From: Manis javanica | Taxonomy: Eukaryota > Chordata > Mammalia > Pholidota > Manidae | Direction: 5' to 3' | Assembly: GCF_040802235.1 (NCBI RefSeq) | Contig: NC_133157.1 | Span: 89,328,001-89,392,000 of the forward strand | Length of the DNA: 64,000 bases | Shown here: positions 1 to 64,000 of the stretch, piece after piece | Numbering within the stretch: position 1 is the stretch's first letter | Layout of the letters: every line of letters begins with the position of its first letter | Notes under the pieces: model-generated | Database searches by the model: none | What the model saw: only the letters and a program-made list of their open reading frames with translations | Told to the model about the DNA's origin: nothing | Translations under genes and position numbers: made by a program

Positions 1-180
1 ATACTTTAATTATAATTGTATATACATATACATACACATATATACACATATACACACATATATATAAACATGTCCATAACTTTTTATATAGTATTATAGT
101 ATATCTCTCTCCTGTGGAAACATATAGCATGCTAACATTGATTAGAAGAAAGTTAAAGTAGCTATGTAGCTATATTAATG
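1..180. repeat. AT-rich TA/CA-type low-complexity DNA
   Basis: The first about 75 bases are alternating TA/CA/ACAT steps typical of a degenerate dinucleotide microsatellite. The rest is AT-rich and not assigned to a family. Confidence 0.5.
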
Positions 181-253
181 TCAAAGTAGATTTGAGACCA
201 AAATATCACCATGGATGAAGAGGGTCATTTCATAATGAGAAAAGGGTCAATTC
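181..253 (+). mobile_element. Old L1 ORF2 (endonuclease region) fragment, left flank of composite 1
   Basis: This matches the part of L1 ORF2 that reads through the later endonuclease domain (the run corresponding to ...ATGATAAAGGGGTCAATTC...). It stops at GGGTCAATTC (244-253), where composite L1 copy 1 begins. The continuation of the same old L1 is found in inverted orientation from about 7562 down to 5265. The final ten bases are therefore read as one half of a target-site duplication. Confidence 0.6.
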
Positions 254-3136
254 CTAACATCACAATTATTGAAACTGGAAAAAGAAGAACAAATGAGGCC
301 TAAAGTCAGCAGAAGGAGGGACATAATAAAGATCAGAGAAGAAATAAACAAAATTGAGAAGAATAAAACAATAGCAAAAATCAATGAAACCAAGAGCTGG
401 TTCTTTGAGAAAATAAACAAAATAGATAAGCCTCTAGCCAAACTTATTAAGAGAAAAAAGAGAATCAACACAAATAAACATAATCAGCAATGAGAATGGG
501 AAACGCACGAGACTCCACAGAAATACAAGGAATTATTAGAGACTACTATTAAAAACCTATATGCCAACAAGCTGGAAAACCTAGAAGAAATGGACAACTT
601 CCTAGAAAAATACAACCTTCCAAGACTGAACAAGGAAGAAACACAAAAGTTAAATAAACCAATTCCGAGCAAAGAAATTGAAACGGTAATCAAAAAACTA
701 CCCAAGAACAAAACCCCCAGGCAAGACAGATTTACCTGGGAATTTTATCAGACACACAGAGAAGACATAATACCCATTCTCTTTAAAGTTTCCCAAAAAT
801 AGAAGAGGAGTGAATACTCCCAAACTCATTCTATGAAGCCAACATCAACCTAATACCAAAACCAGGCAAAGACCCCACCAAAAGAGAAAATTACAGACCA
901 ATATCCCTGATGAATGTAGATGCAAGAATACTCAATAAAATATTAGTGAACCGAATTTAAAAATATATCAAAAGGATCATACACCATGACCAAGTGGGAT
1001 TTATCCCAGGGATGCAAGGATGGTACAACATTTGAAAATCCATCAACACCATACAGCACATCAACAAAAAGAAAGACAAAAACCACATGATCATCTCCAT
1101 AGATGCTGAAAAAGCATTTGACAAAATTCAACATCCATTCATGATAAAAACTCTCAGCAAAATGGGAATAGAGGGCAAGTACCTCAACATAATAAAGGCC
1201 ATATATCATAAACCCACAGCCAACATTATACTGAACAGTGAGAATCTGAAACCTTTTCCTCTGAGATTGGGAACTACACAGGGATGCCCCCTCTCCCCAC
1301 TGTTATTTAACATAGTACTGGAGGTCCTAGCCACGGCAATCAGACAAAACAAAGAAATACAAGGAATCCAGATTGGTAAAGAAGAAGTTAAACTGTCACT
1401 ATTTGCAGATGACATGATACTATACATAAAAAACCCTAAAGACTCCATCCCAAAACTACTAGAACTGATATTGGAATACAGCAAGGTTGCAGGATACAAA
1501 ATCAACACACAGAAATCTGTGGCTTTCCTATACACTAACAATGAACCAACAGAAAGAGAAATCAGGAAAACAACTCCATTCACAATTTCATCAAAAAAAA
1601 TAAAATACCTAGGAATAAACCTATCCAAAGAAGTGAAAGACTTATACTCTGAAAACTACAAGTCACTCTTAAGAGAAATTAAAGGGGACACAAACAGATG
1701 GAAACTCATCCCATTCTCGTGGCTAGGAAGAATTAATATCATCAAAATGGCCATCCTGCCCAAAGCAATATACAGATTTGATGCAATACCTATGAAACTA
1801 TCAGCAACATTCTTCAATGAACTGGAACAAATAATTCAAAAATTCATATGGAAACACCAAAGACCCTGAATAGCCAAAGCAATCCTAAGAAAGAAGAATA
1901 AAGTAGGGGGGATCTCACTCCCCAACTTCAAGCTCTACTATAAAGCCATAGTAATCAAGATAATTTGGTACTGGCACAAGAACAGAGCCACAGATCAGTG
2001 GAACAGACTAGAGTCTCCAGACATTAACCCAAACATATATGGTCAATTAATATTCGACAAAGGAGCCATGGACATACAATGGAGAAATGACAGTCTCTTC
2101 AACAGATGGTGCTGGCAAAACTGGACAGCTACATGTAGGAGAATGAAACTGGACCATTGTCTAACCCCATATACAAAAGTAAATTCAAAATGGATCAAAG
2201 ACCTGAATGTAAGTCATGAAACCATTAAACTCGTAGAAAAAAACATAGGCAAAGACCTCTTAGACAGAAACATGAGTGACCTCTTCTTGAACATATCTCC
2301 CTGGGCAAGGAAAACAAAAGCAAAAATGAACAAGTGGGACTATATCAAACTGAAAAGCTTCTGTACAGCAAGGGACACCATCAATAGAACAAAAAGATAC
2401 CCTACGGTATGGGAGAATATATTTGTAAATGACAGATCCGATAAAGGCTTGACATCCAAAATATATAAAGAGCTCATGCACCTCAACAAACAAAAAGCAA
2501 ATAATCCAATTAAAAAATGGGCAGAGGAACTGAACAGACAGTTCTCCAAAAAAGAAATTCAGATGGCCAACAGACACATGAAAAGATGCTCCACATCACT
2601 AATTATCAGAGAAATGCAAATTAAAACTACAATGAGATATCACCTCACACCAGTAAGGATGGCTGCCATCCAAAAGAAAAACAACAACAAATGTTGGTGA
2701 GGCTGTGGAGAAAGGGGAACCCTCCTACACTGCTGGTGGGAATGTAAATTAGTTCAACCATTGTGGAAAGCACTATGGAGGTTCCTCAAAGTGCTCAAAA
2801 CAGACTTACCATTTGACCCAGGAATTCCACTCCTAGGAATTTACCCTAAGAATGCAGCAATCAAGTTTGAAAAAGACAGATGCACCCCTCCCTATGTTTA
2901 TGGCAGCACTATTTACAATAGCCAAGAATTGGAAGCAACCTAAGTGTCCATCAGTAGATGAATGGATAAAGAAGATGTGGTACATATATACAATGGAATA
3001 TTATTCAGCCATAAGAAGAAAACAAATTCTACCATTTGCAACAACATGGATGGAGCTAGAGAGTATTATGCTCAGTGAAATAAGCCAAGTGGAGAAAGAG
3101 AAATATCAAATGATTTCACTCATCTGTGGAGCATAA
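254..3136 (+). pseudogene. L1 ORF2 (endonuclease/reverse transcriptase), 5'-truncated and broken
   Basis: L1 ORF2p cuts target DNA and reverse-transcribes L1 RNA at the nick. Only the part after the endonuclease domain is present. The reverse transcriptase core is readable at 1087-1869, including motif A (DAEKAFDK) and the catalytic FADD in the context [12 protein letters not shown]. Stops precede this block (around 958 and 1035) and follow it at 1867. A later frame runs 2068-2700 and ends at a TGA inside the C-terminal cysteine region, where related copies keep a Trp/Gln codon. The last frame (2852-3136) ends ...SLICGA. It cannot encode an active enzyme. Confidence 0.9.
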
Positions 3137-3475
3137 GAACAAAGGAAAAACTGAAGGAACAAAACAGCAGCAGAATCACAGAACCCAAGAATGGACTAAC
3201 AGGTACCAAAGGGAAAGGGACTGGGGAGGATGGATGGGTAGGGAGGGATAAGGGGGGAAGAAGAAAGGGGGTATTATGATCAGCATGCATAATGGGGGGG
3301 TGGGAGAAAAGGGAGGGCTGTACAACACAGAGAAGACAAGTGGTGATTCTATAGCATTTTGCTATGCTGATGGACAGTGACTGTAAAGGGGTTTGTGGGG
3401 GGATCTGGTATAGGGGAGAGCCTAGTAAACATAATATTCTTCATGTAATTGTAGATTAATGAATAAAAAAAAAGA
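3137..3475 (+). other. L1 3' UTR of composite copy 1
   Basis: G-rich L1 3' UTR with GGAGGATGGATGGGTAGGG-type purine runs, then the conserved CATGTAATTGTAGATTAATG end followed by A9. It shares variants with the other ERV-tailed copies, such as TGTACAACACAG, TGCTATGCTG and TGGTATAGGGGA. The untailed L1s at 45 and 49 kb have TGTGCAACACAG and TGGTGAAGGGG instead. Confidence 0.8.
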
Positions 3476-3632
3476 AAGGGGGATTACTCCCTGATAGGAT
3501 AAAACTAACTGCAAATCAATGATTAATGCATGCTTTAAGTATCCTTAATTTTGATCTTTCAAAGGGTGTCAGATGAACAGCTATGGAAGTACATTTTTCT
3601 GATAATATTTCTTTCTTTTAAAAAAAAGAAAA

Positions 3633-4198
3633 AGCAGTTCCTGTATGGTGATCTCCAATAAGTCTTCACAATAGTATAAAGGTCATATCAAAGTGTGGGC
3701 AAAGGGTTTGTTTGTGTTTATACAGAGGATCAAAGCCTAATTTGGCTATCCAGATAATGAACTAAGATACGATATGAAGAAGAACTTCCAACATCAACCT
3801 ACTCTGGAAGAGTCATTCCAGAAGATAATCATCAAAAAATTTCAACAAAGATTCTGGCGCTGTTGCAGTTGTAGCTGCATTCATCCCGCCGTTTCCTGGA
3901 CTTGCTGTTGTAATGCAGAAGGAGATACCTAAGCTGGCCTGTGCATACAGTAAAACAACAAATTTGACTGGTTCTATATTGTTGGAATTCAACCAAGAAT
4001 TAGGAGAAGTGTGAGTTGCAAATGCCTAGGGTACCTAACTGGTTTTCTTGATTTCACTGGATATGGCCAGTAATTGTAGGTCTGGTTTTGTTATGTATCT
4101 GTATTCCTATTCTGTTAATGTGTGTATGCAATTTAATTAGTTTTTTAAAACCTATACATGCTTATGTTACTCTACAGGAAGTTATGTCAAAGAAATAA
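3633..4198 (+). pseudogene. ERV pol integrase C-terminus plus env TM remnant (copy 1)
   Basis: The first part translates, with a stop, to the pattern of a betaretrovirus-like integrase C-terminal domain (KGHIKVWAKG block). It passes within about 150 bases into the start of an env TM (KLACAYSKTTNLTGS). The central TM ectodomain is deleted, so the sequence jumps to the membrane-proximal NWF-type region and membrane span. It is not coding. The identification rests on my reading of domain patterns and is firmer for TM than for integrase. Confidence 0.65.
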
Positions 4199-4783
4199 TT
4201 AATCTTACCATGTTTTTTTCTGTCTGCTACTTCTATAGCTTTTCTTCTTCCCTCCTAATTACTGTCCTTTAGTAGAATTCATACCTCATGTTGAAAATTA
4301 CGGAGTATCATAATTCTTCCAAGTGGTAAAGATACCTCAAGACAAATCCTGGGCATAGAAGCCACAGGGCATAAATCTGCAAAGAAGTAAAAAGCTAACC
4401 TTTTCAAACAATATTGCTTCTCTCTCACTTACCAACTTTACATTTCCCTGTATGGCCCCGGAAGATGGCTGGTTAGCCAGAGACAGGTAAGGTTAGTCAA
4501 GGGAGGAACAACCTAAGACAGGCACAGTTGCAGGGGGGTCATCACGTGAGAAATTGGGGATCAACAGAGGTGATGCTTAGAACCTCACCCCCCTGCTTTG
4601 AGAGAAATCTTCTGCATCCATGGATGTTTTGTTGCCCTTGTCTAGCTTGGATTAATACTTAGTCTATAGGCACAGACCTGATCACCTACACTTGCCCTCT
4701 TACAGCACTAAATTATGATTTCTATCTTTATCTTGCATCTACCTACCACTTCAGCATTTTATTTTTTTTAAAAAAGGGAGAAA

Positions 4784-5100
4784 TGTGGGATTCACATATA
4801 AATCAAGTATAAAAATCAAATGAATAATCATATCTGACTTGATTGTTTATAGTTCTTGATGCGTGATCAAAACCAAAAGTTTCTGTGATATGACTGCCCT
4901 TGCACTGTTCACCATGTAAGAACTTATTCACTATGTAAGAACTTGTTCACCATGTAAGAACTTGTTCGTTATGTGTCAGAAGATTGGAGACTGTTGAGAG
5001 TTAGGCTTGGGGTTGACTAATGATTGTGCATTGAGTCCCCTATACAGAATTTTATTGTTCTTAACAACCATTTGATCAATAAATATGAGATGCCCTCTCA
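4784..5100 (+). repeat. ERV LTR (U3-R) at the end of composite copy 1
   Basis: Begins TGTGGGATTC directly after a polypurine tract. It contains AATAAA about 20 bases before its end (CCCTCTCA) and is followed by A8. The end lies where cleavage and polyadenylation would occur, as expected of a retrotransposed polyadenylated RNA. A short motif (ATGTAAGAACTTGTTC) is repeated about three times near 4915-4970. Confidence 0.8.
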
Positions 5101-5108
5101 AAAAAAAA

Positions 5109-5264
5109 TGTGATATAGCAAATATAGCAAAATGGTAGAATCTAGGTGGTAAGTATAAGAGTTCACTGTAAAAATTCTTTCAATTTTGCTGTATGTTTGA
5201 TATTTTTCATAAATAATTGAGAAAAAATAAACAAACAAATAAATAAATAATAAGCAAAAAAATT
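5109..5264 (+). mobile_element. Short L1-3'-end-like segment with A-rich tail (candidate secondary 3' transduction)
   Basis: Resembles the 3' end of an older L1 (TAGGTGGTAAGTATAAGAGTTC... to a TTCATAAATAATTGAG block). It ends in an A-rich tail (AAATAAATAAATAATAAGCA7) that abuts AATTGACTATG. That 11-mer is the reverse complement of the bases next to the 5' end of composite copy 2. Undoing the proposed inversion makes this segment the 3'-most part of copy 2, bounded by its TSD. Confidence 0.5.
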
Positions 5265-7562
5265 AATTGACTATGTATGTGTGGTTCTATTTCTGAGCTC
5301 TCTATTGTGATCCATTGACCTTTGTCCATTTTGATGTCAATACTTTCTTGATTATTTCTTGATTATTATAGGTTCATAGTTCCTCAACTTAGTGGGAGTC
5401 CTCCAACTTAGTTCTTTTTCAAAATCAAATTGGCTATATTTTAGGTCCTTTGAATTTCCATATGAATTTTAGAATCAAGTTTGAAAATTTCTACAAAAAA
5501 GCACTAGGTGAGATTTTGACTGGTTGGTGTTGTATTTATAGATGAATTTGGGGAAAATTGACCTCTTAACAATATTGAGTCTTTTGATCCTTAAACATGA
5601 TCTATTTGTCCATTTACTTAGGTCTTTGTGTATTTTTACTAATGATTTGTTGTCTTCAGTATAAAAGTCTTACGTATCTTCAGGTTTACTCCTAAGCACT
5701 TCAGCTATGTTGATAACATTGCAAATGGTATTTTAAAAAATGTTTGGCTTCTGGTTGTTTGATGCTAGTTAGAAATACAATTGAATTTTATATGTTGGTC
5801 TTGTGTCCTGCCACCTTGCTAAACTCTAGCTGCTTTTGGTAGATTACATCAGATTTTCTACATAATCATATCAACTGCAAATACAGTTCTAATTCTTCCT
5901 TTACAATTGGTATGTCCTTTAATTTTCCTGCCTTTCTGCACTAAATCACACCTCAATTGAATGACAAACAGAAGTGATGACAGTAAGTTCCCTGTCCTGT
6001 TCCTGAGATCAGGGTGATGCATTCTAATTTTCATCAGCAACTTCCATGTTTTGATGTTAGCTACACATTTTTGTAGATGCCTTTTATCAGGTTAAGGAAG
6101 CTGCCATCTAGTCCTAGTTTGTTAAAAGTGTCTATCAGGAATGAACATTAGACTTTACCATGTGCTTTTCCTGTGTCTCCTGAGATGATCATATGGCTTT
6201 TCTTTTTAGTCTGTGAAAATGGAGACTTACTATTATTTAATTTTTGAACGTCAAACCTATCGACTTCCTAGTATAAAACCCACTTGATCGTATTGTACTA
6301 TTTTTTTTGGATGCTGTTGGAATTTAGTTTGCTAAGATTTTGTTATGCATTTTTACACCTATATTCATGAAGGATACTGATCTGTAATTATCTTTTCTTA
6401 TAATGTCTTTATCTAGTTCAGTGTCAGAGTAATAACTGCCTCATGGGATTGGGAAGTATTTTTCGTTCTTCAGTTTCCTTAAAGGGTTTATGTAGCATTA
6501 TGTTGTCTATAAATGTTTATCAGAATTATCCAATGAAGGCATCTGGGCCTGTAGTTTTCTTTTTGGGAAAGTTTGTAACTAAAAATTCCATTTCTTTCAT
6601 AGATTCTTACCTTTTACTCAAGCAGGCTGTCACAGTTTGTATCTTTCGAGAATTTGTCTGGGTCATAGAAATTGTCGAATTTATTGGCATGGTGTTCATA
6701 ACATTCCCTTATATCAGTTTGACATCTCTAGAACGTACAAAGTTGTCACCTCCCTAATTTGGGATTATTTTTCCATTCAATCATTCTGGTTAGAGGTTTG
6801 CATTTTATTGATCTTAAAAACCTACATTAGGTTTGATTGATTTTCTCTATTTTTTTCTGTTTTTAGTCATTGATTTTCACCCTGATCATTATGATTTCCT
6901 TTCCTTCTGCTTACTTTGGGCTTAAATTGCTCTTTTTCTCATTTCTTAAGGTAGAAGCTGAGATCATGAAGACTTTCATTCTTTTCTGACATACGTATTT
7001 AATGCTATAATGTCCTGTCTCAGCAGCATTCCACCGTGTTGAAATGTGTTTTTCCTTTTATTCAATTAAAAAGATTTTCTATTTTCATTCTGATTTTTTC
7101 TTTGACCATTTCATTAAAAAAGTCTGTTACTTAGTTTCCCAATGTTTGGGAACTTTTTAGATTTCTTTCTCTTATTGATTTCTATTTTATTTCCATTGTG
7201 TTCAGGTAAGATAACTATGCCTGTCTTGAATTGTTTAAACTTATTGAGACATTTTAATGGTCCACACTACAGTTTATCTTGCTAAGCATTCTGTGTATAC
7301 TTTATTAAACACTTTTGTTCAAGGTGGAATGTTCTAGAAATTCAAATACATTAAGTTGGTTGATTGTGTGTTTCAGTCTTCTATATACTTATTGATATTA
7401 TAATTATTCCATCAGTTCTTGATGTATGGGTGATGTATGGGTCTGACTGTGGATTTGTCTATTCTCCTTGCATTTGTATATGTTCTTGTTTATATATTTT
7501 TGGAGCTTTCATTCTAGATGCACAATGCTTAGGATTGTTATGCCCTTTTGAAGAATTGACCC
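5265..7562 (-). mobile_element. Old L1 ORF2 segment, now inverted between the two composites
   Basis: Reads as L1 ORF2 on the minus strand, from the late endonuclease region (about 7550) through the RT region to the CATAGTCAATT block (5265-5275). It is highly decayed and has no long frame. The matching continuations are in the opposite orientation: upstream L1 at 181-253 and downstream L1 from 15603, both on +. This is the core evidence for an inversion of this stretch. Confidence 0.75.
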
Positions 7563-7568
7563 CCCCCC

Positions 7569-7648
7569 TTTTTTTTAACTTTGACACCCAAGTTTCTTGG
7601 AGTTTTATTTGTCTTATAATTGAGAAAGAAGCAGTCACTTTCTTTTTT
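7569..7648 (-). other. Candidate 62-bp secondary 3' transduction between two A-tracts
   Basis: On the minus strand the LTR of composite copy 2 is followed by an A-rich run (7639-7648), then 62 bp (7638-7577) containing AAATAAAA about 27 bases before a second run of A8 (7576-7569). Next come G9 and TCAATTC, the mate of the target site at 244-253. A poly(A) signal, correct spacing, an A-tract and a target-site copy together suggest a transduced flank of the source locus. Confidence 0.55.
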
Positions 7649-7972
7649 TGAGAGGGCATCTCTCATATTTATTGATCAAATGGTTGTTAACAACAATAAA
7701 ATTCTGTATAGGGGAGTCAATGCTCAATGCACAATCATTAATCAACCCCCAGCCTAATTCTCATCAGTCTCCAGTCTTCTGAAGCATAACGAACAAATTC
7801 TTACATGGTGAACAAATTCTTACATAGTGAATAAGTTCTTACATGGTGAACAGTACAAGGGCAGTCATCACAGAAACTTTTGGTTTTGATCATGCATTAT
7901 GAACTATAAACAATCAGGTCAAATATGAATATTTGTTTGATTTTTATACTTGATTTATATGTGAATCCCACA
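7649..7972 (-). repeat. ERV LTR of composite copy 2
   Basis: Minus-strand LTR starting TGTGGGATTC (at 7972) and ending ...CCCTCTCA (7649), with AATAAA about 20 bases from the end, followed by an A-rich tract. The structure matches 4784-5100 with roughly 10% difference by eye. The same repeated AAGAA(C/T)TTGTTC-type motif occurs at 7793-7850. Confidence 0.8.
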
Positions 7973-8573
7973 TTTCACCCTTTATTATTATTATTATTCT
8001 TTTTTTAAATAAAATGCTAAAGTGGTAGGTAGATGCAAGATAAAGGTAGAAAACATAGTTTAGTGTTGTAAGAGAGCAATTGTAGATGATCAGGTGTGTG
8101 CCTGTAGACTATGTGTTAATCCAAGCTAGAAAAGGGCAATAAAACATCCACAGATGCAGAAGATTTCTCTCAAAATGGGGGGGGGGTGAAGTTCTAAGCA
8201 TCACCTCTGTTGATCCCCAATTTCTCACCTGATGGCCCCCCTGTGACTGTGCCTGTCTTAGGTTGTTCCTACCTTGAGGAATCTTACCTGTCTCTGGCTA
8301 ACCAGTCATCTTCCAGGGCCATACAGGGAAATGTAAAGTTGGTAAGTGAGAGAGAAGCAATATTGTTTGAAAAGGTTAGCTTTTTACTTCTTTGCAGATT
8401 TATGCCCTGTAGCTTCTATGCCCAGGATTTCTCTTGAGGTATCTTTACCACTTGGAGGAATTATGATACTCGGTGAATTTGATATGAGGCATGAATTCTA
8501 TTTAGGGGTTGTAATTAGGAAAGAAGAGAAAAGCTATAGATGTAGCAGACTGAAGAAAACATGGGAAGATTGA

Positions 8574-9080
8574 TTATTTCTTTGACATATCTTCTTGTAG
8601 AGTAACTTAAGCATGTATAGGTTTTAAACTACTAATTAAATTGTGCATACACATTAACATAATAAGAATACAGTTACATAACCAGAGCAGATCTATAATT
8701 ACCAGCCATCTCCAGTGAAGCCAAGAAAACCAGTTAGGCACCCTAGGCATTTATGAAAATTTGTCTATTATATAATGGATATTGTTCAACTGTACTTGAA
8801 CAATCTGAGAGAAGTCAGAAAAATTAAAACAACCCATTCCTGGGAGCTGTTCACATCCCATATGTTCTATTAACAGTAGATAGTCTGTAGTTGTAATATT
8901 TTGGAGTGCTACAACTTGCACTTTTCCTAATTCTTGGTTGAGTTCCAACAGTGTAGATCCAGTCAAATTTGTTGTTTTACTGTATGCACAGGCCAGCTTA
9001 GATATCTCCTTCTTCATTCCCATGGCAAGTCCAGGAACTGGTGGGATGAGTGCATCTACACCTATAGCAGTGCGTGGATC
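8574..9080 (-). pseudogene. ERV env transmembrane subunit remnant (copy 2)
   Basis: A 90-residue open stretch (9023-8751) carries the N-terminal heptad region, a segment like the immunosuppressive domain, and the cysteine motif read here as C-x7-C (GCEQLPGMGC). A premature stop follows KFS; beyond it the frame resembles the membrane-proximal and membrane-spanning part of the copy at 38.9 kb, ending near 8574. In the usual retroviral CX6CC motif the second cysteine of three would be where Gly stands. No surface subunit precedes it. It is a fossil with no sign of function. Confidence 0.75.
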
Positions 9081-9450
9081 TTTGTTGAGGGGTTTTTGAT
9101 GATCATCTTCTGGTATGACTCTTCCAGAGAGTGCTGATGTTGGAAGTTCCTCTTCATATTGTATCCTAGTTCATTATCTGGGTAGCCAAATTACGCTTTG
9201 ATCCTTTGTATAAACACAAACAGACCCTTTGCCCACACTTTGATATGACCTTTATACCATTGTGTAGAACTCATTGGAGGTCACCACACAGGAACTGCTT
9301 TTTTTTTAAGAGAAAGGAATATTATCAGAAAAGTGTACCTCCATAGCAGATCATCTGACACCCTTTAAGTGATCAAAATTAAGGATATGTAAAGCATGCA
9401 TTAATCGTTGATTTACACTTAGTTTTATCCTGTCAGGGAGTAATACCCCT
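9080..9450 (-). mobile_element. Integrase C-terminal remnant and spacer of the ERV tail (copy 2)
   Basis: Minus-strand continuation between the L1 3' end and env TM. It contains the integrase-like block (reverse complement of about 9300-9150) and the about 150-bp spacer (about 9310-9450) also present in copy 1 but absent from copy 3. It has several stops and no open frame. Confidence 0.6.
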
Positions 9451-9801
9451 TCTTTTTCATTTTTTGTTTTCGTTATATTTAATCTAAACTTACATGAAGA
9501 ATATTATGTTTACTAGGCTCTCCCCTATACCAGGTCCCCCCACAAACCCCTTTACAGTCACTGTCCATCAGCATAGCAAAATGCTATAGAATCACTACTT
9601 GTCTTCTCTGTGTTGTACAGCCCTCCCTTTTCTCCCATCCCCCCATTATGCATGCTGATCATAATACCCCCTTTCTTCTTCCCCCATTATCCCTCCCTAC
9701 CCATCCATCCTCCCCAGTCCCTTTCCCTTTGGTACCTGTTAGTCCATTCTTGGGTTCTGTGATTCTGCTGCTGTTTTGTTCCTTCAGTTTTTCCTTTGTT
9801 C
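9451..9801 (-). other. L1 3' UTR of composite copy 2
   Basis: Minus-strand G-rich L1 3' UTR ending in the CATGTAAG block. It is almost identical to 3137-3444 of copy 1 (about four differences in roughly 220 bp compared by eye), in contrast to the much more different ERV tails. Confidence 0.75.
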
Positions 9802-12800
9802 TTATGCTCCACAGATGAGTGAAATCATTTGGTATTTCTCTTTCTCCACTTGGCTTATTTCACTGAGCATAATACTCTCTAGCTCCATTCATGTTGTTGC
9901 AAATGGTAGAATTTGTTTTCTTCTTATGGCTGAATAATATTCCATTGTGTATATGTACCACATCTTCTTTATCCATTCATCTACTGATGGACACTTAGGT
10001 TGCTTCCAATTCTTGGCTATTGTAAATAGTGCTGCCATAAACATAGGGAGGGGTGCATCTGTCTTTTTCAAACTTGATTGCTGCATTCTTAGGGTAAATT
10101 CCTAGGAGTGGAATTCCTGGGTCAAATGGTAAGTCTGTTTTGAGCACTTTGAGGAACCTCCATAGTGCTTTCCACAATGGTTGAACTAATTTACATTCCC
10201 ACCAGCAGTGTAGGAGGGTTCCCCTTTCTCCACAGCCTCACCAACATTTGTTGTTGTTTTTCTTTTGGATGGCAGCCATCCTTACTGGTGTGAGGTGATA
10301 TCTCATTGTAGTTTTAATTTGCATTTCTCTGATAATTAGTGATGTGGAGCATCTTTTCATGTGTCTGTTGGCCATCTGAATTTCTTTTTTGGAGAACTGT
10401 CTGTTCAGTTCCTCTGCCCATTTTTTAATTGGATTATTTGCTTTTTGTTTGTTGAGGTGCATGAGCTCTTTATATATTTTGGATGTCAAGCCTTTATCGG
10501 ATCTGTCATTTACAAATATATTCTCCCATACCGTAGGGTATCTTTTTGTTCTATTGATGGTGTCCCTTGCTGTACAGAAGCTTTTCAGTTTGATATAGTC
10601 CCACTTGCTCATTTTTGCTTTTGTTTTCCTTGCCCAGGGAGATATGTTCATGAAGAAGTGGCTAATATTTCTGTCCAAGAGATTTTTGCCTATGTCTTTT
10701 TCTAAGAGCTTCATGGTTTCATGACTTACATGCAGGTCTTTGATCCATTTTGAATTTACTTTTGTGTATGGGGTTACACAGTGATCGTTTCATTCTCTTA
10801 CATGTAGCTGTCCAGTTTTGCCAGCACCATCTGTTGAAGAGATTGTCATTTCTCCATTGTATGTCCATGGCTCCTTTGTTGAATATTAATTGACCATATA
10901 TGTTTGGGTTAATGTCTGGAGACTCTAGTCTGTTCCACTGTTCTGTAGCTCTGTTCTTGTGCCAGTACCAGATTGTCTTGATTACTATGGATTTGTAGTA
11001 GAGCTTGAAGCTGGGGAGTGAGATCCCCCCCTCCCCACACACACATTTTCCTTCCTTCTCAGGATTGCTTTGGCTATTCTGGGTCTTTGGTGTTTCCATA
11101 TGAATTTTGGAACTATTTGTTCCAGTTCATTGAAGAATGTTGTTGGTAATTTGATAGGGATTGCATCAAATCTGTATATTGCTTTGGTCAGGATGGCCAT
11201 TTTGACTATATTAATTATTCCTAGCCATGAGCATGGGATGAGTTTCCATTTGTTAGTGTCCTCTTTAATTTCTCTTATGAGTGTCTTATAGCTTTCAGGG
11301 TATAGGTCTTCCATTTCATTGGTTAGGTTTATTCCTAGGTATTTTATTTTTTTTGATGCAATTGTGAATGGAATTGTTTTCCTGATTTCTCTTTCTATTG
11401 TTTCATTGTTAGTGTATAGGAAAAGCAGATTTCTGTGTGTTAATTTTCTATCCTGCAACTTTGCTGTATTCCAATATCAGTTCTCATAGTTTTGGTGTGA
11501 AACCTCTAGGGTTTTTTATGTATAGTCTCATGTCATCTGCAAATAGTGACAATTTAACTTCTTCTTTACCAAATTGGATTCCTTGTATTTCTTTGTTTTG
11601 TCTAATTGCCATGGCTAGGACCTCCAGTACTATGTTAAATAACAGTGGGGAGAGTGGGCATCCCTGTCTTGTTCCCGATCTCAGAGGAAAAGCTTTCAGC
11701 TTCTCGCTGTTCCGTATGATGTTAGCTGTGGGTTGATCACATATGGTCTTTATTATGTTGAGGTACTTGCCCTCTATTCCCATTTTGCTGAGAGTTTTTA
11801 TCATGAATGGATGTTGAATTTTGTCGAATGCTTTTTCAGCATCTATGGATATGATCATATGGTTTTTGTCCTTCTTTCTGTTTATGTGGTGGATAGTGTT
11901 GATGGATTTTCAAATGTTGTACCATCCTTGCATCCCTGGGATTAATCCCACTTGGTCATAGTGTATGATCCTTTTGATATATTTTTAAATTCGGTATGCT
12001 AATATTTGATTGTGTATTTTTGCATCTACATTCATCAAGGATATTGGTCTGTAATTTTCTTTGTTGGTGGGGTCTTTGCCTGGTTTTGGTATTAGGGTGA
12101 TGTTGGCTTCATAGAATGATTTTGGGAGTATTCTCTCCTCTTCTATTTTTTCGAAAACTTTTAGGAGAATGCGTATTGTATCTTCTCTGTATGTCTGATA
12201 AAATTCCAAGGTAAATCTGTCTGGTCCGAGGGTTTTGTTCTTGGGTAGTTTTTTGATTACCACTTCAATTTCTTTGCTCATAATTGGTTTGTTTCGATTT
12301 TGTGTTTCTTCCTTGATCAGTCTTGGAAGGTTGTATTTTTCTAGGAAGTTGTCCATTTCTTCTAGGTTTTCCAGCTTGTTAACATATAGGTCTTCATAGT
12401 AGTCTTTAATAATTCTTTGTATTTCTGTGGAGTCTGTCATGATTTTTCCATTCTCATTTCTGATTCTGTTGATTTGTGTTGATTCTCTTTTTCTCTTAAT
12501 AAGTTTGGCTAGAGGCTTACCTATTTTGTTTATTTTTTCAAAGAACCAGCTCTTGGTTTCATTGATTTTTGCTATTGTTTTATTCTTCTCAATTTTGTTT
12601 ATTTCTTCTCTGATCTTTATTATGTCCCTCCTTCTGTTGACTTTAGGCCTCGTTTGTTCTTCTTTTTCCAGTTTTGATAATTGTGATGTTAGACTATTCA
12701 TTTGGGATTGTTCTTCCTTCTTCAAGTGTGCCTGAATTGCTATATATTTTCCTCTTAGGACTGCTTTCACTGCGTCCCACAGAAGTTGAGGCTTTGTGTT

Positions 12801-13635
12801 GTTGTTGTCATTTGTTTCAATATAGTTCTTGATCTCTATTTTAATTTGGTCGTTGATCCATTGATTATTTAGGAGCATGTTGTTCAGCCTCCATGTATTT
12901 GTGAGCCTTGTTGTTTTCTTCGTACAATTTATTTCTAGTTTTATACCTTCATGGTCTGAAAAGTTGTTTGGTAGGATTTCAGTCTTTTGGAATTTACTGA
13001 GGTTTCTTTGTGGCCTAGTATGTGGTCTATTCTGGAGAATGTTCCATGTGCAGTTGAGAAGAATGTGTATTCTGTTGCTGTTGGATGTAGAGTTCTATAG
13101 ATGTCTTTTAGTTCCATCTGTTCTACTGTGTTGTTCAGTGCCTCCGTGTCCTTACTTATTTTCTGTCCAGTGGATCTATCATTTTGGGTGGGTGGCATGT
13201 TGACATCTCCTAAAATGAATGCATTGCATTCTATTTCCTCCGTTAGTTCTGTTAGTATTTGTTTCACATATGCTGGTGCTCCTGTGTTGGATGCATATAT
13301 GTTTATAATGGTTATATCCTCTTGTTGGACTGAGCCCTTTATCATTATGTAATGTCCTTTTTTATCTCGTTACTGTCTTTGTTTTGAAGTCTATTTTTTC
13401 TGATAGTAGTACTGCAATACCTGCTTTCTTCTCACTGTTTTTTTTCATGAAATATCTTTTTCCATCCCTTGACTTTTAGTCTGTGCATGTCTTTGGGTTT
13501 GAGGTGAGTTTCTTGTAAGCAGCATATAGATGGGTCTTGCTGTTTTATCCATTCTCTTACTCTGTGTCTTTTGATTGGTGCATTCAGTCCATTTACATTT
13601 AGGGTGACGATTGAAAGATATGTATTTATTTTCAT
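9802..13635 (-). pseudogene. L1 ORF2 (endonuclease/reverse transcriptase), full length but broken
   Basis: Starts MKINTYLSIVTLNVNGLNA, the usual start of the L1 endonuclease, with the catalytic Glu in CCLQETH. The frame is then cut into blocks: endonuclease (13635-13432 and 13345-12941), linker (12878-11985), RT core (11858-11484, motif A DAEKAFDK and FADD kept), later RT (11458-10985) and the C-terminal part (10714-9802). The 297-residue linker block is the longest intact piece. Its final kilobase is nearly identical to copy 1. Enzyme activity is excluded by the frameshifts. Confidence 0.9.
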
Positions 13636-13949
13636 TGCAGGCTTTAGATTCGTGGTTACGAAAGGTTCAAGGTTAGCTTCTTTCTTATCTTACTGCCTAA
13701 CTTAGCTCGCTTATTGAGCTGTTATAAACACTGTCTGGAGATTCTTTATTTCTCTCCCTTCTTATTCCTCCTCCTCCATTCTTTATATGTTGGTTGTTTT
13801 ATTCTGTGCTCTTTCATGTTTCCTTTAGCTGCTTTTTGTGGGTAGTTGATTTTATTTTTTGACTTTAGTTAGTATTTGCTTGGTCTGCTTTCTTTGCAGT
13901 GATTTTATTTTCTCTGGTGACATCTGTTTAACTTTAGGAGTGCTCCCAT

Positions 13950-14811
13950 CTAGGGCAGTCCCTCTAAAATACCCTGTAGAGGTGGTTTGTGGGAGGCAAA
14001 TTCCCTCAACTTTTGCTTGTCTGGAAATTGTTTAATCCCTCCTCATATTTAAATAATAATCATGTTGGATACAGTATTCTTGGTTCAAGGCCCTTCTGTT
14101 TCATTGCATTAAATATTTCATGCCATTCTCTTCTGGCCTGTAAGATTTCTGTTGAGAAGTCTGATGATAGTCTGATGGGTTTTCCGTTGTAGGTGACCTT
14201 TTTCCTCTCTCTAGCTGCCTTTAAAACTCTGTCCTTGTCCTTGATCTTTGCCATTTTAATTATTATGTGTCTTGGTGTTGTCCTCCTTGGGTCCCTTCTG
14301 TTGGGAGTTCTGTGTACTTCTGTCATCTGATTTCCTCCCCCAGTTTGGGGAAGTTTTCAGCAATTATTTCTTCAGACACTTTCTATCCCTTTTTCTCTCT
14401 CTGTTCTTCTTCTGGTACCCCTATAATGCGGGTATTGTTCCTTTTGGATTGGTCACACAGTTCTCTTAATATTGTTTCATTCCTGGAGATCCTTTTATCT
14501 CTCTCTGCTTCAGCTTCTGTGCATTCCTGTTCTCTGGTTTCTATTCCATCAATGGCCTCCTGCATCTTATCCATTTTGTTCATAAATCCTTCCAGAGATA
14601 GTTTCACTTGTATAATCTCCCTCCAGAGATCATCCCTTAGCTCTTGTATATTTCTCTGCAGCTCTGTCAGCATGTTTATGATTTTTATTTTGAATTGTTT
14701 TTCGGGAAGACTGGTTAGGCCTATCTCCTTCTCAGGGGTTGACTCTGTGATCTTGGTCTGCCTCAAATTCTGCCTTTTCTTGGCGATAGAGATAGTTTGC
14801 AGAGCTGGCAT
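13950..14811 (-). pseudogene. L1 ORF1 (RNA-binding trimer protein), frameshifted
   Basis: L1 ORF1p coats L1 RNA. From the N terminus: a basic start (MPALQTISIAKKRQNL), a coiled-coil-rich stretch (ELQRNIQELRDDLWREI, then MNKMDKMQEAIDGIE), and the RRM start (NNTRIIGVPEEEQREK). A frameshift follows, then the C-terminal domain (KAARERKKVTYNGKPIRLSSDFS) to a stop at 13950-13952. The ATG used by sister copies (ATGAAAAGGCA) is AAG here, so the only upstream ATG is the MPALQ one at 14811. Confidence 0.85.
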
Positions 14812-15602
14812 GAGTGATGGGTGGGAATATGTCCCTTTTGTTGGTTTTTGGCCTTTCTCTCCTGGGAGAACAGTGACCTCTAGCAGCTTGTGCTGGGCAG
14901 CTGCATGTAGACGGGGCTTCTGATTCTTGCCTGGCCACTGTGGAGTTTAGGTCTGTAGTTGCTCTGGGCATGGCCCGCATCAGGCTGCTGCACTGATATG
15001 GCAGAGCCGTGTCAGAGGGGAAATGGCCAGGAGGCTGTTTATCTCCGTGAGGGGCCTCCGAGGTATGCTGCTGCCCAAGGGGTTAGGGTGCCCTGAGTTC
15101 CCTGGGCTTACCAGCTGCTTGGCTACATGTCCCGGGACACTTCCGTCCAGCTGTGGGGTCCCTGTCCCTTTAAGACTTTAAAAAAGCACCTGCTTTTCTT
15201 TGTCCCAGGGGCACCAGCTGTGGCGACCCACTCACAGGTCTTACTGTCCTGTTTCCCTAGTTTCCAGCACCCCACGCATGCACTGTGTCTGCGCTCTGGT
15301 GCAGATGGCTAGGGCTGGGTGTTTAGCAGTCCTGGGCTCCCTCTCCCTCCCCACTCCAACTCCTCTCCTCCTGCTGGGAGCTGGGGTGAGGGGTGCTCAG
15401 GTCCCACTGGGCCGTGGCTTGTATCTTACCCCCTTTGTGAGGTGCTGGGTTCTCGCAAGTATGGATGTAGTCTGGATGTTGTCCTGTGTCTTCTGGTCTC
15501 TCTTTTAGAAAGAGTTGTCTTTGTTGTATTTCCAAAAATATATGTGGTTTTGGGAGGAGATTTTCGCTTCTCTACTCACGCTGCCATCTTGGCTCCGTCT
15601 CC
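14812..15602 (-). promoter_or_regulatory. L1 5' UTR / internal promoter (copy 2)
   Basis: GC-rich L1 5' UTR read on the minus strand, from GGAGACGGAGCCAAGATGG (15602) to ORF1. The leading AAGATGG motif resembles the YY1-type site at the start of many mammalian L1 promoters (inference). It is homologous to 32437-33431 and 42688-43507. Confidence 0.7.
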
Positions 15603-16880
15603 CATAGTCAATTGATTTTTGACAAGGTTATAAAGTCATTTTAGTGGAGAAAGAGAGACCTTTCCACAGACAGTGCTGAACAATCGGATGTACACATCTA
15701 ACAGTTGGATATAAACTTATACAAAGTTTATAAAAATGAACCTTGATGCATATACTTCACACCACATACAAAAACTAGGTAAAAATGGATTACAGACACA
15801 CATGAAAAACCTAAAGTTATAATGCTTGTATAGGAAAACAAAATCTTTTTGACCTCGGAGTAGGTAAAGATTTCTGAAATATAACACCAAAAGCACAATT
15901 CATAAAAGAAAAAAGGGGTCAAATTAGATATCAAAGTGAACAGCTTTTTCTTTGTAAAATACATTGTTAAGCAAATTGAAAGACAAGTCATAGAATGACA
16001 GAAAAGTTTTGCAAATAACATACCTGATAAAGGATTCCTGTCTAGAATACATAAATAATTCATTAATATCAATCACAATAACTCTCTTATACATTACTAG
16101 GAATGTAAGATGAAACCACCATTGTGTTAAAGTATATGGAAGTTTCTTATAAAAGTAAACATATGCTTGCTTAATAGCCAAGTCATTGCAATTCTCAGGC
16201 ATTTTATCCAGAGAAATGAAAATCTGTGTTTATATTAAAACCTGTGCATGAATGTTTGGAGAAGCTTTATTCATAATCACCAAACACTGGAACCAACCCA
16301 AATGTGCATCAGCAGGTGAATGGTACAATATGTTGTGGTACATTCATACTGTGGAATACTACTTGGTAATAAAAAGGAACTCTTAACAAACACTATGATC
16401 TGGATGGATCTCAAAAGAACTGTGTTGCCTGAACAAAGCCAGTTTCAGAAAGTTATATACTATGTGATTCCATTTATATGACATTTTTGATATGACAAAT
16501 TATAGAGAAAGCAAACATTAATGTGGGCCAGGAGTCAGGGAGGGAGAAGAAGAGAGGTGGCTATGGTTATAAAAGGGTAGGAGGAGGATCCTCATGATGG
16601 AAATGTCCTGTATCTTGACTGTGGTTGTGGTCACATGAATCTGTACATATGATAAAATTGGTTAGAACTGAATAAGCAGGTACACAAACTCATACACACA
16701 AATGAGTTCACATAAAATGGGTGAAATCAGAATAAGACTGATTAACTGTATTTACCTAACTTTCTTGGCTGTGATGTTTGTAAGGTTTTGCCATTGGAAG
16801 AAACTACATCAGGAGTATGCAAGTGTCTGTGTTTCAGTGATTGAATCTACAATTACCCCAAAATGAAAGTTAAGACAAAA
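15603..16880 (+). mobile_element. Old L1 3' half (continuation of the split L1)
   Basis: Begins CATAGTCAATTGATTTTTGACAAGG, the L1 ORF2 block that follows the RT domain, and runs to a TGGTACATTCATACTGTGGAATACTA-type C-terminal region and 3' UTR. It is strongly decayed. Its first 11 bases duplicate the end of the inverted piece at 5265-5275, as a target-site duplication of copy 2 would. Confidence 0.75.
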
Positions 16881-16889
16881 GCTAAAAAT

Positions 16890-17340
16890 AAGAAAACAAA
16901 TGAATGTGATGGGAATGTAAACTGGCACAGGCACTGTGTAAAGCAGTATGGAGGTTCTTCAAAAAACTAAAAATTGAAATACCATACAACCTAGTAATTC
17001 CACTTCCAGGAATTTACCCAATGAAAACAAAATCTGCAATTCAAAAAGATACATGCACCCCTATGTTTATTGCTGCATTATTTACAGTAGTCAAGATATG
17101 GAAGCCACGAAAGTGTCCATCAACAGATGAATGGATAAAGCCGATGTGATCCATATATGCAATGGAATATTATTCAGCTGTAAAAAAGAAAGAAATCCTG
17201 CCATTTGTGACAACATGGGCAGACCTAGAGGGTATTAAGTGAAATAAGCCAGGCAGAGAAAGACAAATACCATATGATTTCACTAATTTGTAGAATCTAA
17301 AAAAATAAAACCAATGAACAAAAGAGCAGTAGACTCATAG
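16890..17340 (+). mobile_element. Second old L1 3' fragment
   Basis: Starts GAATGTGATGGGAATGTAAACTGGC and repeats the L1 ORF2 C-terminal region already passed at 16250-16400, so it is a separate element. It ends in a typical L1 3' UTR start (TTTGTAGAATCTAAAAAAATAAAACC). Confidence 0.75.
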
Positions 17341-17955
17341 ACACTGAGACACTATCTCCTCTACTCTGTTCTTGCTTTCCATGTGTTTGAACCCAACGGG
17401 GCTGAAATTCCAGGCCTCCAAGGCATTGCGGTTGGCCCAGGGGACAGCCTCCTGCGGGGTTCCCTTCCCAGGACCCTTTTCCCTCTGCTCCACCCCCAAC
17501 GCCGTCCTGCCCCACCTTCCTCAGCCCCTTTCCCTTTTCTGCATCTGCAAGCTCCCTCTTTTGCACCAGCCCTGAACTTAACTGAGGAAAAATGTTGATA
17601 AAATATGCATTTTCATCTCATATTTAGTTGTTTTCATTTTGGGGTAATTGTAGATTCAGTCACCAAAACACAGAGACACTTTCATACACCTCAGCAGTGG
17701 CTGCCACTTATTGTCCCTTTGTCCTGTGATTCATGTGTCACGGCAACTGGAGCTTTGTTGGCTCTGCAAAGATGACTGGCCGAGATTTCCTTCCCTATCT
17801 TTTGCTCTATAAGGTAAAGTGAGAGTTTTTCCTGGTTAGGTGAGAGTATAAAAGACCAGTCCTGCACATGCAGTTCCTAATATGTTCTCAAAGCTTGATA
17901 ATACAGCTACTTTTTGTAAGTCATATTGTATGGAATTAAATATCATATGATGTTT
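17341..17955. other. Non-repetitive stretch, no gene seen
   Basis: A moderately GC-rich 200 bp (17370-17580) is followed by AT-rich DNA. Open frames of 67-89 codons exist on both strands but overlap each other and show no recognisable domain. Confidence 0.4.
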
Positions 17956-18410
17956 ATATCAATACATTTTTGTGTGTTTTTTGTCTTTTTAAATTGAAAT
18001 ATAGTTGATATGCAATATTATATTGGGTTCAGGTATAAAACACAGTGATGTGACAATTACATACATTACAAAATGCTTACCATAAGTGTAGTTAACATGT
18101 CACCATACAAAGAAATTACAATATTATTGGCTATATTCTTTATGCTTGTACTTTCAACTCCATAACTAATTTATTTTATAATTTAAAGTCTATACCTCTT
18201 TATCCACTTGGCCTATTTCAATCTCCTCTCTAGCCCCCCCACTCCATGGCAACCACCAGTCCATTCTCTGTGCTTATGAGTATTTCTGCTTTGTTTGTTC
18301 ATTTATTTTTTTAGACTCCACATATAAGTGAAATCATATGGTAGTTGTCTTCTTCTGTCAGACTTATTTCACTTAGCATAATACCCTCTAGGTCAATATC
18401 TTTTTAAAAG
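17956..18410 (-). mobile_element. Old L1 3' end (antisense)
   Basis: Antisense of an L1 3' UTR and ORF2 end, recognised by the ACTCCACATATAAGTGAAATCATATGG and CTTATTTCACTTAGCATAATACCCTCTAG blocks near 18315-18395. Confidence 0.75.
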
Positions 18411-19279
18411 TTACATAGAATGTTAGAAATGGAAATATACCTCCCATAAAGTACAGATGATGGAATTAAAAATACAGAATTAACCTTAGGAAGCTCAAAG
18501 GATGTTTCTGAGAAAGGAGGACAATGAAGGGAGTGTATAAACAGGTCTATTCTGGAAAAAAAAATTGAAAAGAAGGACAAAATATTATATCTCATGGACA
18601 TTCTTAAGCAAGTAAGTGGCAATTGCCAATGTATGCAAGTATAAACATACAAAAAATGTGACAGCTGACCTCTACATTTCATGTATTTTTGGAAGTTCTT
18701 CATCTTCCCTGCCCTCCAGGCCATCCCTGTGGTCCACCCTTTGGAACAGCTCTCTGCCGCATGTTCTTCCAAAATGACTAGCAGAACTTGCAAGAGTGAG
18801 GTTTCCATGTAAAACTATCCAAGCTTATAAAATTATAATTCAAGGCAAGTGGCGGGAATGTCCCTCGAATTCAGGCACCAAATCTATGTCTGCTCCAGCG
18901 GGTGCTGCAGATCCTGAAAGTCAGAGCCAGCCAAGCAGGACCCTTGGCATGGGTCCTCCTGGCGAGGCACAGCAGGGATTTCCAAGCTGGGATCCACCGG
19001 CCTTCGAGGGATTGCACCTCCACCACAGGTCAGAAAGCACGAAAAGGGAGACTCTGTCACTCAAAACCCAAGAAAGCTGGACTGAAGGGTAAGTGCACAC
19101 TCTTATATGCCTCCGTGACCAAAAGAAAAAAAAAAGGCTAAAAACTCAGAGCTGAGTTAAAGAATATAAAAACACATAAATAAAACATTACAGAAAAAAT
19201 AAAACCAGACACAGATTTCATAAAGACAAAAGCTGTAGTTAATAAATTTAAAACAGAAAGTGGTACCAATAAATCTACA

Positions 19280-19280
<1 letters not shown>
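18411..19280. other. Unassigned intergenic DNA
   Basis: No domain-bearing frame is seen. A 98-codon frame at 18796-19092 has no recognisable motif and overlaps another frame in the same region. There is a short A-run near 19125. Confidence 0.35.

Positions 19281-19330
<50 letters not shown>
19281..19330. repeat. (TG)n microsatellite
   Basis: About 24 uninterrupted TG units. They generate meaningless Cys-Val or Thr-His frames on the two strands. Confidence 0.97.
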
Positions 19331-19331
<1 letters not shown>

Positions 19332-21540
19332 CACACAACATGCTGGTAATATCCCTTCAGTCTTTTTGGATGTTTGAACTGAAGTTTAGTTTTCTTAAAA
19401 AAAAAGCCAACAAAATAGGTAAAATTGTCATGAGCCTGATAAAAGGGGGTATTGAGAGAAAAAAGGGGATATAAATGTTACATGAGATTAGAAAAGGGAG
19501 ACATCATCATAGATGCAGTTGAAAAAATGAGTTATTAGAAAATACTACACACAACTCCATGGTGATACAATGTAGGGCTTTCTACTAAAATGTAAATTAG
19601 AAGAAATTATAATAATTTTCATAAGAAGATTGGAAATATGATTGAAACTCATCACTTCTAAAAAAGATAAGATGGAATATGGCTTCACAACTAAATTCTA
19701 TCTAGAATAACTGATGATTCCAGAGATATTTAAAGTATTCCAGATTGTAGAAGTAAAAAGAAATTATAAAGTCACTCAATTTATTTGGGAAGCTATGGGT
19801 GTAAGTTATTGTACAATAATATAATTTAAGAAAGAAATACAAGTCAATTCCAATTATGAATACAATGCTGAAAAATAGAATCCAGCACTGTCCTTAAAAG
19901 TAGTTTAAAATAATTGCATTCTATAAGGATGGCTCACTAATAATAAACTAGGACATCCAATCAAGAGAGAAAAATCTTGTGGTTATGTTAATGCTAAAAG
20001 GTAAAACTTTAGCAATAATTCCTAATAAAAGTCATAGGAAAATAAGAATAATCCCATGGCAAATGCTGGATTTCATGAAATGTTTAACATTTCCATTAAA
20101 ATTCAGTGAGCTAGTCCAAGCCACCTTCAGGCTCAACCTAGTGAGCATCGCACTGCAGAAGGGGTTCCTTGTCTCTGCTTTGGCCCGAGGGCCCCTTACA
20201 CATCAGCCAGCGAAGCCTTTTAGAGCTGTAGCAGAGCACACACCTCCTCTGCTTAAATCCCTCCAAAAGCAGATGGCTGGGAGAGGGTGCACAGGTCCGT
20301 GGGGCCAGCTGGGGACCCTATAACCTCAGAAGGGGGCTCAGCTTTACCAGGAGTGGGGAGGTAAGATTCAGGTGCTGATGACCCGTCACTGCCACTCAGA
20401 TTGGCAGAACTTCACCTAAAGGGATGCGATCAGTATGACTAATGTTCAATAGCTACAGCAATGCTCTCCTCCATTCCTGAGAGAAAAGTGAAGAGCGGCA
20501 GCATTTTGGGGACATGGTAAGTAAACAGCTGAACAATTTCCGTGATTGATGGCTAAGTTAAAAAGACAATTGTGGAGAAGCATATTTTTTCATTTTTAAG
20601 TGATTTCTTTTTTAAAAACAATTATTAAACATATGTATGCATGTATTTATCTGTGTATACTTGTTTGCATATAATTATGTGAGCAAATAGAAAATTATGA
20701 AGGGATACTTACCAAGTTATTAATTTAGTGTTGGTCCATGGAAGGGGGGAGAGGGCAGAATAGATACTGTGATAAATAGTAAAACAATTTTAAACATACA
20801 TGTTTCCAAATAATGTAAGTGACCTGTTATTTGGAAGCATAGAATTTTTTCATTTATTTTTATATACATGCAACTGAATTGTGATATACTTATATATATC
20901 TATCTATCTATATATGTATGTATATATAATGATGTGAATGGCAGTTATCTGAGAGCAGAGAAATTCCAAAAAAGCGTAAAACTCAATTTTGTATGTACTG
21001 ATCATTTGCTGGTTTCTGATCCTACCATGAAACAAGCAAAAACAAAACCCACATTCCCCCCTGTAGGAACTGGCCTGACCCTGGATCGACTGGGCTGGGT
21101 TGTGGCAGGCACAATCTAACTGTTAAAGAGATTAGAGGCTAATACTTGGAATGACGTTTGTCTCAAAAAGATTAAAGACAGGGCAGATGTGGAGTAGGGA
21201 AGCATGAGGCTCCTGGCCTGGACTAGAACACATTCAGAATCAGAAGCAGTTCACTTGGTGCTGTCTGCAATCCTAACACCTGTGACTAGGCCTTGTTTTT
21301 GTATTTCCCTCCAAAGTGCTAACATGCATATGAAGAGTATCACTCTCCATCCAGAAATGAGCTGGGCTGACACTCAGTATCCTTCCTTACATGTCATTCC
21401 TGTTGTGTTTACAGTTCTGTGAATAAGTAATGTTCATGCAATAGACTTTCTGATAAAAAGTACTGGCTCTGTAGCATAGCACAGAGTTCCTTCTTGTGGA
21501 TGACCCATAACTTACTGAGTCTTCTCCTGTGATTGCACAT
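19331..21540. other. AT-rich intergenic DNA with a small TATC/TATG microsatellite
   Basis: No gene is supported. A TATATC/TATCTATC/TATGTATG patch lies at about 20888-20930. The 114-codon frame at 19979-20323 has no recognisable domain. Confidence 0.45.
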
Positions 21541-22065
21541 TTGCGGGTGGATGGTTGATTTCACAGGCCAGCTTGACTGGGCTGAGGGAGGAGTGGACAG
21601 CTTGCAGGACATCACTCTCAGGGGTGCCTGTCTCAGGGGTGCCTGTGAGGGTGTGTCAGAGGAGATGCGCATTTGAATCAGCAGATGAGTAAAGAATATT
21701 GCCCCCACCAACATGGGTGGGCATCATCCCACATGCTGAGGGCCTGAATAGAAGGGCAAATTTGCTCTCTGCTGAGCTGGGACACCCATTTTCTCCTGCT
21801 CTGGGGCCCTGGCACTTCTGGTTCTTGAGTTTAGGATCCAGCCTGGGGCTGATGCAATTGCCTTCCTGGCTTCTCAGCCCATCAGGTTTGGGCTGGAACT
21901 ACCCCAGCTTCCCTGGGCCTCCAGCTTGCTGGTGACCGGCCATGGGACATTTCAGCCTCCAAAACCATGTGAGCCAACCCCTCAGGATAAATCTCTCTGT
22001 GTGTTTCTATATGCACCCTGTTGGCTTGGTCTCTCTGGAGAGTCCTGGCTAATACAAAGAGTGTC
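21541..22065 (+). repeat. Ancient interspersed repeat (family not named)
   Basis: Carries the mammalian repeat pattern GATTTCACAGGCCAGCTTGACTGGG ... GGGTGGGCATCATCCCACATGCTGAGGGCCTGAATAGAA ... CCATGTGAGCCAACCCCTC ... CTCTCTGGAGAGTCCTGGCTAATACA. I recognise it as a widely dispersed old element but will not assign a name from memory. It includes a 15-bp direct duplication (TCAGGGGTGCCTG twice near 21615-21650). Confidence 0.6.
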
Positions 22066-23350
22066 CTGGTTCTCCAAAACTGTATGCCAACACCCCTGTA
22101 GCCCTAGGTGGGCACACTCTGGCTTCCCTTCCTGGTCACAGACCCACTGTCACACAAATGTGTGGGAGCACTTGTTCCTTGTCCTGAACCCTCCTCCACC
22201 CACAACATCCAACCCCTCCTCAGGTCTGCACCCAAAGCCCTGTCTTTTCACAGCCCAGCTGGCCCTGGGTTCCCAGCACTGGTGAGGACCTGTGTCCAGC
22301 CTGCTCTGGGACACCACGTGTGCCCTCTAGGAGCTCACATTCTGACTGGGGAAGCCAGATGACTCACCTATGAAGACGTGTGTGCAACAACTCCAGGTAT
22401 GGATAAGGGGCTTGAAGGAGGGAAGAGGTATCTGAGGAGGTGACATTTGAGTTTGGTTTTGCGTGAGGAGGGAGTGAAGACCTGAGATGTGCCCTTACAC
22501 AAAGGGAACAGTGTGCTCCAGGGCTCTGGGCTGGACCTCAGCTAGGAGTTTTCCAGAGGCAGAAAGGGCAGTGTGGCTGCAGAGTAAGGCAAGCAGAGGA
22601 GTGGAGGGAGAGGGGCCCTGGGATGCAGGTGGAGGGAGCATCATGTGTTAGGCAGGAAAACTGATAGGAGCGGGTGGAGGGAGAATAGGCCAGTAAAGCC
22701 CACTGAGACTCAAAGAGTCAACCAGATAAAACCAGAGAGCTTGGAAGGACTCAGAGGTAATGAGTTAATCAGTTGAAGTTCCAAAAGCCAGGAGTGACTT
22801 CGAATGTATGGATATTCTCCAGATAAAGACAAGTCTCCAAGCGTAGTCCATGTCTTCATTGTATCAATTAGATCATGCCATGGGAAGGTGGGACACTGTT
22901 CTGCTTTCTAGGATCAGGGGGTCATGTATTTGTTAGCCCTAAAGACACTTATCAAGACACTGAGCAACATTGTAAAATTATTCTTAGAAGCCTCCTCAAA
23001 GTTACACAGAGGTTGTCTTAAGTACATTTGGGGAGCCTTGGATTTGTTACTGTGCCCAGACAACAGAGCAGCGGAACGGCCGATCACATCGCAGGTGCAC
23101 CGAACTGGCACGTGCTCGGCGCTGGGGGCCATTCAGACAATGAGCGCGCACACAGCCAATCCTGATCTGAGTCGGCTGGCTTTCCCTATAAGTATTCTGG
23201 CTCCCCGGCTGCTCTGCAGCTCCTCCTGCCCCTGTAGCCCAGAATGGGTCCAGATGGGGGTCTCACTCCTTGGTTCTTCTCCTTGGCATTGCCAGTGGGC
23301 ATATGTCACCGAGAATGGGTGCACTCGGCTTCAGAGTGTCTGAGCAAACT
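22066..23350. other. Unassigned DNA; possible decayed LTR near 23080-23350
   Basis: No coding frame is supported. Around 23150-23200 a CCAAT followed by CCTATAAGTATT and then a GC-rich segment looks like a U3/R core of an old LTR, but I cannot define its ends. Confidence 0.3.
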
Positions 23351-24010
23351 CTTCAGGTAGAGTCGCCCCTTCTTAGTGGTCCAGCCTGAGGGAAGCAGAG
23401 CCCAGGGAGCTGTGCCCGAATAGCCTCACCTGCGCCCAACCTGATGTACATAGGAGGATCATGGACTTCACCCCAGATGCTGGGACAAGATGAGACTTTG
23501 GATGCCCCAGTGGGGACTGTGGAAGGTTGTTGCCCTGATGGCCTCTGGGGGAATGAGCCCCCCGTGTCCACATCACCTGCCATGTAGTCTTGGCCCTGCT
23601 CCTTCTAAGAGTTGCAGTTGATTTTCCATCCCCCAAATCTGTACTAACCTTGCCCCTAGCTTTAAGCAGCATCGGATAGGAGTGACCCCATTATCTCCCA
23701 AGGCAGGCTCTAAGTGGCCTTGCACCATTTGCTTTGGGTGACATAGAACAATTCCAGCAACAAGTGAGAAAGCTGAGGATGAAGGGCTGTGGGAAGAGAG
23801 GCCCAGCCATTCTGACAGGTCTCCACCAGCCCATCTGAGCCCATGCAGTCCCAGCTGAGCCTCCAGCCAATGACAGCCATGTGAGAGACGAGTCAGGACC
23901 ACTAGAAGAAAGGCCAGCATGCTCCTGGACTCACGAGAAAGCACAAGTATTATCTTAAGCTATGAAGAGTTGGGAGTTTTTGTTATGCAGCAATTGATAA
24001 CAGACACAGA
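23351..24010 (+). repeat. Probable MLT1-like (ERVL-MaLR) LTR fragment
   Basis: The 3' portion (GCATGCTCCTGGACTCACGAGAAA ... GAGTTGGGAGTTTTTGTTATGCAGCAATTGATAACAGACACAG) has the layout typical of the 3' end of MLT1-class LTRs. Divergence is high and the 5' boundary is uncertain. Confidence 0.5.
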
Positions 24011-24164
24011 AATCAGCCCATTTCATTCACACAGGTCAACTGAACTGCTGAGGCAGCTTATAAGTAGGAAAACTGAGATCTAAGAAACTGATTTTCCTGG
24101 TGCCCAACAGCTGGTTATTAACTCAGCCCTCTGAGGATGTGCTTCATCCATTGCCAGTCTGTCA

Positions 24165-24275
24165 GCCTTAGGAAAATCAGCCAATTCCTCTGAATTTCTT
24201 ATCTATAAAATAGGAATAATAATTCTATACCAGTCATTCATATTTCATGAAATGAGCAAATGAAATTTTGGAATG
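24165..24275 (-). repeat. MIR SINE fragment
   Basis: CAGCCAATTCCTCTGAATTTCTTATCTATAAAATAGG...ATGAAATGAGCAAATGAAAT follows the MIR core (a TCAGTTTCCTCATCTGTAAAATGG-type block). It is the only SINE-like sequence I recognise in the window. Confidence 0.6.
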
Positions 24276-26171
24276 GAGTTTGCTTTTAATTGTAATGCAC
24301 TATAACTGTAAGATTTTACTTTTCATATAACTACCCATAGATCCTGTATTCTTTACCTATGTTTACCTAGAATCAGAGAAACATTTTTGATAGTAAATCA
24401 ATGTTGATTTGAGAAACTTTGGGGAAGATGTTCTAAGTTAGGAGAAATATGAATTATTGAAGAATTTTATATAAATGTAGTGTGGGGAATGGGATGTAAT
24501 GTTGGTTTAGTGTTTTAAAAAATCCCTTTAACATTTAGCTGTGTCCAAAAAGGGAATGAATTGCCCTTATGTTGGTCTGACTTCTCCCATCACTCAAGGC
24601 AGACTGTCCTAACATGTGCACACCCTGGGCAGGAGTAGAGACGATGCCCACGTGATGTATATTTATATTTAAACATTTAAAAGATATAAATCAAGTTTAC
24701 AAACTATTAAATAAAACATGTTCTGCCCTCCTGACTTGAAAAATAAGCCACAATGAACTTACAAATTCACTTTTAGACCATTAGACTCCTATGAGTCCAC
24801 TCTGCAGTTTTTCTGGCTCAAGGAGGCTTGTCCTGCCCACCCCCCCACCATCCCCACTTTGCCCATTTTCTCTCCTCCCCCAGCTGTCCTGGGGGGCCAC
24901 TCCCAGCCATTTAGCCACACTCTGCCCAAGGGCTCTCAAGTGGCTGCCATCTGGCCACCGAAGGGTCAGCACCTGGACAGCCTCTCATGAGATGTCTCAG
25001 AGATGAGACTCCTGCTTTCAATAAGGGGCTGGATTAATTGACCTCTCGAGGCCTCTCCTAAATTTGACTTTTTATATTTTCATTATTTGCAAACATTGTA
25101 CAAAATGTGAGCTAAGGTATAAATGGGTATATAACACCAAAATGAGTTAAATTGTAAAATTGTTGTTCGGAGTAATGTTATGTTACAAAATAATGTATCA
25201 TAAACACAAGGTGCAAGAGCCTTGATATTCACACACTAGGCATGACAGCATCTTCTGTCTAAATCACCACACTTCTGGGAGCCTGTTAGATATTAGTGAC
25301 TATTAAAAAACATCTGAAATACATATTAATATTGACCTTAAAACAGGGAATATAGAAAATCATCAGAGGTGGCTCCCTGCTTACCCAGGACATTTCTGGT
25401 TTACACCTCCTTTCCTGGAATAGCTATTAATACTGCTTCCTTTCAGTCTCAAAAGGGTCCACTTTGGATGATAAATTATATGATAATCTTGCTTGCAGAC
25501 ATCAAATGACACTTTTCACCTGATTTCTTCTCACTGCTGTGAGGGCACATATAAACCAGATATAAAGATTTCTGTGTAATCAAAGGATTCCTTCAAATGG
25601 AAAACCTTCGCAGAGACCGTCCAGCCAGGCCTGGCAGCTGCCTCTGAATGAGGATTCCCAGCACTCGGGAGCTGCCTGTGTCGCCTGAAGTCTGAGCAGA
25701 AAGATGCCTCCAGCTTCCCAGAATGCTTTTCTGCCACAATGTACTGCCCTCTCACAAATGTCATCCTTGAGGTTGTAACATCCTACATAATGAGGTTAAT
25801 ATTTTAGGTATATTGAAATATACATATTTATCCCTGTTCTGAATCATCTCACTACTCTGATATCAAATTTCTTGCAAGCCCAGTTCAGATCATGTAGGCA
25901 GAAATCCTTCCTGCTGCAGAGGCTCAGCTTAGGCTTCATGTCTCCAGGAGAGAGGATGAGTAAAAAAGGTCACCTTCAAGACCAGGGAGTTTGGGAAAGG
26001 AAGGTCTGGGGACGGATGGGGCGATGAGGTCCCTCAGACCTCTTGCTCCTCCCACTTTGAAGATGATCTCAAGGTGGGGGGATGGGGGAGAAGCGGGGCC
26101 ATAAAAGCCCTGAGAGCCAGATGAAGCTCCTGACCCAGCTCCCAGGTACACAGCCTGAGGGAGGCGGCAGG

Positions 26172-26176
<5 letters not shown>
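24276..26176. other. Unassigned intergenic DNA
   Basis: AT-rich to 24770, then a GC-rich patch (24780-25010) and mixed sequence. No frame with a recognisable domain is seen. Confidence 0.35.
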
Positions 26177-26218
<42 letters not shown>

Positions 26219-26255
26219 CACCTCGGACAAGGTATGTGGACAACAGCGCAGTGAC

Positions 26256-26315
<60 letters not shown>

Positions 26316-26352
26316 CCTCGGACAAGGTATGTGGACAACAGCGCAGTGACCA
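26177..26352. repeat. Tandem duplication of (TG)n plus a 46-bp unit
   Basis: Two TG tracts (about 26177-26214 and 26261-26310) are each followed by the same 46-bp sequence (TTACCACCTCGGACAAGGTA... / TTACTACCTCGG...) ending GCGCAGTGACCAC. The two copies differ at about one base. A compound unit of TG tract plus unique DNA was duplicated. Confidence 0.92.
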
Positions 26353-27885
26353 CAGAAAGAAAGGGCCGCATAGGGACTAACAGGCAGGGCTCCGGCTCTC
26401 AAGCAGCGACTTCCACAGGAAGGAAGAGCGGTAGCTTCTGGCCCTGCCCTGGGACCTCACAGACGAGTGCTGCGCTGGTCGGCAGTCAGGAGCCTGGGGT
26501 TGCCATGGGGTCGCCCCGGACACCAGCATGGACAAGGGCCAGGCCAACTCCCAAAAGCCAGGAGCAGCAAGCCGCGCATCAGCAGAGTCCAGCCCACGGG
26601 CCACACCCGACCAGCTCCGTCTCTGCAACCCGAGCCAGCAGGGCTCCGGGGACACTGCCTCTCATGGACCAGGCAGTCACTGGAACCCTACCTGACTCAC
26701 CTGCATCTGTTCGGGGAGGAACTAACTGGTCAAGGGAAAGGTTTTCTGAAGGATGAAGATTTTCCTAAAAAAAAAGACTTGACTAATCCTTACAAAAATA
26801 GTCATAAAAAATTACAATTTAAAAGTATGTTTCAACTTCAAGAAGCTGTGTTGCCAAATAAGTGGCAAGATTATATCCTCTCCCCTCCCCCACAAGGCAA
26901 AGTCTAGAGACTCAAAGAATAGAGGAGCACTGCTTTCTCTTTGCACATTTTGGTGCTATAGGAAAATCAGGGACAGATTCCTCTGACAAGGGAGATCCTG
27001 TTGTTCTTTGGATTTCAAAGCAGCTATGTGGCTGGCACCCCTTTGGGGATGGGGTGGCAACTTGGAAAACTTCCAGTGGCACATCTACAGGAGCCACCCT
27101 GGGCTGCCCACTGTGGTGCCAGGGTGTGCTCCCTACACTGTCTCCCTTCACCGTGCTGCCCACATTCCCTGAGTGCCCTTCCCTGCCCAGTCCCATCACA
27201 CAGGGTGTCTGCCTATTAGAAAACCCATCTTTCTGAGTCCACATTTTCACTTACAGAATTAGAAGTACCTTTTATTTCCTGCTCCCAACATTGCACACAA
27301 ACCCAAGTTCTCAATTCTATGAACCCAGATTCACCCCCTGTCTGAAGAGGTTCCCCAGCTGAAGGGCATAATGTACCCCTTTTTGAAGATTGGTTATTCC
27401 TTCTGGGCTGGAAAAACAAAAACAAACTAAAGACAGCTTTAGCATATTCCGAGGGCACAAGGGTGTGGGTGGTGCAAACGTGAACCATTGGAAACTGTGC
27501 TTCCTGAAGACCTCTTGGGAATGGCGTCTGCAGAGGCTGGCGACCAAGCTCTACGTAACAGTCCCCATGAACTGTGGGGTTTGCTCCTGTTCTTCAGCCT
27601 CCATGACTTCCCTGTGTTGCTTCTGACCTCATGCCTATTTGTGACTTTGAACACATTACACACTTCATTTCAGCTTATACAACCTTCACACGGTGCCTCA
27701 CACCACTTAATGGTTTATAGTTTTGTGACTTAATGTTTAAAATCTCTGGCTAAACACAATAGTCTTAAATGTACATATATTCATCCTTTTCGCCTAATAT
27801 TTCTGTTAAACATATTACACATGAAAATATATATAAAATACCATTTAAAGCACAAAAAATAAACAATTAATAATGGATAACCAAT
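26353..27885. other. Unassigned DNA, no gene supported
   Basis: Contains overlapping frames of 70-146 codons on both strands with no recognisable domain. GC content falls from high (26400-26700) to average. Confidence 0.35.
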
Positions 27886-28290
27886 AACCAGCTCGTCTTG
27901 GTCTGCTTGAGCTGCCATAACAAAAATACCATAGGCTGGGCAGCTTAAACAACAGAAATTTATTTCTCACAGTTCAGATGCTGGAAGTCTGAAATCAAGG
28001 TCCCAGCAAGGTAGGTTTCATCCTGAGGACTTGGCTTGAAGGTGGAGGCTGTCTTTGTCTCACTGCACGTGCACATGACCTCTCTGTGTGGGCGGAGGGA
28101 GAGAGAGAGTGAGCTAGAGCACTCCGGTGTTTCTTCTTATAGGACACTCAGTCTGCTGGCTCAGGGCCCCATCCTATGTCCTCAGCTAAACTTATTTACC
28201 TCCCAAAGGCCCTATCTCTAAACACAGTCCTTCTGGGGTCAGGGCTCCAGCTGATGGAACTTGGGGGAGTGCAATTTAGTCCATAGCAGA
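27886..28290 (+). repeat. Ancient interspersed repeat (family not named)
   Basis: Shows the familiar mammalian pattern TGAGCTGCCATAACAAAAATACCATAGGCTGGGCAGCTTAAACAACAG ... TTTATTTCTCACAGTTC ... AAGGCCCTATCTCTAAACACAGTC ... CAATTTAGTCCATAGCA. An old, widely dispersed element, clear in pattern; I leave its family unnamed. Confidence 0.65.
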
Positions 28291-29945
28291 GCTGAATAAA
28301 GCATTACCAGTATCTCTTTGAAACTTTCTGTAAGACTCTTGGACACTGTTTTCTATCTATTTAAATTTTGTTTAATTTGATTTTCTTTGCCATGTGTAGC
28401 TATCATTAAAAATTTGATTTGATTTTGCTCTATTTTGAAATTTCTATACTAAGAATCATATATGAATCTTGTTTTTATTCAAAATTGCACGTTTGAAGTG
28501 TATACTCAATTAATGTTCACAAATAGTTCATTCTCATCACTGTACATCAGATAGACACACATATATATCTGATATACTATATATATATAAGACTGACAGC
28601 CATTTGGGCTCCGATTTTTGAGGCCATCATGAACAGTGCTGCCATGACTATTCTTGTTTATGTCTCTTAATGAACATTTACAAGAATCTCTCTTGGGTAT
28701 ACATGGGGCATATTTCTCTAAGATGTATATCCAAAGTTTAGAAAATTCACAGTTCCAAATTTACTAATGATGCCAAGTACAAATGTCATATATTTGTTAT
28801 GCTTAATATACATTATACTTTATGAGATGTAATGTTTTGAAAAAATATTTTATTTTCTCTAAATGTCTTGTTCTTATTCTATTAGATTTATTCCTACTAA
28901 ATTTCAGGATTCAATTTGTATTATAAATGTTATCTTTTGTAAACATTACATTTCTAGATGCTTGTACTAAAATGTAGATATTCAATGCATTCATGCAAAT
29001 TAATTTTGTTTTATAACCATTTCACAATTTTAATAATTTTTCTATAAAGTCTTTGGGATTTTCTGTATAAATGGTTATATTATATACAGATAAAGAAAAC
29101 CTTATTTCTTCCTTTCCAATCTTTGCTTGCTGATTTCTGATTTTTTTTTTACCTTTTTCTTCACAATTTGATCTCTAGTTCTTTATTAGACCTTTTCCCC
29201 TTTGTTTGCAGTAATTTATTCTATTTTTATTTATTCTGGTTATTTATATATTCTGACTCATTAATAGCATCTTATTTTAAGCCTTCTATTTATCTCACTA
29301 TTTTCTAGTTGTTTTTTCTTTTTTCTTTTTTTTCTGCTTTTGGATTGATTTCATTTTCCTCTTCTCTCCATATTTTCCCCTCTTCTGGTTTGGAATTTAC
29401 AAAGAGTGTTCCTACTCTTTCAGTGGTTAACCTAGAAATTTTCATCTAAATTCTAAAGTGAATCAGTATTTTGGCCATCATCTCAAACAATATATACATC
29501 TTAGAAACTTTAAGGCCCATTATGTGTCTTCTTGACTTCTAAGCTTACTGTTACACATTGATCATCTAGCTTGGTTTTTTTAGGCACGAGTTAGATGTTG
29601 TTGTTAAAGAGAGTGGATATCTGCTTAGATTTACTCACATGCTCACTGTCTGTCACCTTCACTCCCCACTCCTTACTTCCAAGTCTTCCTCTGATACCAT
29701 CACTTTCTCTGGTTACTCACTATTTTTCTGACTGCACCTATCTGCTGTTTTTGCCCTTTGGTTTATTTTGATAGTTTCCCTTTTTCATGTTATTTGAATG
29801 TACACTTTTCACTCATCAAACATAGGATGTCATAGTCCACGTGGAATCATAGCAGCATCCATCGCCTTTGCTGGTCCAGCTCTGCAGTGTGTTGTCTCTG
29901 AATAATCTTGTTTTCACATGTCTCTGAGACCCTGATCTGGCTCTG
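28291..29945 (-). mobile_element. AT-rich decayed L1-like DNA
   Basis: Parts read like the antisense of old L1 3' regions (ACAGTGCTGCCATGACTATTCTTG..., TCTCTTGGGTATACATGG near 28630-28710). The rest is AT-rich and unassigned. No coding frame. Confidence 0.4.
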
Positions 29946-29950
29946 TGTTA

Positions 29951-30292
29951 TGTGGGGCTCCACCTGTAGCAACTGAGGCTTGGGTTCTGTAACTCCTGGG
30001 AGAGGAAATCCCAGGGAAAAATAACTCTGAAACCAAAATCAGTTAAAGGGAGAAATAGTTTAAAACCCTTTTATTGTTTACAAACTGCAGTCCAGGGCCA
30101 TCTCTTTCCTGCCCTGGCAGAAGCAAGCAAGACCTCCCCCTAACCTCTCAGGTTCAGATAAGCCCTCTGTTGCCCAGGTAATTACCCATTGATATGGAGA
30201 TTAATTTTATCCGTCCCTGAGGAATGCCTGTTGATATGCAGATGCACTAAAGCCAGGAGAGATATTCCGGAAATATCACAATTTTACCCACA
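29951..30292 (-). repeat. Probable solo LTR
   Basis: On the minus strand it begins TGTGGGTAAAATTGTG and ends ...GAGCCCCACA, giving short inverted ends (TGTGGG/CCCACA). It contains AATAAAAGGG about 100 bases before the end. Its length of about 342 bp fits an ERV LTR. I see no matching internal sequence and no clean target-site duplication. An alternative 3' end is 29965 (GTTGCTACA). Confidence 0.5.
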
Positions 30293-31200
30293 GGTTCAAC
30301 TGCCTTTTGCCAGAGGGGTTTAATTTAGTGCTGAGCCATTGGGCACTGGTAACCTGGAACCACTGTAAACTCATTTTCTTGGGGTTTTTCAGGCCTATCT
30401 GTAACGTGAAGAGACACCAACTCCAAATCCACAGAGTGAGACTGCATTAGGAATTCTCAGATAAGATTCCACCCCCCATTCTGTAGAGAACCAAAGCTGA
30501 CACAAGTGAGTATCCACTCGACCTCCCTGTTTAAAGCATTTTATCTCATGCTCTCCTAGGAAAGGTATCTCTCAGAAAGAGACTTTATGAGGTGGGCATT
30601 TCTGATCCAGCCTCCATCTGTGAGAGCTTAGGTTTTCCCCACCCACTTACTACGGCCCATTAAAATGAAGGATCCATGTCAGCAGGAATTAGCAGTGTCC
30701 TCAGGGAAGGTTCTGGCACCAGTGAAGACACACCCAGAAGATTTGCATTGGCTTCGTACTCCTCAACTCCCGAGTTGCCTTATTTTTCTTCTAGATTGTC
30801 CATACATTTTTCTAAAATGATAATTCAAAATATTTTATCCAGCACTATTTAGCACTTCCTGCACTGAAAGGATTTCTGTGACTATGTGCCACCGAAGTAA
30901 CAAAAGCTTCTAAACCTTACTTTTTTATTGACCTGACCTTAGGGAACTGTCCGTATCAGTGCTACAGTTGTAATATACTATTCAGCTTCTACTTAATAGT
31001 CCATCACACAGATGCATCAATAATACATCCAGTTCCCTGTTCACAGATGTTTAAGTCTTTCCAGATGTTGTAGCTGTAGTTTGATTTTACAAACAATGCT
31101 GCAAAGAACATCTTTTTTTGTGTAAATCTTGGTGCACTTTTTCCAGGACACAATTGAATAAAATATCATCTGTTATTATTTATTAGATTTTGCTTGTCTA
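30293..31200. other. Mixed old repeat debris
   Basis: 30293-30500 could be further ERV-related sequence. 30950-31150 resembles the antisense of an old L1 3' end (GTCCATCACACAGATGCATCAATAATACATCC, ACAATGCTGCAAAGAACATC). No gene is seen. Confidence 0.35.
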
Positions 31201-31650
31201 TATCTTGCTGATTTCTATGAGCTCTGTACCAGTCAGTATTATTATATTTGGATGATTATGACAGAAACATCAAAATACAGTAGCTTAAAAAAGAAGGTAA
31301 TTTTTTTTTCTCAAGCACTTACAGGAAAAATAAACTCTGACTGCTAGACAATCCTGAGCTCAGTGTAATTTCCTTGATGAGAGGGGACACAGGACTCCTT
31401 CTACACATCTGGCATGCATAGGGTGACATCCAGATCTTCATGGCTCCCAGAGTTCCCAGCACATGCTCCAGTCAGTGGGATGAAGGACACAGAGAGGACA
31501 GCACATGAGACAGTTGTTATATAAGCTCATTGCACAGAAATCAAACAAAACGAGATGTCAGTTGCAAGAACTTGTTCCTTGTTTAGTCCAAGCTGCAAGA
31601 GCAGCTGGCAAATATCCTGTTTTCTCAGTGTCCATTGATGTCCTGAATAA
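31201..31650 (+). repeat. Ancient interspersed repeat (family not named)
   Basis: Pattern GATTATGACAGAAACATCAAAATACAGTAGCTTAAAAAAGAAGG ... CTGGCATGCATAGGGTGACATCCAGATCTTCATGG ... matches a dispersed old mammalian repeat. A 62-codon frame inside it (31505-31693) is not considered a gene. Confidence 0.45.
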
Positions 31651-32179
31651 AATAGAAAGTTATGTTACTAAGGAAAGGGGGAAGAATGTGTAACAGCTGG
31701 AGAACATAAACAGCTGGTAGATTCTGTAAGAAATTGGTTTGTGAATGAGGGAAAAAACAATTTCTCCTAGGTTTTATGAAATATTATTAAGTTAAAAACT
31801 CTATTATAGTTGCAACTATCCTATTTGATATTAATTTGGAGAAGATAAATGTTTTTATATTAGGTGTTCCCTTCATATGTGTCCTTTTACCAAATAATGT
31901 TTTTATTATATTAGGTCAGTCATTTCTTTTAAATGTCTTTTTACATTCAACAATTCAACTTCTTCCTTCCACCCTTCCTATTTCCTTCTTTCAAGCATTC
32001 TTAGTATGCTTCTTGGTAAAGAAGTGAAGTTTGAATCATGAATTTCCTATAAATGCCTTCATAAATTGAATCATAAGAGATTTAAAAATCTACATTATTT
32101 TTGTAAATTTTATTTTAAAATAAATCATATCTTCCACTGTAATTTTTAATTTTGTAATGACTTGAATATAAGAAGGCCG
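31651..32179. other. AT-rich DNA, nothing recognised
   Basis: No repeat family, coding domain or RNA gene identified. This is the immediate 5' flank of composite copy 3. Confidence 0.4.
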
Positions 32180-33431
32180 ATGGGGCTCATGGGAAGATGG
32201 CAACATGAGTAGTTCAGAGGAAATCTCCTCCCCAAAACATATATATTTATGAAAATACAATAAATACAACTATTCCTAAAAGAGACACCAGTGGATGCAG
32301 TACAACAGCCAGGATACATCTACATCTCTGAGAACTCAACATCACATGAAGGGGGTAAGATACAAGCTGCAGCCAGGCGGGACTCGAACGCTCCCCCACC
32401 CCAGAACCTGGTGGAAAGAAAGAAGTCAGAGAGGTGCAGAGAAGATGGCGGTGTGAGTAGAGCAGCAGAAATCTCCTCCCAAAACTACATTTATCTATGA
32501 AAATATAACAAAGATAACTCTTCCTAAAAGAGAGACAAGAGGACACAGGACAACATCCAGACCACATCCACACCCGCGAGAACCCAGCGCCTCGTGAAGG
32601 GGGTAAGATACAAGCTCCGGCCCGGTGGGATCTGAGCGCTCCTCCCCCCGGCTCCCAGTGGGTAGAGAGGAGTCAGCAAGGAGGGCTAGGGAGCCCAGGA
32701 CTGCTGAACATCCAGCCCCAGGATTCTGGACCAGAGCTCAGAGCATGTGCGGGGTCCTGGATACTAGGGAAACAGGGCGGCGGGACCGGTGAGCGGGTGC
32801 CTGAGGCCGACGCCGGAGAACAAAGTAACAGGAGCGGCTTTATTTTTTTTTTTTTTGGCAAGTGGTTTTTGGAAGCCTTAAAGGGACAGGGACCCCAATA
32901 CTAGGGAAACAGGGCAGCAAGACCGGTGAGTGGGTGCCTGAGACCGGCACCTGAAGACAAAGAAAATTGTGCGTTTTTCCATTTTTTTAAAAATTATTTA
33001 TTTAATATTTTTTTCTTTCGTTGTTGCTGTTGTTGCTTTGGTTTGGAGAGTGCTTCTTGGAAGTCTCAAAGGGGCAGGACAGGACACGTAGCCCAGAGGC
33101 AGGGAATCTGGGGATCTCTGGGCACTCTAACCCCCTGGGCAGCAGGGAGCACAGAGGCCCCTTACGGAGATAAATAGCCTCCCGGCTGCTCCCCCTCCAA
33201 CAGGGCTCCACCATTTTAGAGGAGCAGCCCCAGCCAGGCCACACCCACAGCAACAGTAGAGATAAACTCCATAGCAACCAGGCAGGAAGCATAAGACCTG
33301 TCGGCGCACAGCTGCCAAGCACAAGCCACTAGAGGTCGCTATTCTCCCAGGAGAGGAAGGCTACAAACCAACAAGAAGGAAAGCTCTTCCAGCTGTCACT
33401 CCTACCAGCACTGCAAACTATTTCTATCACC
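32180..33431 (+). promoter_or_regulatory. L1 5' UTR with two tandem duplications
   Basis: Two successive promoter-like monomers begin GGGAAGATGGCAACATGAGTAG (about 32195) and GAGAAGATGGCGGTGTGAGTAG (about 32440). They share the order ATCTCCTCC, AAAAGAGA, ACACAGGACAACA, GAAGGGGGTAAGATACAAGCT. A second internal duplication starts ATACTAGGGAAACAGGGC at 32761 and again at 32898 (spacing 137 bp). Tandem promoter monomers are known for rodent L1s. Whether they raise promoter strength here is inference. Confidence 0.75.
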
Positions 33432-34322
33432 ATGAAAAGGCAAAACTAAAGGCAGACAAAGATCACAGAGACAACACCTGGGAAGGAGACAGATCTAACA
33501 AGTCTTCCTGAAAAAGAATTTAAAATAAAAATCATGAACATGCTGATGGAGATACAGAGAAAAATGCAAGAGCAATGGTATGAGATGCAGAGAAAAATGC
33601 AAGAGCAATGGGATGAAGTCCGGAGGGAGATCACAGATGTCAGGAAGGAGATCACAGAAGTGAAACAAACCCTGGAAGGATTTATAAGCAGAATGGATAA
33701 GATGCAAGAGGCCATTGAAGGAATAGAAACCAGAGAACAGGAAAGTATAGAAGCTGACATAGAGAGAGACAAAAGGATCTCCAGGAACGAAAAAATACTA
33801 AAATAACTATGTGACCAATCCAACAGGAATAATATCCGTATTATAGGGGTACCAGAAGAAGAAGAGAGAGGAAAAGGGATAGAAAGTCTCTTTGAAGAAA
33901 TAATTGCTGAAAACTTCCCCAAACTGGGGGAGGAAATAATCGAACAGACCAAGGAAATACACAGAACCCCCAACAGAAAGGATCCAAGGAGGACAACACC
34001 AAGACACATAATAATTAAAATGGCAAGGATCAAGGACAAGGAAAGAGTTTTAAAGGCAGCTAGAGAGAAAAAGGTCACCTATACAGGAAAACCCATCAGG
34101 CTAACATCAGACTTCTCGACAGAAAACTTACAGGCCAGAAGAGAATGGCATGATATATTTAATGCAATGAAACAGAAGGGGCTTGAACGAAGGATACTGT
34201 ATCCAGCATGACTCTGATTTAAATATGATGGTGGGATTAAACAATTCCCAGACAAGCAAAAGCTGAGGGAATTTTCTTCCCACAAACCACCTATACAGGG
34301 CATCTTACAGGGACTGCTCTAG
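33432..34322 (+). pseudogene. L1 ORF1, stop at codon 6
   Basis: The start matches that of the nested L1 (MKRQ...), but codon 6 is TAA. A later frame from 33534 encodes coiled-coil repeats (MQRKMQEQW occurs twice, then VRREITDVRKEITEVKQTL); this copy has extra heptad-like units absent from the other ORF1s. A stop at about 33805 interrupts the RRM. The C-terminal domain (MARIKDKERVLKAAREKKVTY...) is readable at 34020-34211. The expected ORF1 stop TAG is at 34320-34322. Confidence 0.88.
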
Positions 34323-34517
34323 ATGGGAGCACTCCTAAAAAGAGCACAGAACAAAACACACAACATATGAAGAATGGAGGAAGAGTAATAAGAAGGGAGA
34401 GAAGAAAAGAATCTCCAGACAGTGTATATAACAGCTCAATGAGCGAGCTAAGGTAGGCAGTAAGAAACTAAAGAAGCTAAACTTGAACCTTTGGTAACCA
34501 CAAATCTAAAGCCTGCA

Positions 34518-37500
34518 ATGGCAATAAGTACATATCTCTCAATAGTCACCCTAAATGTAAATGGACTGAATGCACCAATCAAAAGACACAGAGTATTAGA
34601 ATGGATAAAAAAGCAAGACCCATCTATATGCTGCTCACAAGAAACTCACTTCAAACCCAAAAACAGGCACAGACTAAAAGTCAGGGGATGGAAAAACATA
34701 TTTCAGGCAAACAACAGTGAGAAGAAAGCAGGGATTGCAGTACTAATATCAGACAAAATAGACTTCAAAACAAAGAAAGTAACAAGAGATAAAGAAGGAC
34801 ACTGCATAATGATAAAGGACTCAGTCCAACAAGAGGATATAACCATTCTAAATATATATGCACACAACACAGGAGCACCAGCATATGTGAAACAAATACT
34901 AACAGAACTAAAGAGGGAAATAGACTGCAATGCATTCATTTTAGGAGACTTCAACACACCACTGACCCCAAAGGATAGATCCACCGGACAGAAAATAAGT
35001 AAGGACACAGAGGCACTGAACAACACACTAGAACAGATGGACCTAATAGACATCTACAGAACTCTACATCCAAAAGCAACAGGATACACATTCTTCTCAA
35101 GTGCACATGGAACATTCTCCAGAATAGACCACATACTAGGCCACAAAAAGAGCCTCAGTAAATTAAAAAAGATGGAAATCCTACCAACCAACTTTTCAGA
35201 CCACAAAGGCATAAAACTAGAAATAAATAGTACAAAGAAAGCAGAAAGGCTCACAAACACATGGAGGCTTAACAACACGCTCCTAAATAATCAATGGATC
35301 AATGACCAAATCAAAATGGAGATCCAACAATATACAGAAACAAACGACAAAAACACTAAGCCCCAACTACTGTGGGACACAGCGAAAGCAGTCTTAAGAG
35401 GAAAGTATATAGCAATCCAGGCATATTTAAAGAAGGAAGAACAATCCCAAATAAATGGTCTAATGTCACAATTATTGAAATTGGAAAAAGAAGAACACAT
35501 GAGGCCTAAGGTCAGCAGATGGAGGGACATTATAAAGATCAGAGAAGAAACAAATAAAATTGAGAAGAATAAAACAATAGCAAAAATCAATGAAACCAAG
35601 AGCTGGTTCTTCAAGAAAATAAAATAGATAAGCCTCTAGCCAGACTTATTAAGAGAAAAAGAGAGTCAACACACATCAACAGAATCAGAAATGAGAAAGG
35701 AAAAATCACGATGGACCCCACAGAAATACAAAGAATTGTTAGAGAATACTATGAAAACCTATATGCTAACAAGCTGGAAAACCTAGGAGAAATGGACAAC
35801 TTTCTAGAAAAATATAACCTTCCAAGACTGACCCATAAAGAAACAGAAAATCTAAACAGACCAATTAACAGCAATGAAATTGAATCAGTAATCAAAAAAC
35901 TACCCAAGAACAAAACTCCCGGGCCAGATGGATTTACCTCGAAATTTTATCAGACATACAGAGAAGACATAATACCCATTATCCTTAAAGTTTTCCAAAA
36001 AATAGAAGAGGAGGGAATACTCCCAAACTATGAAGCCAACATCACCCAAATACCAAAACCAGGCAAAGACACCACCAAAAAAGAAAACTACAGACCAATA
36101 TCCCTGATGAACATAGATGCAAAAATACTCAACAAAATATTAGCAAACCAAATTCAAAAATACATCAAAAGGATCGTACACCATGACCAAGTGGGATTCA
36201 TCCCAGGGATGCAAGGATGGTACAACATTTGAAAGTCCATCAACATCATCCACCACATCAACAAAAACAAAGACAAAAATCACATGATCATCTCCATAGA
36301 TGCTGAAAAAGCATTTGACAAAGTTCAACATCCATTCATGATAAAAACTCTCTGCAAAATGGGAATAGAGGGCAAGTACCTCAACATAATAAAGGCCATA
36401 TATCATAAACCCACAGCCAACATTATAGTGAACAGTGAGAAGCTGAAAGTTTTTCCTCTGAGATCGGGAACTAGACAGGGATGCCCACTCTCCCCACTGT
36501 TACTTAACATAGTACTGGAGGTCCTAGCCACGGCAATTAGACAAAACAAAGAAATACAAGGAATCCAGATTGGTAAAGAAGAAGTTAAACTGTCACTATT
36601 TGCAGATGATATGATACTGTACATAAAAAACCCTAAAGACTCCACCCCAAAACTACTAGAACTGATATCGAAATACAGCAAGGTTGCAGGATACAAAATC
36701 AACACACAGAAATCTGTGGCTTTCCTATACACTAACAATGAACCAACAGAAAGAGAAATCAGGAAAACAACTCCATTCACAATTGAATCAAAAAGAATAA
36801 AATACCTAGAAATAAACCTAACCAAAGAAGTGAAAGACGTATACTCTGAAAACTACAAGTCACTCTTAAGAGAAATTAAAGGGGACACAAACAGATGGAA
36901 ACTCATCCCATGCTCGTGGCTAGGAAGAATTAATATCGTCAAAATGGCCATCCTGCCCAAGGCAATATACAGATTTGATGCAATCCCTATGAAACTACCA
37001 TCAACATTCTTCAATGAACTGGAACAAATAATTCAAAAATTCATATGGAAACACCAAAGACCCCGAATAGCCAAAGCAATCCTGAGAAAGAAGATTAAAG
37101 TAGGGGGGATCTCACTCCCCAACTTCAAGCTCTACTATAAAGCCATAGTAATCAAGACAATTTGGTACTGGCACAAGAACAGAGCCACAGACCAGTGGAA
37201 CAGATTAGAGACTCCAGACATTAACCCAGACATATATGGTCAATTAATATTTGATAAAGGAGCCATGGACATACATTGGAGAAATGACAGTCTCTTCAGC
37301 AGATGGTGCTGGCAAAACTGGACAGCTACATGTAGGTGAATGAAACTGGACCATTATCTAACCCCATATACAAAAGTCAACTCAAAATGGATCAAAGACC
37401 TGAATGTAAGTCATGAAACCATTAAACTCTTGGAAAAAAACATAGGGAAAAACCTTTTAGACATAAACATGAATGACCTCTTCTTGAACATATCTCACCA

Positions 37501-38324
37501 GGCAAGGAAAACGACAGCAAAAATGAGCAAGTGGGACTATATTAAGCTGAAAAGCTTCTTTACAGCAAAAGACACCATCAATAGAACAAAAAGGAACCCT
37601 ACAGTATGGGAGAATATATTTGTAAATGACAGATCCAATAAAGGATTGATGTTCAGAATATATGAATAGCTCATGCACCTCAACAAACAAAAATCAAATA
37701 ATCCAATTAAAAAATGGGCAGAGGAACTGAACAGACAGTTCTCTAAAAAAGAAATACCAATGGCCAACAGACACATGAAAAGATGTTCCACATCACTAAT
37801 TATCAGGGAAATGCAAATTAAAACTACAATGAGGTATCACCTCACACTAGTAAGGATGGCTGCCATCCAAATGACAAACAGCAACAAATGTTAGCTAGGC
37901 TGTGGATAACGGGGAACCCTCCTACACTGCTGATGGAAATGTAAATTAGTTCAACCATTGTGGAAAGCAGTATGGAGGTTCCTCGAAATGCTCAAAACAG
38001 ACTTACCATTTGACCCAGGAATTCCACTCCTAGGAATTTACCCTAAGAATGTAGCAATCAAGTTTGAGAAAGACAAACCCTATGTTTATCGCTGCACTAT
38101 TTACAATAGGCAAGAATTGGAAGGAACCTAAGTGTCCATCGATAGATGAATGGATAACGAAGATGTGGTACATATACACAATGGAATACTACTCAGCCAT
38201 AAGAAAAGGGCAAATCCTACCATTTGCAGCAACATGGATGGAGCTGGAGGGTATTATGCTCCGTGAAATAAGCCAAGTGGAGAAAGAGAAATACCAAATG
38301 ATCTCACTCATCTGTGGAGTATAA
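34518..38324 (+). pseudogene. L1 ORF2, long but broken endonuclease/reverse transcriptase
   Basis: Begins MAISTYLSIVTLNVNGLNA. The endonuclease catalytic Glu sits in CCSQETH (residue 42), and the first block is open to 35627. A 4-bp deletion (AAAATAAAATAGATA) shifts the frame there. The next block (35711-36232) ends at a TGA replacing an Arg codon. The RT block 36284-37339 has motif A (DAEKAFDK) and FADD at 36599-36610, and ends at another Arg-to-stop change. The C-terminal cysteine motif has stops (about 37890). Segment 35381-36095 is 99% identical to 45929-46643 in another L1. Confidence 0.9.
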
Positions 38325-38650
38325 GAACAAAGGAAAAACTGAAGGAACAAAACAGCAGCAGAATCACAGAACTCAAGAATGGACTAACAGGTACCAAAGC
38401 GAAAGGGACTGGGGAGGATGGTGGGTAGGGACGGATAAGGTGGGGAGGAAGAAGGGGGCATTAAGATTAGCATGCATAGGTGGGTGGGAGAAAGGGGAGG
38501 GCTGTACAACACAGAGAAGACAAGTAGTGACTCTACAACACTTTGCTATGCTGATGGACAGTAACTGTAAAGGGGTTTATAGGGGGAATCTGGTATAGGG
38601 GAGAGCCTAGTAAACATAATATTCATCATGTAAGTGTAGATTAATGATAA
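38325..38650 (+). other. L1 3' UTR of composite copy 3
   Basis: L1 3' UTR with the tailed-lineage variants TGTACAACACAG, TGCTATGCTG and TGGTATAGGGGA. It ends GTAGATTAATGATAAC followed by A10 and then ERV sequence (GCAGTTCCTGTATGG). Confidence 0.8.
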
Positions 38651-38935
38651 CAAAAAAAAAAGCAGTTCCTGTATGGTGACCTCCAATGACTTCTACACAA
38701 TGGTATAAAGGGCATATAAAAGTGTAGGCAAAGGCTTTGTTTGTGCTTATACAGAGGATCAAAGCCTAATTTGGCTACCCCGAAAATGAACTAAGATACG
38801 ATATGAAAAAGAACTTCCAACATCAGCACTCTGTGGAAGACTCATGCCAGAAGATGATCATCAAAATACCCCAACAAAGATCCAAGCACTGCTACAGGTG
38901 TAGATGCACTCATCCCACCGGTTCCTGGACTTGCC

Positions 38936-39385
38936 ATGGGAATGAAGAAGGAGATATCTAAGCTGGCCTGTGCATACAGTAAAACAACAAATTTGACTGG
39001 ATCTACACTGTTGGAACTCAACTAAGAATTAGGAGAAGTGCAAATTGTATTGCTCCAAAATCATACAACTACAGACTATTTACTGTTAAAAGAACATATG
39101 GGATGTGAACAGTCCCCAGGAATGAGCTGTTTTAATTTGTCTGATTTCTCTCAGACTATTCAAGTTCAGTTGGATAATATCCAGCATATCATAGATAAGT
39201 TTTCACGAATGCCTAAGGTGCCTAACTGGTTTTCTTTGTTTCACTGGAGATGGCTGGTAATTGTAAGTATGCTTTGGTTATGTAACTGTATTCCTATTAT
39301 GTTAATGTGTGTGTGCAATTTAATTAGTAGTTTAAAATCTATACATGCTGAAGTTACTATACAAGTAGATATGTCAAAGAAATAA
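38936..39385 (+). pseudogene. ERV env transmembrane subunit, one stop in 150 codons (copy 3)
   Basis: The frame from ATG 38936 to TAA 39385 has a single internal stop (a CAA-to-TAA change in LELN-x-ELG, near 39020). In order: N-terminal helical region, an LQN-x6-YLLL segment like the immunosuppressive domain, the cysteine motif GCEQSPGMSC (Ser where the canonical middle Cys would be), a second helix, the membrane-proximal NWFSLFHWRW, a hydrophobic span (LVIVSMLWLCNCIPIMLMCVC), and a short tail ending VDMSKK. The surface subunit is absent. Degree of conservation relative to neutral decay is unknown. Confidence 0.78.
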
Positions 39386-39974
39386 TCAATCTTCCCATGT
39401 TTTCTTCCACCTGCTACTTCTATAGCTTATCTTCTTCATTCCTAATTACAACCCATACATAGAATTCGTGCCTCATATCGAATTTACCATGTATCACAAT
39501 TCTTCCAAGTGGTAAAGATACCTTAAGACAAATGCTGGGCATAGAAGCCACAGGGCATAAATATGCAAAGAAGTAAAAAAGTAACCTTTTCAAACAATAA
39601 GGCTTCTCTCTCACTTACCAACTTTATGTTTCCCTGTATGGCCCCAGAAGATGACTGGCTAGCCAGAGACGGGTAAGATTCCTCAAGGGAGGAACAACCT
39701 AAGACAGGCACAGTCGCAGGGGTCCACCAGGTGAGGAATTGGGGATCAACAGGGGTGAGGCTTAGAACCTCCCCCCACCATTCTGAGAGAAATATTCTGC
39801 ATCCATGGATGTTTTATTACCCTTGTCTAGCTTGGATTAACACATAGTCTACAGGCACACACCTGATCTTCTACATTTGCTCTCTTACAACACTAAACTA
39901 TGTTTTCTACCTTTATCTTGCATCTACCTACCACTTCAGCATTTTATTAAAAATAATAATAATAAAGAGAGAAA

Positions 39975-40296
39975 TGTGGTACCCACATAAAAATCAAGTA
40001 TAAAAATCAAAGAATATTCATATTTGAACTGACTGTTTATAGTTCATAATGCATGATCAAAACTGAAAGTTTCTGTGATGACTGTCCTTGTACTATTCAC
40101 CATGTAACTTATTCAGTATGTAAGAATTTGTTCTCCATGTAAGAACTTGTTCGTTATGCTTCAGAAGATTGGAGACTGAAGAAAATTAGGCTTGGGGTGG
40201 ATTAATGATTATACATTGAGCATTGAGTCCCCTATAGAGAATTTTATTGTTGTTAACAACCATTTGATAAAAAAAAAAATAGGAGAGATACCCTCA
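39975..40296 (+). repeat. ERV LTR of composite copy 3
   Basis: Begins TGTGGTACCCACATAA and ends ...TACCCTCA. It aligns throughout with 4784-5100. The AATAAA signal of the other two copies is altered here to a run of A (GATAAAAAAAAAAATAGG). Confidence 0.75.
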
Positions 40297-40303
40297 CAAA
40301 AAA

Positions 40304-40342
<39 letters not shown>

Positions 40343-40355
40343 AATAAAATAAAGT
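40297..40355. repeat. (AAAT)n microsatellite grown from a poly(A) tail
   Basis: About 12 AAAT units follow directly on the end of composite copy 3. This is a common fate of L1 poly(A) tails. Confidence 0.92.
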
Positions 40356-40590
40356 ACACACTTCCAATTGTAAAATAAGTAAGTAACCGGGATGTAATGT
40401 ATAGCATAAGGAATATAGTCAAAATATTGTGACAACTTGGTATGGTGATAGCTGGTACCTAGAATTATCATGTATATAAATGTTCAATCACTGTGTTGTA
40501 CACCTGAAAGTAATGTAATATTGTATGTCAACTACGCTTCAATAAAAAATTATTATCTAAAAATAAAAACAAAAAACAAAGAAAGAATTC
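40356..40590 (+). mobile_element. Old L1 3' end with poly(A) signal
   Basis: Matches the 3' end of an older L1 (GTACACACTTCCAATTGTAAAATAAGTAAG ... CTGTGTTGTACACCTGAAAGTAATGTAATATTG ... CTTCAATAAAAAATT) followed by an A-rich tail. It may be an older neighbour or a further 3' transduction of copy 3; no duplication was found to decide this. Confidence 0.65.
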
Positions 40591-41526
40591 AGAATGGGAG
40601 GGAGTGAAAGCCCCAGACTGCTAAACAAGCAGCTCTAGAAATTCATACCCGGAGTGCAGACGCAAGGTGCATGGGGCGCTGGATATTAGAGAAATGGAAA
40701 AGCAAAACCTGTGGGCATGTCCCCACAACCAGCACCCCTGAGACAAAAGAAAAGTGAATGCTTTCTGAAAGTCTTAAGGAGACAGGTAACCCATAGCTGG
40801 ATGAAGTCATCCTGGCACAGTTTTCCAGCCACTGGGAATCCCGGGGAACCTTAGGTGCCCTAAACCCCAGGGAGGCAGCACAGCTCTGAAGCCCCTCATG
40901 GCACTAAGCAGACTGCCAGTTGTTCCTCCAACTGGCGCGGACCCTGACACACCAGCCCAGTAGTGGGAGAGTGGCAGCTCAGGCCAAGGGTGGTGGTGCT
41001 GGAAGGGACTGGGAGCAGATCATGTGTGCCAACGGCACCAGAGGGGACCAGGACAGGCTTCTGCGAGCACACAGCAGTAGGGACCTAACAGCCTGGGTGC
41101 GGCTAACGTGCACCGGTGGCAGTGGAGCCAGAGGAGCCCTATAGAGGCCCACATTGTAGAGGCCCACACACACCTGCAGTGGAGCCAGAGGGAGCAAGCA
41201 TGCTCCCACAAGCCAACCAGACTCCCAGACCAATGCACAGCCACCCGGGCCAGACCCAAATGCTGCTTCTGGCACACAGCTGCCCAGCAGGGGTGCCGCT
41301 ATCATGGAGGAGCACACCTGGCATGCCTGCCACTCCCTGCAGGGCTTCGTGCTGCTCTGACAGAGACCCAGCCCATAACAGCTTAGGGGACTAACCTGGT
41401 GGCTGCTCCAAGAGTGTGGGTACCTGACACAGGCAGTGGAGAAGGGCAAGGCATTCAGCAAGCAGGAAAGGACTTTCTCCTCCCAGCTGACACACCCGCA
41501 ACCTGCCTACAGCCACTGCTATCACC
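40591..41526 (+). promoter_or_regulatory. L1 5' UTR, 5'-truncated
   Basis: Lacks the AAGATGG-containing start found in the other L1s. It aligns from the GGGAGTG...AGACTGCTAAAC block. The central part (41040-41410) is more expanded than in the nested copy and contains short direct repeats (GGAGCCAGAGG and TAGAGGCCCA, each twice). Confidence 0.65.
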
Positions 41527-42392
41527 ATGAAAAGGCAAAAAAACTTAGTCCAGTCCAAGATAGTTCACACAAAATCTGAGAGAGGATATGCACAGACAGA
41601 CCTAACCAGTCTCCCTGAAAAAGAATTCAAAATAAAAATCATAAACATGCTGACAGAGCTGCAGAGAATATGAAAGAGCTAAGGGATGAAGTCCAGAGGG
41701 AGATTACAGATGTCTGGAGGGAGATTACAGAAGTGAAACAAACTCTGGAAGGATTGATAAGCAGAATAGATAAGATGCAAGAGGCCATTGATAGAACAGA
41801 AACCAGAGAACAGGAACACACAGAAGCTGATGCAGAGAAATAAAAGGATCTCCAGGAATGAAACAATATTAAGAGAACTGTCTGACCAATCCAAAAGGAA
41901 CAATATCCACATTATAGGGGTACCAGATGAAGAAAAGAGAGAAAAAGGGATAGAAGCCAACCAGAATAATTGCTGAAAACTTTACCAAACTGGGGGAGGA
42001 AATAGTTGCTCAGACTACAGAGGTACACAGAACTCCCAAGAGATGGGACCCAAAGAGGACAACACCAAGACACATAATAATTAAAATGGCAAAGATCAAG
42101 GACAAGGACAGAGTATTAAAGGCAGCCAGAGAAAGAAAAAAAGGTCACCTACAAAGGAAAACCCATCAGGCTATCATCAGACTTCTCAACAGAAACCTTA
42201 CAGGCCAGAAGAGAATGGCATGAAATATTTAATGCAATGAAACAGAAGGGCCTTGAACCAAGAATACTGTATCCAACATGATTATTATTTAAATATGATG
42301 GCGGGATTAAACAATTCCCAGACAAGAAAAAGTTGAGGGAATTTGCCTCCCAGAAACCACCTCTATAGGGTATTTTAGAGGGACTGCTCTAG
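41527..42392 (+). pseudogene. L1 ORF1, frameshifted
   Basis: Starts MKRQKNLVQ. It has the coiled-coil segment, RRM start and C-terminal domain of ORF1p, but stops or frameshifts at about 41670 (ATATGA), 41840 and 41960-42150 (including an insertion in the KAAREK region, GAAAGAAAAAAAGG). The expected terminal TAG is at 42390-42392. Confidence 0.85.
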
Positions 42393-42583
42393 ATGGGAGC
42401 AGTCCTTAAAAGAGCACAGAACAAAACACCCAACATATGAAGAATGGAGGAGGAGGAATAAGAAGGGAGAGAAATAATCATCGGACTGTGCTTATAATAG
42501 CTCAATAAGCGAGTTAAGCCAGACAGTAAGGTAGTAAACAAGCTAACCTTGAACCTTTGGTAACCATGAATATAAAGCTTGCA

Positions 42584-42687
42584 ATGGCAATAAGTACATA
42601 TCTTTCAAAAATCACCCTCAATGTAAATGGACTGAAGGCACCAATCAAAAGACACAGAGTAATAGAATGGATAAAAAAGCAAGACCC
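42584..42687 (+). pseudogene. L1 ORF2 start (5' piece of the split gene)
   Basis: MAISTYLSKITLNVNGLKA... encodes the first about 34 residues of the endonuclease domain and is then cut at the insertion point after GCAAGACCC. The rest of the gene is at 45152-48880. Confidence 0.85.
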
Positions 42688-43507
42688 TGGAGGAGAACCA
42701 AGACGGCGGCATGAGTAGAGCAGCGGAAATCTCCTCCCAAAACCATATATATTTCTGAAAATACAACAAATACAACTAATCCTAAAAGAGAGACCAGCAG
42801 ACACAGGACAACAGCCAGACTACATCCACACCAAAGAGAACCCAGCTCTTCACAAAGGGGGTAAAATAGAAGCTGCGGCCCAGAGGGACCCAAGCACCCT
42901 CACCCCAGCTCCCAGCAGGAGGAGAGGAGTTGGAGCAGGGAGGGAGAGGGAGCCCAGGACTGCTGAACACCCAGCCCTAGCCATCCGCACCAGAGCGCAG
43001 ACACACAGTGCGTGTGTGAGGTGCTGGAAACTAGGGAAACAGGACAGTAAGACCTGTGAGCAGGTGCCCGCAGCTGGCGCACCCAGGACAAAGAAAAGCA
43101 AGTGCTTTCTGAATGTCTTAAAGGGACAGGGACCCCACAGTTGGATGGAAGTGCCCCAGGACACTTAGCCTAACAGCTGGGGGACTGAGGAACTCTGGGT
43201 GCCTGAATCCCTGCAGGGCAGCTCGGAGGCCCTTCACCATGATAAACAGCTTCCCGCCTGTTCCCCCTCCAACACAGCTCCACCATATTGGAGAAGCACC
43301 CTGAGGCAGGCCATGCCAACAGCAACTGCTGAGGTAAATAAACTCCATAGCTGCTGGGCATGATCAGAAGCCCCATCTACACACAGCTGCCCAGCACAAG
43401 CAACTAGAGGCTGCTGTTCTCCCAGGAGAGGAAGGCCACAAACTGGCAAGAACGGACTTTCTCTTACCCAACACACGCGCCAGCTCCCCACAAATATATC
43501 TATCGCC

Positions 43508-44349
43508 ATGAAAAGGCAGAAGAAATTGATACAGACCAAGATCACAGAGGCAAACCCTGAGAAGGAGATAGACCTTACCAGTCTTCCTGAAAAAGAACTA
43601 AAAATAAAGCTAATAACTATGCTGATGGAGCTGCAGAGAAATATGCAAGAGCTAAGGGATGATGTCTGGAAGGAGATTACAGAAATGAAACAATCTCTGT
43701 CTGGAAGGATTTATAAACAGAATGGATAAGATGCAAGAGGCCATTGATGGAATACAAACCAGAGAACAGGAATGCATAGAAGCTGACGCAGAGATAAAGA
43801 ATCTCCAGGAATGAAATAATATTAAGAGAACAGTGTGACCAATCCAAAAGGAACAATATCGACATTATAGGGGTACCAAAAGAAGAACAGAGAGAAAAAA
43901 GGAAAGAAACTGTGTTTGAAGAAATAATTGCTGAGAACTTCCCCAAACTGGGGGAGGAAATAATTGATCAGACCACAGAAGTACACAGAACTCCCAACAG
44001 AAAGGACCCAAGGAGGACAACATCAAGACGCATAATAATTAAAATGGCAAAGATCAAGGACAAGGACAGAGTTTTAAAGGCAGCTAGAGAGAGGAGAAAA
44101 GTCACCTACAAAGGAAAACCCATCAGGCTATCATCAGATTTCTCAACAGAAACCTTACAGGCCAGAAGAGAATGGCATGATATATTTAATGCAATGAAAC
44201 AGAAGGGCCTTGAACCAAGGATACCATATCCAGCACGACTATCATTTAAATATGAAGGAGGGATTAAACAATTCCCAGACAAGCAAAAATTGAGGGAATT
44301 TGCCTCCCACAAACCACATCTACAGGGTATTTTAGAGGGACTGCTCTAG
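43508..44349 (+). pseudogene. L1 ORF1 of the nested element, frameshifted
   Basis: Starts MKRQKKLIQTKITEANPEK after a GCC ATG context. The coiled coil (MLMELQRNMQELRDDVWKEI) ends in a frameshift caused by a 4-bp insertion (TCTCTGTCTGGAAGG, where sisters have TCTCTGGAAGG) at about 43695. The RRM and C-terminal part are open from 43912 to the stop (LARREW...QARREWHDIFNAMK region), ending LQGILEGLL at 44349. Confidence 0.87.
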
Positions 44350-44658
44350 ATGGGAGCACTCCTAAGACTAAGTAGATGTCACCAGAGAAAACAAAATCAC
44401 AGCAAAGAAAGCAGACAAACCAAATATTAACTAAAGGCAAAAAATAAAATTAGCTACCCACAAAAACAGTTAAAGGAAGCACAAAAGAACACAGATTAAA
44501 ACAACCAACAGAAAAAGAATGGAGGAGGAGGAATAAGAAGGGAGAAAAAGAATGACCAGACAGTGTTTAAAATAGCTCAATATGTGAGTTAAGTTGGACA
44601 GTAAGATACTAAAGAAGCTAACATTGAACCTTTGGCAAGCATGAATCTAAAGCCTGCA

Positions 44659-44815
44659 ATGGCAATAAGTACATATCTTTCAATAATCACCCTAAATGTA
44701 AATGGACTGAATGCACCAACCAAAAGACACAGAATAATAGAGTGGATAGAAAAGCAAGACCCACCTCTATGCTGCTTACAAGAGACTCACCTCAAACCCA
44801 AAGACTATAGGAACA
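44659..44815 (+). pseudogene. L1 ORF2 5' stub of the nested element
   Basis: Encodes MAISTYLSIITLNVNGLNA through CCLQETHLKPKD (52 residues, including the catalytic Glu). It then runs into 3' UTR sequence, so the frame ends in junk at 44937. No RT domain is present. Confidence 0.85.
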
Positions 44816-45151
44816 AAGAAAGACTAAAGGAACAAAACAGCAGCAGAATCATAGAACCTAAGAATGGACCAACAGTTACAAAAGGGAAAGGGATTGGGGA
44901 GAAAGGGAGGGAAAAGGGTGGGGAAAAAGAAAGGTGACATTATGATTAGCATGTATAATGTGGTGGGGGGCATGGGGAGGGCTGTGCAACACAGAGAAGA
45001 CAAGTAGTGATTCTATAGCATTTTACTACACTGATGGACAGTACTGTAATGAGGTTCGTGGGGGGGATTTGGTGAAGGGGGACCCTAGTAAACATAACAT
45101 TCTACATGTAATTGTAGATTAATGACAACAAAATTAATAAATCAATTTTAA

Positions 45152-48100
45152 AAAAAAGCAAGACCCATCTATATGCTGCTTACAAGAGACTCACCTCAAA
45201 CCCAAAGACATGCACAGATTAAAAGACAAGGGATGGAAAAAGATACTTCATGCAAACAACAGAGAGAAAAAAGCAGGTATTGTAATTCTAGTATCAGACA
45301 GAATAGACTTCAGAATAAAGAAAGTAACAAGAGATAAAGAAGGACATTACATAATGATAAAGGGCTCAGTCCAACAAGAGGATATAACCATTATAAACAT
45401 ATATGCACCCAATCCAGGCACACCAATATATGTGAAACAAATACTAATAGAATTAAAGGAGGAAATAGAATGGAATGCATTCATTTTGGGAGACTTTAAC
45501 ACACCACCCACTCCATAGGACAGATCCACCAGACAGAAAATAAGTAAGGACACAGAGGCACTGAACAACACAGTAGAACAGATGGACCTAATAGACATCT
45601 ATAGAACTCTACATCCAAAAGCAACAGGATACACATTCTTCTCAAGTGCACATGGAACATTCTCCAGAATAGACCACATACTAAGCCACAAAAAGAGCCT
45701 CCGTTAACTCTAAAAGATTGAAATCCAACCAACCAACTTTTCAGACCACAAAGGTAAAAAACTAGAAATAAGTAGTACAAAGAAAGCAAAAAGGCTCACA
45801 AACACATGGAGGCTTAACAACACACTTCTAAATAGTCAATGGATCAAATAACAAATTAAAATGGAGATCCAGCAATATATGGAAATAAATGAGAACAACA
45901 ACACAAACCCCCAACTTCTGTGGGACGCAGCGAAAGCAGTCTTAAGAGGAAAGTATATAGCAATCCAGGCATATTTAAAGAAGGAAGAACAATCCCAAAT
46001 AAATGGTCTAATGTCACAATTATTGAAATTGGAAAAAGAAGAACACATGAGGCCTAAGGTCAGCAGATGGAGGGACATTATAAAGATCAGAGAAGAAACA
46101 AATAAAATTGAGAAGAATAAAACAATAGCAAAAATCAATGAAACCAAGAGCTGGTTCTTCAAGAAAATAAAATAGATAAGCCTCTAGCCAGACTTATTAA
46201 GAGAAAAAGAGAGTCAACACACATCAACAGAATCAGAAATGAGAAAGGAAAAATCACGATGGACCCCACAGAAATACAAAGAATTATTAGAGAATACTAT
46301 GAAAACCTATATGCTAACAAGCTGGAAAACCTAGGAGAAATGGACAACTTCCTAGAAAAATACAACCTTCCAAGACTGACCCATAAAGAAACAGAAAATC
46401 TAAACAGACCAATTAACAGCAATGAAATTGAATCAGTAATCAAAAAACTACCCAAGAACAAAACTCCCGGGCCAGATGGATTTACCTCGAAATTTTATCA
46501 GACATACAGAGAAGACATAATACCCATTATCCTTTAAGTTTTCCAAAAAATAGAAGAGGAGGGAATACTCCCAAACTATGAAGCCAACATCACCCAAATA
46601 CCAAAACCAGGCAAAGACACCACCAAAAAAGAAAACTACAGACAATATACCTGATGAACATAGATGCAAAAATACTCAACAAAATATTAGCAAACCGAAT
46701 TCAAAAATACATCAAGAGGATCATACACCATGACCAAGTGGGCTTCATCCCAGGGATGCAAGGATGGTACAACATTCGAAAATCCATCAACATCATCCAC
46801 CACATCAACAAAAAGAAAGACAAAAACCACATGATAATCTCCATAGATGCTGAAAGAGCATTCGACAAAATTCAACATACATTCATGATAAAAACTCTCA
46901 ACAAAATGGGCATAGAGTGCAAGTACCTCAACATAATAAAGGCCATATATGATAAACCTACAGTTAACATCATACTGAACAGCAAGAGGCTGAAAGCTTT
47001 TCCTCTGTGATCGGGAACCAGACAGGGATGCCCACTCTCCCCACTGTTATTCAACATAGTACTGGAGGTCCTAGCCACGGCAATCAGACAAAACAAAGAA
47101 ATACAAGGAATACAGATTGATAAAGAAGAAGTCAATTTGCAGGTGACATGATATTGTACATAAAAAACCCTAAAGACTCCACTCTGAAACTACTAGAGCT
47201 AATATCAGAATTCAGCAAAGTTGCAGAATACAAAATTAACACACAGAAATCTGTAGCTTTCCTATACACTAACAATGAACTCATAGAAAGAGAAATCAGG
47301 AAAACAATTCCATTCACAATAGCATCAAAAAGAATAAAATATCTAGGAATAAACCTAACCAAGGAAATGAAAGACCTATACCCTGAAAACTACAGGACAC
47401 TCTTAAGAGAAATTAAAGATGTCACTAACAAATGGAAACTCATCCCATGCTCCTGGCTAGGAAGAATTAATATCGTCAAAATGGCTATCCTGCCCAAAGC
47501 AATATACAGATTCAATGCAATCCCTATCAAATTACCAACAGCATTCTTCAATGAACTGGAACAAATAGTTAAAAAATTCATGTAGAACTGCCAAAGATCC
47601 TGAATAGCCAAAGCAATCCTGAGAAGGAAGAATAAAGTGTGTGTGGGGGGGAATCTCTCTCCCCAACTTCAAGCTCTACTACAAAGCCACAGAAATCAAG
47701 ACAATTTGGTACTGGCACAAGAACAGAGCCACAGACCACTGGAACAGAATAGAGACTCCAGACATTAACCCAAACATATATGACCAATTAATATACAATA
47801 AAGGAGCCATGGACATACAATGGGGAAATGACAGTCTCTTCAATAGATGGTGCTGGAAAACTGTACAGCTCCATGTAAGAGAATGAAACTGGATCATTGT
47901 CTAACCCCATACACAAAAGTAAATTAGAAATGGATCAAAGACGTGAATGTATGTCATGAAACCATAAAACTCTTAGGAAAAACACAGGCAAAAATCTCAT
48001 GGACATAAACATGAGTGACTTCTTCATGAACATATCTCCCTGGGCAAGGGAAACAAAGGCAAAAATGAACAAATGGGACTATATCAAGCTAAAAAGCTTC

Positions 48101-48880
48101 TGTACAGCAAAGGACACCATCAATAGAACAAAAAGGTATCCTACAGTATGGGGGAATATATTTATAAATGACAGATCCAATAAAGGCTTGACATCCAAAA
48201 TATATAAAGAGCTCACACACCTCAACAAACAAAAAGCAAATAATCCAATTAAAAAATGGGCAGAGGAGCTGAACAGACAGTTCTCTAAAGAAGAAATCCA
48301 GATGGCCAACAGGCACATGAAAAGATGTTCCACATCGCTAATCATCAAAGAAATGCAAATTTAAACCACAATGAGATATCACCTCACACCAGTAAGGATC
48401 GCCATCATCGAAAAGACAAACAACAACAAATGTTGGCAAGGTTGTGGAGAAAGGGGAACCCTCCTACACTGCTGGTGTGAATGTAAAGTAGTTCAATCAT
48501 TGTGGAAAGCAGTATGGAGGTTCCTCAGATTGCTCAAAATAAAAATACCACTTGATGCAGGAATTCCACTTCTAGGAATTTACCCTAAGAATGCAGCACT
48601 CCAGTTTGAAAAGTAACATCTGTCCAGGAGACAGATGCACCCCTATGTTTATCGCTGCACTATTTACAATAGCCAAGATATGGAAGCAACCTAAATGTCC
48701 ATCAGTAGATGAATGGATAAAGAACATGTGGTACACAATGGAATACTACTCAGCCATATGAAAAAAACAGATCCTACCATTTGCAACAACATGGATGGAG
48801 CTAGAGGGTATTATGTTCAGTGAAATAAGCCAGGTGGAGAAAGACAAGTACCAAATGATTTCACTCATATGTGGAGTATA
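45152..48880 (+). pseudogene. L1 ORF2 (3' piece of the split gene), broken; RT site damaged
   Basis: Resumes in the endonuclease domain. Frames run 45210-45518, 45861-46175, 46259-46537, 46654-47010, 47148-47585, 47641-47886, 47999-48364 and 48371-48616. At 47129-47146 a deletion removes part of the LSLF codons, and GATGAC has become GGTGAC, so the catalytic FADD is lost. The C-terminal cysteine motif is intact ([18 protein letters not shown], from 48431), fitting C-x3-C-x7-H-x4-C. Segment 45929-46643 is shared almost exactly with 35381-36095. Confidence 0.9.
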
Positions 48881-49212
48881 AAACAAAGGAAAACTAAAGG
48901 AACAAAACAGCAGCAGAATCACAGAATCCAAGAATGGACTAACTGTTATCAAAGGGAAAGGGACTGGGGAGGATGGGTGGTGAGGGAAAAGGGAGGAGAA
49001 AAAGAAAGAGGGCATTATGAGTAGCATGTATAATGCGTGTGGGGCATGGGGAGGGCTGTGCAACACAGAGAAGACAAGTAGTGATTTTACAGCATCTTGC
49101 TACACAGATGGACAGTGACTGCAAAGGGGTATGTGGGGGGGACTTGGTGAAGGGGGGAGCCTAGTAAACATAATGTTCTTCATGTAATTGTAGATTAATG
49201 ATACCAAAAAAA
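48881..49212 (+). other. L1 3' UTR (untailed type)
   Basis: Has TGTGCAACACAG and TTGGTGAAGGGGGG variants, unlike the ERV-tailed copies. It ends GTAGATTAATGATACC followed by A12. Confidence 0.8.
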
Positions 49213-49880
49213 AAAAAGAAAGTTGATGGTGTTTTTATGCTGAATCAGCCAATTTGCTGAATTCTACTCTTTGTTTTTTGGTTGATTCCCATGAGTTTCT
49301 GGATAAACAATCAGTATCATTTACCATTTATGATTATTTTGCCTTCCATTTTACATTAGCTTTACCCTTTCATCTATTTCTCATCTATTAGAATAAACTA
49401 GTCTAGAAAAAAAATGTGGAAAAAAAGAGAGGGTTTGGTCATCCTTGTCTCACAGAAACTCCTCCAGTAATGGTTATTTGTGTAAGTGTTTGTTATCCCA
49501 GATCAGTGGTATTTTGATCAGTACATTTTAAGCATCTAATAAGAACATCATATTACTTTACTCTTTTGGTATATGAATGTTACTTGTTCATTAAATTACC
49601 TTTAGTTTTAAATATTGATATTATTTACACAGATATGCACAAACTAAGTTGGTTTGTAATTCACACATATTTTTTTATTTTATCTGCATCATCTTAGAAG
49701 GTGAGTCATTTCAACTACAAAAAATGGTATGCCCTCTTTTATTTCTAACACAAAAATTTAATAATGTCAAAATTAACTATTTCTTAAAAGTTTGAATAAT
49801 TTACCTATGATTATATCTGAGCCTTTCACTACTGAAGAGTGTGAAATAAAAGAAAAAATTAATTTGGTCTTTTTTCTTCT
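49213..49880 (-). mobile_element. Decayed old L1 (antisense) and AT-rich DNA
   Basis: Contains antisense L1-like blocks (AGAGGGTTTGGTCATCCTTGTCTCA near 49425; GGTATATGAATGTTAC). It is too degraded to place precisely. Confidence 0.45.
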
Positions 49881-49899
49881 GTTTCTGGTACAGGGCTTT

Positions 49900-50735
49900 T
49901 AACTTCCTTGTTATTTCCTACATGATAAGAGTGGTGGGAGTCTCTTTTGTTCTGATATTTGGTCTTTGGCCCTAGTTTCTGACAAATAGTTGACTAAGCC
50001 CTGGAATTTCCTGGATGTCTTTTAGTCTAAAAAGGTGTCTCTGGGTGGGCTTCAAGATAGGTACAGGTTGTGGGGCTTGTTAACAGAGAGATCAAGCCAT
50101 GATTAAAAGTTTGGCACCTATAGCTCCACCCCTCATCCTCAAAGGAAAAGGGCTGGAGATTGAGATGATGAATCATGCGACTGGATGAAGCCTCCATAAA
50201 AACCCCTGAAGTAGGAATTCAAAGGGCTTCCGGGTTGGTTAATACATCCATGTACCGAGAGGGAGATGCCTCTCAACTCCATGGAGACGTAAGTTCCTGC
50301 ATTTGGATCCCTTCCAGATCTCTCCTGATGTGCTTCTCATCAGGCTATTCATCTGTAATCTTTACTATAACCTTTATCACATAATAAACTGTTAAAACTT
50401 AACATTTCCCTGAGCTCTGTGAGCTGTTATAGTCAATGGTCAAATCCAAGGAAGGTGGTCATGGAAAATGTCTATTTGTAGGCCCAACAGACAGACGTTG
50501 TGGGCAATGTGGGGACCTACTACTTGTGATTACTGTTTAAAGTGGGGTGAGAACCGTTTAGTGGGACTGAGCCCTTAACCTGTGGGATCCAATACTATCT
50601 TCAGGTAGATAGTGTCAGAGTTGAGTTAAACTGTAGGACACCCAACTGGTGTAGCAGAATTGCTTGGTATGGGTAAAAAATCACACATTTAATGTCAGAA
50701 GTATTATGATGTAGTAGTATGAGAGTAAAGGAGAA
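49900..50735 (+). repeat. ERVL-like LTR fossil
   Basis: Shows the order GCCTCCATAAAAACCCC, GGGCTTCCGGGTTGGT, CACATAATAAACTG, GAGCTCTGTGAGCTG, GTGGGACTGAGCCCTTAACCTGTGG, ATAGTGTCAGAGTTGAGTTAAA, AGGACACCCAACTGGTG, typical of an old mammalian ERVL-class LTR. AATAAA at about 50382 is the likely poly(A) signal. The exact family is left unnamed. Confidence 0.6.
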
Positions 50736-52084
50736 ACACAGGAAGAATATAGTATTTCTCTTACAAAGACTAAGATAGATTTTGAGCTTCACCTCTTTTC
50801 CCCCAGCAGACTAATTTTTAAAATTTACTCTTAAAGTGTTCAAAATTCTGCCTCCATAGGCAACTTCTAGGAAGAAGACATATGAAACTAGCTCAATACT
50901 CAAAAATTAAACAATGTAACCCACCACATTAAAAGACAAAAGGAGAAAAATATATGATCATGTAAATCAAAGCAGAAAATGTATGTGATAAATTCAACAA
51001 CCATTCATGATTAAAAACTCTCAGAAAAACAAGAGTAGAATGAAACTTCTTCAATTTGATAAAGAGCATCTACAAAGTACCTAGAGCTAGCAATAGAATT
51101 AATGGTTAAACACCTAATTTTTTTCATGAGATTAGGAACAAGTCAAGAATGTCCCCTTTCACTTCTGTTACTCAACACAGCTCTGGGAGCTGTAATCCAA
51201 GCAATAAGGCCAGAAAAGGAAATAAAAGGCATAAAGATCAGAATGGAAAAACAAAGCCTTTCCCTATTTGTAGATAACACATTTTCTATATAACATCATA
51301 AGAAGTGACCAAAAAGTGCCTAGAATAAGTGAATTCAACAAGGCTGCAGGATATAAGATAAACATAGAACAATCAATGTATTTCTTTTTTGTGTGTGTTT
51401 CAGCTTTTATTAGAGAAGTTGGAAAATGTATTTCCATACTAAAAGTGAACACATGGACACTGAAATCCAAACACAGTGTCATTTACAATTGCTAAAAAAG
51501 TAAATACTGGTGTAAATCTAGCAAAACATATACAGAACTTTTATGCTCAGAACTATATAATGCTGAAGAAAGAAAACAAACAAGATCTAAATAAATGGAG
51601 AGTCATCTTGTGTCCATGGGGACTCAACAGAAAGTATGTTAATTCTCCCCATTGATTTACAGGTTTAATGATATTCCCATAAAAATCTCAGCTACACTTA
51701 CTGTAGGTATAGACAAGATTACTTTAATTTTTATGTAACATACAAGTTACAAAAGGAGCTGAGATGATTTTGAAAAAGGATAGTAAAAGTGGAAGAATCA
51801 AGACTTACTTTACAGCTACACTAGTCGTGTTACACGGTTTTGACAGAAAAAATATAGGCACATTGATCAATGAAATAGAAGAGAATCCAGAAAAACACCA
51901 ACATGAATATGTCCTATTGATTTTAAACACATGGTGAAAAAACATCTCAAAGGAAAAAAAAAAGAGTATTTTAAACAAAAGATATTGTATAATTGAATAA
52001 CCATAGACCCTACCACAAAATGAACTTTGAACTATGTCTCACTCATTATGCAAAAATGAACTCAAAATGTACTCGCATCCATTT
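50736..52084 (+). mobile_element. Old L1 ORF2 fragment
   Basis: From about 50885 it follows L1 ORF2 from just before RT motif A to the C-terminal third. The RT region includes SLFVDNT (51280-51295) in place of FADD. A short 63-codon frame (51102-51293) is a decayed RT piece. Around 51380-51425 a T-rich antisense-looking insert interrupts the match. Confidence 0.7.
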
Positions 52085-52640
52085 TTAAATTAGGCTTTTT
52101 GACTTTTTGCTACTTAGTTGTATAGGTTCATTATATATTCTATATTAACCCTTTATCAGATATGTAGTTTACAGATGTCTTCTCCCATTCCACAGTTTGC
52201 CTTTTAATTTGTTAATTATTATTACTTTTTTGTGGTGCAAAAACTTTGTAATTTGATGTACCCCTGCTCATTTATTTTTGTTTTTGTCACTTGTGCTTTT
52301 GGTGTCATATTCAAAAACATTTTATCAATATGAAGAATTATCCATGCGTTTTCTTCTAAGAGTTTTATGGTATCAGGTCTTATGTTTAAGGCATTAATCT
52401 ATCTCGAATTAATTTTCATAAGCAGTGTTAAGATAGAGGTCTAGTTTCATTCTTTTGCATTTGGCTATCCGGTTTTCCCAGCAACATTTATTAAAGAGAC
52501 TCTCCATTTCCCATCGAATATTCTTGGCTCCATTTTCAATTATTTTTAGTTGACCTATGGGTGGATTTATTTCTGCATTTTTTATTCTGTTCCATTATTC
52601 TGTGTGTGTTTGTGTTCCAAGAGTACACAATTTAAAGTTT
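52085..52640 (-). mobile_element. Old L1 ORF2 fragment (antisense)
   Basis: Antisense blocks AACCCTTTATCAGATATGTAGTTTACAGATG, TTCTCCCATTCCACAG and CTATCCGGTTTTCCCAGCAACATTTATT identify the ORF2 region after the RT domain. It overlaps in L1 coordinates with the neighbouring + fragment, so it is a separate copy. Confidence 0.75.
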
Positions 52641-55600
52641 TATTAACTCCATAATTTTAAATGCTACAAACTTACAAAAATATTATTTCAAGGATTAACT
52701 ACTTATAATTCTTTCCTACTTAGATTTACAAATTTTGAATAATTCTTTTAATTATTGTCCTAGTCCATCTGATTGTAAATGGGACAAAGCACTATTCAAG
52801 ATTCACAAATATAAATAAGTGTAAAATAAATTTAAGTTCTGTGCCTTGGTTTATACCAGACATAAACATTATGTGGGAAGGTGGACAGAGGAAATCCTCA
52901 GTAAAAATCCTTGGGAAATAGCTTAAATTCCAGGGTCAACTTAAGAATTTCAAGGTTTATGAAATTGGAGGGCCTCTAGTCAAGATCTCTAAAGGACCAT
53001 GGGAACCAGATAATGTCTGGATGGATGGAAAAATCGTCTCTCTGGCAAGGTGAATAGGGTTGGAAAGAAGGCCCCAGAAGGCCCAGGAGGATGCAGAGCC
53101 CTGTGGAACAGGATGGTTGGCGCAGGACTATGGTCCCACCTGCTCCTCCTCTCTCTCCTCCCCCACCCTCAGGAGCCCTTTGTGACCAGGCCACCCTCTG
53201 TGATGTGGGCCTGCTGTGCTGTGCCCAAGCTCAGAGGTCAGTTTCCTGAGGGCAGCAGTGCCATTCAGATGATGGAAAATCCTCTCCTGTCTCTGCAAAG
53301 CATTCTGGCTACCTGGCTGAGCTCCAGCTCCACCTCCTGGGTGACTGACACCATCATCAGCATCCTGTGTGTGGACTGGGGCTCTTCCTCCTATTACTCT
53401 CCTTCCTCCCAAGTGATCCATACTCACCACCATCTAGAAAACACGGAAACATCAGGAAGGTAAGGAGCTCTTGGCCCAGACCAGACAGAATATGAGTCTC
53501 TCTTTTCTATGATTACTGCTGCTTTATGGAGTCAGCTGTAGAGACTCCTGGGATGGGAAAGAAGAGAACATCTTTTCTCAGGAAAGAATACAAGGTCCTC
53601 CTTCTAAACATAAGCCAGGCCAGGCAGCAGTTCCGGCAGTAGGATCTATCCCAAGATCCCAGACAGGAGCCAGGTGGGGTAAAGGGCTCCAGGCCAAAGT
53701 CCCAAACCCAGGGGCCAGCGGCTGCAGCCCAGATCCTAAGAATCTGAATCCTGCGGTAGGACAGGTCCCTGATACACCAGCTGCCTTCGTGGGGAAGGGG
53801 TCTGGGGCAGGGGTCTGGGGCGAGGCTTCATCCAGGCTGACCCTAGGGCAACGCTGAGCCCTCAGCGCCTCTGAGCAGGGGCTGCAGTGGGGCCGAGGCC
53901 TCGGGAGGCAGCGTGCGGCCTGACGGAGCTCAGAGGGGCCTGTGGTCTGAGCATGTGTGTGTCTCTTGAGCAGAGAAATACACTGATGCAAGAAAGCCAG
54001 GGCGGGTCTCACATAGGAAGTCCTTCTTTACATTCTTCAAGGAAGGAAAACTGAAGATATTTTTATGTACTTTAAAAAAGTGCAAGAAGGAAACCTCAAG
54101 ACCCATTAGTTAAATGTAGACAGTAACGTTCACGGACTTTGAGACCTGCACCCCATTTGTGCGTCGAGTGAGACTTGACCCCACCCTGTCATGATTTTGG
54201 TTTTTTGGTCCCTCAGCATCACCTGGAGCCAAGGGGGGAGGAGGAAGAGAGGCGCAGCTCTGAGAGGTGAGCGCCTGCCCCCTGGCCCTGCCCGCCCCGA
54301 GGCAGCCTCCCTCGCTCCCGCCCAAGGGCCCAGCTCCACGAAGGCCCTGAGGATGCCAGCGGCAGAGCCTGTCCCTCAGGAGTGGGAGCCCGTGGGGAGG
54401 CTGCTGGGCAGGAGATCTGAGCCTGGATGCTCCCCAGAGTCTGTGCTGGAACAAAGCTGCGAGGGGCTGGAAGTGGGTGTCACCCAGCACGGACGGGGTG
54501 GGCTGGAGTGGAGCAAGAGTACCCGGATTGGGAGCGGGGACTCCAGGTCCACGTGTGGATGATGTGCTAAACTTCCCTCAGGAGCCTCTCTAAGGTGGCC
54601 CTTGCCCTGTCCCCCCACACAAAGGGTGGTTATGAGGGTGGCTGTGAGGGCTGCAGAGGGTAATGGATGTAGAAGCAATTTGCAAATGACATAGCGTTCC
54701 CCATCACGAGCCTTGCCGTCGCCATCAGGGATCCTGTGGCCTTGGACACTGAGGCTTGGGCTCCAGACTCTAAGCTCCCCAAAGTCTCCCCTAAAACGAC
54801 ATGGCCCTCAGGCTCCTATAAGAACCCTAGCTCCGTGCTTTCACTGCCATGATCGTGTCTTCCACTTCCCGGGCTGCAGAGTTCGCCCGTAAGAACTGGA
54901 GGTGGCAAGCAGCCTGATGTCACATCTAGAGATGTAATGAAGCTCACCCTTCTCTCTCAGGTTCTTCCTCCCAGAGCCCGTAATGGGACTCCAGGGCTGC
55001 AGCAGCCTGGGGCTGACTTGGGAGAGGCAGCCACGGGGACAGGTGTGGGTACAGTCCTGGGGTGTGGGACAGCAGGAGCACCAGGAAGTCAGTCTGGGGG
55101 CTGTGGAGGGCCAGGAGCCCCAGATGCCCACCCCCACCTGGCCACCTTGGCCTCTCCTGGCCCCGTGTGCTCCTGGCTACAGCTTGTGCCTCCTGTCTTC
55201 TCCAGCAACCTGAGCAGGATCCTGGACAAGAGTGGAGATCATCAGTCACGTCAAAACCCCCCTGGTGACGTATGCAAAGCATAGACTACTGGAGCCCATC
55301 AGCCATGCAGGGTGCTTGTAGGCAGTGTTTCTCCTGCCATGTCTCCTTCAGCCTCCCAGACCCCCCTGCTGAAGCAACCTCTGCCCCTGGCCTCCACTGC
55401 TTCACCAGGCCCACTGGCCTCTGCACGTTCTGTTCATGCACACCCCTCCCTGAGTTCCTCTCAACCACCAGAGCTCTTCCTTCCCCTGGACAGCCTTTCA
55501 CCCCGGCCACTTGCTTCTTCCCCTCCACTCCCATGTTCCTCTGACTTAGAATCCCGCCCTCCATCTCTGACAGCCTCCTCTGCCCCCCCACCAGACTCCA

Positions 55601-56711
55601 CTCTGACTCTTCCTCGTGTGACCCAGTGGCACTCCCACTGGGTGCTGTCCCACAGAGCCCATCCCCACAAGCCCCCTGGGGAGCTTCTCCTGCCCCAGCC
55701 ACTTCAGACCTTGGTTTCCCCATTTTGGCCCTGTCCTGGTGGCAGGCGGCTGTCAAAGCCTGGAGCCTCTCCACCTCCTTACAGGGTGAGTCTCAGCCAG
55801 TGGCCTCATTCTGGCGAGACCCAGGCATACAGGTAGTGGCTGGTACCCACTCTTTGCTAAGCTGTGATGACCAGAATCTCCTGGAAATAGAAATTACAAA
55901 GTAAGTCAAGATCAAGATTTTAAGGAGAAAGAAAAAGACGTATCACATCCAAAACAAATGGGCTCAGCCTACAACATGAATTCCTTGGGGAGCACATTGA
56001 AACCTCTGGGTGCTGAGCAGGACACCACAACCCCCAACTCTCCTGCAGCACAAAAGGCAAACCAGAACTGCTGCCTGGTCCTCAGCAGCCCTCAGATCCC
56101 AAAGTCTTGGGGGACCACCTACAGCAGACATATAACCAGCTTTTCTGGGGTCTCCCTTCCCTCCATGGCAAATCTTGGGGCCACTGCCTGGATCCCTGAG
56201 AGCCCTTCAGCACTATAGTCTCCATCTTTTTTATTCAATGTAATCTCGAATTGTTACCCATTTCAAATGCAGGCTAAAATTTCCCCACCGTCTTTCCAGT
56301 CCCAGCCTCTGTCCCAACTGGAGTTCCAGTCTCAACTCTTGATTCCACTCATTCCTTAATTTGAACCACCAGTTCTGGTTCATGTCTGTATCCCAGCCTA
56401 TCTCTCAGTGAGATTCCAGTCACTCAAGATCTCCCTTCCAGAAGGTTCCCTTTGGAATTAAAATACAAAATGGTAAGTGTGCCATGCCCAGTTCCTCACA
56501 AGAAACAAGTGTGGAAAGCAGGAGAGTGTCACCCCCACATGAGAGCCACAGAAATGTGACAGATCTGGACTCATCAATGGAGGGATGCTGGTATCAGGCA
56601 GGTGTCTCCCCCTGTGAGGGTTTCTATTGTTGGTGCTTCAGACAGATGTCCACTCCCAAGTCTGTTCTTACTGACTATTCCCCTTCCTTTACTTTGCCTT
56701 CCTTCTTTCCC
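52641..56711. other. GC-rich, apparently single-copy DNA without a supported gene
   Basis: AT-rich to 52980, then GC-rich. Many frames of 70-174 codons overlap on both strands, the usual effect of GC-rich DNA with few stops. I recognise no domain, no conserved start context and no convincing exon. The longest (55312-55836 +; 55286-55774 -) lie on top of each other. A diverged exon cannot be excluded. Confidence 0.4.
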
Positions 56712-57633
56712 TGACCGCACAGACCCATAGGGTCCACAAGGATACCCTTCGAAAGGTCCCCAAGGCTGCAGCCCTGCAGTGCCGCTAGCCTTGACACCTT
56801 CCCCACCAGCACAGACCCATAGGGGTCTGCCAGGATCCCCCTGATACGACCCAAGTCTCCAGCCCTGGAGTGCCGCTGGCCCGACCCCTCCCCAGCCAGC
56901 ACAGACCATAGGGTCTGCCAGGACCCCCTCCAATAGGCCCATAAGGCTGCAGCCCTGGGGTGCCACTGGCACTAACACTCCACTGCCAGCACAGACAATA
57001 GGGTATGCCAAGACCCTCTATGATAGGTCCCCAAGTCTGCACCCCTGGAGTGCCATTGTTCCAGCCCCTTCCCCACCAGCACTGACCCATAGGGGTAGGC
57101 CAGGACCCCTCTGATAGGCCCCAAAGGCTGCAGCCCTGGAGTGTCACTGTGTCGACCCCTCCCCCACCAGCAGACCCATAGGGTTCATCAGGATCTGCTC
57201 TGATAGTCCCCCAAGGCTGCAGCCCTGGAGTGCCGCTGGGCCAACTCCTCCCCCACCAGCCCAGTACCATTCAGGTCCGCCAGGAACCCCTCCAGTAGGC
57301 CCTCCAAGCTGCACCCCTGGAGCCGCTGGCCAGACCACTTCCCTGACAGCACAGAACATAGAGTCTGCCAGGACCCCTTCCGATAGGCTCCCAAGGCTGC
57401 ACCCTCGATTGATGCTGGCACGGCCCCTCCCCCACCTGCACAGACCCATAGAGTCAGCCAGGATACCCTCGGAGAGGGCACCAAGGCTGCAGCCCTGGAG
57501 TGCCACTGGCCTGACCCATCCCCTGCCAGCACACACCCTACAGATCCACCAGGAGCCCCTTCAATAGACCCCAAGGTCTATAGTGCAGCTCCCCAACCCC
57601 TCCCCTGCCAGCAGAGACCCATAGGGTCCGTGA
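56712..57633. repeat. 90-bp minisatellite, block 1 (about 10 units)
   Basis: Units start CACAGACCCATAGGGTC and continue TGCCAGGACCCC, CTGATAGGCCCC, AAGGCTGCAGCCCTGGAGTG, CCACTGGCCCGACC and CCTCCCCCACCAG. Successive AGACC starts at 56721, 56813, 56903, 56993, 57083 and 57173 give a period of 90-92 bp. Units differ by roughly 10-20%. The + strand is C-rich. Block 1 ends abruptly at the ERV LTR. Confidence 0.93.
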
Positions 57634-58070
57634 TGTAAGGAACACACTCACTGGTCCAAATTCAGTAAGTGGACATGGAGACAAAGAGAACAGTGGAGTG
57701 AGGCTTTAATGACGGTCTTGCAAGATTGGGTGTCTGGTGGGCAGGCACACCTGGGGAGTTTGGTGCTAATAATTCATCTCCTAGTGCGTGAGTCCCTCCC
57801 CTGGTTCCTCATTGGCTGAGTACTACAGGGTTCACAGTCTTCCCCGGACGTGGCCTAAGCTCGTTATATCTTTCCTTTACATGTCTTATTCTTATTGGTC
57901 GGTTTAAAAAAACTCAAACAGGTATTGCCAGGCCCTTATCAATTTCCCCAGCCCCACTCTCAGCTGGAGCAGCTTCCACCACGTGGCCCTTTGTTAATAC
58001 CTTACTGTTAAAATGTTTAAACATCCTAGTGGGAATAAATCACATTTAGGTTTTATACTCTTTCCTAACA
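57634..58070 (-). repeat. 3' LTR of the class I ERV
   Basis: On the minus strand it begins TGTTAGGAAAG directly after the polypurine tract AAAAAGAGGGGGGAAC (58071-58086). It ends ...GTTCCTTACA, giving inverted ends TGTTAGGAA/TTCCTTACA. It is 437 bp long. A GATATAA box lies at about 57870 and ATTAAA at about 57707, plausible TATA and poly(A) signals. Confidence 0.85.
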
Positions 58071-58189
58071 GTTCCCCCCTCTTTTTATTTAAGAATTTCT
58101 GATTTTATTCCCAGTAATGTATTTTAATTTATGCTTGGTCGTTTCTCAAATTTCTCTAATAGCTTTTTACTCTCTTCCTCGTAGTTCAA

Positions 58190-59673
58190 ATTTTCTTCTA
58201 ATAAGATTATTTTGGGTGTAGGCCATAGGTATTTGCTTGTTTATGGCTGTCTTTATAAGCTTTTGAGTCAAGCCTCTCACACAAGGGATGATACAGCGTC
58301 CTACAGCAGTTAAGTCTCGCAACTATAACAAGGGATGTTAAAACAGAGGCAACTATACCTTTCTATTTTCCAAACCATTTTTCCAACCAGTCTATATAAG
58401 GGTTACTCGTGCCAGTTTTCAGCTAATTCATTAGCTAAAGTGGTGCCTTATAATGATCTACAACTTCTATGAAAAAAAGTTTTTTTCTTTGGGTGTGGAG
58501 AGGAATGCCAGGGTAAATGGAATGGCCAATTGGACTAAAGCACAGGGCCTAGTCCAGGTGGGTGGCAACAAGTAGCGCAGGTTCCTCTTTCCACAGTACT
58601 ACCAAACATCCACTCGGGGGATGTGTACTTTCAAGAAGTTGCCCTCTTTAGAGACATTTAGGACATGGGTACAAGTCAGTAGTTCCCCACAGGAGTTTTG
58701 AAACCTTCCCTTTGCCTAGAGAGGCTTGAGGAGTGATTCATCTTCCTTATAGAAAAAGGGGATTGCCCTTGGGTCTGACTTCTTCAGTGCATGAAAGAGT
58801 AAAGACAAGCCCTTGCAAGTCTCATTTCCCCAAGCATCCTTGTCCTGGTACAAGGCCAACATGCAGTTCATCTCAGTGGGGTCTGTGTCCCAGCAGAGAG
58901 GGCATGGACCACCTGTGCCTGTGGCCATCCACAGCACATGCGTAACAATCGCTTTTATTCAAAGCGAGTACTGAAAATTTAACCCAGGCATTGGTGTCTC
59001 CATAACTTGTCTCTATTTCAAGAGTCTGTTTTAGGTCTTTTATCTCTGTTACAGTAACTAGTTTAGGGTCATTATGGGGAAGCTCTGGCTTGTTATTTCT
59101 CTCAGAATTGGGGGTGGCCACTATGGGTGAAGTCTTTCCTTCGATTAAATTAAGACTAAACCTTCCCACAGGATCTACTTTAATGACATCTGCACTGAGT
59201 CCATAAAAATGAGGGGCAATTACAGGGTCTGAGTCTAAGTCTTGAGGTCTATGTATACTTAATAAAAGGGGGTTACACTGTCTGTCCTGGCAATTGTCAG
59301 GAGGAATTCCTTTAGCTAAGTGGAACTTTCTTTTTTTAAATATTTTTCTGCTACATGAGGGGCCGTCCACCCTTGAAACTGGGTAGTCCACCAAATACTG
59401 CTCCACCTTGGACATGGGGGCCTACTTGCCTTTTTACTCTATTAAGATTTGTCTATTCAGGACAGAGATACTTATTATCTCCAAAAAGTTGTTTTTGGCC
59501 GTTTAGGTCACCACAACAGAGAGAACCTGACAAGCATCAAACCTAATGGTTTGGGGGCTTGATGTTTTAGTAATATTGATTACCAGTTTGACAGGATAAC
59601 CAGGAGTTCCTTCCCATCTTAGGACTCTCTGTGACTTGCCTGTGAAATACAGAGTTAGGATAAAAATCAACAT
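58190..59673 (-). pseudogene. ERV env (surface subunit and TM tail), internally deleted
   Basis: A start codon at 59673 leads into a short hydrophobic leader and SU-like sequence. A 180-residue open stretch (59415-58873) includes the LNKSDCYACA block typical of class I SU. Frameshifts follow. Near 58450-58480 the sequence jumps to the membrane-proximal and membrane-spanning part of TM (YIDWLEKW ... SVLTSLVIVA) and a cytoplasmic tail (to about 58190). The SU/TM cleavage site, fusion peptide and heptad region are missing, so no functional envelope can be made. Confidence 0.8.
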
Positions 59674-59689
59674 TTTAGGTTCTTTTTAG

Positions 59690-60245
59690 TTTCAGCCTTA
59701 AGGGCTGGTGAGCCACCTAGGACACTTGCCAATTCTGTTTTGTCCCCAGATCCCCCAGTCAGTTTCTCTGGTGTAATGAGTCCCACCCTTTCCAGCCGTC
59801 CTCACTGCAGTCTCCGCGATCAGGAGCACTTGGGAGGGGCCTTCCCAGCTGGCTGGAGTCCATCTTCTTTCCAGGATTTTACTAACACCAGGTCTCTAGG
59901 CTGGAAGCAGTGAGCGAAGAACTCAAGTGGGGGAGTCTGGGTCCTTTCAGCTTGAAAGAAAATAAGTTAGAAGACATGGCCAGCACATATTCCATCTTTT
60001 TCAAGTAAACTTGCTTCATATTTTAAAATTTGAGAATCTATTAGCCAGTGCCCAGCCCACTGATTAAGTAAGCATGACCCGAACCTGGTGAGGAGTACTG
60101 ACTGTGAGGGTTCCTCCGAGTTAATTTCCTGCTCTCTTCTACCAGTAAGGCCATGGCTGTGATGGCCTGAATGCATTCAGTCCATCCTCAAGAGACAGGG
60201 TCTAGTAGTTTAGACATAAAGACCACTGGTCATTTCTTTCCTCCC
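59690..60245 (-). pseudogene. ERV pol remnants (RT connection and integrase C-terminus)
   Basis: The minus-strand reading from about 60210 contains a block resembling the RT connection region (AITAMALLVEESRKL). From about 59940 to 59700 it resembles the integrase C-terminal domain (LVLVKSWKEDGLQPA, then a THYTRET-type end). RNase H and the integrase catalytic core are absent. The integrase end runs up to the env start, as in class I ERVs. Confidence 0.65.
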
Positions 60246-60260
60246 CAGGCTTGGGTCAAA

Positions 60261-61435
60261 ACCCTACAGAGAACCCCTCCCCCGCCAGATCATAGGGTCT
60301 GCCAGGCCCCTCCGATCGACCCACAAGTCTGCACCCCTGGAGTGCCACAGTCTTGGCCCCTCCCCCGACAGCACAGACCAATAGGGGTCAGCCAGTACCC
60401 CACTGATATGCCCCAATGCTGCACCCCTGGAGCCTCTGGCACTGACCACTCCCCCACCAGCACAGAGCTATAGGGGCCTGTCAGGATTCCCCCACCCCAT
60501 AGGACCCAAGTCTGCAGCCCTGGAGTGCTGCTGGCCCGATCCCGCTCCCGCCAGCACAGATCAAAGGGTACACCAGGGCCCCTTCCATTGGTCACCAAGA
60601 CTGCAACCTTGGAGTGCTGCGGACCCAGAGCCTCCCCCACAGCACATACCCATAGTGGTAAGCTAGGACCCTTCCGATACGCCCCAAGGCCCCCGAGTGC
60701 ACCTGACCCCGCACCTCCCCCAACAGCACAGACCCATAGTGGCCTGCCAGGAACCCACAAATAGGCCCCAAGGCGGCAGCTCTGGAGTGCTGCTGTGTCG
60801 GCCCTTTCCCCACTAGCACAGACCCATAGAGGTTCCTCAGGAGCCACTCTGATGGGCCCCAAAGGCTCCAGCCTTGGAGTGCCACTGGGTCGACTCCTCC
60901 CCCACCAGCACAGTCCCATTCAGGTCCGCCAGGAAATCTCTCCAGTAGGCACTCTAGGCTGCAGCCCAGGAGCCGCTGGCCAGACCACTCCCCTGACAGC
61001 ACAGAACATAGGACCCGCTAGGACCCCTTCTGATAGATACCAAGGCTGCACCCTCGATTGATGCTAGCCCGAACCCTCCCCCGCCTGCACAGACCCATAG
61101 TCTGCCAGGACACCCTCCGAGAGGGCCCCAAGGCTGCAGACCTGGAGTGCCACTTGCCTGAACCATACTCCACCAGCACAGACCACAGAGATCCGCCAGG
61201 AGTTCCTTCAATAGACCCCCCAACATTGCAGCCCTGGAGTGCAGCAGGCCCGACACCTCCCTTACTAGCACAGACCCAAAGGGTCTGCAAGGATACCCTT
61301 CAAGAGGCCCCCCAGGCTGGAGCCCTGGAGTGTCGCAGGCCCAACCTCTCTCCGGCTATCACATACCCATACGGTCCTCCAGGACCCTCTCTGATAGGCT
61401 CCCAGGGCAGCAACCCTGGAGTGCCCCTCGCCATC
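60261..61435. repeat. 90-bp minisatellite, block 2 (about 13 units)
   Basis: Resumes at CCCGCCAGATCATAGGGTCTGCC with the same unit order as block 1. Units vary more here (several short deletions, such as CCCCAATGCTG and CCACAGCAC). It ends near 61430 after CACATACCCATACGG...GGAGTGCCCC. Confidence 0.92.
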
Positions 61436-61730
61436 TCCCACCCCGGCCTCCCCACCGGGCCGCCTCGGCAACACTGCTGATCGTCCTGTGCCCCTCCTTC
61501 CGCCCCGGCCTCCCCAGAGGCCCAAAGCCCCGCTCCCTCCACAGAAGCGCTGAACGTCTGGTTGTCCTGCTGTCTCCTGGCCCCGCCCCTCCCCACCAGC
61601 CCCAAATCCCGCCCCCTTGGCAGCACCGTCTCCACACCCCGGACTCCACTCTGTCCTGAAGCCCCGCCGCGGCCACGAGCGTCAACACTCTGCCTCCTGA
61701 AGCCCGTCACCTATTCTCACCAACCCTTCC
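61436..61730. promoter_or_regulatory. CpG-dense GC-rich patch at the end of block 2
   Basis: About 290 bp with around 17-20 CpG dinucleotides by eye and GC-box-like motifs (CCCCGCCCCT at about 61582; CCCGCCCCC at about 61608). It could be a small CpG island or simply the ancestral flank of the array. No transcript or exon is implied by the sequence alone. Confidence 0.3.
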
Positions 61731-62465
61731 ACTCCCTTATTTCGTTTGTATATACACGAAAACTAACAATAAAAAACAAATACATGATAAATCATTCAGT
61801 AACTGATAGCAATTAGCAAACAGGTAATAAAGGAAGAACTTTTTTGTGCGTGTACAAGATTCAATTGTATGTCTCCTTCTTAGAAACATTTTATCTGTTA
61901 AGAATACAGAAATGCTTTTATAACTGAATCATAACAATTTAACAATCAATTTTAATAGGCATTTTCCAGAATTAATACAGTTTGATGACTTTAAATATCC
62001 TACAAAATATAAACAGACTCATAAATGCAGGGAACAGACTGGTGGTTACCACTGAGAGGGGACAAAAAATAGGTGTATAGGATAGAGTTACAAACTTCAA
62101 TTTATTAAATAATTTAGTAACAGGGCACAGGCAATAGAGCTAATAATATTGCACTGTATTTACAGTGACATAATAACTATACTTCTCATGGTGAGGCTTT
62201 GGTACCATAAACAATTGATGGATCATTTTGTTGTTCATCTGAAACCAACATCATGATGTTTTTAATCATCTCTGTTTCAATGAAAATATTTTAAGGAATA
62301 CAGGAAGCATGAAATGGCCGATAGTGTCTAAAGGTGAAGAAACTAGAAAAATAGATTCACATCATATTCAGTTCTCATTCTCCTTAAAACAAACATTCCA
62401 ACATGTGTCTCATTTTTCAAGGAACTATGAGGTCACAGAACTTACAGAAATTGAAGCTCTTGTTC
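61731..62465 (+). mobile_element. AT-rich spacer with old L1 3' end
   Basis: 61990-62280 carries L1 3'-end blocks (ACAGACTCATAAATGCAGGGAACAGACTGGTGGTTACCA, TTGCACTGTATTTACAGTGACATAATAAC). Flanking DNA is AT-rich and unassigned. It separates minisatellite blocks 2 and 3. Confidence 0.6.
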
Positions 62466-64000
62466 ATAGCCGACCCATCCCCCACCAGCACAGACCCATA
62501 GAGTCCACCAGGGCCCCCTCTGATAGGCCCCCAAGGCTGAAGCCAGGAAGTGCCACTGAGCCGACCCCTTCCCCACCAGCACAGATCCATAGGGGTCTGC
62601 CAGGACCCCCTGCCATAATGCCTGAAGGATCCAGCCCTGGAGTGCCACAGGCCCGACCACCCCCCAACAAGCTCAGATCATAGGGTCTTCCAGGCCCCCT
62701 CCCTTCGGCTCCCAAGGCTGCATCCTTGGAGTGCTGCTGTCTCAGAGTGTCCCCCGCAGCACACACCCACAGGGGTATGCCAGGAGCCCTCCGATAGGTC
62801 CTAATGTGGCACCCCTCGAGTGCCACTATCCTGGGGCATCCCCCACCAGCATAGACACAGAGTGTTCCTCCAGGAACCCTCCAATAGGCCCCAAGCCTGC
62901 AGCTCTGGAGTGCCGCTGGGCTGACCCCTTCCCCACCAGCACAGACCACAGAGTCCACCAGGACCCCCTCTGATTAGCCCCAAAGGCGGCACCCCTGGAG
63001 TGTGGTGTCCCAGACCCTCCCCCACCAACACAGACCGAAAGAGGTCCCCCAGGCCCTGCTCTGATAGTCACCCAAGGTTGCAGCCCTGGAGTGCCACTGG
63101 ACAGACACCATCCCCACCAGCACGGTCCCACAGAGGTCTGCCAGGACCTGCTCTGATAGTCAACCAAGGCTGCAGCCCTGGAGTGACTCTGGGAAGACCC
63201 CTCCCCCATGAGCACAGACCACACGGTCCATCAGGTCCCCATCTGATAGGTTCCCAAGGCTGCACCCCTGGAGTGGCACTTGGCTGACCCATCCCCCACC
63301 TGCACAGACACATAGTGTCTTCCAGGACCCCCTTCAAGATGTTCCCAAGGCTGCAGCCCTGGAGTGCCACTGTCCCGACACCTCCCCCACCAGCAGAGAC
63401 CCGTAGGGTTCCACCAAGATCCCCTCAGATAGGCCCCAATACTGTATCCCTGGAGTGCAACTGGTCTGACCCTTCCTCTGCCAGCACAGACCATAGGGTC
63501 TACAAGGCCCCCTACTATGATCTCACAAGGCTGTAGCCCCATAGTGCCACTGTCCCGGCCCCTACCCAACCAACACAGACCCATAGGGATCCGCCAGGAC
63601 CCGTTCTGATAGTCAAATAAGGCTGCAGCCCTGGAATGCTGCTGGCCCTCCACCTCACCAGCACGGACCATAGGGATCTGCTAGGACCCACTCAGATAGG
63701 CCCCTAAGGTTGCAGCCACCTAGTGCCGTGGAGCAATGCCTCCCCCGCCAGAACAAAGTGTCTGCCAGGACCCCCTCTGATCGTCCCCCAAGGCTGAATC
63801 CCTGGAGTGCCAATGTCCCTGAGCCTCCCCTGCAGGACAGACCCATAGGGATATGCCAGGACACCTCCGAGAGAACCAAAGGCTGCTCCCCTGGAGAACC
63901 ACTTGCCCGAGCCCTCCCCCACCAAGCACAATTCCATACAGGTCTGCCAGGAGCCCCTCGGAGAGTCCCCGAAGGCTACAGCCCTGGAGTGCCACTGGAC
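62466..64000. repeat. 90-bp minisatellite, block 3 (about 17 units, runs off the window)
   Basis: Same unit as blocks 1 and 2, from CCGACCCATCCCCCACCAGCACAGACCC onward to the last base of the window, so the array continues beyond it. The 90-bp period is a multiple of three, which is why long repetitive frames appear on both strands. Confidence 0.93.

Follow-up and report, generated by a model that had tools for sequence, protein, structure and literature searches.

The window analysed here, a stretch of 64,000 nucleotides (C2:89328001-89392000) from a host genome of 2.56 Gb in 63 contigs, harbors three L1 copies, termed A, B, and C. Self-comparison of the window and alignment revealed an identical order of parts in copies A (254-5108, plus strand), B (15602-7643, minus strand), and C (32180-40297, plus strand), namely the end of L1 ORF2, the L1 3' UTR, an A-rich joint, a tail of approximately 1.6-1.8 kb, and an A-tract. 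From 5' to 3' the tail comprises a remnant of the integrase C-terminus, the transmembrane (TM) part of env, a polypurine tract, and an LTR that is cut at its poly(A) site and followed by the A-tract. This corroborates the preliminary description, which stated that all three L1s enter the same endogenous retrovirus (ERV) segment and end in an A-tract after the LTR poly(A) signal, with the reservation that this signal is damaged in C.

Copy A contains a 5'-truncated L1 (254-3462; part of ORF2 and the 3' UTR) that aligns to B and C and has stop-free stretches of 277 and 276 aa. It is followed by an A-rich L1-tail remnant as the joint (3463-3477), which resembles the joint of the 36 genomic copies that could be parsed among 46 tried. 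The retroviral tail of A (3478-5099), for which the protein evidence comes from copy B, lacks 158 bp of TM; its LTR spans 4784-5099 up to the poly(A) site with AATAAA at 5078-5083, and nine As (5100-5108) terminate the copy. Directly upstream, positions 214-249 match an older L1 ORF2 at approximately 78-80%, and judged by eye this older element extends back to about 110. Copies B and C reach into L1 5' UTR sequence. In B, the L1 runs from the start of the 5' UTR to the 3' UTR (9462-15602), and the tail (7650-9449) includes a stop-free TM frame (8751-9170), the LTR (7972-7650) with AATAAA at 7673-7668, and a terminal tract of seven As (7643-7649). The L1 of C (32180-38651) has a doubled 5' head (32193-32429 and 32441-32676, 75% alike) and stop-free stretches of 387 and 368 aa. 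Its tail (38662-40297) is devoid of the first ~160 bp, a short junction that recurs genome-wide, and contains an LTR from 39975 onwards, followed by an AAAT-rich tract (40298-40353). All three are broken L1s, with maximal stop-free stretches of 277 aa (A), 369 aa (B), and 387 aa (C). An L1 without the tail, termed G (40590-49215, plus strand; composed of 40590-42690 and 45152-49215, and interrupted at 42690-45152), served for comparison and ends in TTAATGATACC followed by As.

The LTR of A and B starts with TGTGGGATTCACA immediately 3' of a purine-rich tract, which reads AAAAAAGGGAGAAA in A, and it ends 16 (A) or 18 (B) bases beyond AATAAA. With up to three mismatches, a 28-base motif of the tail matched exclusively the tails of A, B, and C within the window and was not found in 100 shuffles, which rules out a chance origin of the shared tail. 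The stop-free TM frame of B matches the ASLV TM structures 5h9c and 4jpr (E ~5.6e-08), and one short piece of B was the only one to match an integrase family (Pfam IN_DBD_C, E=0.002, 17.9 bits, below the curated cut-off of 21), so that relics of retroviral proteins are present. Three other tail pieces searched against Pfam for integrase gave nothing, six tail frames gave no retroviral Pfam family, and inspection of three frames by eye revealed no SU-like stretch between the integrase remnant and TM. Likewise, searches for phage, Rfam, and tRNA sequences, pattern searches and a TM alignment on viral contigs, searches of genome contigs, and a query with the junction-spanning peptide of C returned nothing informative.

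With the TM frame of B as query, 31 proteins on short contigs were matched among 36 candidates; they were kept out of the evidence for the link to L1. Seven of the 31 extend upstream of TM, and A-like and B/C-like types occur among them, two of the seven being undecided. Over a stretch of 61 TM residues, A resembles one outside protein type (e.g., P0028), and B and C resemble another (P0030), which suggests that distinct tail types predate the insertions of A, B, and C.

An ERV or LTR retrotransposon is defined by two LTRs with U5, a primer-binding site, and a duplication of 4-6 bp. The tailed copies do not have this organization: the duplications around tailed genomic copies measure 12-20 bp, as compared to the 4-6 bp of ERV type. 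Moreover, self-comparison revealed a single LTR in each window copy, cut at the poly(A) site, and no full provirus, which argues against complete proviruses inserted in each of the L1s.

The flanks of A, B, and C contain no convincing target-site duplication (TSD), as judged by a flank search against 300 controls each. For B, 12 of 16 bases are duplicated, which was equalled by 42 of the 300 controls, and no duplication was found for C (268/300 controls equal) or for A with its 5' end at 254 (232/300). When the 5' end of A was set near 128, a 9-base duplication with one mismatch was obtained, equalled by 6/300 controls.

The host genome was searched with window positions 3400-3700, which cover the joint of A. 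Among 3575 first-look candidates, all 40 scored matches, distributed over 12 contigs, span the joint, with 100% identity for the window itself and 91-94% for the others. The shorter junction of C yielded 2203 candidates, and again 40/40 scored matches span the joint, with 95-97% identity besides C itself. Hence the long form of the tail and the one devoid of its first ~160 bp are both recurrent in the genome. The last 28 bases of the tail followed by six As occur in 16,612 exact genomic copies, and the reversed-pattern control gave none. The lineage, which the preliminary description had presented as three copies, thus has three members in the window and many thousands in the genome, part of which are young.

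A search for the tail end with any base but A in the next position gave 172 genomic matches. In 26 of the first 30 listed, at least six As occur within 7 bases, and three of the four exceptions (L017, L022, and L031, but not L011) are still A-rich there. Hence, an LTR continuing past the poly(A) site is possible in that sample for L011 alone. Overall, 58 of 60 sampled tail ends showed at least three As within 7 bases. The genomic samples lie within the first 22 Mb of contig C1, and some of their flanks are related.

The sequence upstream of the tail ends was read in stretches of 1251 bp for 20 of the first 24 listed; the other four were excluded as another LTR unit lies directly upstream. In 16 of the 20, L1 ORF2 end, 3' UTR, joint, and tail precede the tail end, the L1 part of L084 being rearranged. 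Two (L069 and L080, 99.8% identical) retain just the last part of the L1 3' UTR, with other sequence upstream of it. L082 starts at the tail start, and the upstream stretch L070 is free of L1 and tail sequence, the corresponding copy (L040) being 5'-truncated deeper in the tail. Thus, 18/20 tail ends are joined to an L1 3' UTR, the other two having lost their 5' part up to the tail start or beyond. In L069 and L080, positions ~1-800 resemble by eye an LTR and leader of another ERV, fused to the last ~77 bp of the L1 3' UTR plus tail, which is possibly a 5' transduction.

We then looked from the L1 side. The L1 3'-end motif of young copies has 6,885 exact genomic matches, and the tail is present at 47/47 of the first listed (21 exact tail-start matches, 6 stretches already read, and 20 newly fetched); the A/B-type motif has 2,293 exact matches, and the first 20 listed are all tailed. 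Since both motifs were picked from tailed copies, 47/47 and 20/20 denote a linkage between the tail and the 3' UTR type and not a share of all L1s. The canonical 3' end of the untailed type has 6,851 exact matches, and none of the first 10 listed is tailed, a sample equivalent to about five independent ones because four of the 10 share one flank and three another. In these 10, the 3' UTR leads straight to the terminal poly(A), whereas in the tailed lineage it continues into the retroviral tail. AATAAA is absent at the L1/ERV joint in 32 of the 36 parsed joints (46 tried), whereas by eye it follows directly after TACC in five of the 10 untailed ends, three of these five sharing a flank. A 3' UTR tree of six sequences placed A, B, and C apart from the untailed ends (support 84-86); given its ill-aligned outgroup, it was not relied on.

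These data bear on the idea that the tail is a separate, non-autonomous retroposon of SINE-R type that inserted repeatedly into the poly(A) tails of L1s. The occurrence of tandem LTR or tail units split by A-tracts (L041, L050-L052, L060, L067) does indicate that insertion into, or copying within, A-tracts takes place. However, all 67 sampled L1 3' ends of the two motif types are tailed in one orientation and with a like joint, none of the 10 untailed-type ends is, the tail ends that are not joined to an L1 3' UTR are truncated ones, and in the two L1-holding copies the TSD encloses L1 and tail jointly (see below). We therefore consider such a retroposon very improbable.

L1 insertions are characterized by a 3' A-tract, frequent 5' truncation, and a TSD of about 7-20 bp, and the tailed copies show all three, the 5' truncation points among the sampled copies being variable. 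TSDs were sought for four genomic copies with a read 5' end, each against 100 random-flank controls. In three of the four, a TSD of 15-16 bp encloses the L1+tail or tail unit, and none of the controls equalled it. A full-length copy, reaching from the start of the L1 5' UTR to the tail and a second LTR, is surrounded as an entire unit by a perfect 15-bp duplication; a copy truncated in ORF2 has a duplication of ~15 bp that partly consists of As, so that in both L1-containing copies L1 and tail are enclosed together. A copy truncated at the tail start has a 16-bp duplication. A second full-length copy gave no TSD (82/100 controls equal). The target duplications outside the ERV part that the preliminary description anticipated are thus present in three of the four copies read. 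Among 23 copies with the 5' end inside the tail, duplications of 12-20 bp, equalled by 0/100 controls, were found in six (L018, L021, L032, L036, L037, and L040; L018 and L032 with one or two mismatches). In 15 of the 23 the duplication is weak or absent, the best being L011 (9 bp, 2/100 controls) and L019 (8 bp, 6/100); L050 and L051 were scored and left uncounted as tandem-LTR effects. The tailed copies accordingly share what defines a 3'-transduction family, i.e., common non-L1 sequence 3' of the L1 and a TSD outside of it.

Tandem LTR or LTR-plus-tail units with A-tracts between them were observed at the 3' end of L041, L042, L049, L050-L052, L060, L061, L067, and L068. Where genomic copies carry such tandem LTRs (two or three), each of them stops at its poly(A) site and has an A-tract after it. 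The duplication around the whole full-length L1 with two LTRs indicates that doubled tails are retrotransposed.

Three further upstream stretches were read, comprising one copy with long open frames, one broken copy, and one 5'-truncated in ORF2. In the first of these, a young tailed copy, the predicted domains comprise an ORF1 RBD-like domain (3e-25), an endonuclease (5.1e-24), and a reverse transcriptase (RT; 4.7e-47). This copy therefore combines an ORF1 (Transposase_22) with an ORF2 containing endonuclease and RT, as is expected of a LINE-1.

The composite might instead have been spread by segmental duplication, and three sampled pairs indeed have duplicated or related 3' flanks (L041/L049, L045/L048, and, weaker, L039/L054). 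When the 3' flanks of 30 sampled tail ends were compared, words were shared by 7 of the 435 pairs; in four of these the shared sequence belongs to tandem LTRs. As the other 428 pairs have no flank word in common, segmental duplication is a minor contributor, and the shared flanking DNA that would speak against the preliminary description is not what the sample shows. The varying 5' truncation points, the TSDs, and the lack of a common flank of A, B, and C in the window self-comparison likewise argue against segmental duplication, which we deem extremely improbable as the source of the lineage. The preference of the preliminary description for one capture followed by repeated retrotransposition over three ERV insertions is supported by the genome-wide joint and by the TSDs outside the ERV part.

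Pairwise differences among sixteen junction copies amount to 0.24-9.4% (median 2.8%), indicating that the spread was both long-lasting and recent; the tails in the window differ by 9.2-13.0%. If neutral change proceeds at about 2e-9 per site and year, these values correspond to ages ranging from roughly one million years, or less, up to some tens of millions. B and C differ by 9.3% in ORF2, 8.5% in the 3' UTR, and 9.2% in the tail, as expected if L1 and tail travelled jointly. Within the L1, individual blocks differ by 7.1 to 11.5%, and the divergence is larger in 5' UTR plus ORF1 (16.4%). Copy A has changes of its own at 104 of 1464 sites in the tail, as opposed to 18/1231 and 25/830 in two blocks of the L1 body. 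With the tail more changed than the body, the two do not have one simple common history. Local gene conversion (see the exact A/B tract below) or exchange between tailed L1s may explain this discordance, which complicates the dating of A and leaves the main claim intact. For many of the tails L039-L068 and L092-L111, the integrase-TM part is less similar to that of B (often ~80%) than are the middle part (~90%) and the LTR (~93%), so that divergence is uneven along the tail.

Exact tracts link neighbouring elements of the window, namely 658 bp between A and B (2331-2988 versus 10607-9950) and 358 bp between C and G (35380-35737 versus 45928-46285), the expected longest identical runs being ~79 and ~52, respectively. 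The tracts are most simply attributed to local gene conversion or to an assembly effect. Set against a background difference of ~7-12%, these tracts could be taken to mean that A, B, and C share the tail solely through gene conversion between neighbours. Given that the tails differ by 9-13% and that the joint is found genome-wide, the probability of this is negligible.

Another question is whether the tail was captured once or twice. In the latter case, an L1 would have joined the ERV at the tail start (form of A and B) and again ~160 bp further in, at TT/AAAA (form of C). The junction of C is widespread (all 40 scored matches), and its breakpoint corresponds to an A-run after TT in A and B, a configuration also expected if another L1 had inserted independently into the ERV; an A-run after TT is a typical target of the L1 endonuclease. 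On the other hand, both breakpoints lie in A-runs, so that a single internal deletion in an ancestor of the A/B form suffices, and the similar divergence of B and C in ORF2, 3' UTR, and tail argues against separate origins, albeit with the spread of values among the L1 blocks given above. Two captures hence appear rather unlikely, and we favour a single one.

Taken together, these results are very probably best explained by a capture through 3' transduction, after which the tail was inherited and the LTR served as poly(A) site. In this scenario, an autonomous L1 would have resided in sense orientation just upstream of or within an ERV fragment that retained the integrase end, TM, and the 3' LTR. 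Its transcripts would have passed the weak end of the L1 itself, with cleavage taking place at the poly(A) site of the LTR. The resulting L1+ERV RNA would then have been reverse transcribed from its poly(A) by L1 ORF2p and inserted by target-primed reverse transcription, and a descendant would have founded the large lineage, which passes on the retroviral tail of 1.6-1.8 kb and whose copies terminate at the LTR poly(A) site, the LTR thereby supplying 3'-end formation. The units of L1 and tail are inserted in the manner of an L1, they end at the LTR poly(A) site, and the tail is inherited with two 3' UTR types. The founding insertion and the read-through are what we infer from this pattern, and the LTR signal may be used in present RNA and be advantageous. 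The missing or weak TSDs of A, B, and C, the absence of a TSD in one of two full-length genomic copies, and the weak or absent duplications in 15 of 23 tail-truncated copies are a counterpoint to this explanation.

On balance, we lean towards the wider view that this is a major, perhaps dominant, recent L1 lineage with the LTR as a permanent, perhaps obligatory, 3'-end signal, whose own end has decayed, whose tail has diversified including tandem LTRs, and which is still or was very recently active. The decay of the L1 end is read from the 32 of 36 parsed joints without AATAAA.

Indirect looks for the founding provirus, i.e., the non-A tail ends and a genome search with the integrase C-terminal family PF00552, did not find it, and no proviral copy was seen. 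The PF00552 search gave 150 scored matches among 2335 candidates, many in long open frames, and the host genome seems to be rich in young ERVs.

The tailed L1s have several known relatives. Processed ERV copies generated by L1 (HERV-W-like) end at R followed by poly(A) and have an L1-type TSD; in these features they resemble the tailed L1s, and they differ in that they are not known to carry an L1 body. The SINE-R part of SVA elements consists of env and LTR sequence that ends at the LTR poly(A) site. SVA, a composite retrotransposon of hominoids, is non-autonomous and lacks an L1 body, whereas the ERV tail described here belongs to an L1 with ORF1 and ORF2. The upstream parts of SVA (hexamer repeats, Alu-like part, VNTR) were not encountered, L1 ORF2 and 3' UTR being upstream in 16/20. 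The likeness lies in the mobilization by L1 and in the ERV-derived 3' end with poly(A), which the part of the source available to us describes for SVA with a HERV-K-derived end (PMC7353768). According to the accessible portion of another article, a human L1 3'-transduction family of chromosomes 11 and 3 comprises 14 members that have downstream sequence in common after their own poly(A) signal was bypassed (PMC6425141). The tailed L1s are likewise an L1 lineage with common downstream sequence, but the transduced piece is retroviral and tied to 3' UTR types with thousands of exact matches, as opposed to the 14 members reported in that portion (PMC6425141). The same excerpt contains an L1 5' transduction initiated by HERV-H, with ERV and L1 in one retrotransposed RNA; that case concerns the 5' side and a single family member, whereas the ERV sequence here is on the 3' side and inherited (PMC6425141). 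A chimeric insert at mouse Axin1, as far as the available text tells, unites a piece of L1 ORF2 and a MaLR LTR in one unit; it is an engineered knock-in, unlike the natural lineage described here (PMC6500023). The available part of a study on perissodactyl L1s mentions no such tail (PMC5872511). None of the matches listed in the literature search describes an L1 lineage that carries an ERV tail; an entry in a repeat library such as Repbase or Dfam may already exist.

In comparison with the small families known to date (the largest human one with 14 members in the part of the source at hand, PMC6425141), a 3'-transduced piece would here have become a heritable part of an L1 lineage of many thousands, and the captured piece brought a viral poly(A) signal to L1. 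This opens up tests of whether weak poly(A) signals limit the success of L1 and whether the LTR signal relieves this limitation, and it bears on how SVA-like tails begin. For annotation, it means that many calls of ERV env or LTR sequence in such a genome may be L1 3' ends, which would inflate ERV counts.

Two further features of the window are worth recording. Inside L1 G, at 42696-45140, lies a half-L1 with 5' UTR, ORF1, and 3' UTR and no ORF2, flanked by a 15-bp duplication (AAAAAAGCAAGACCC), which we take to be HAL1-like. The alternative that 42690-45133 is a single L1 containing a nested piece of 3' UTR was rejected in favour of this ORF2-less L1 inserted in G. Finally, a diverged minisatellite with units of ~90 bp occupies 56705-57630, 60273-61435, and 62470-64000 of the window.
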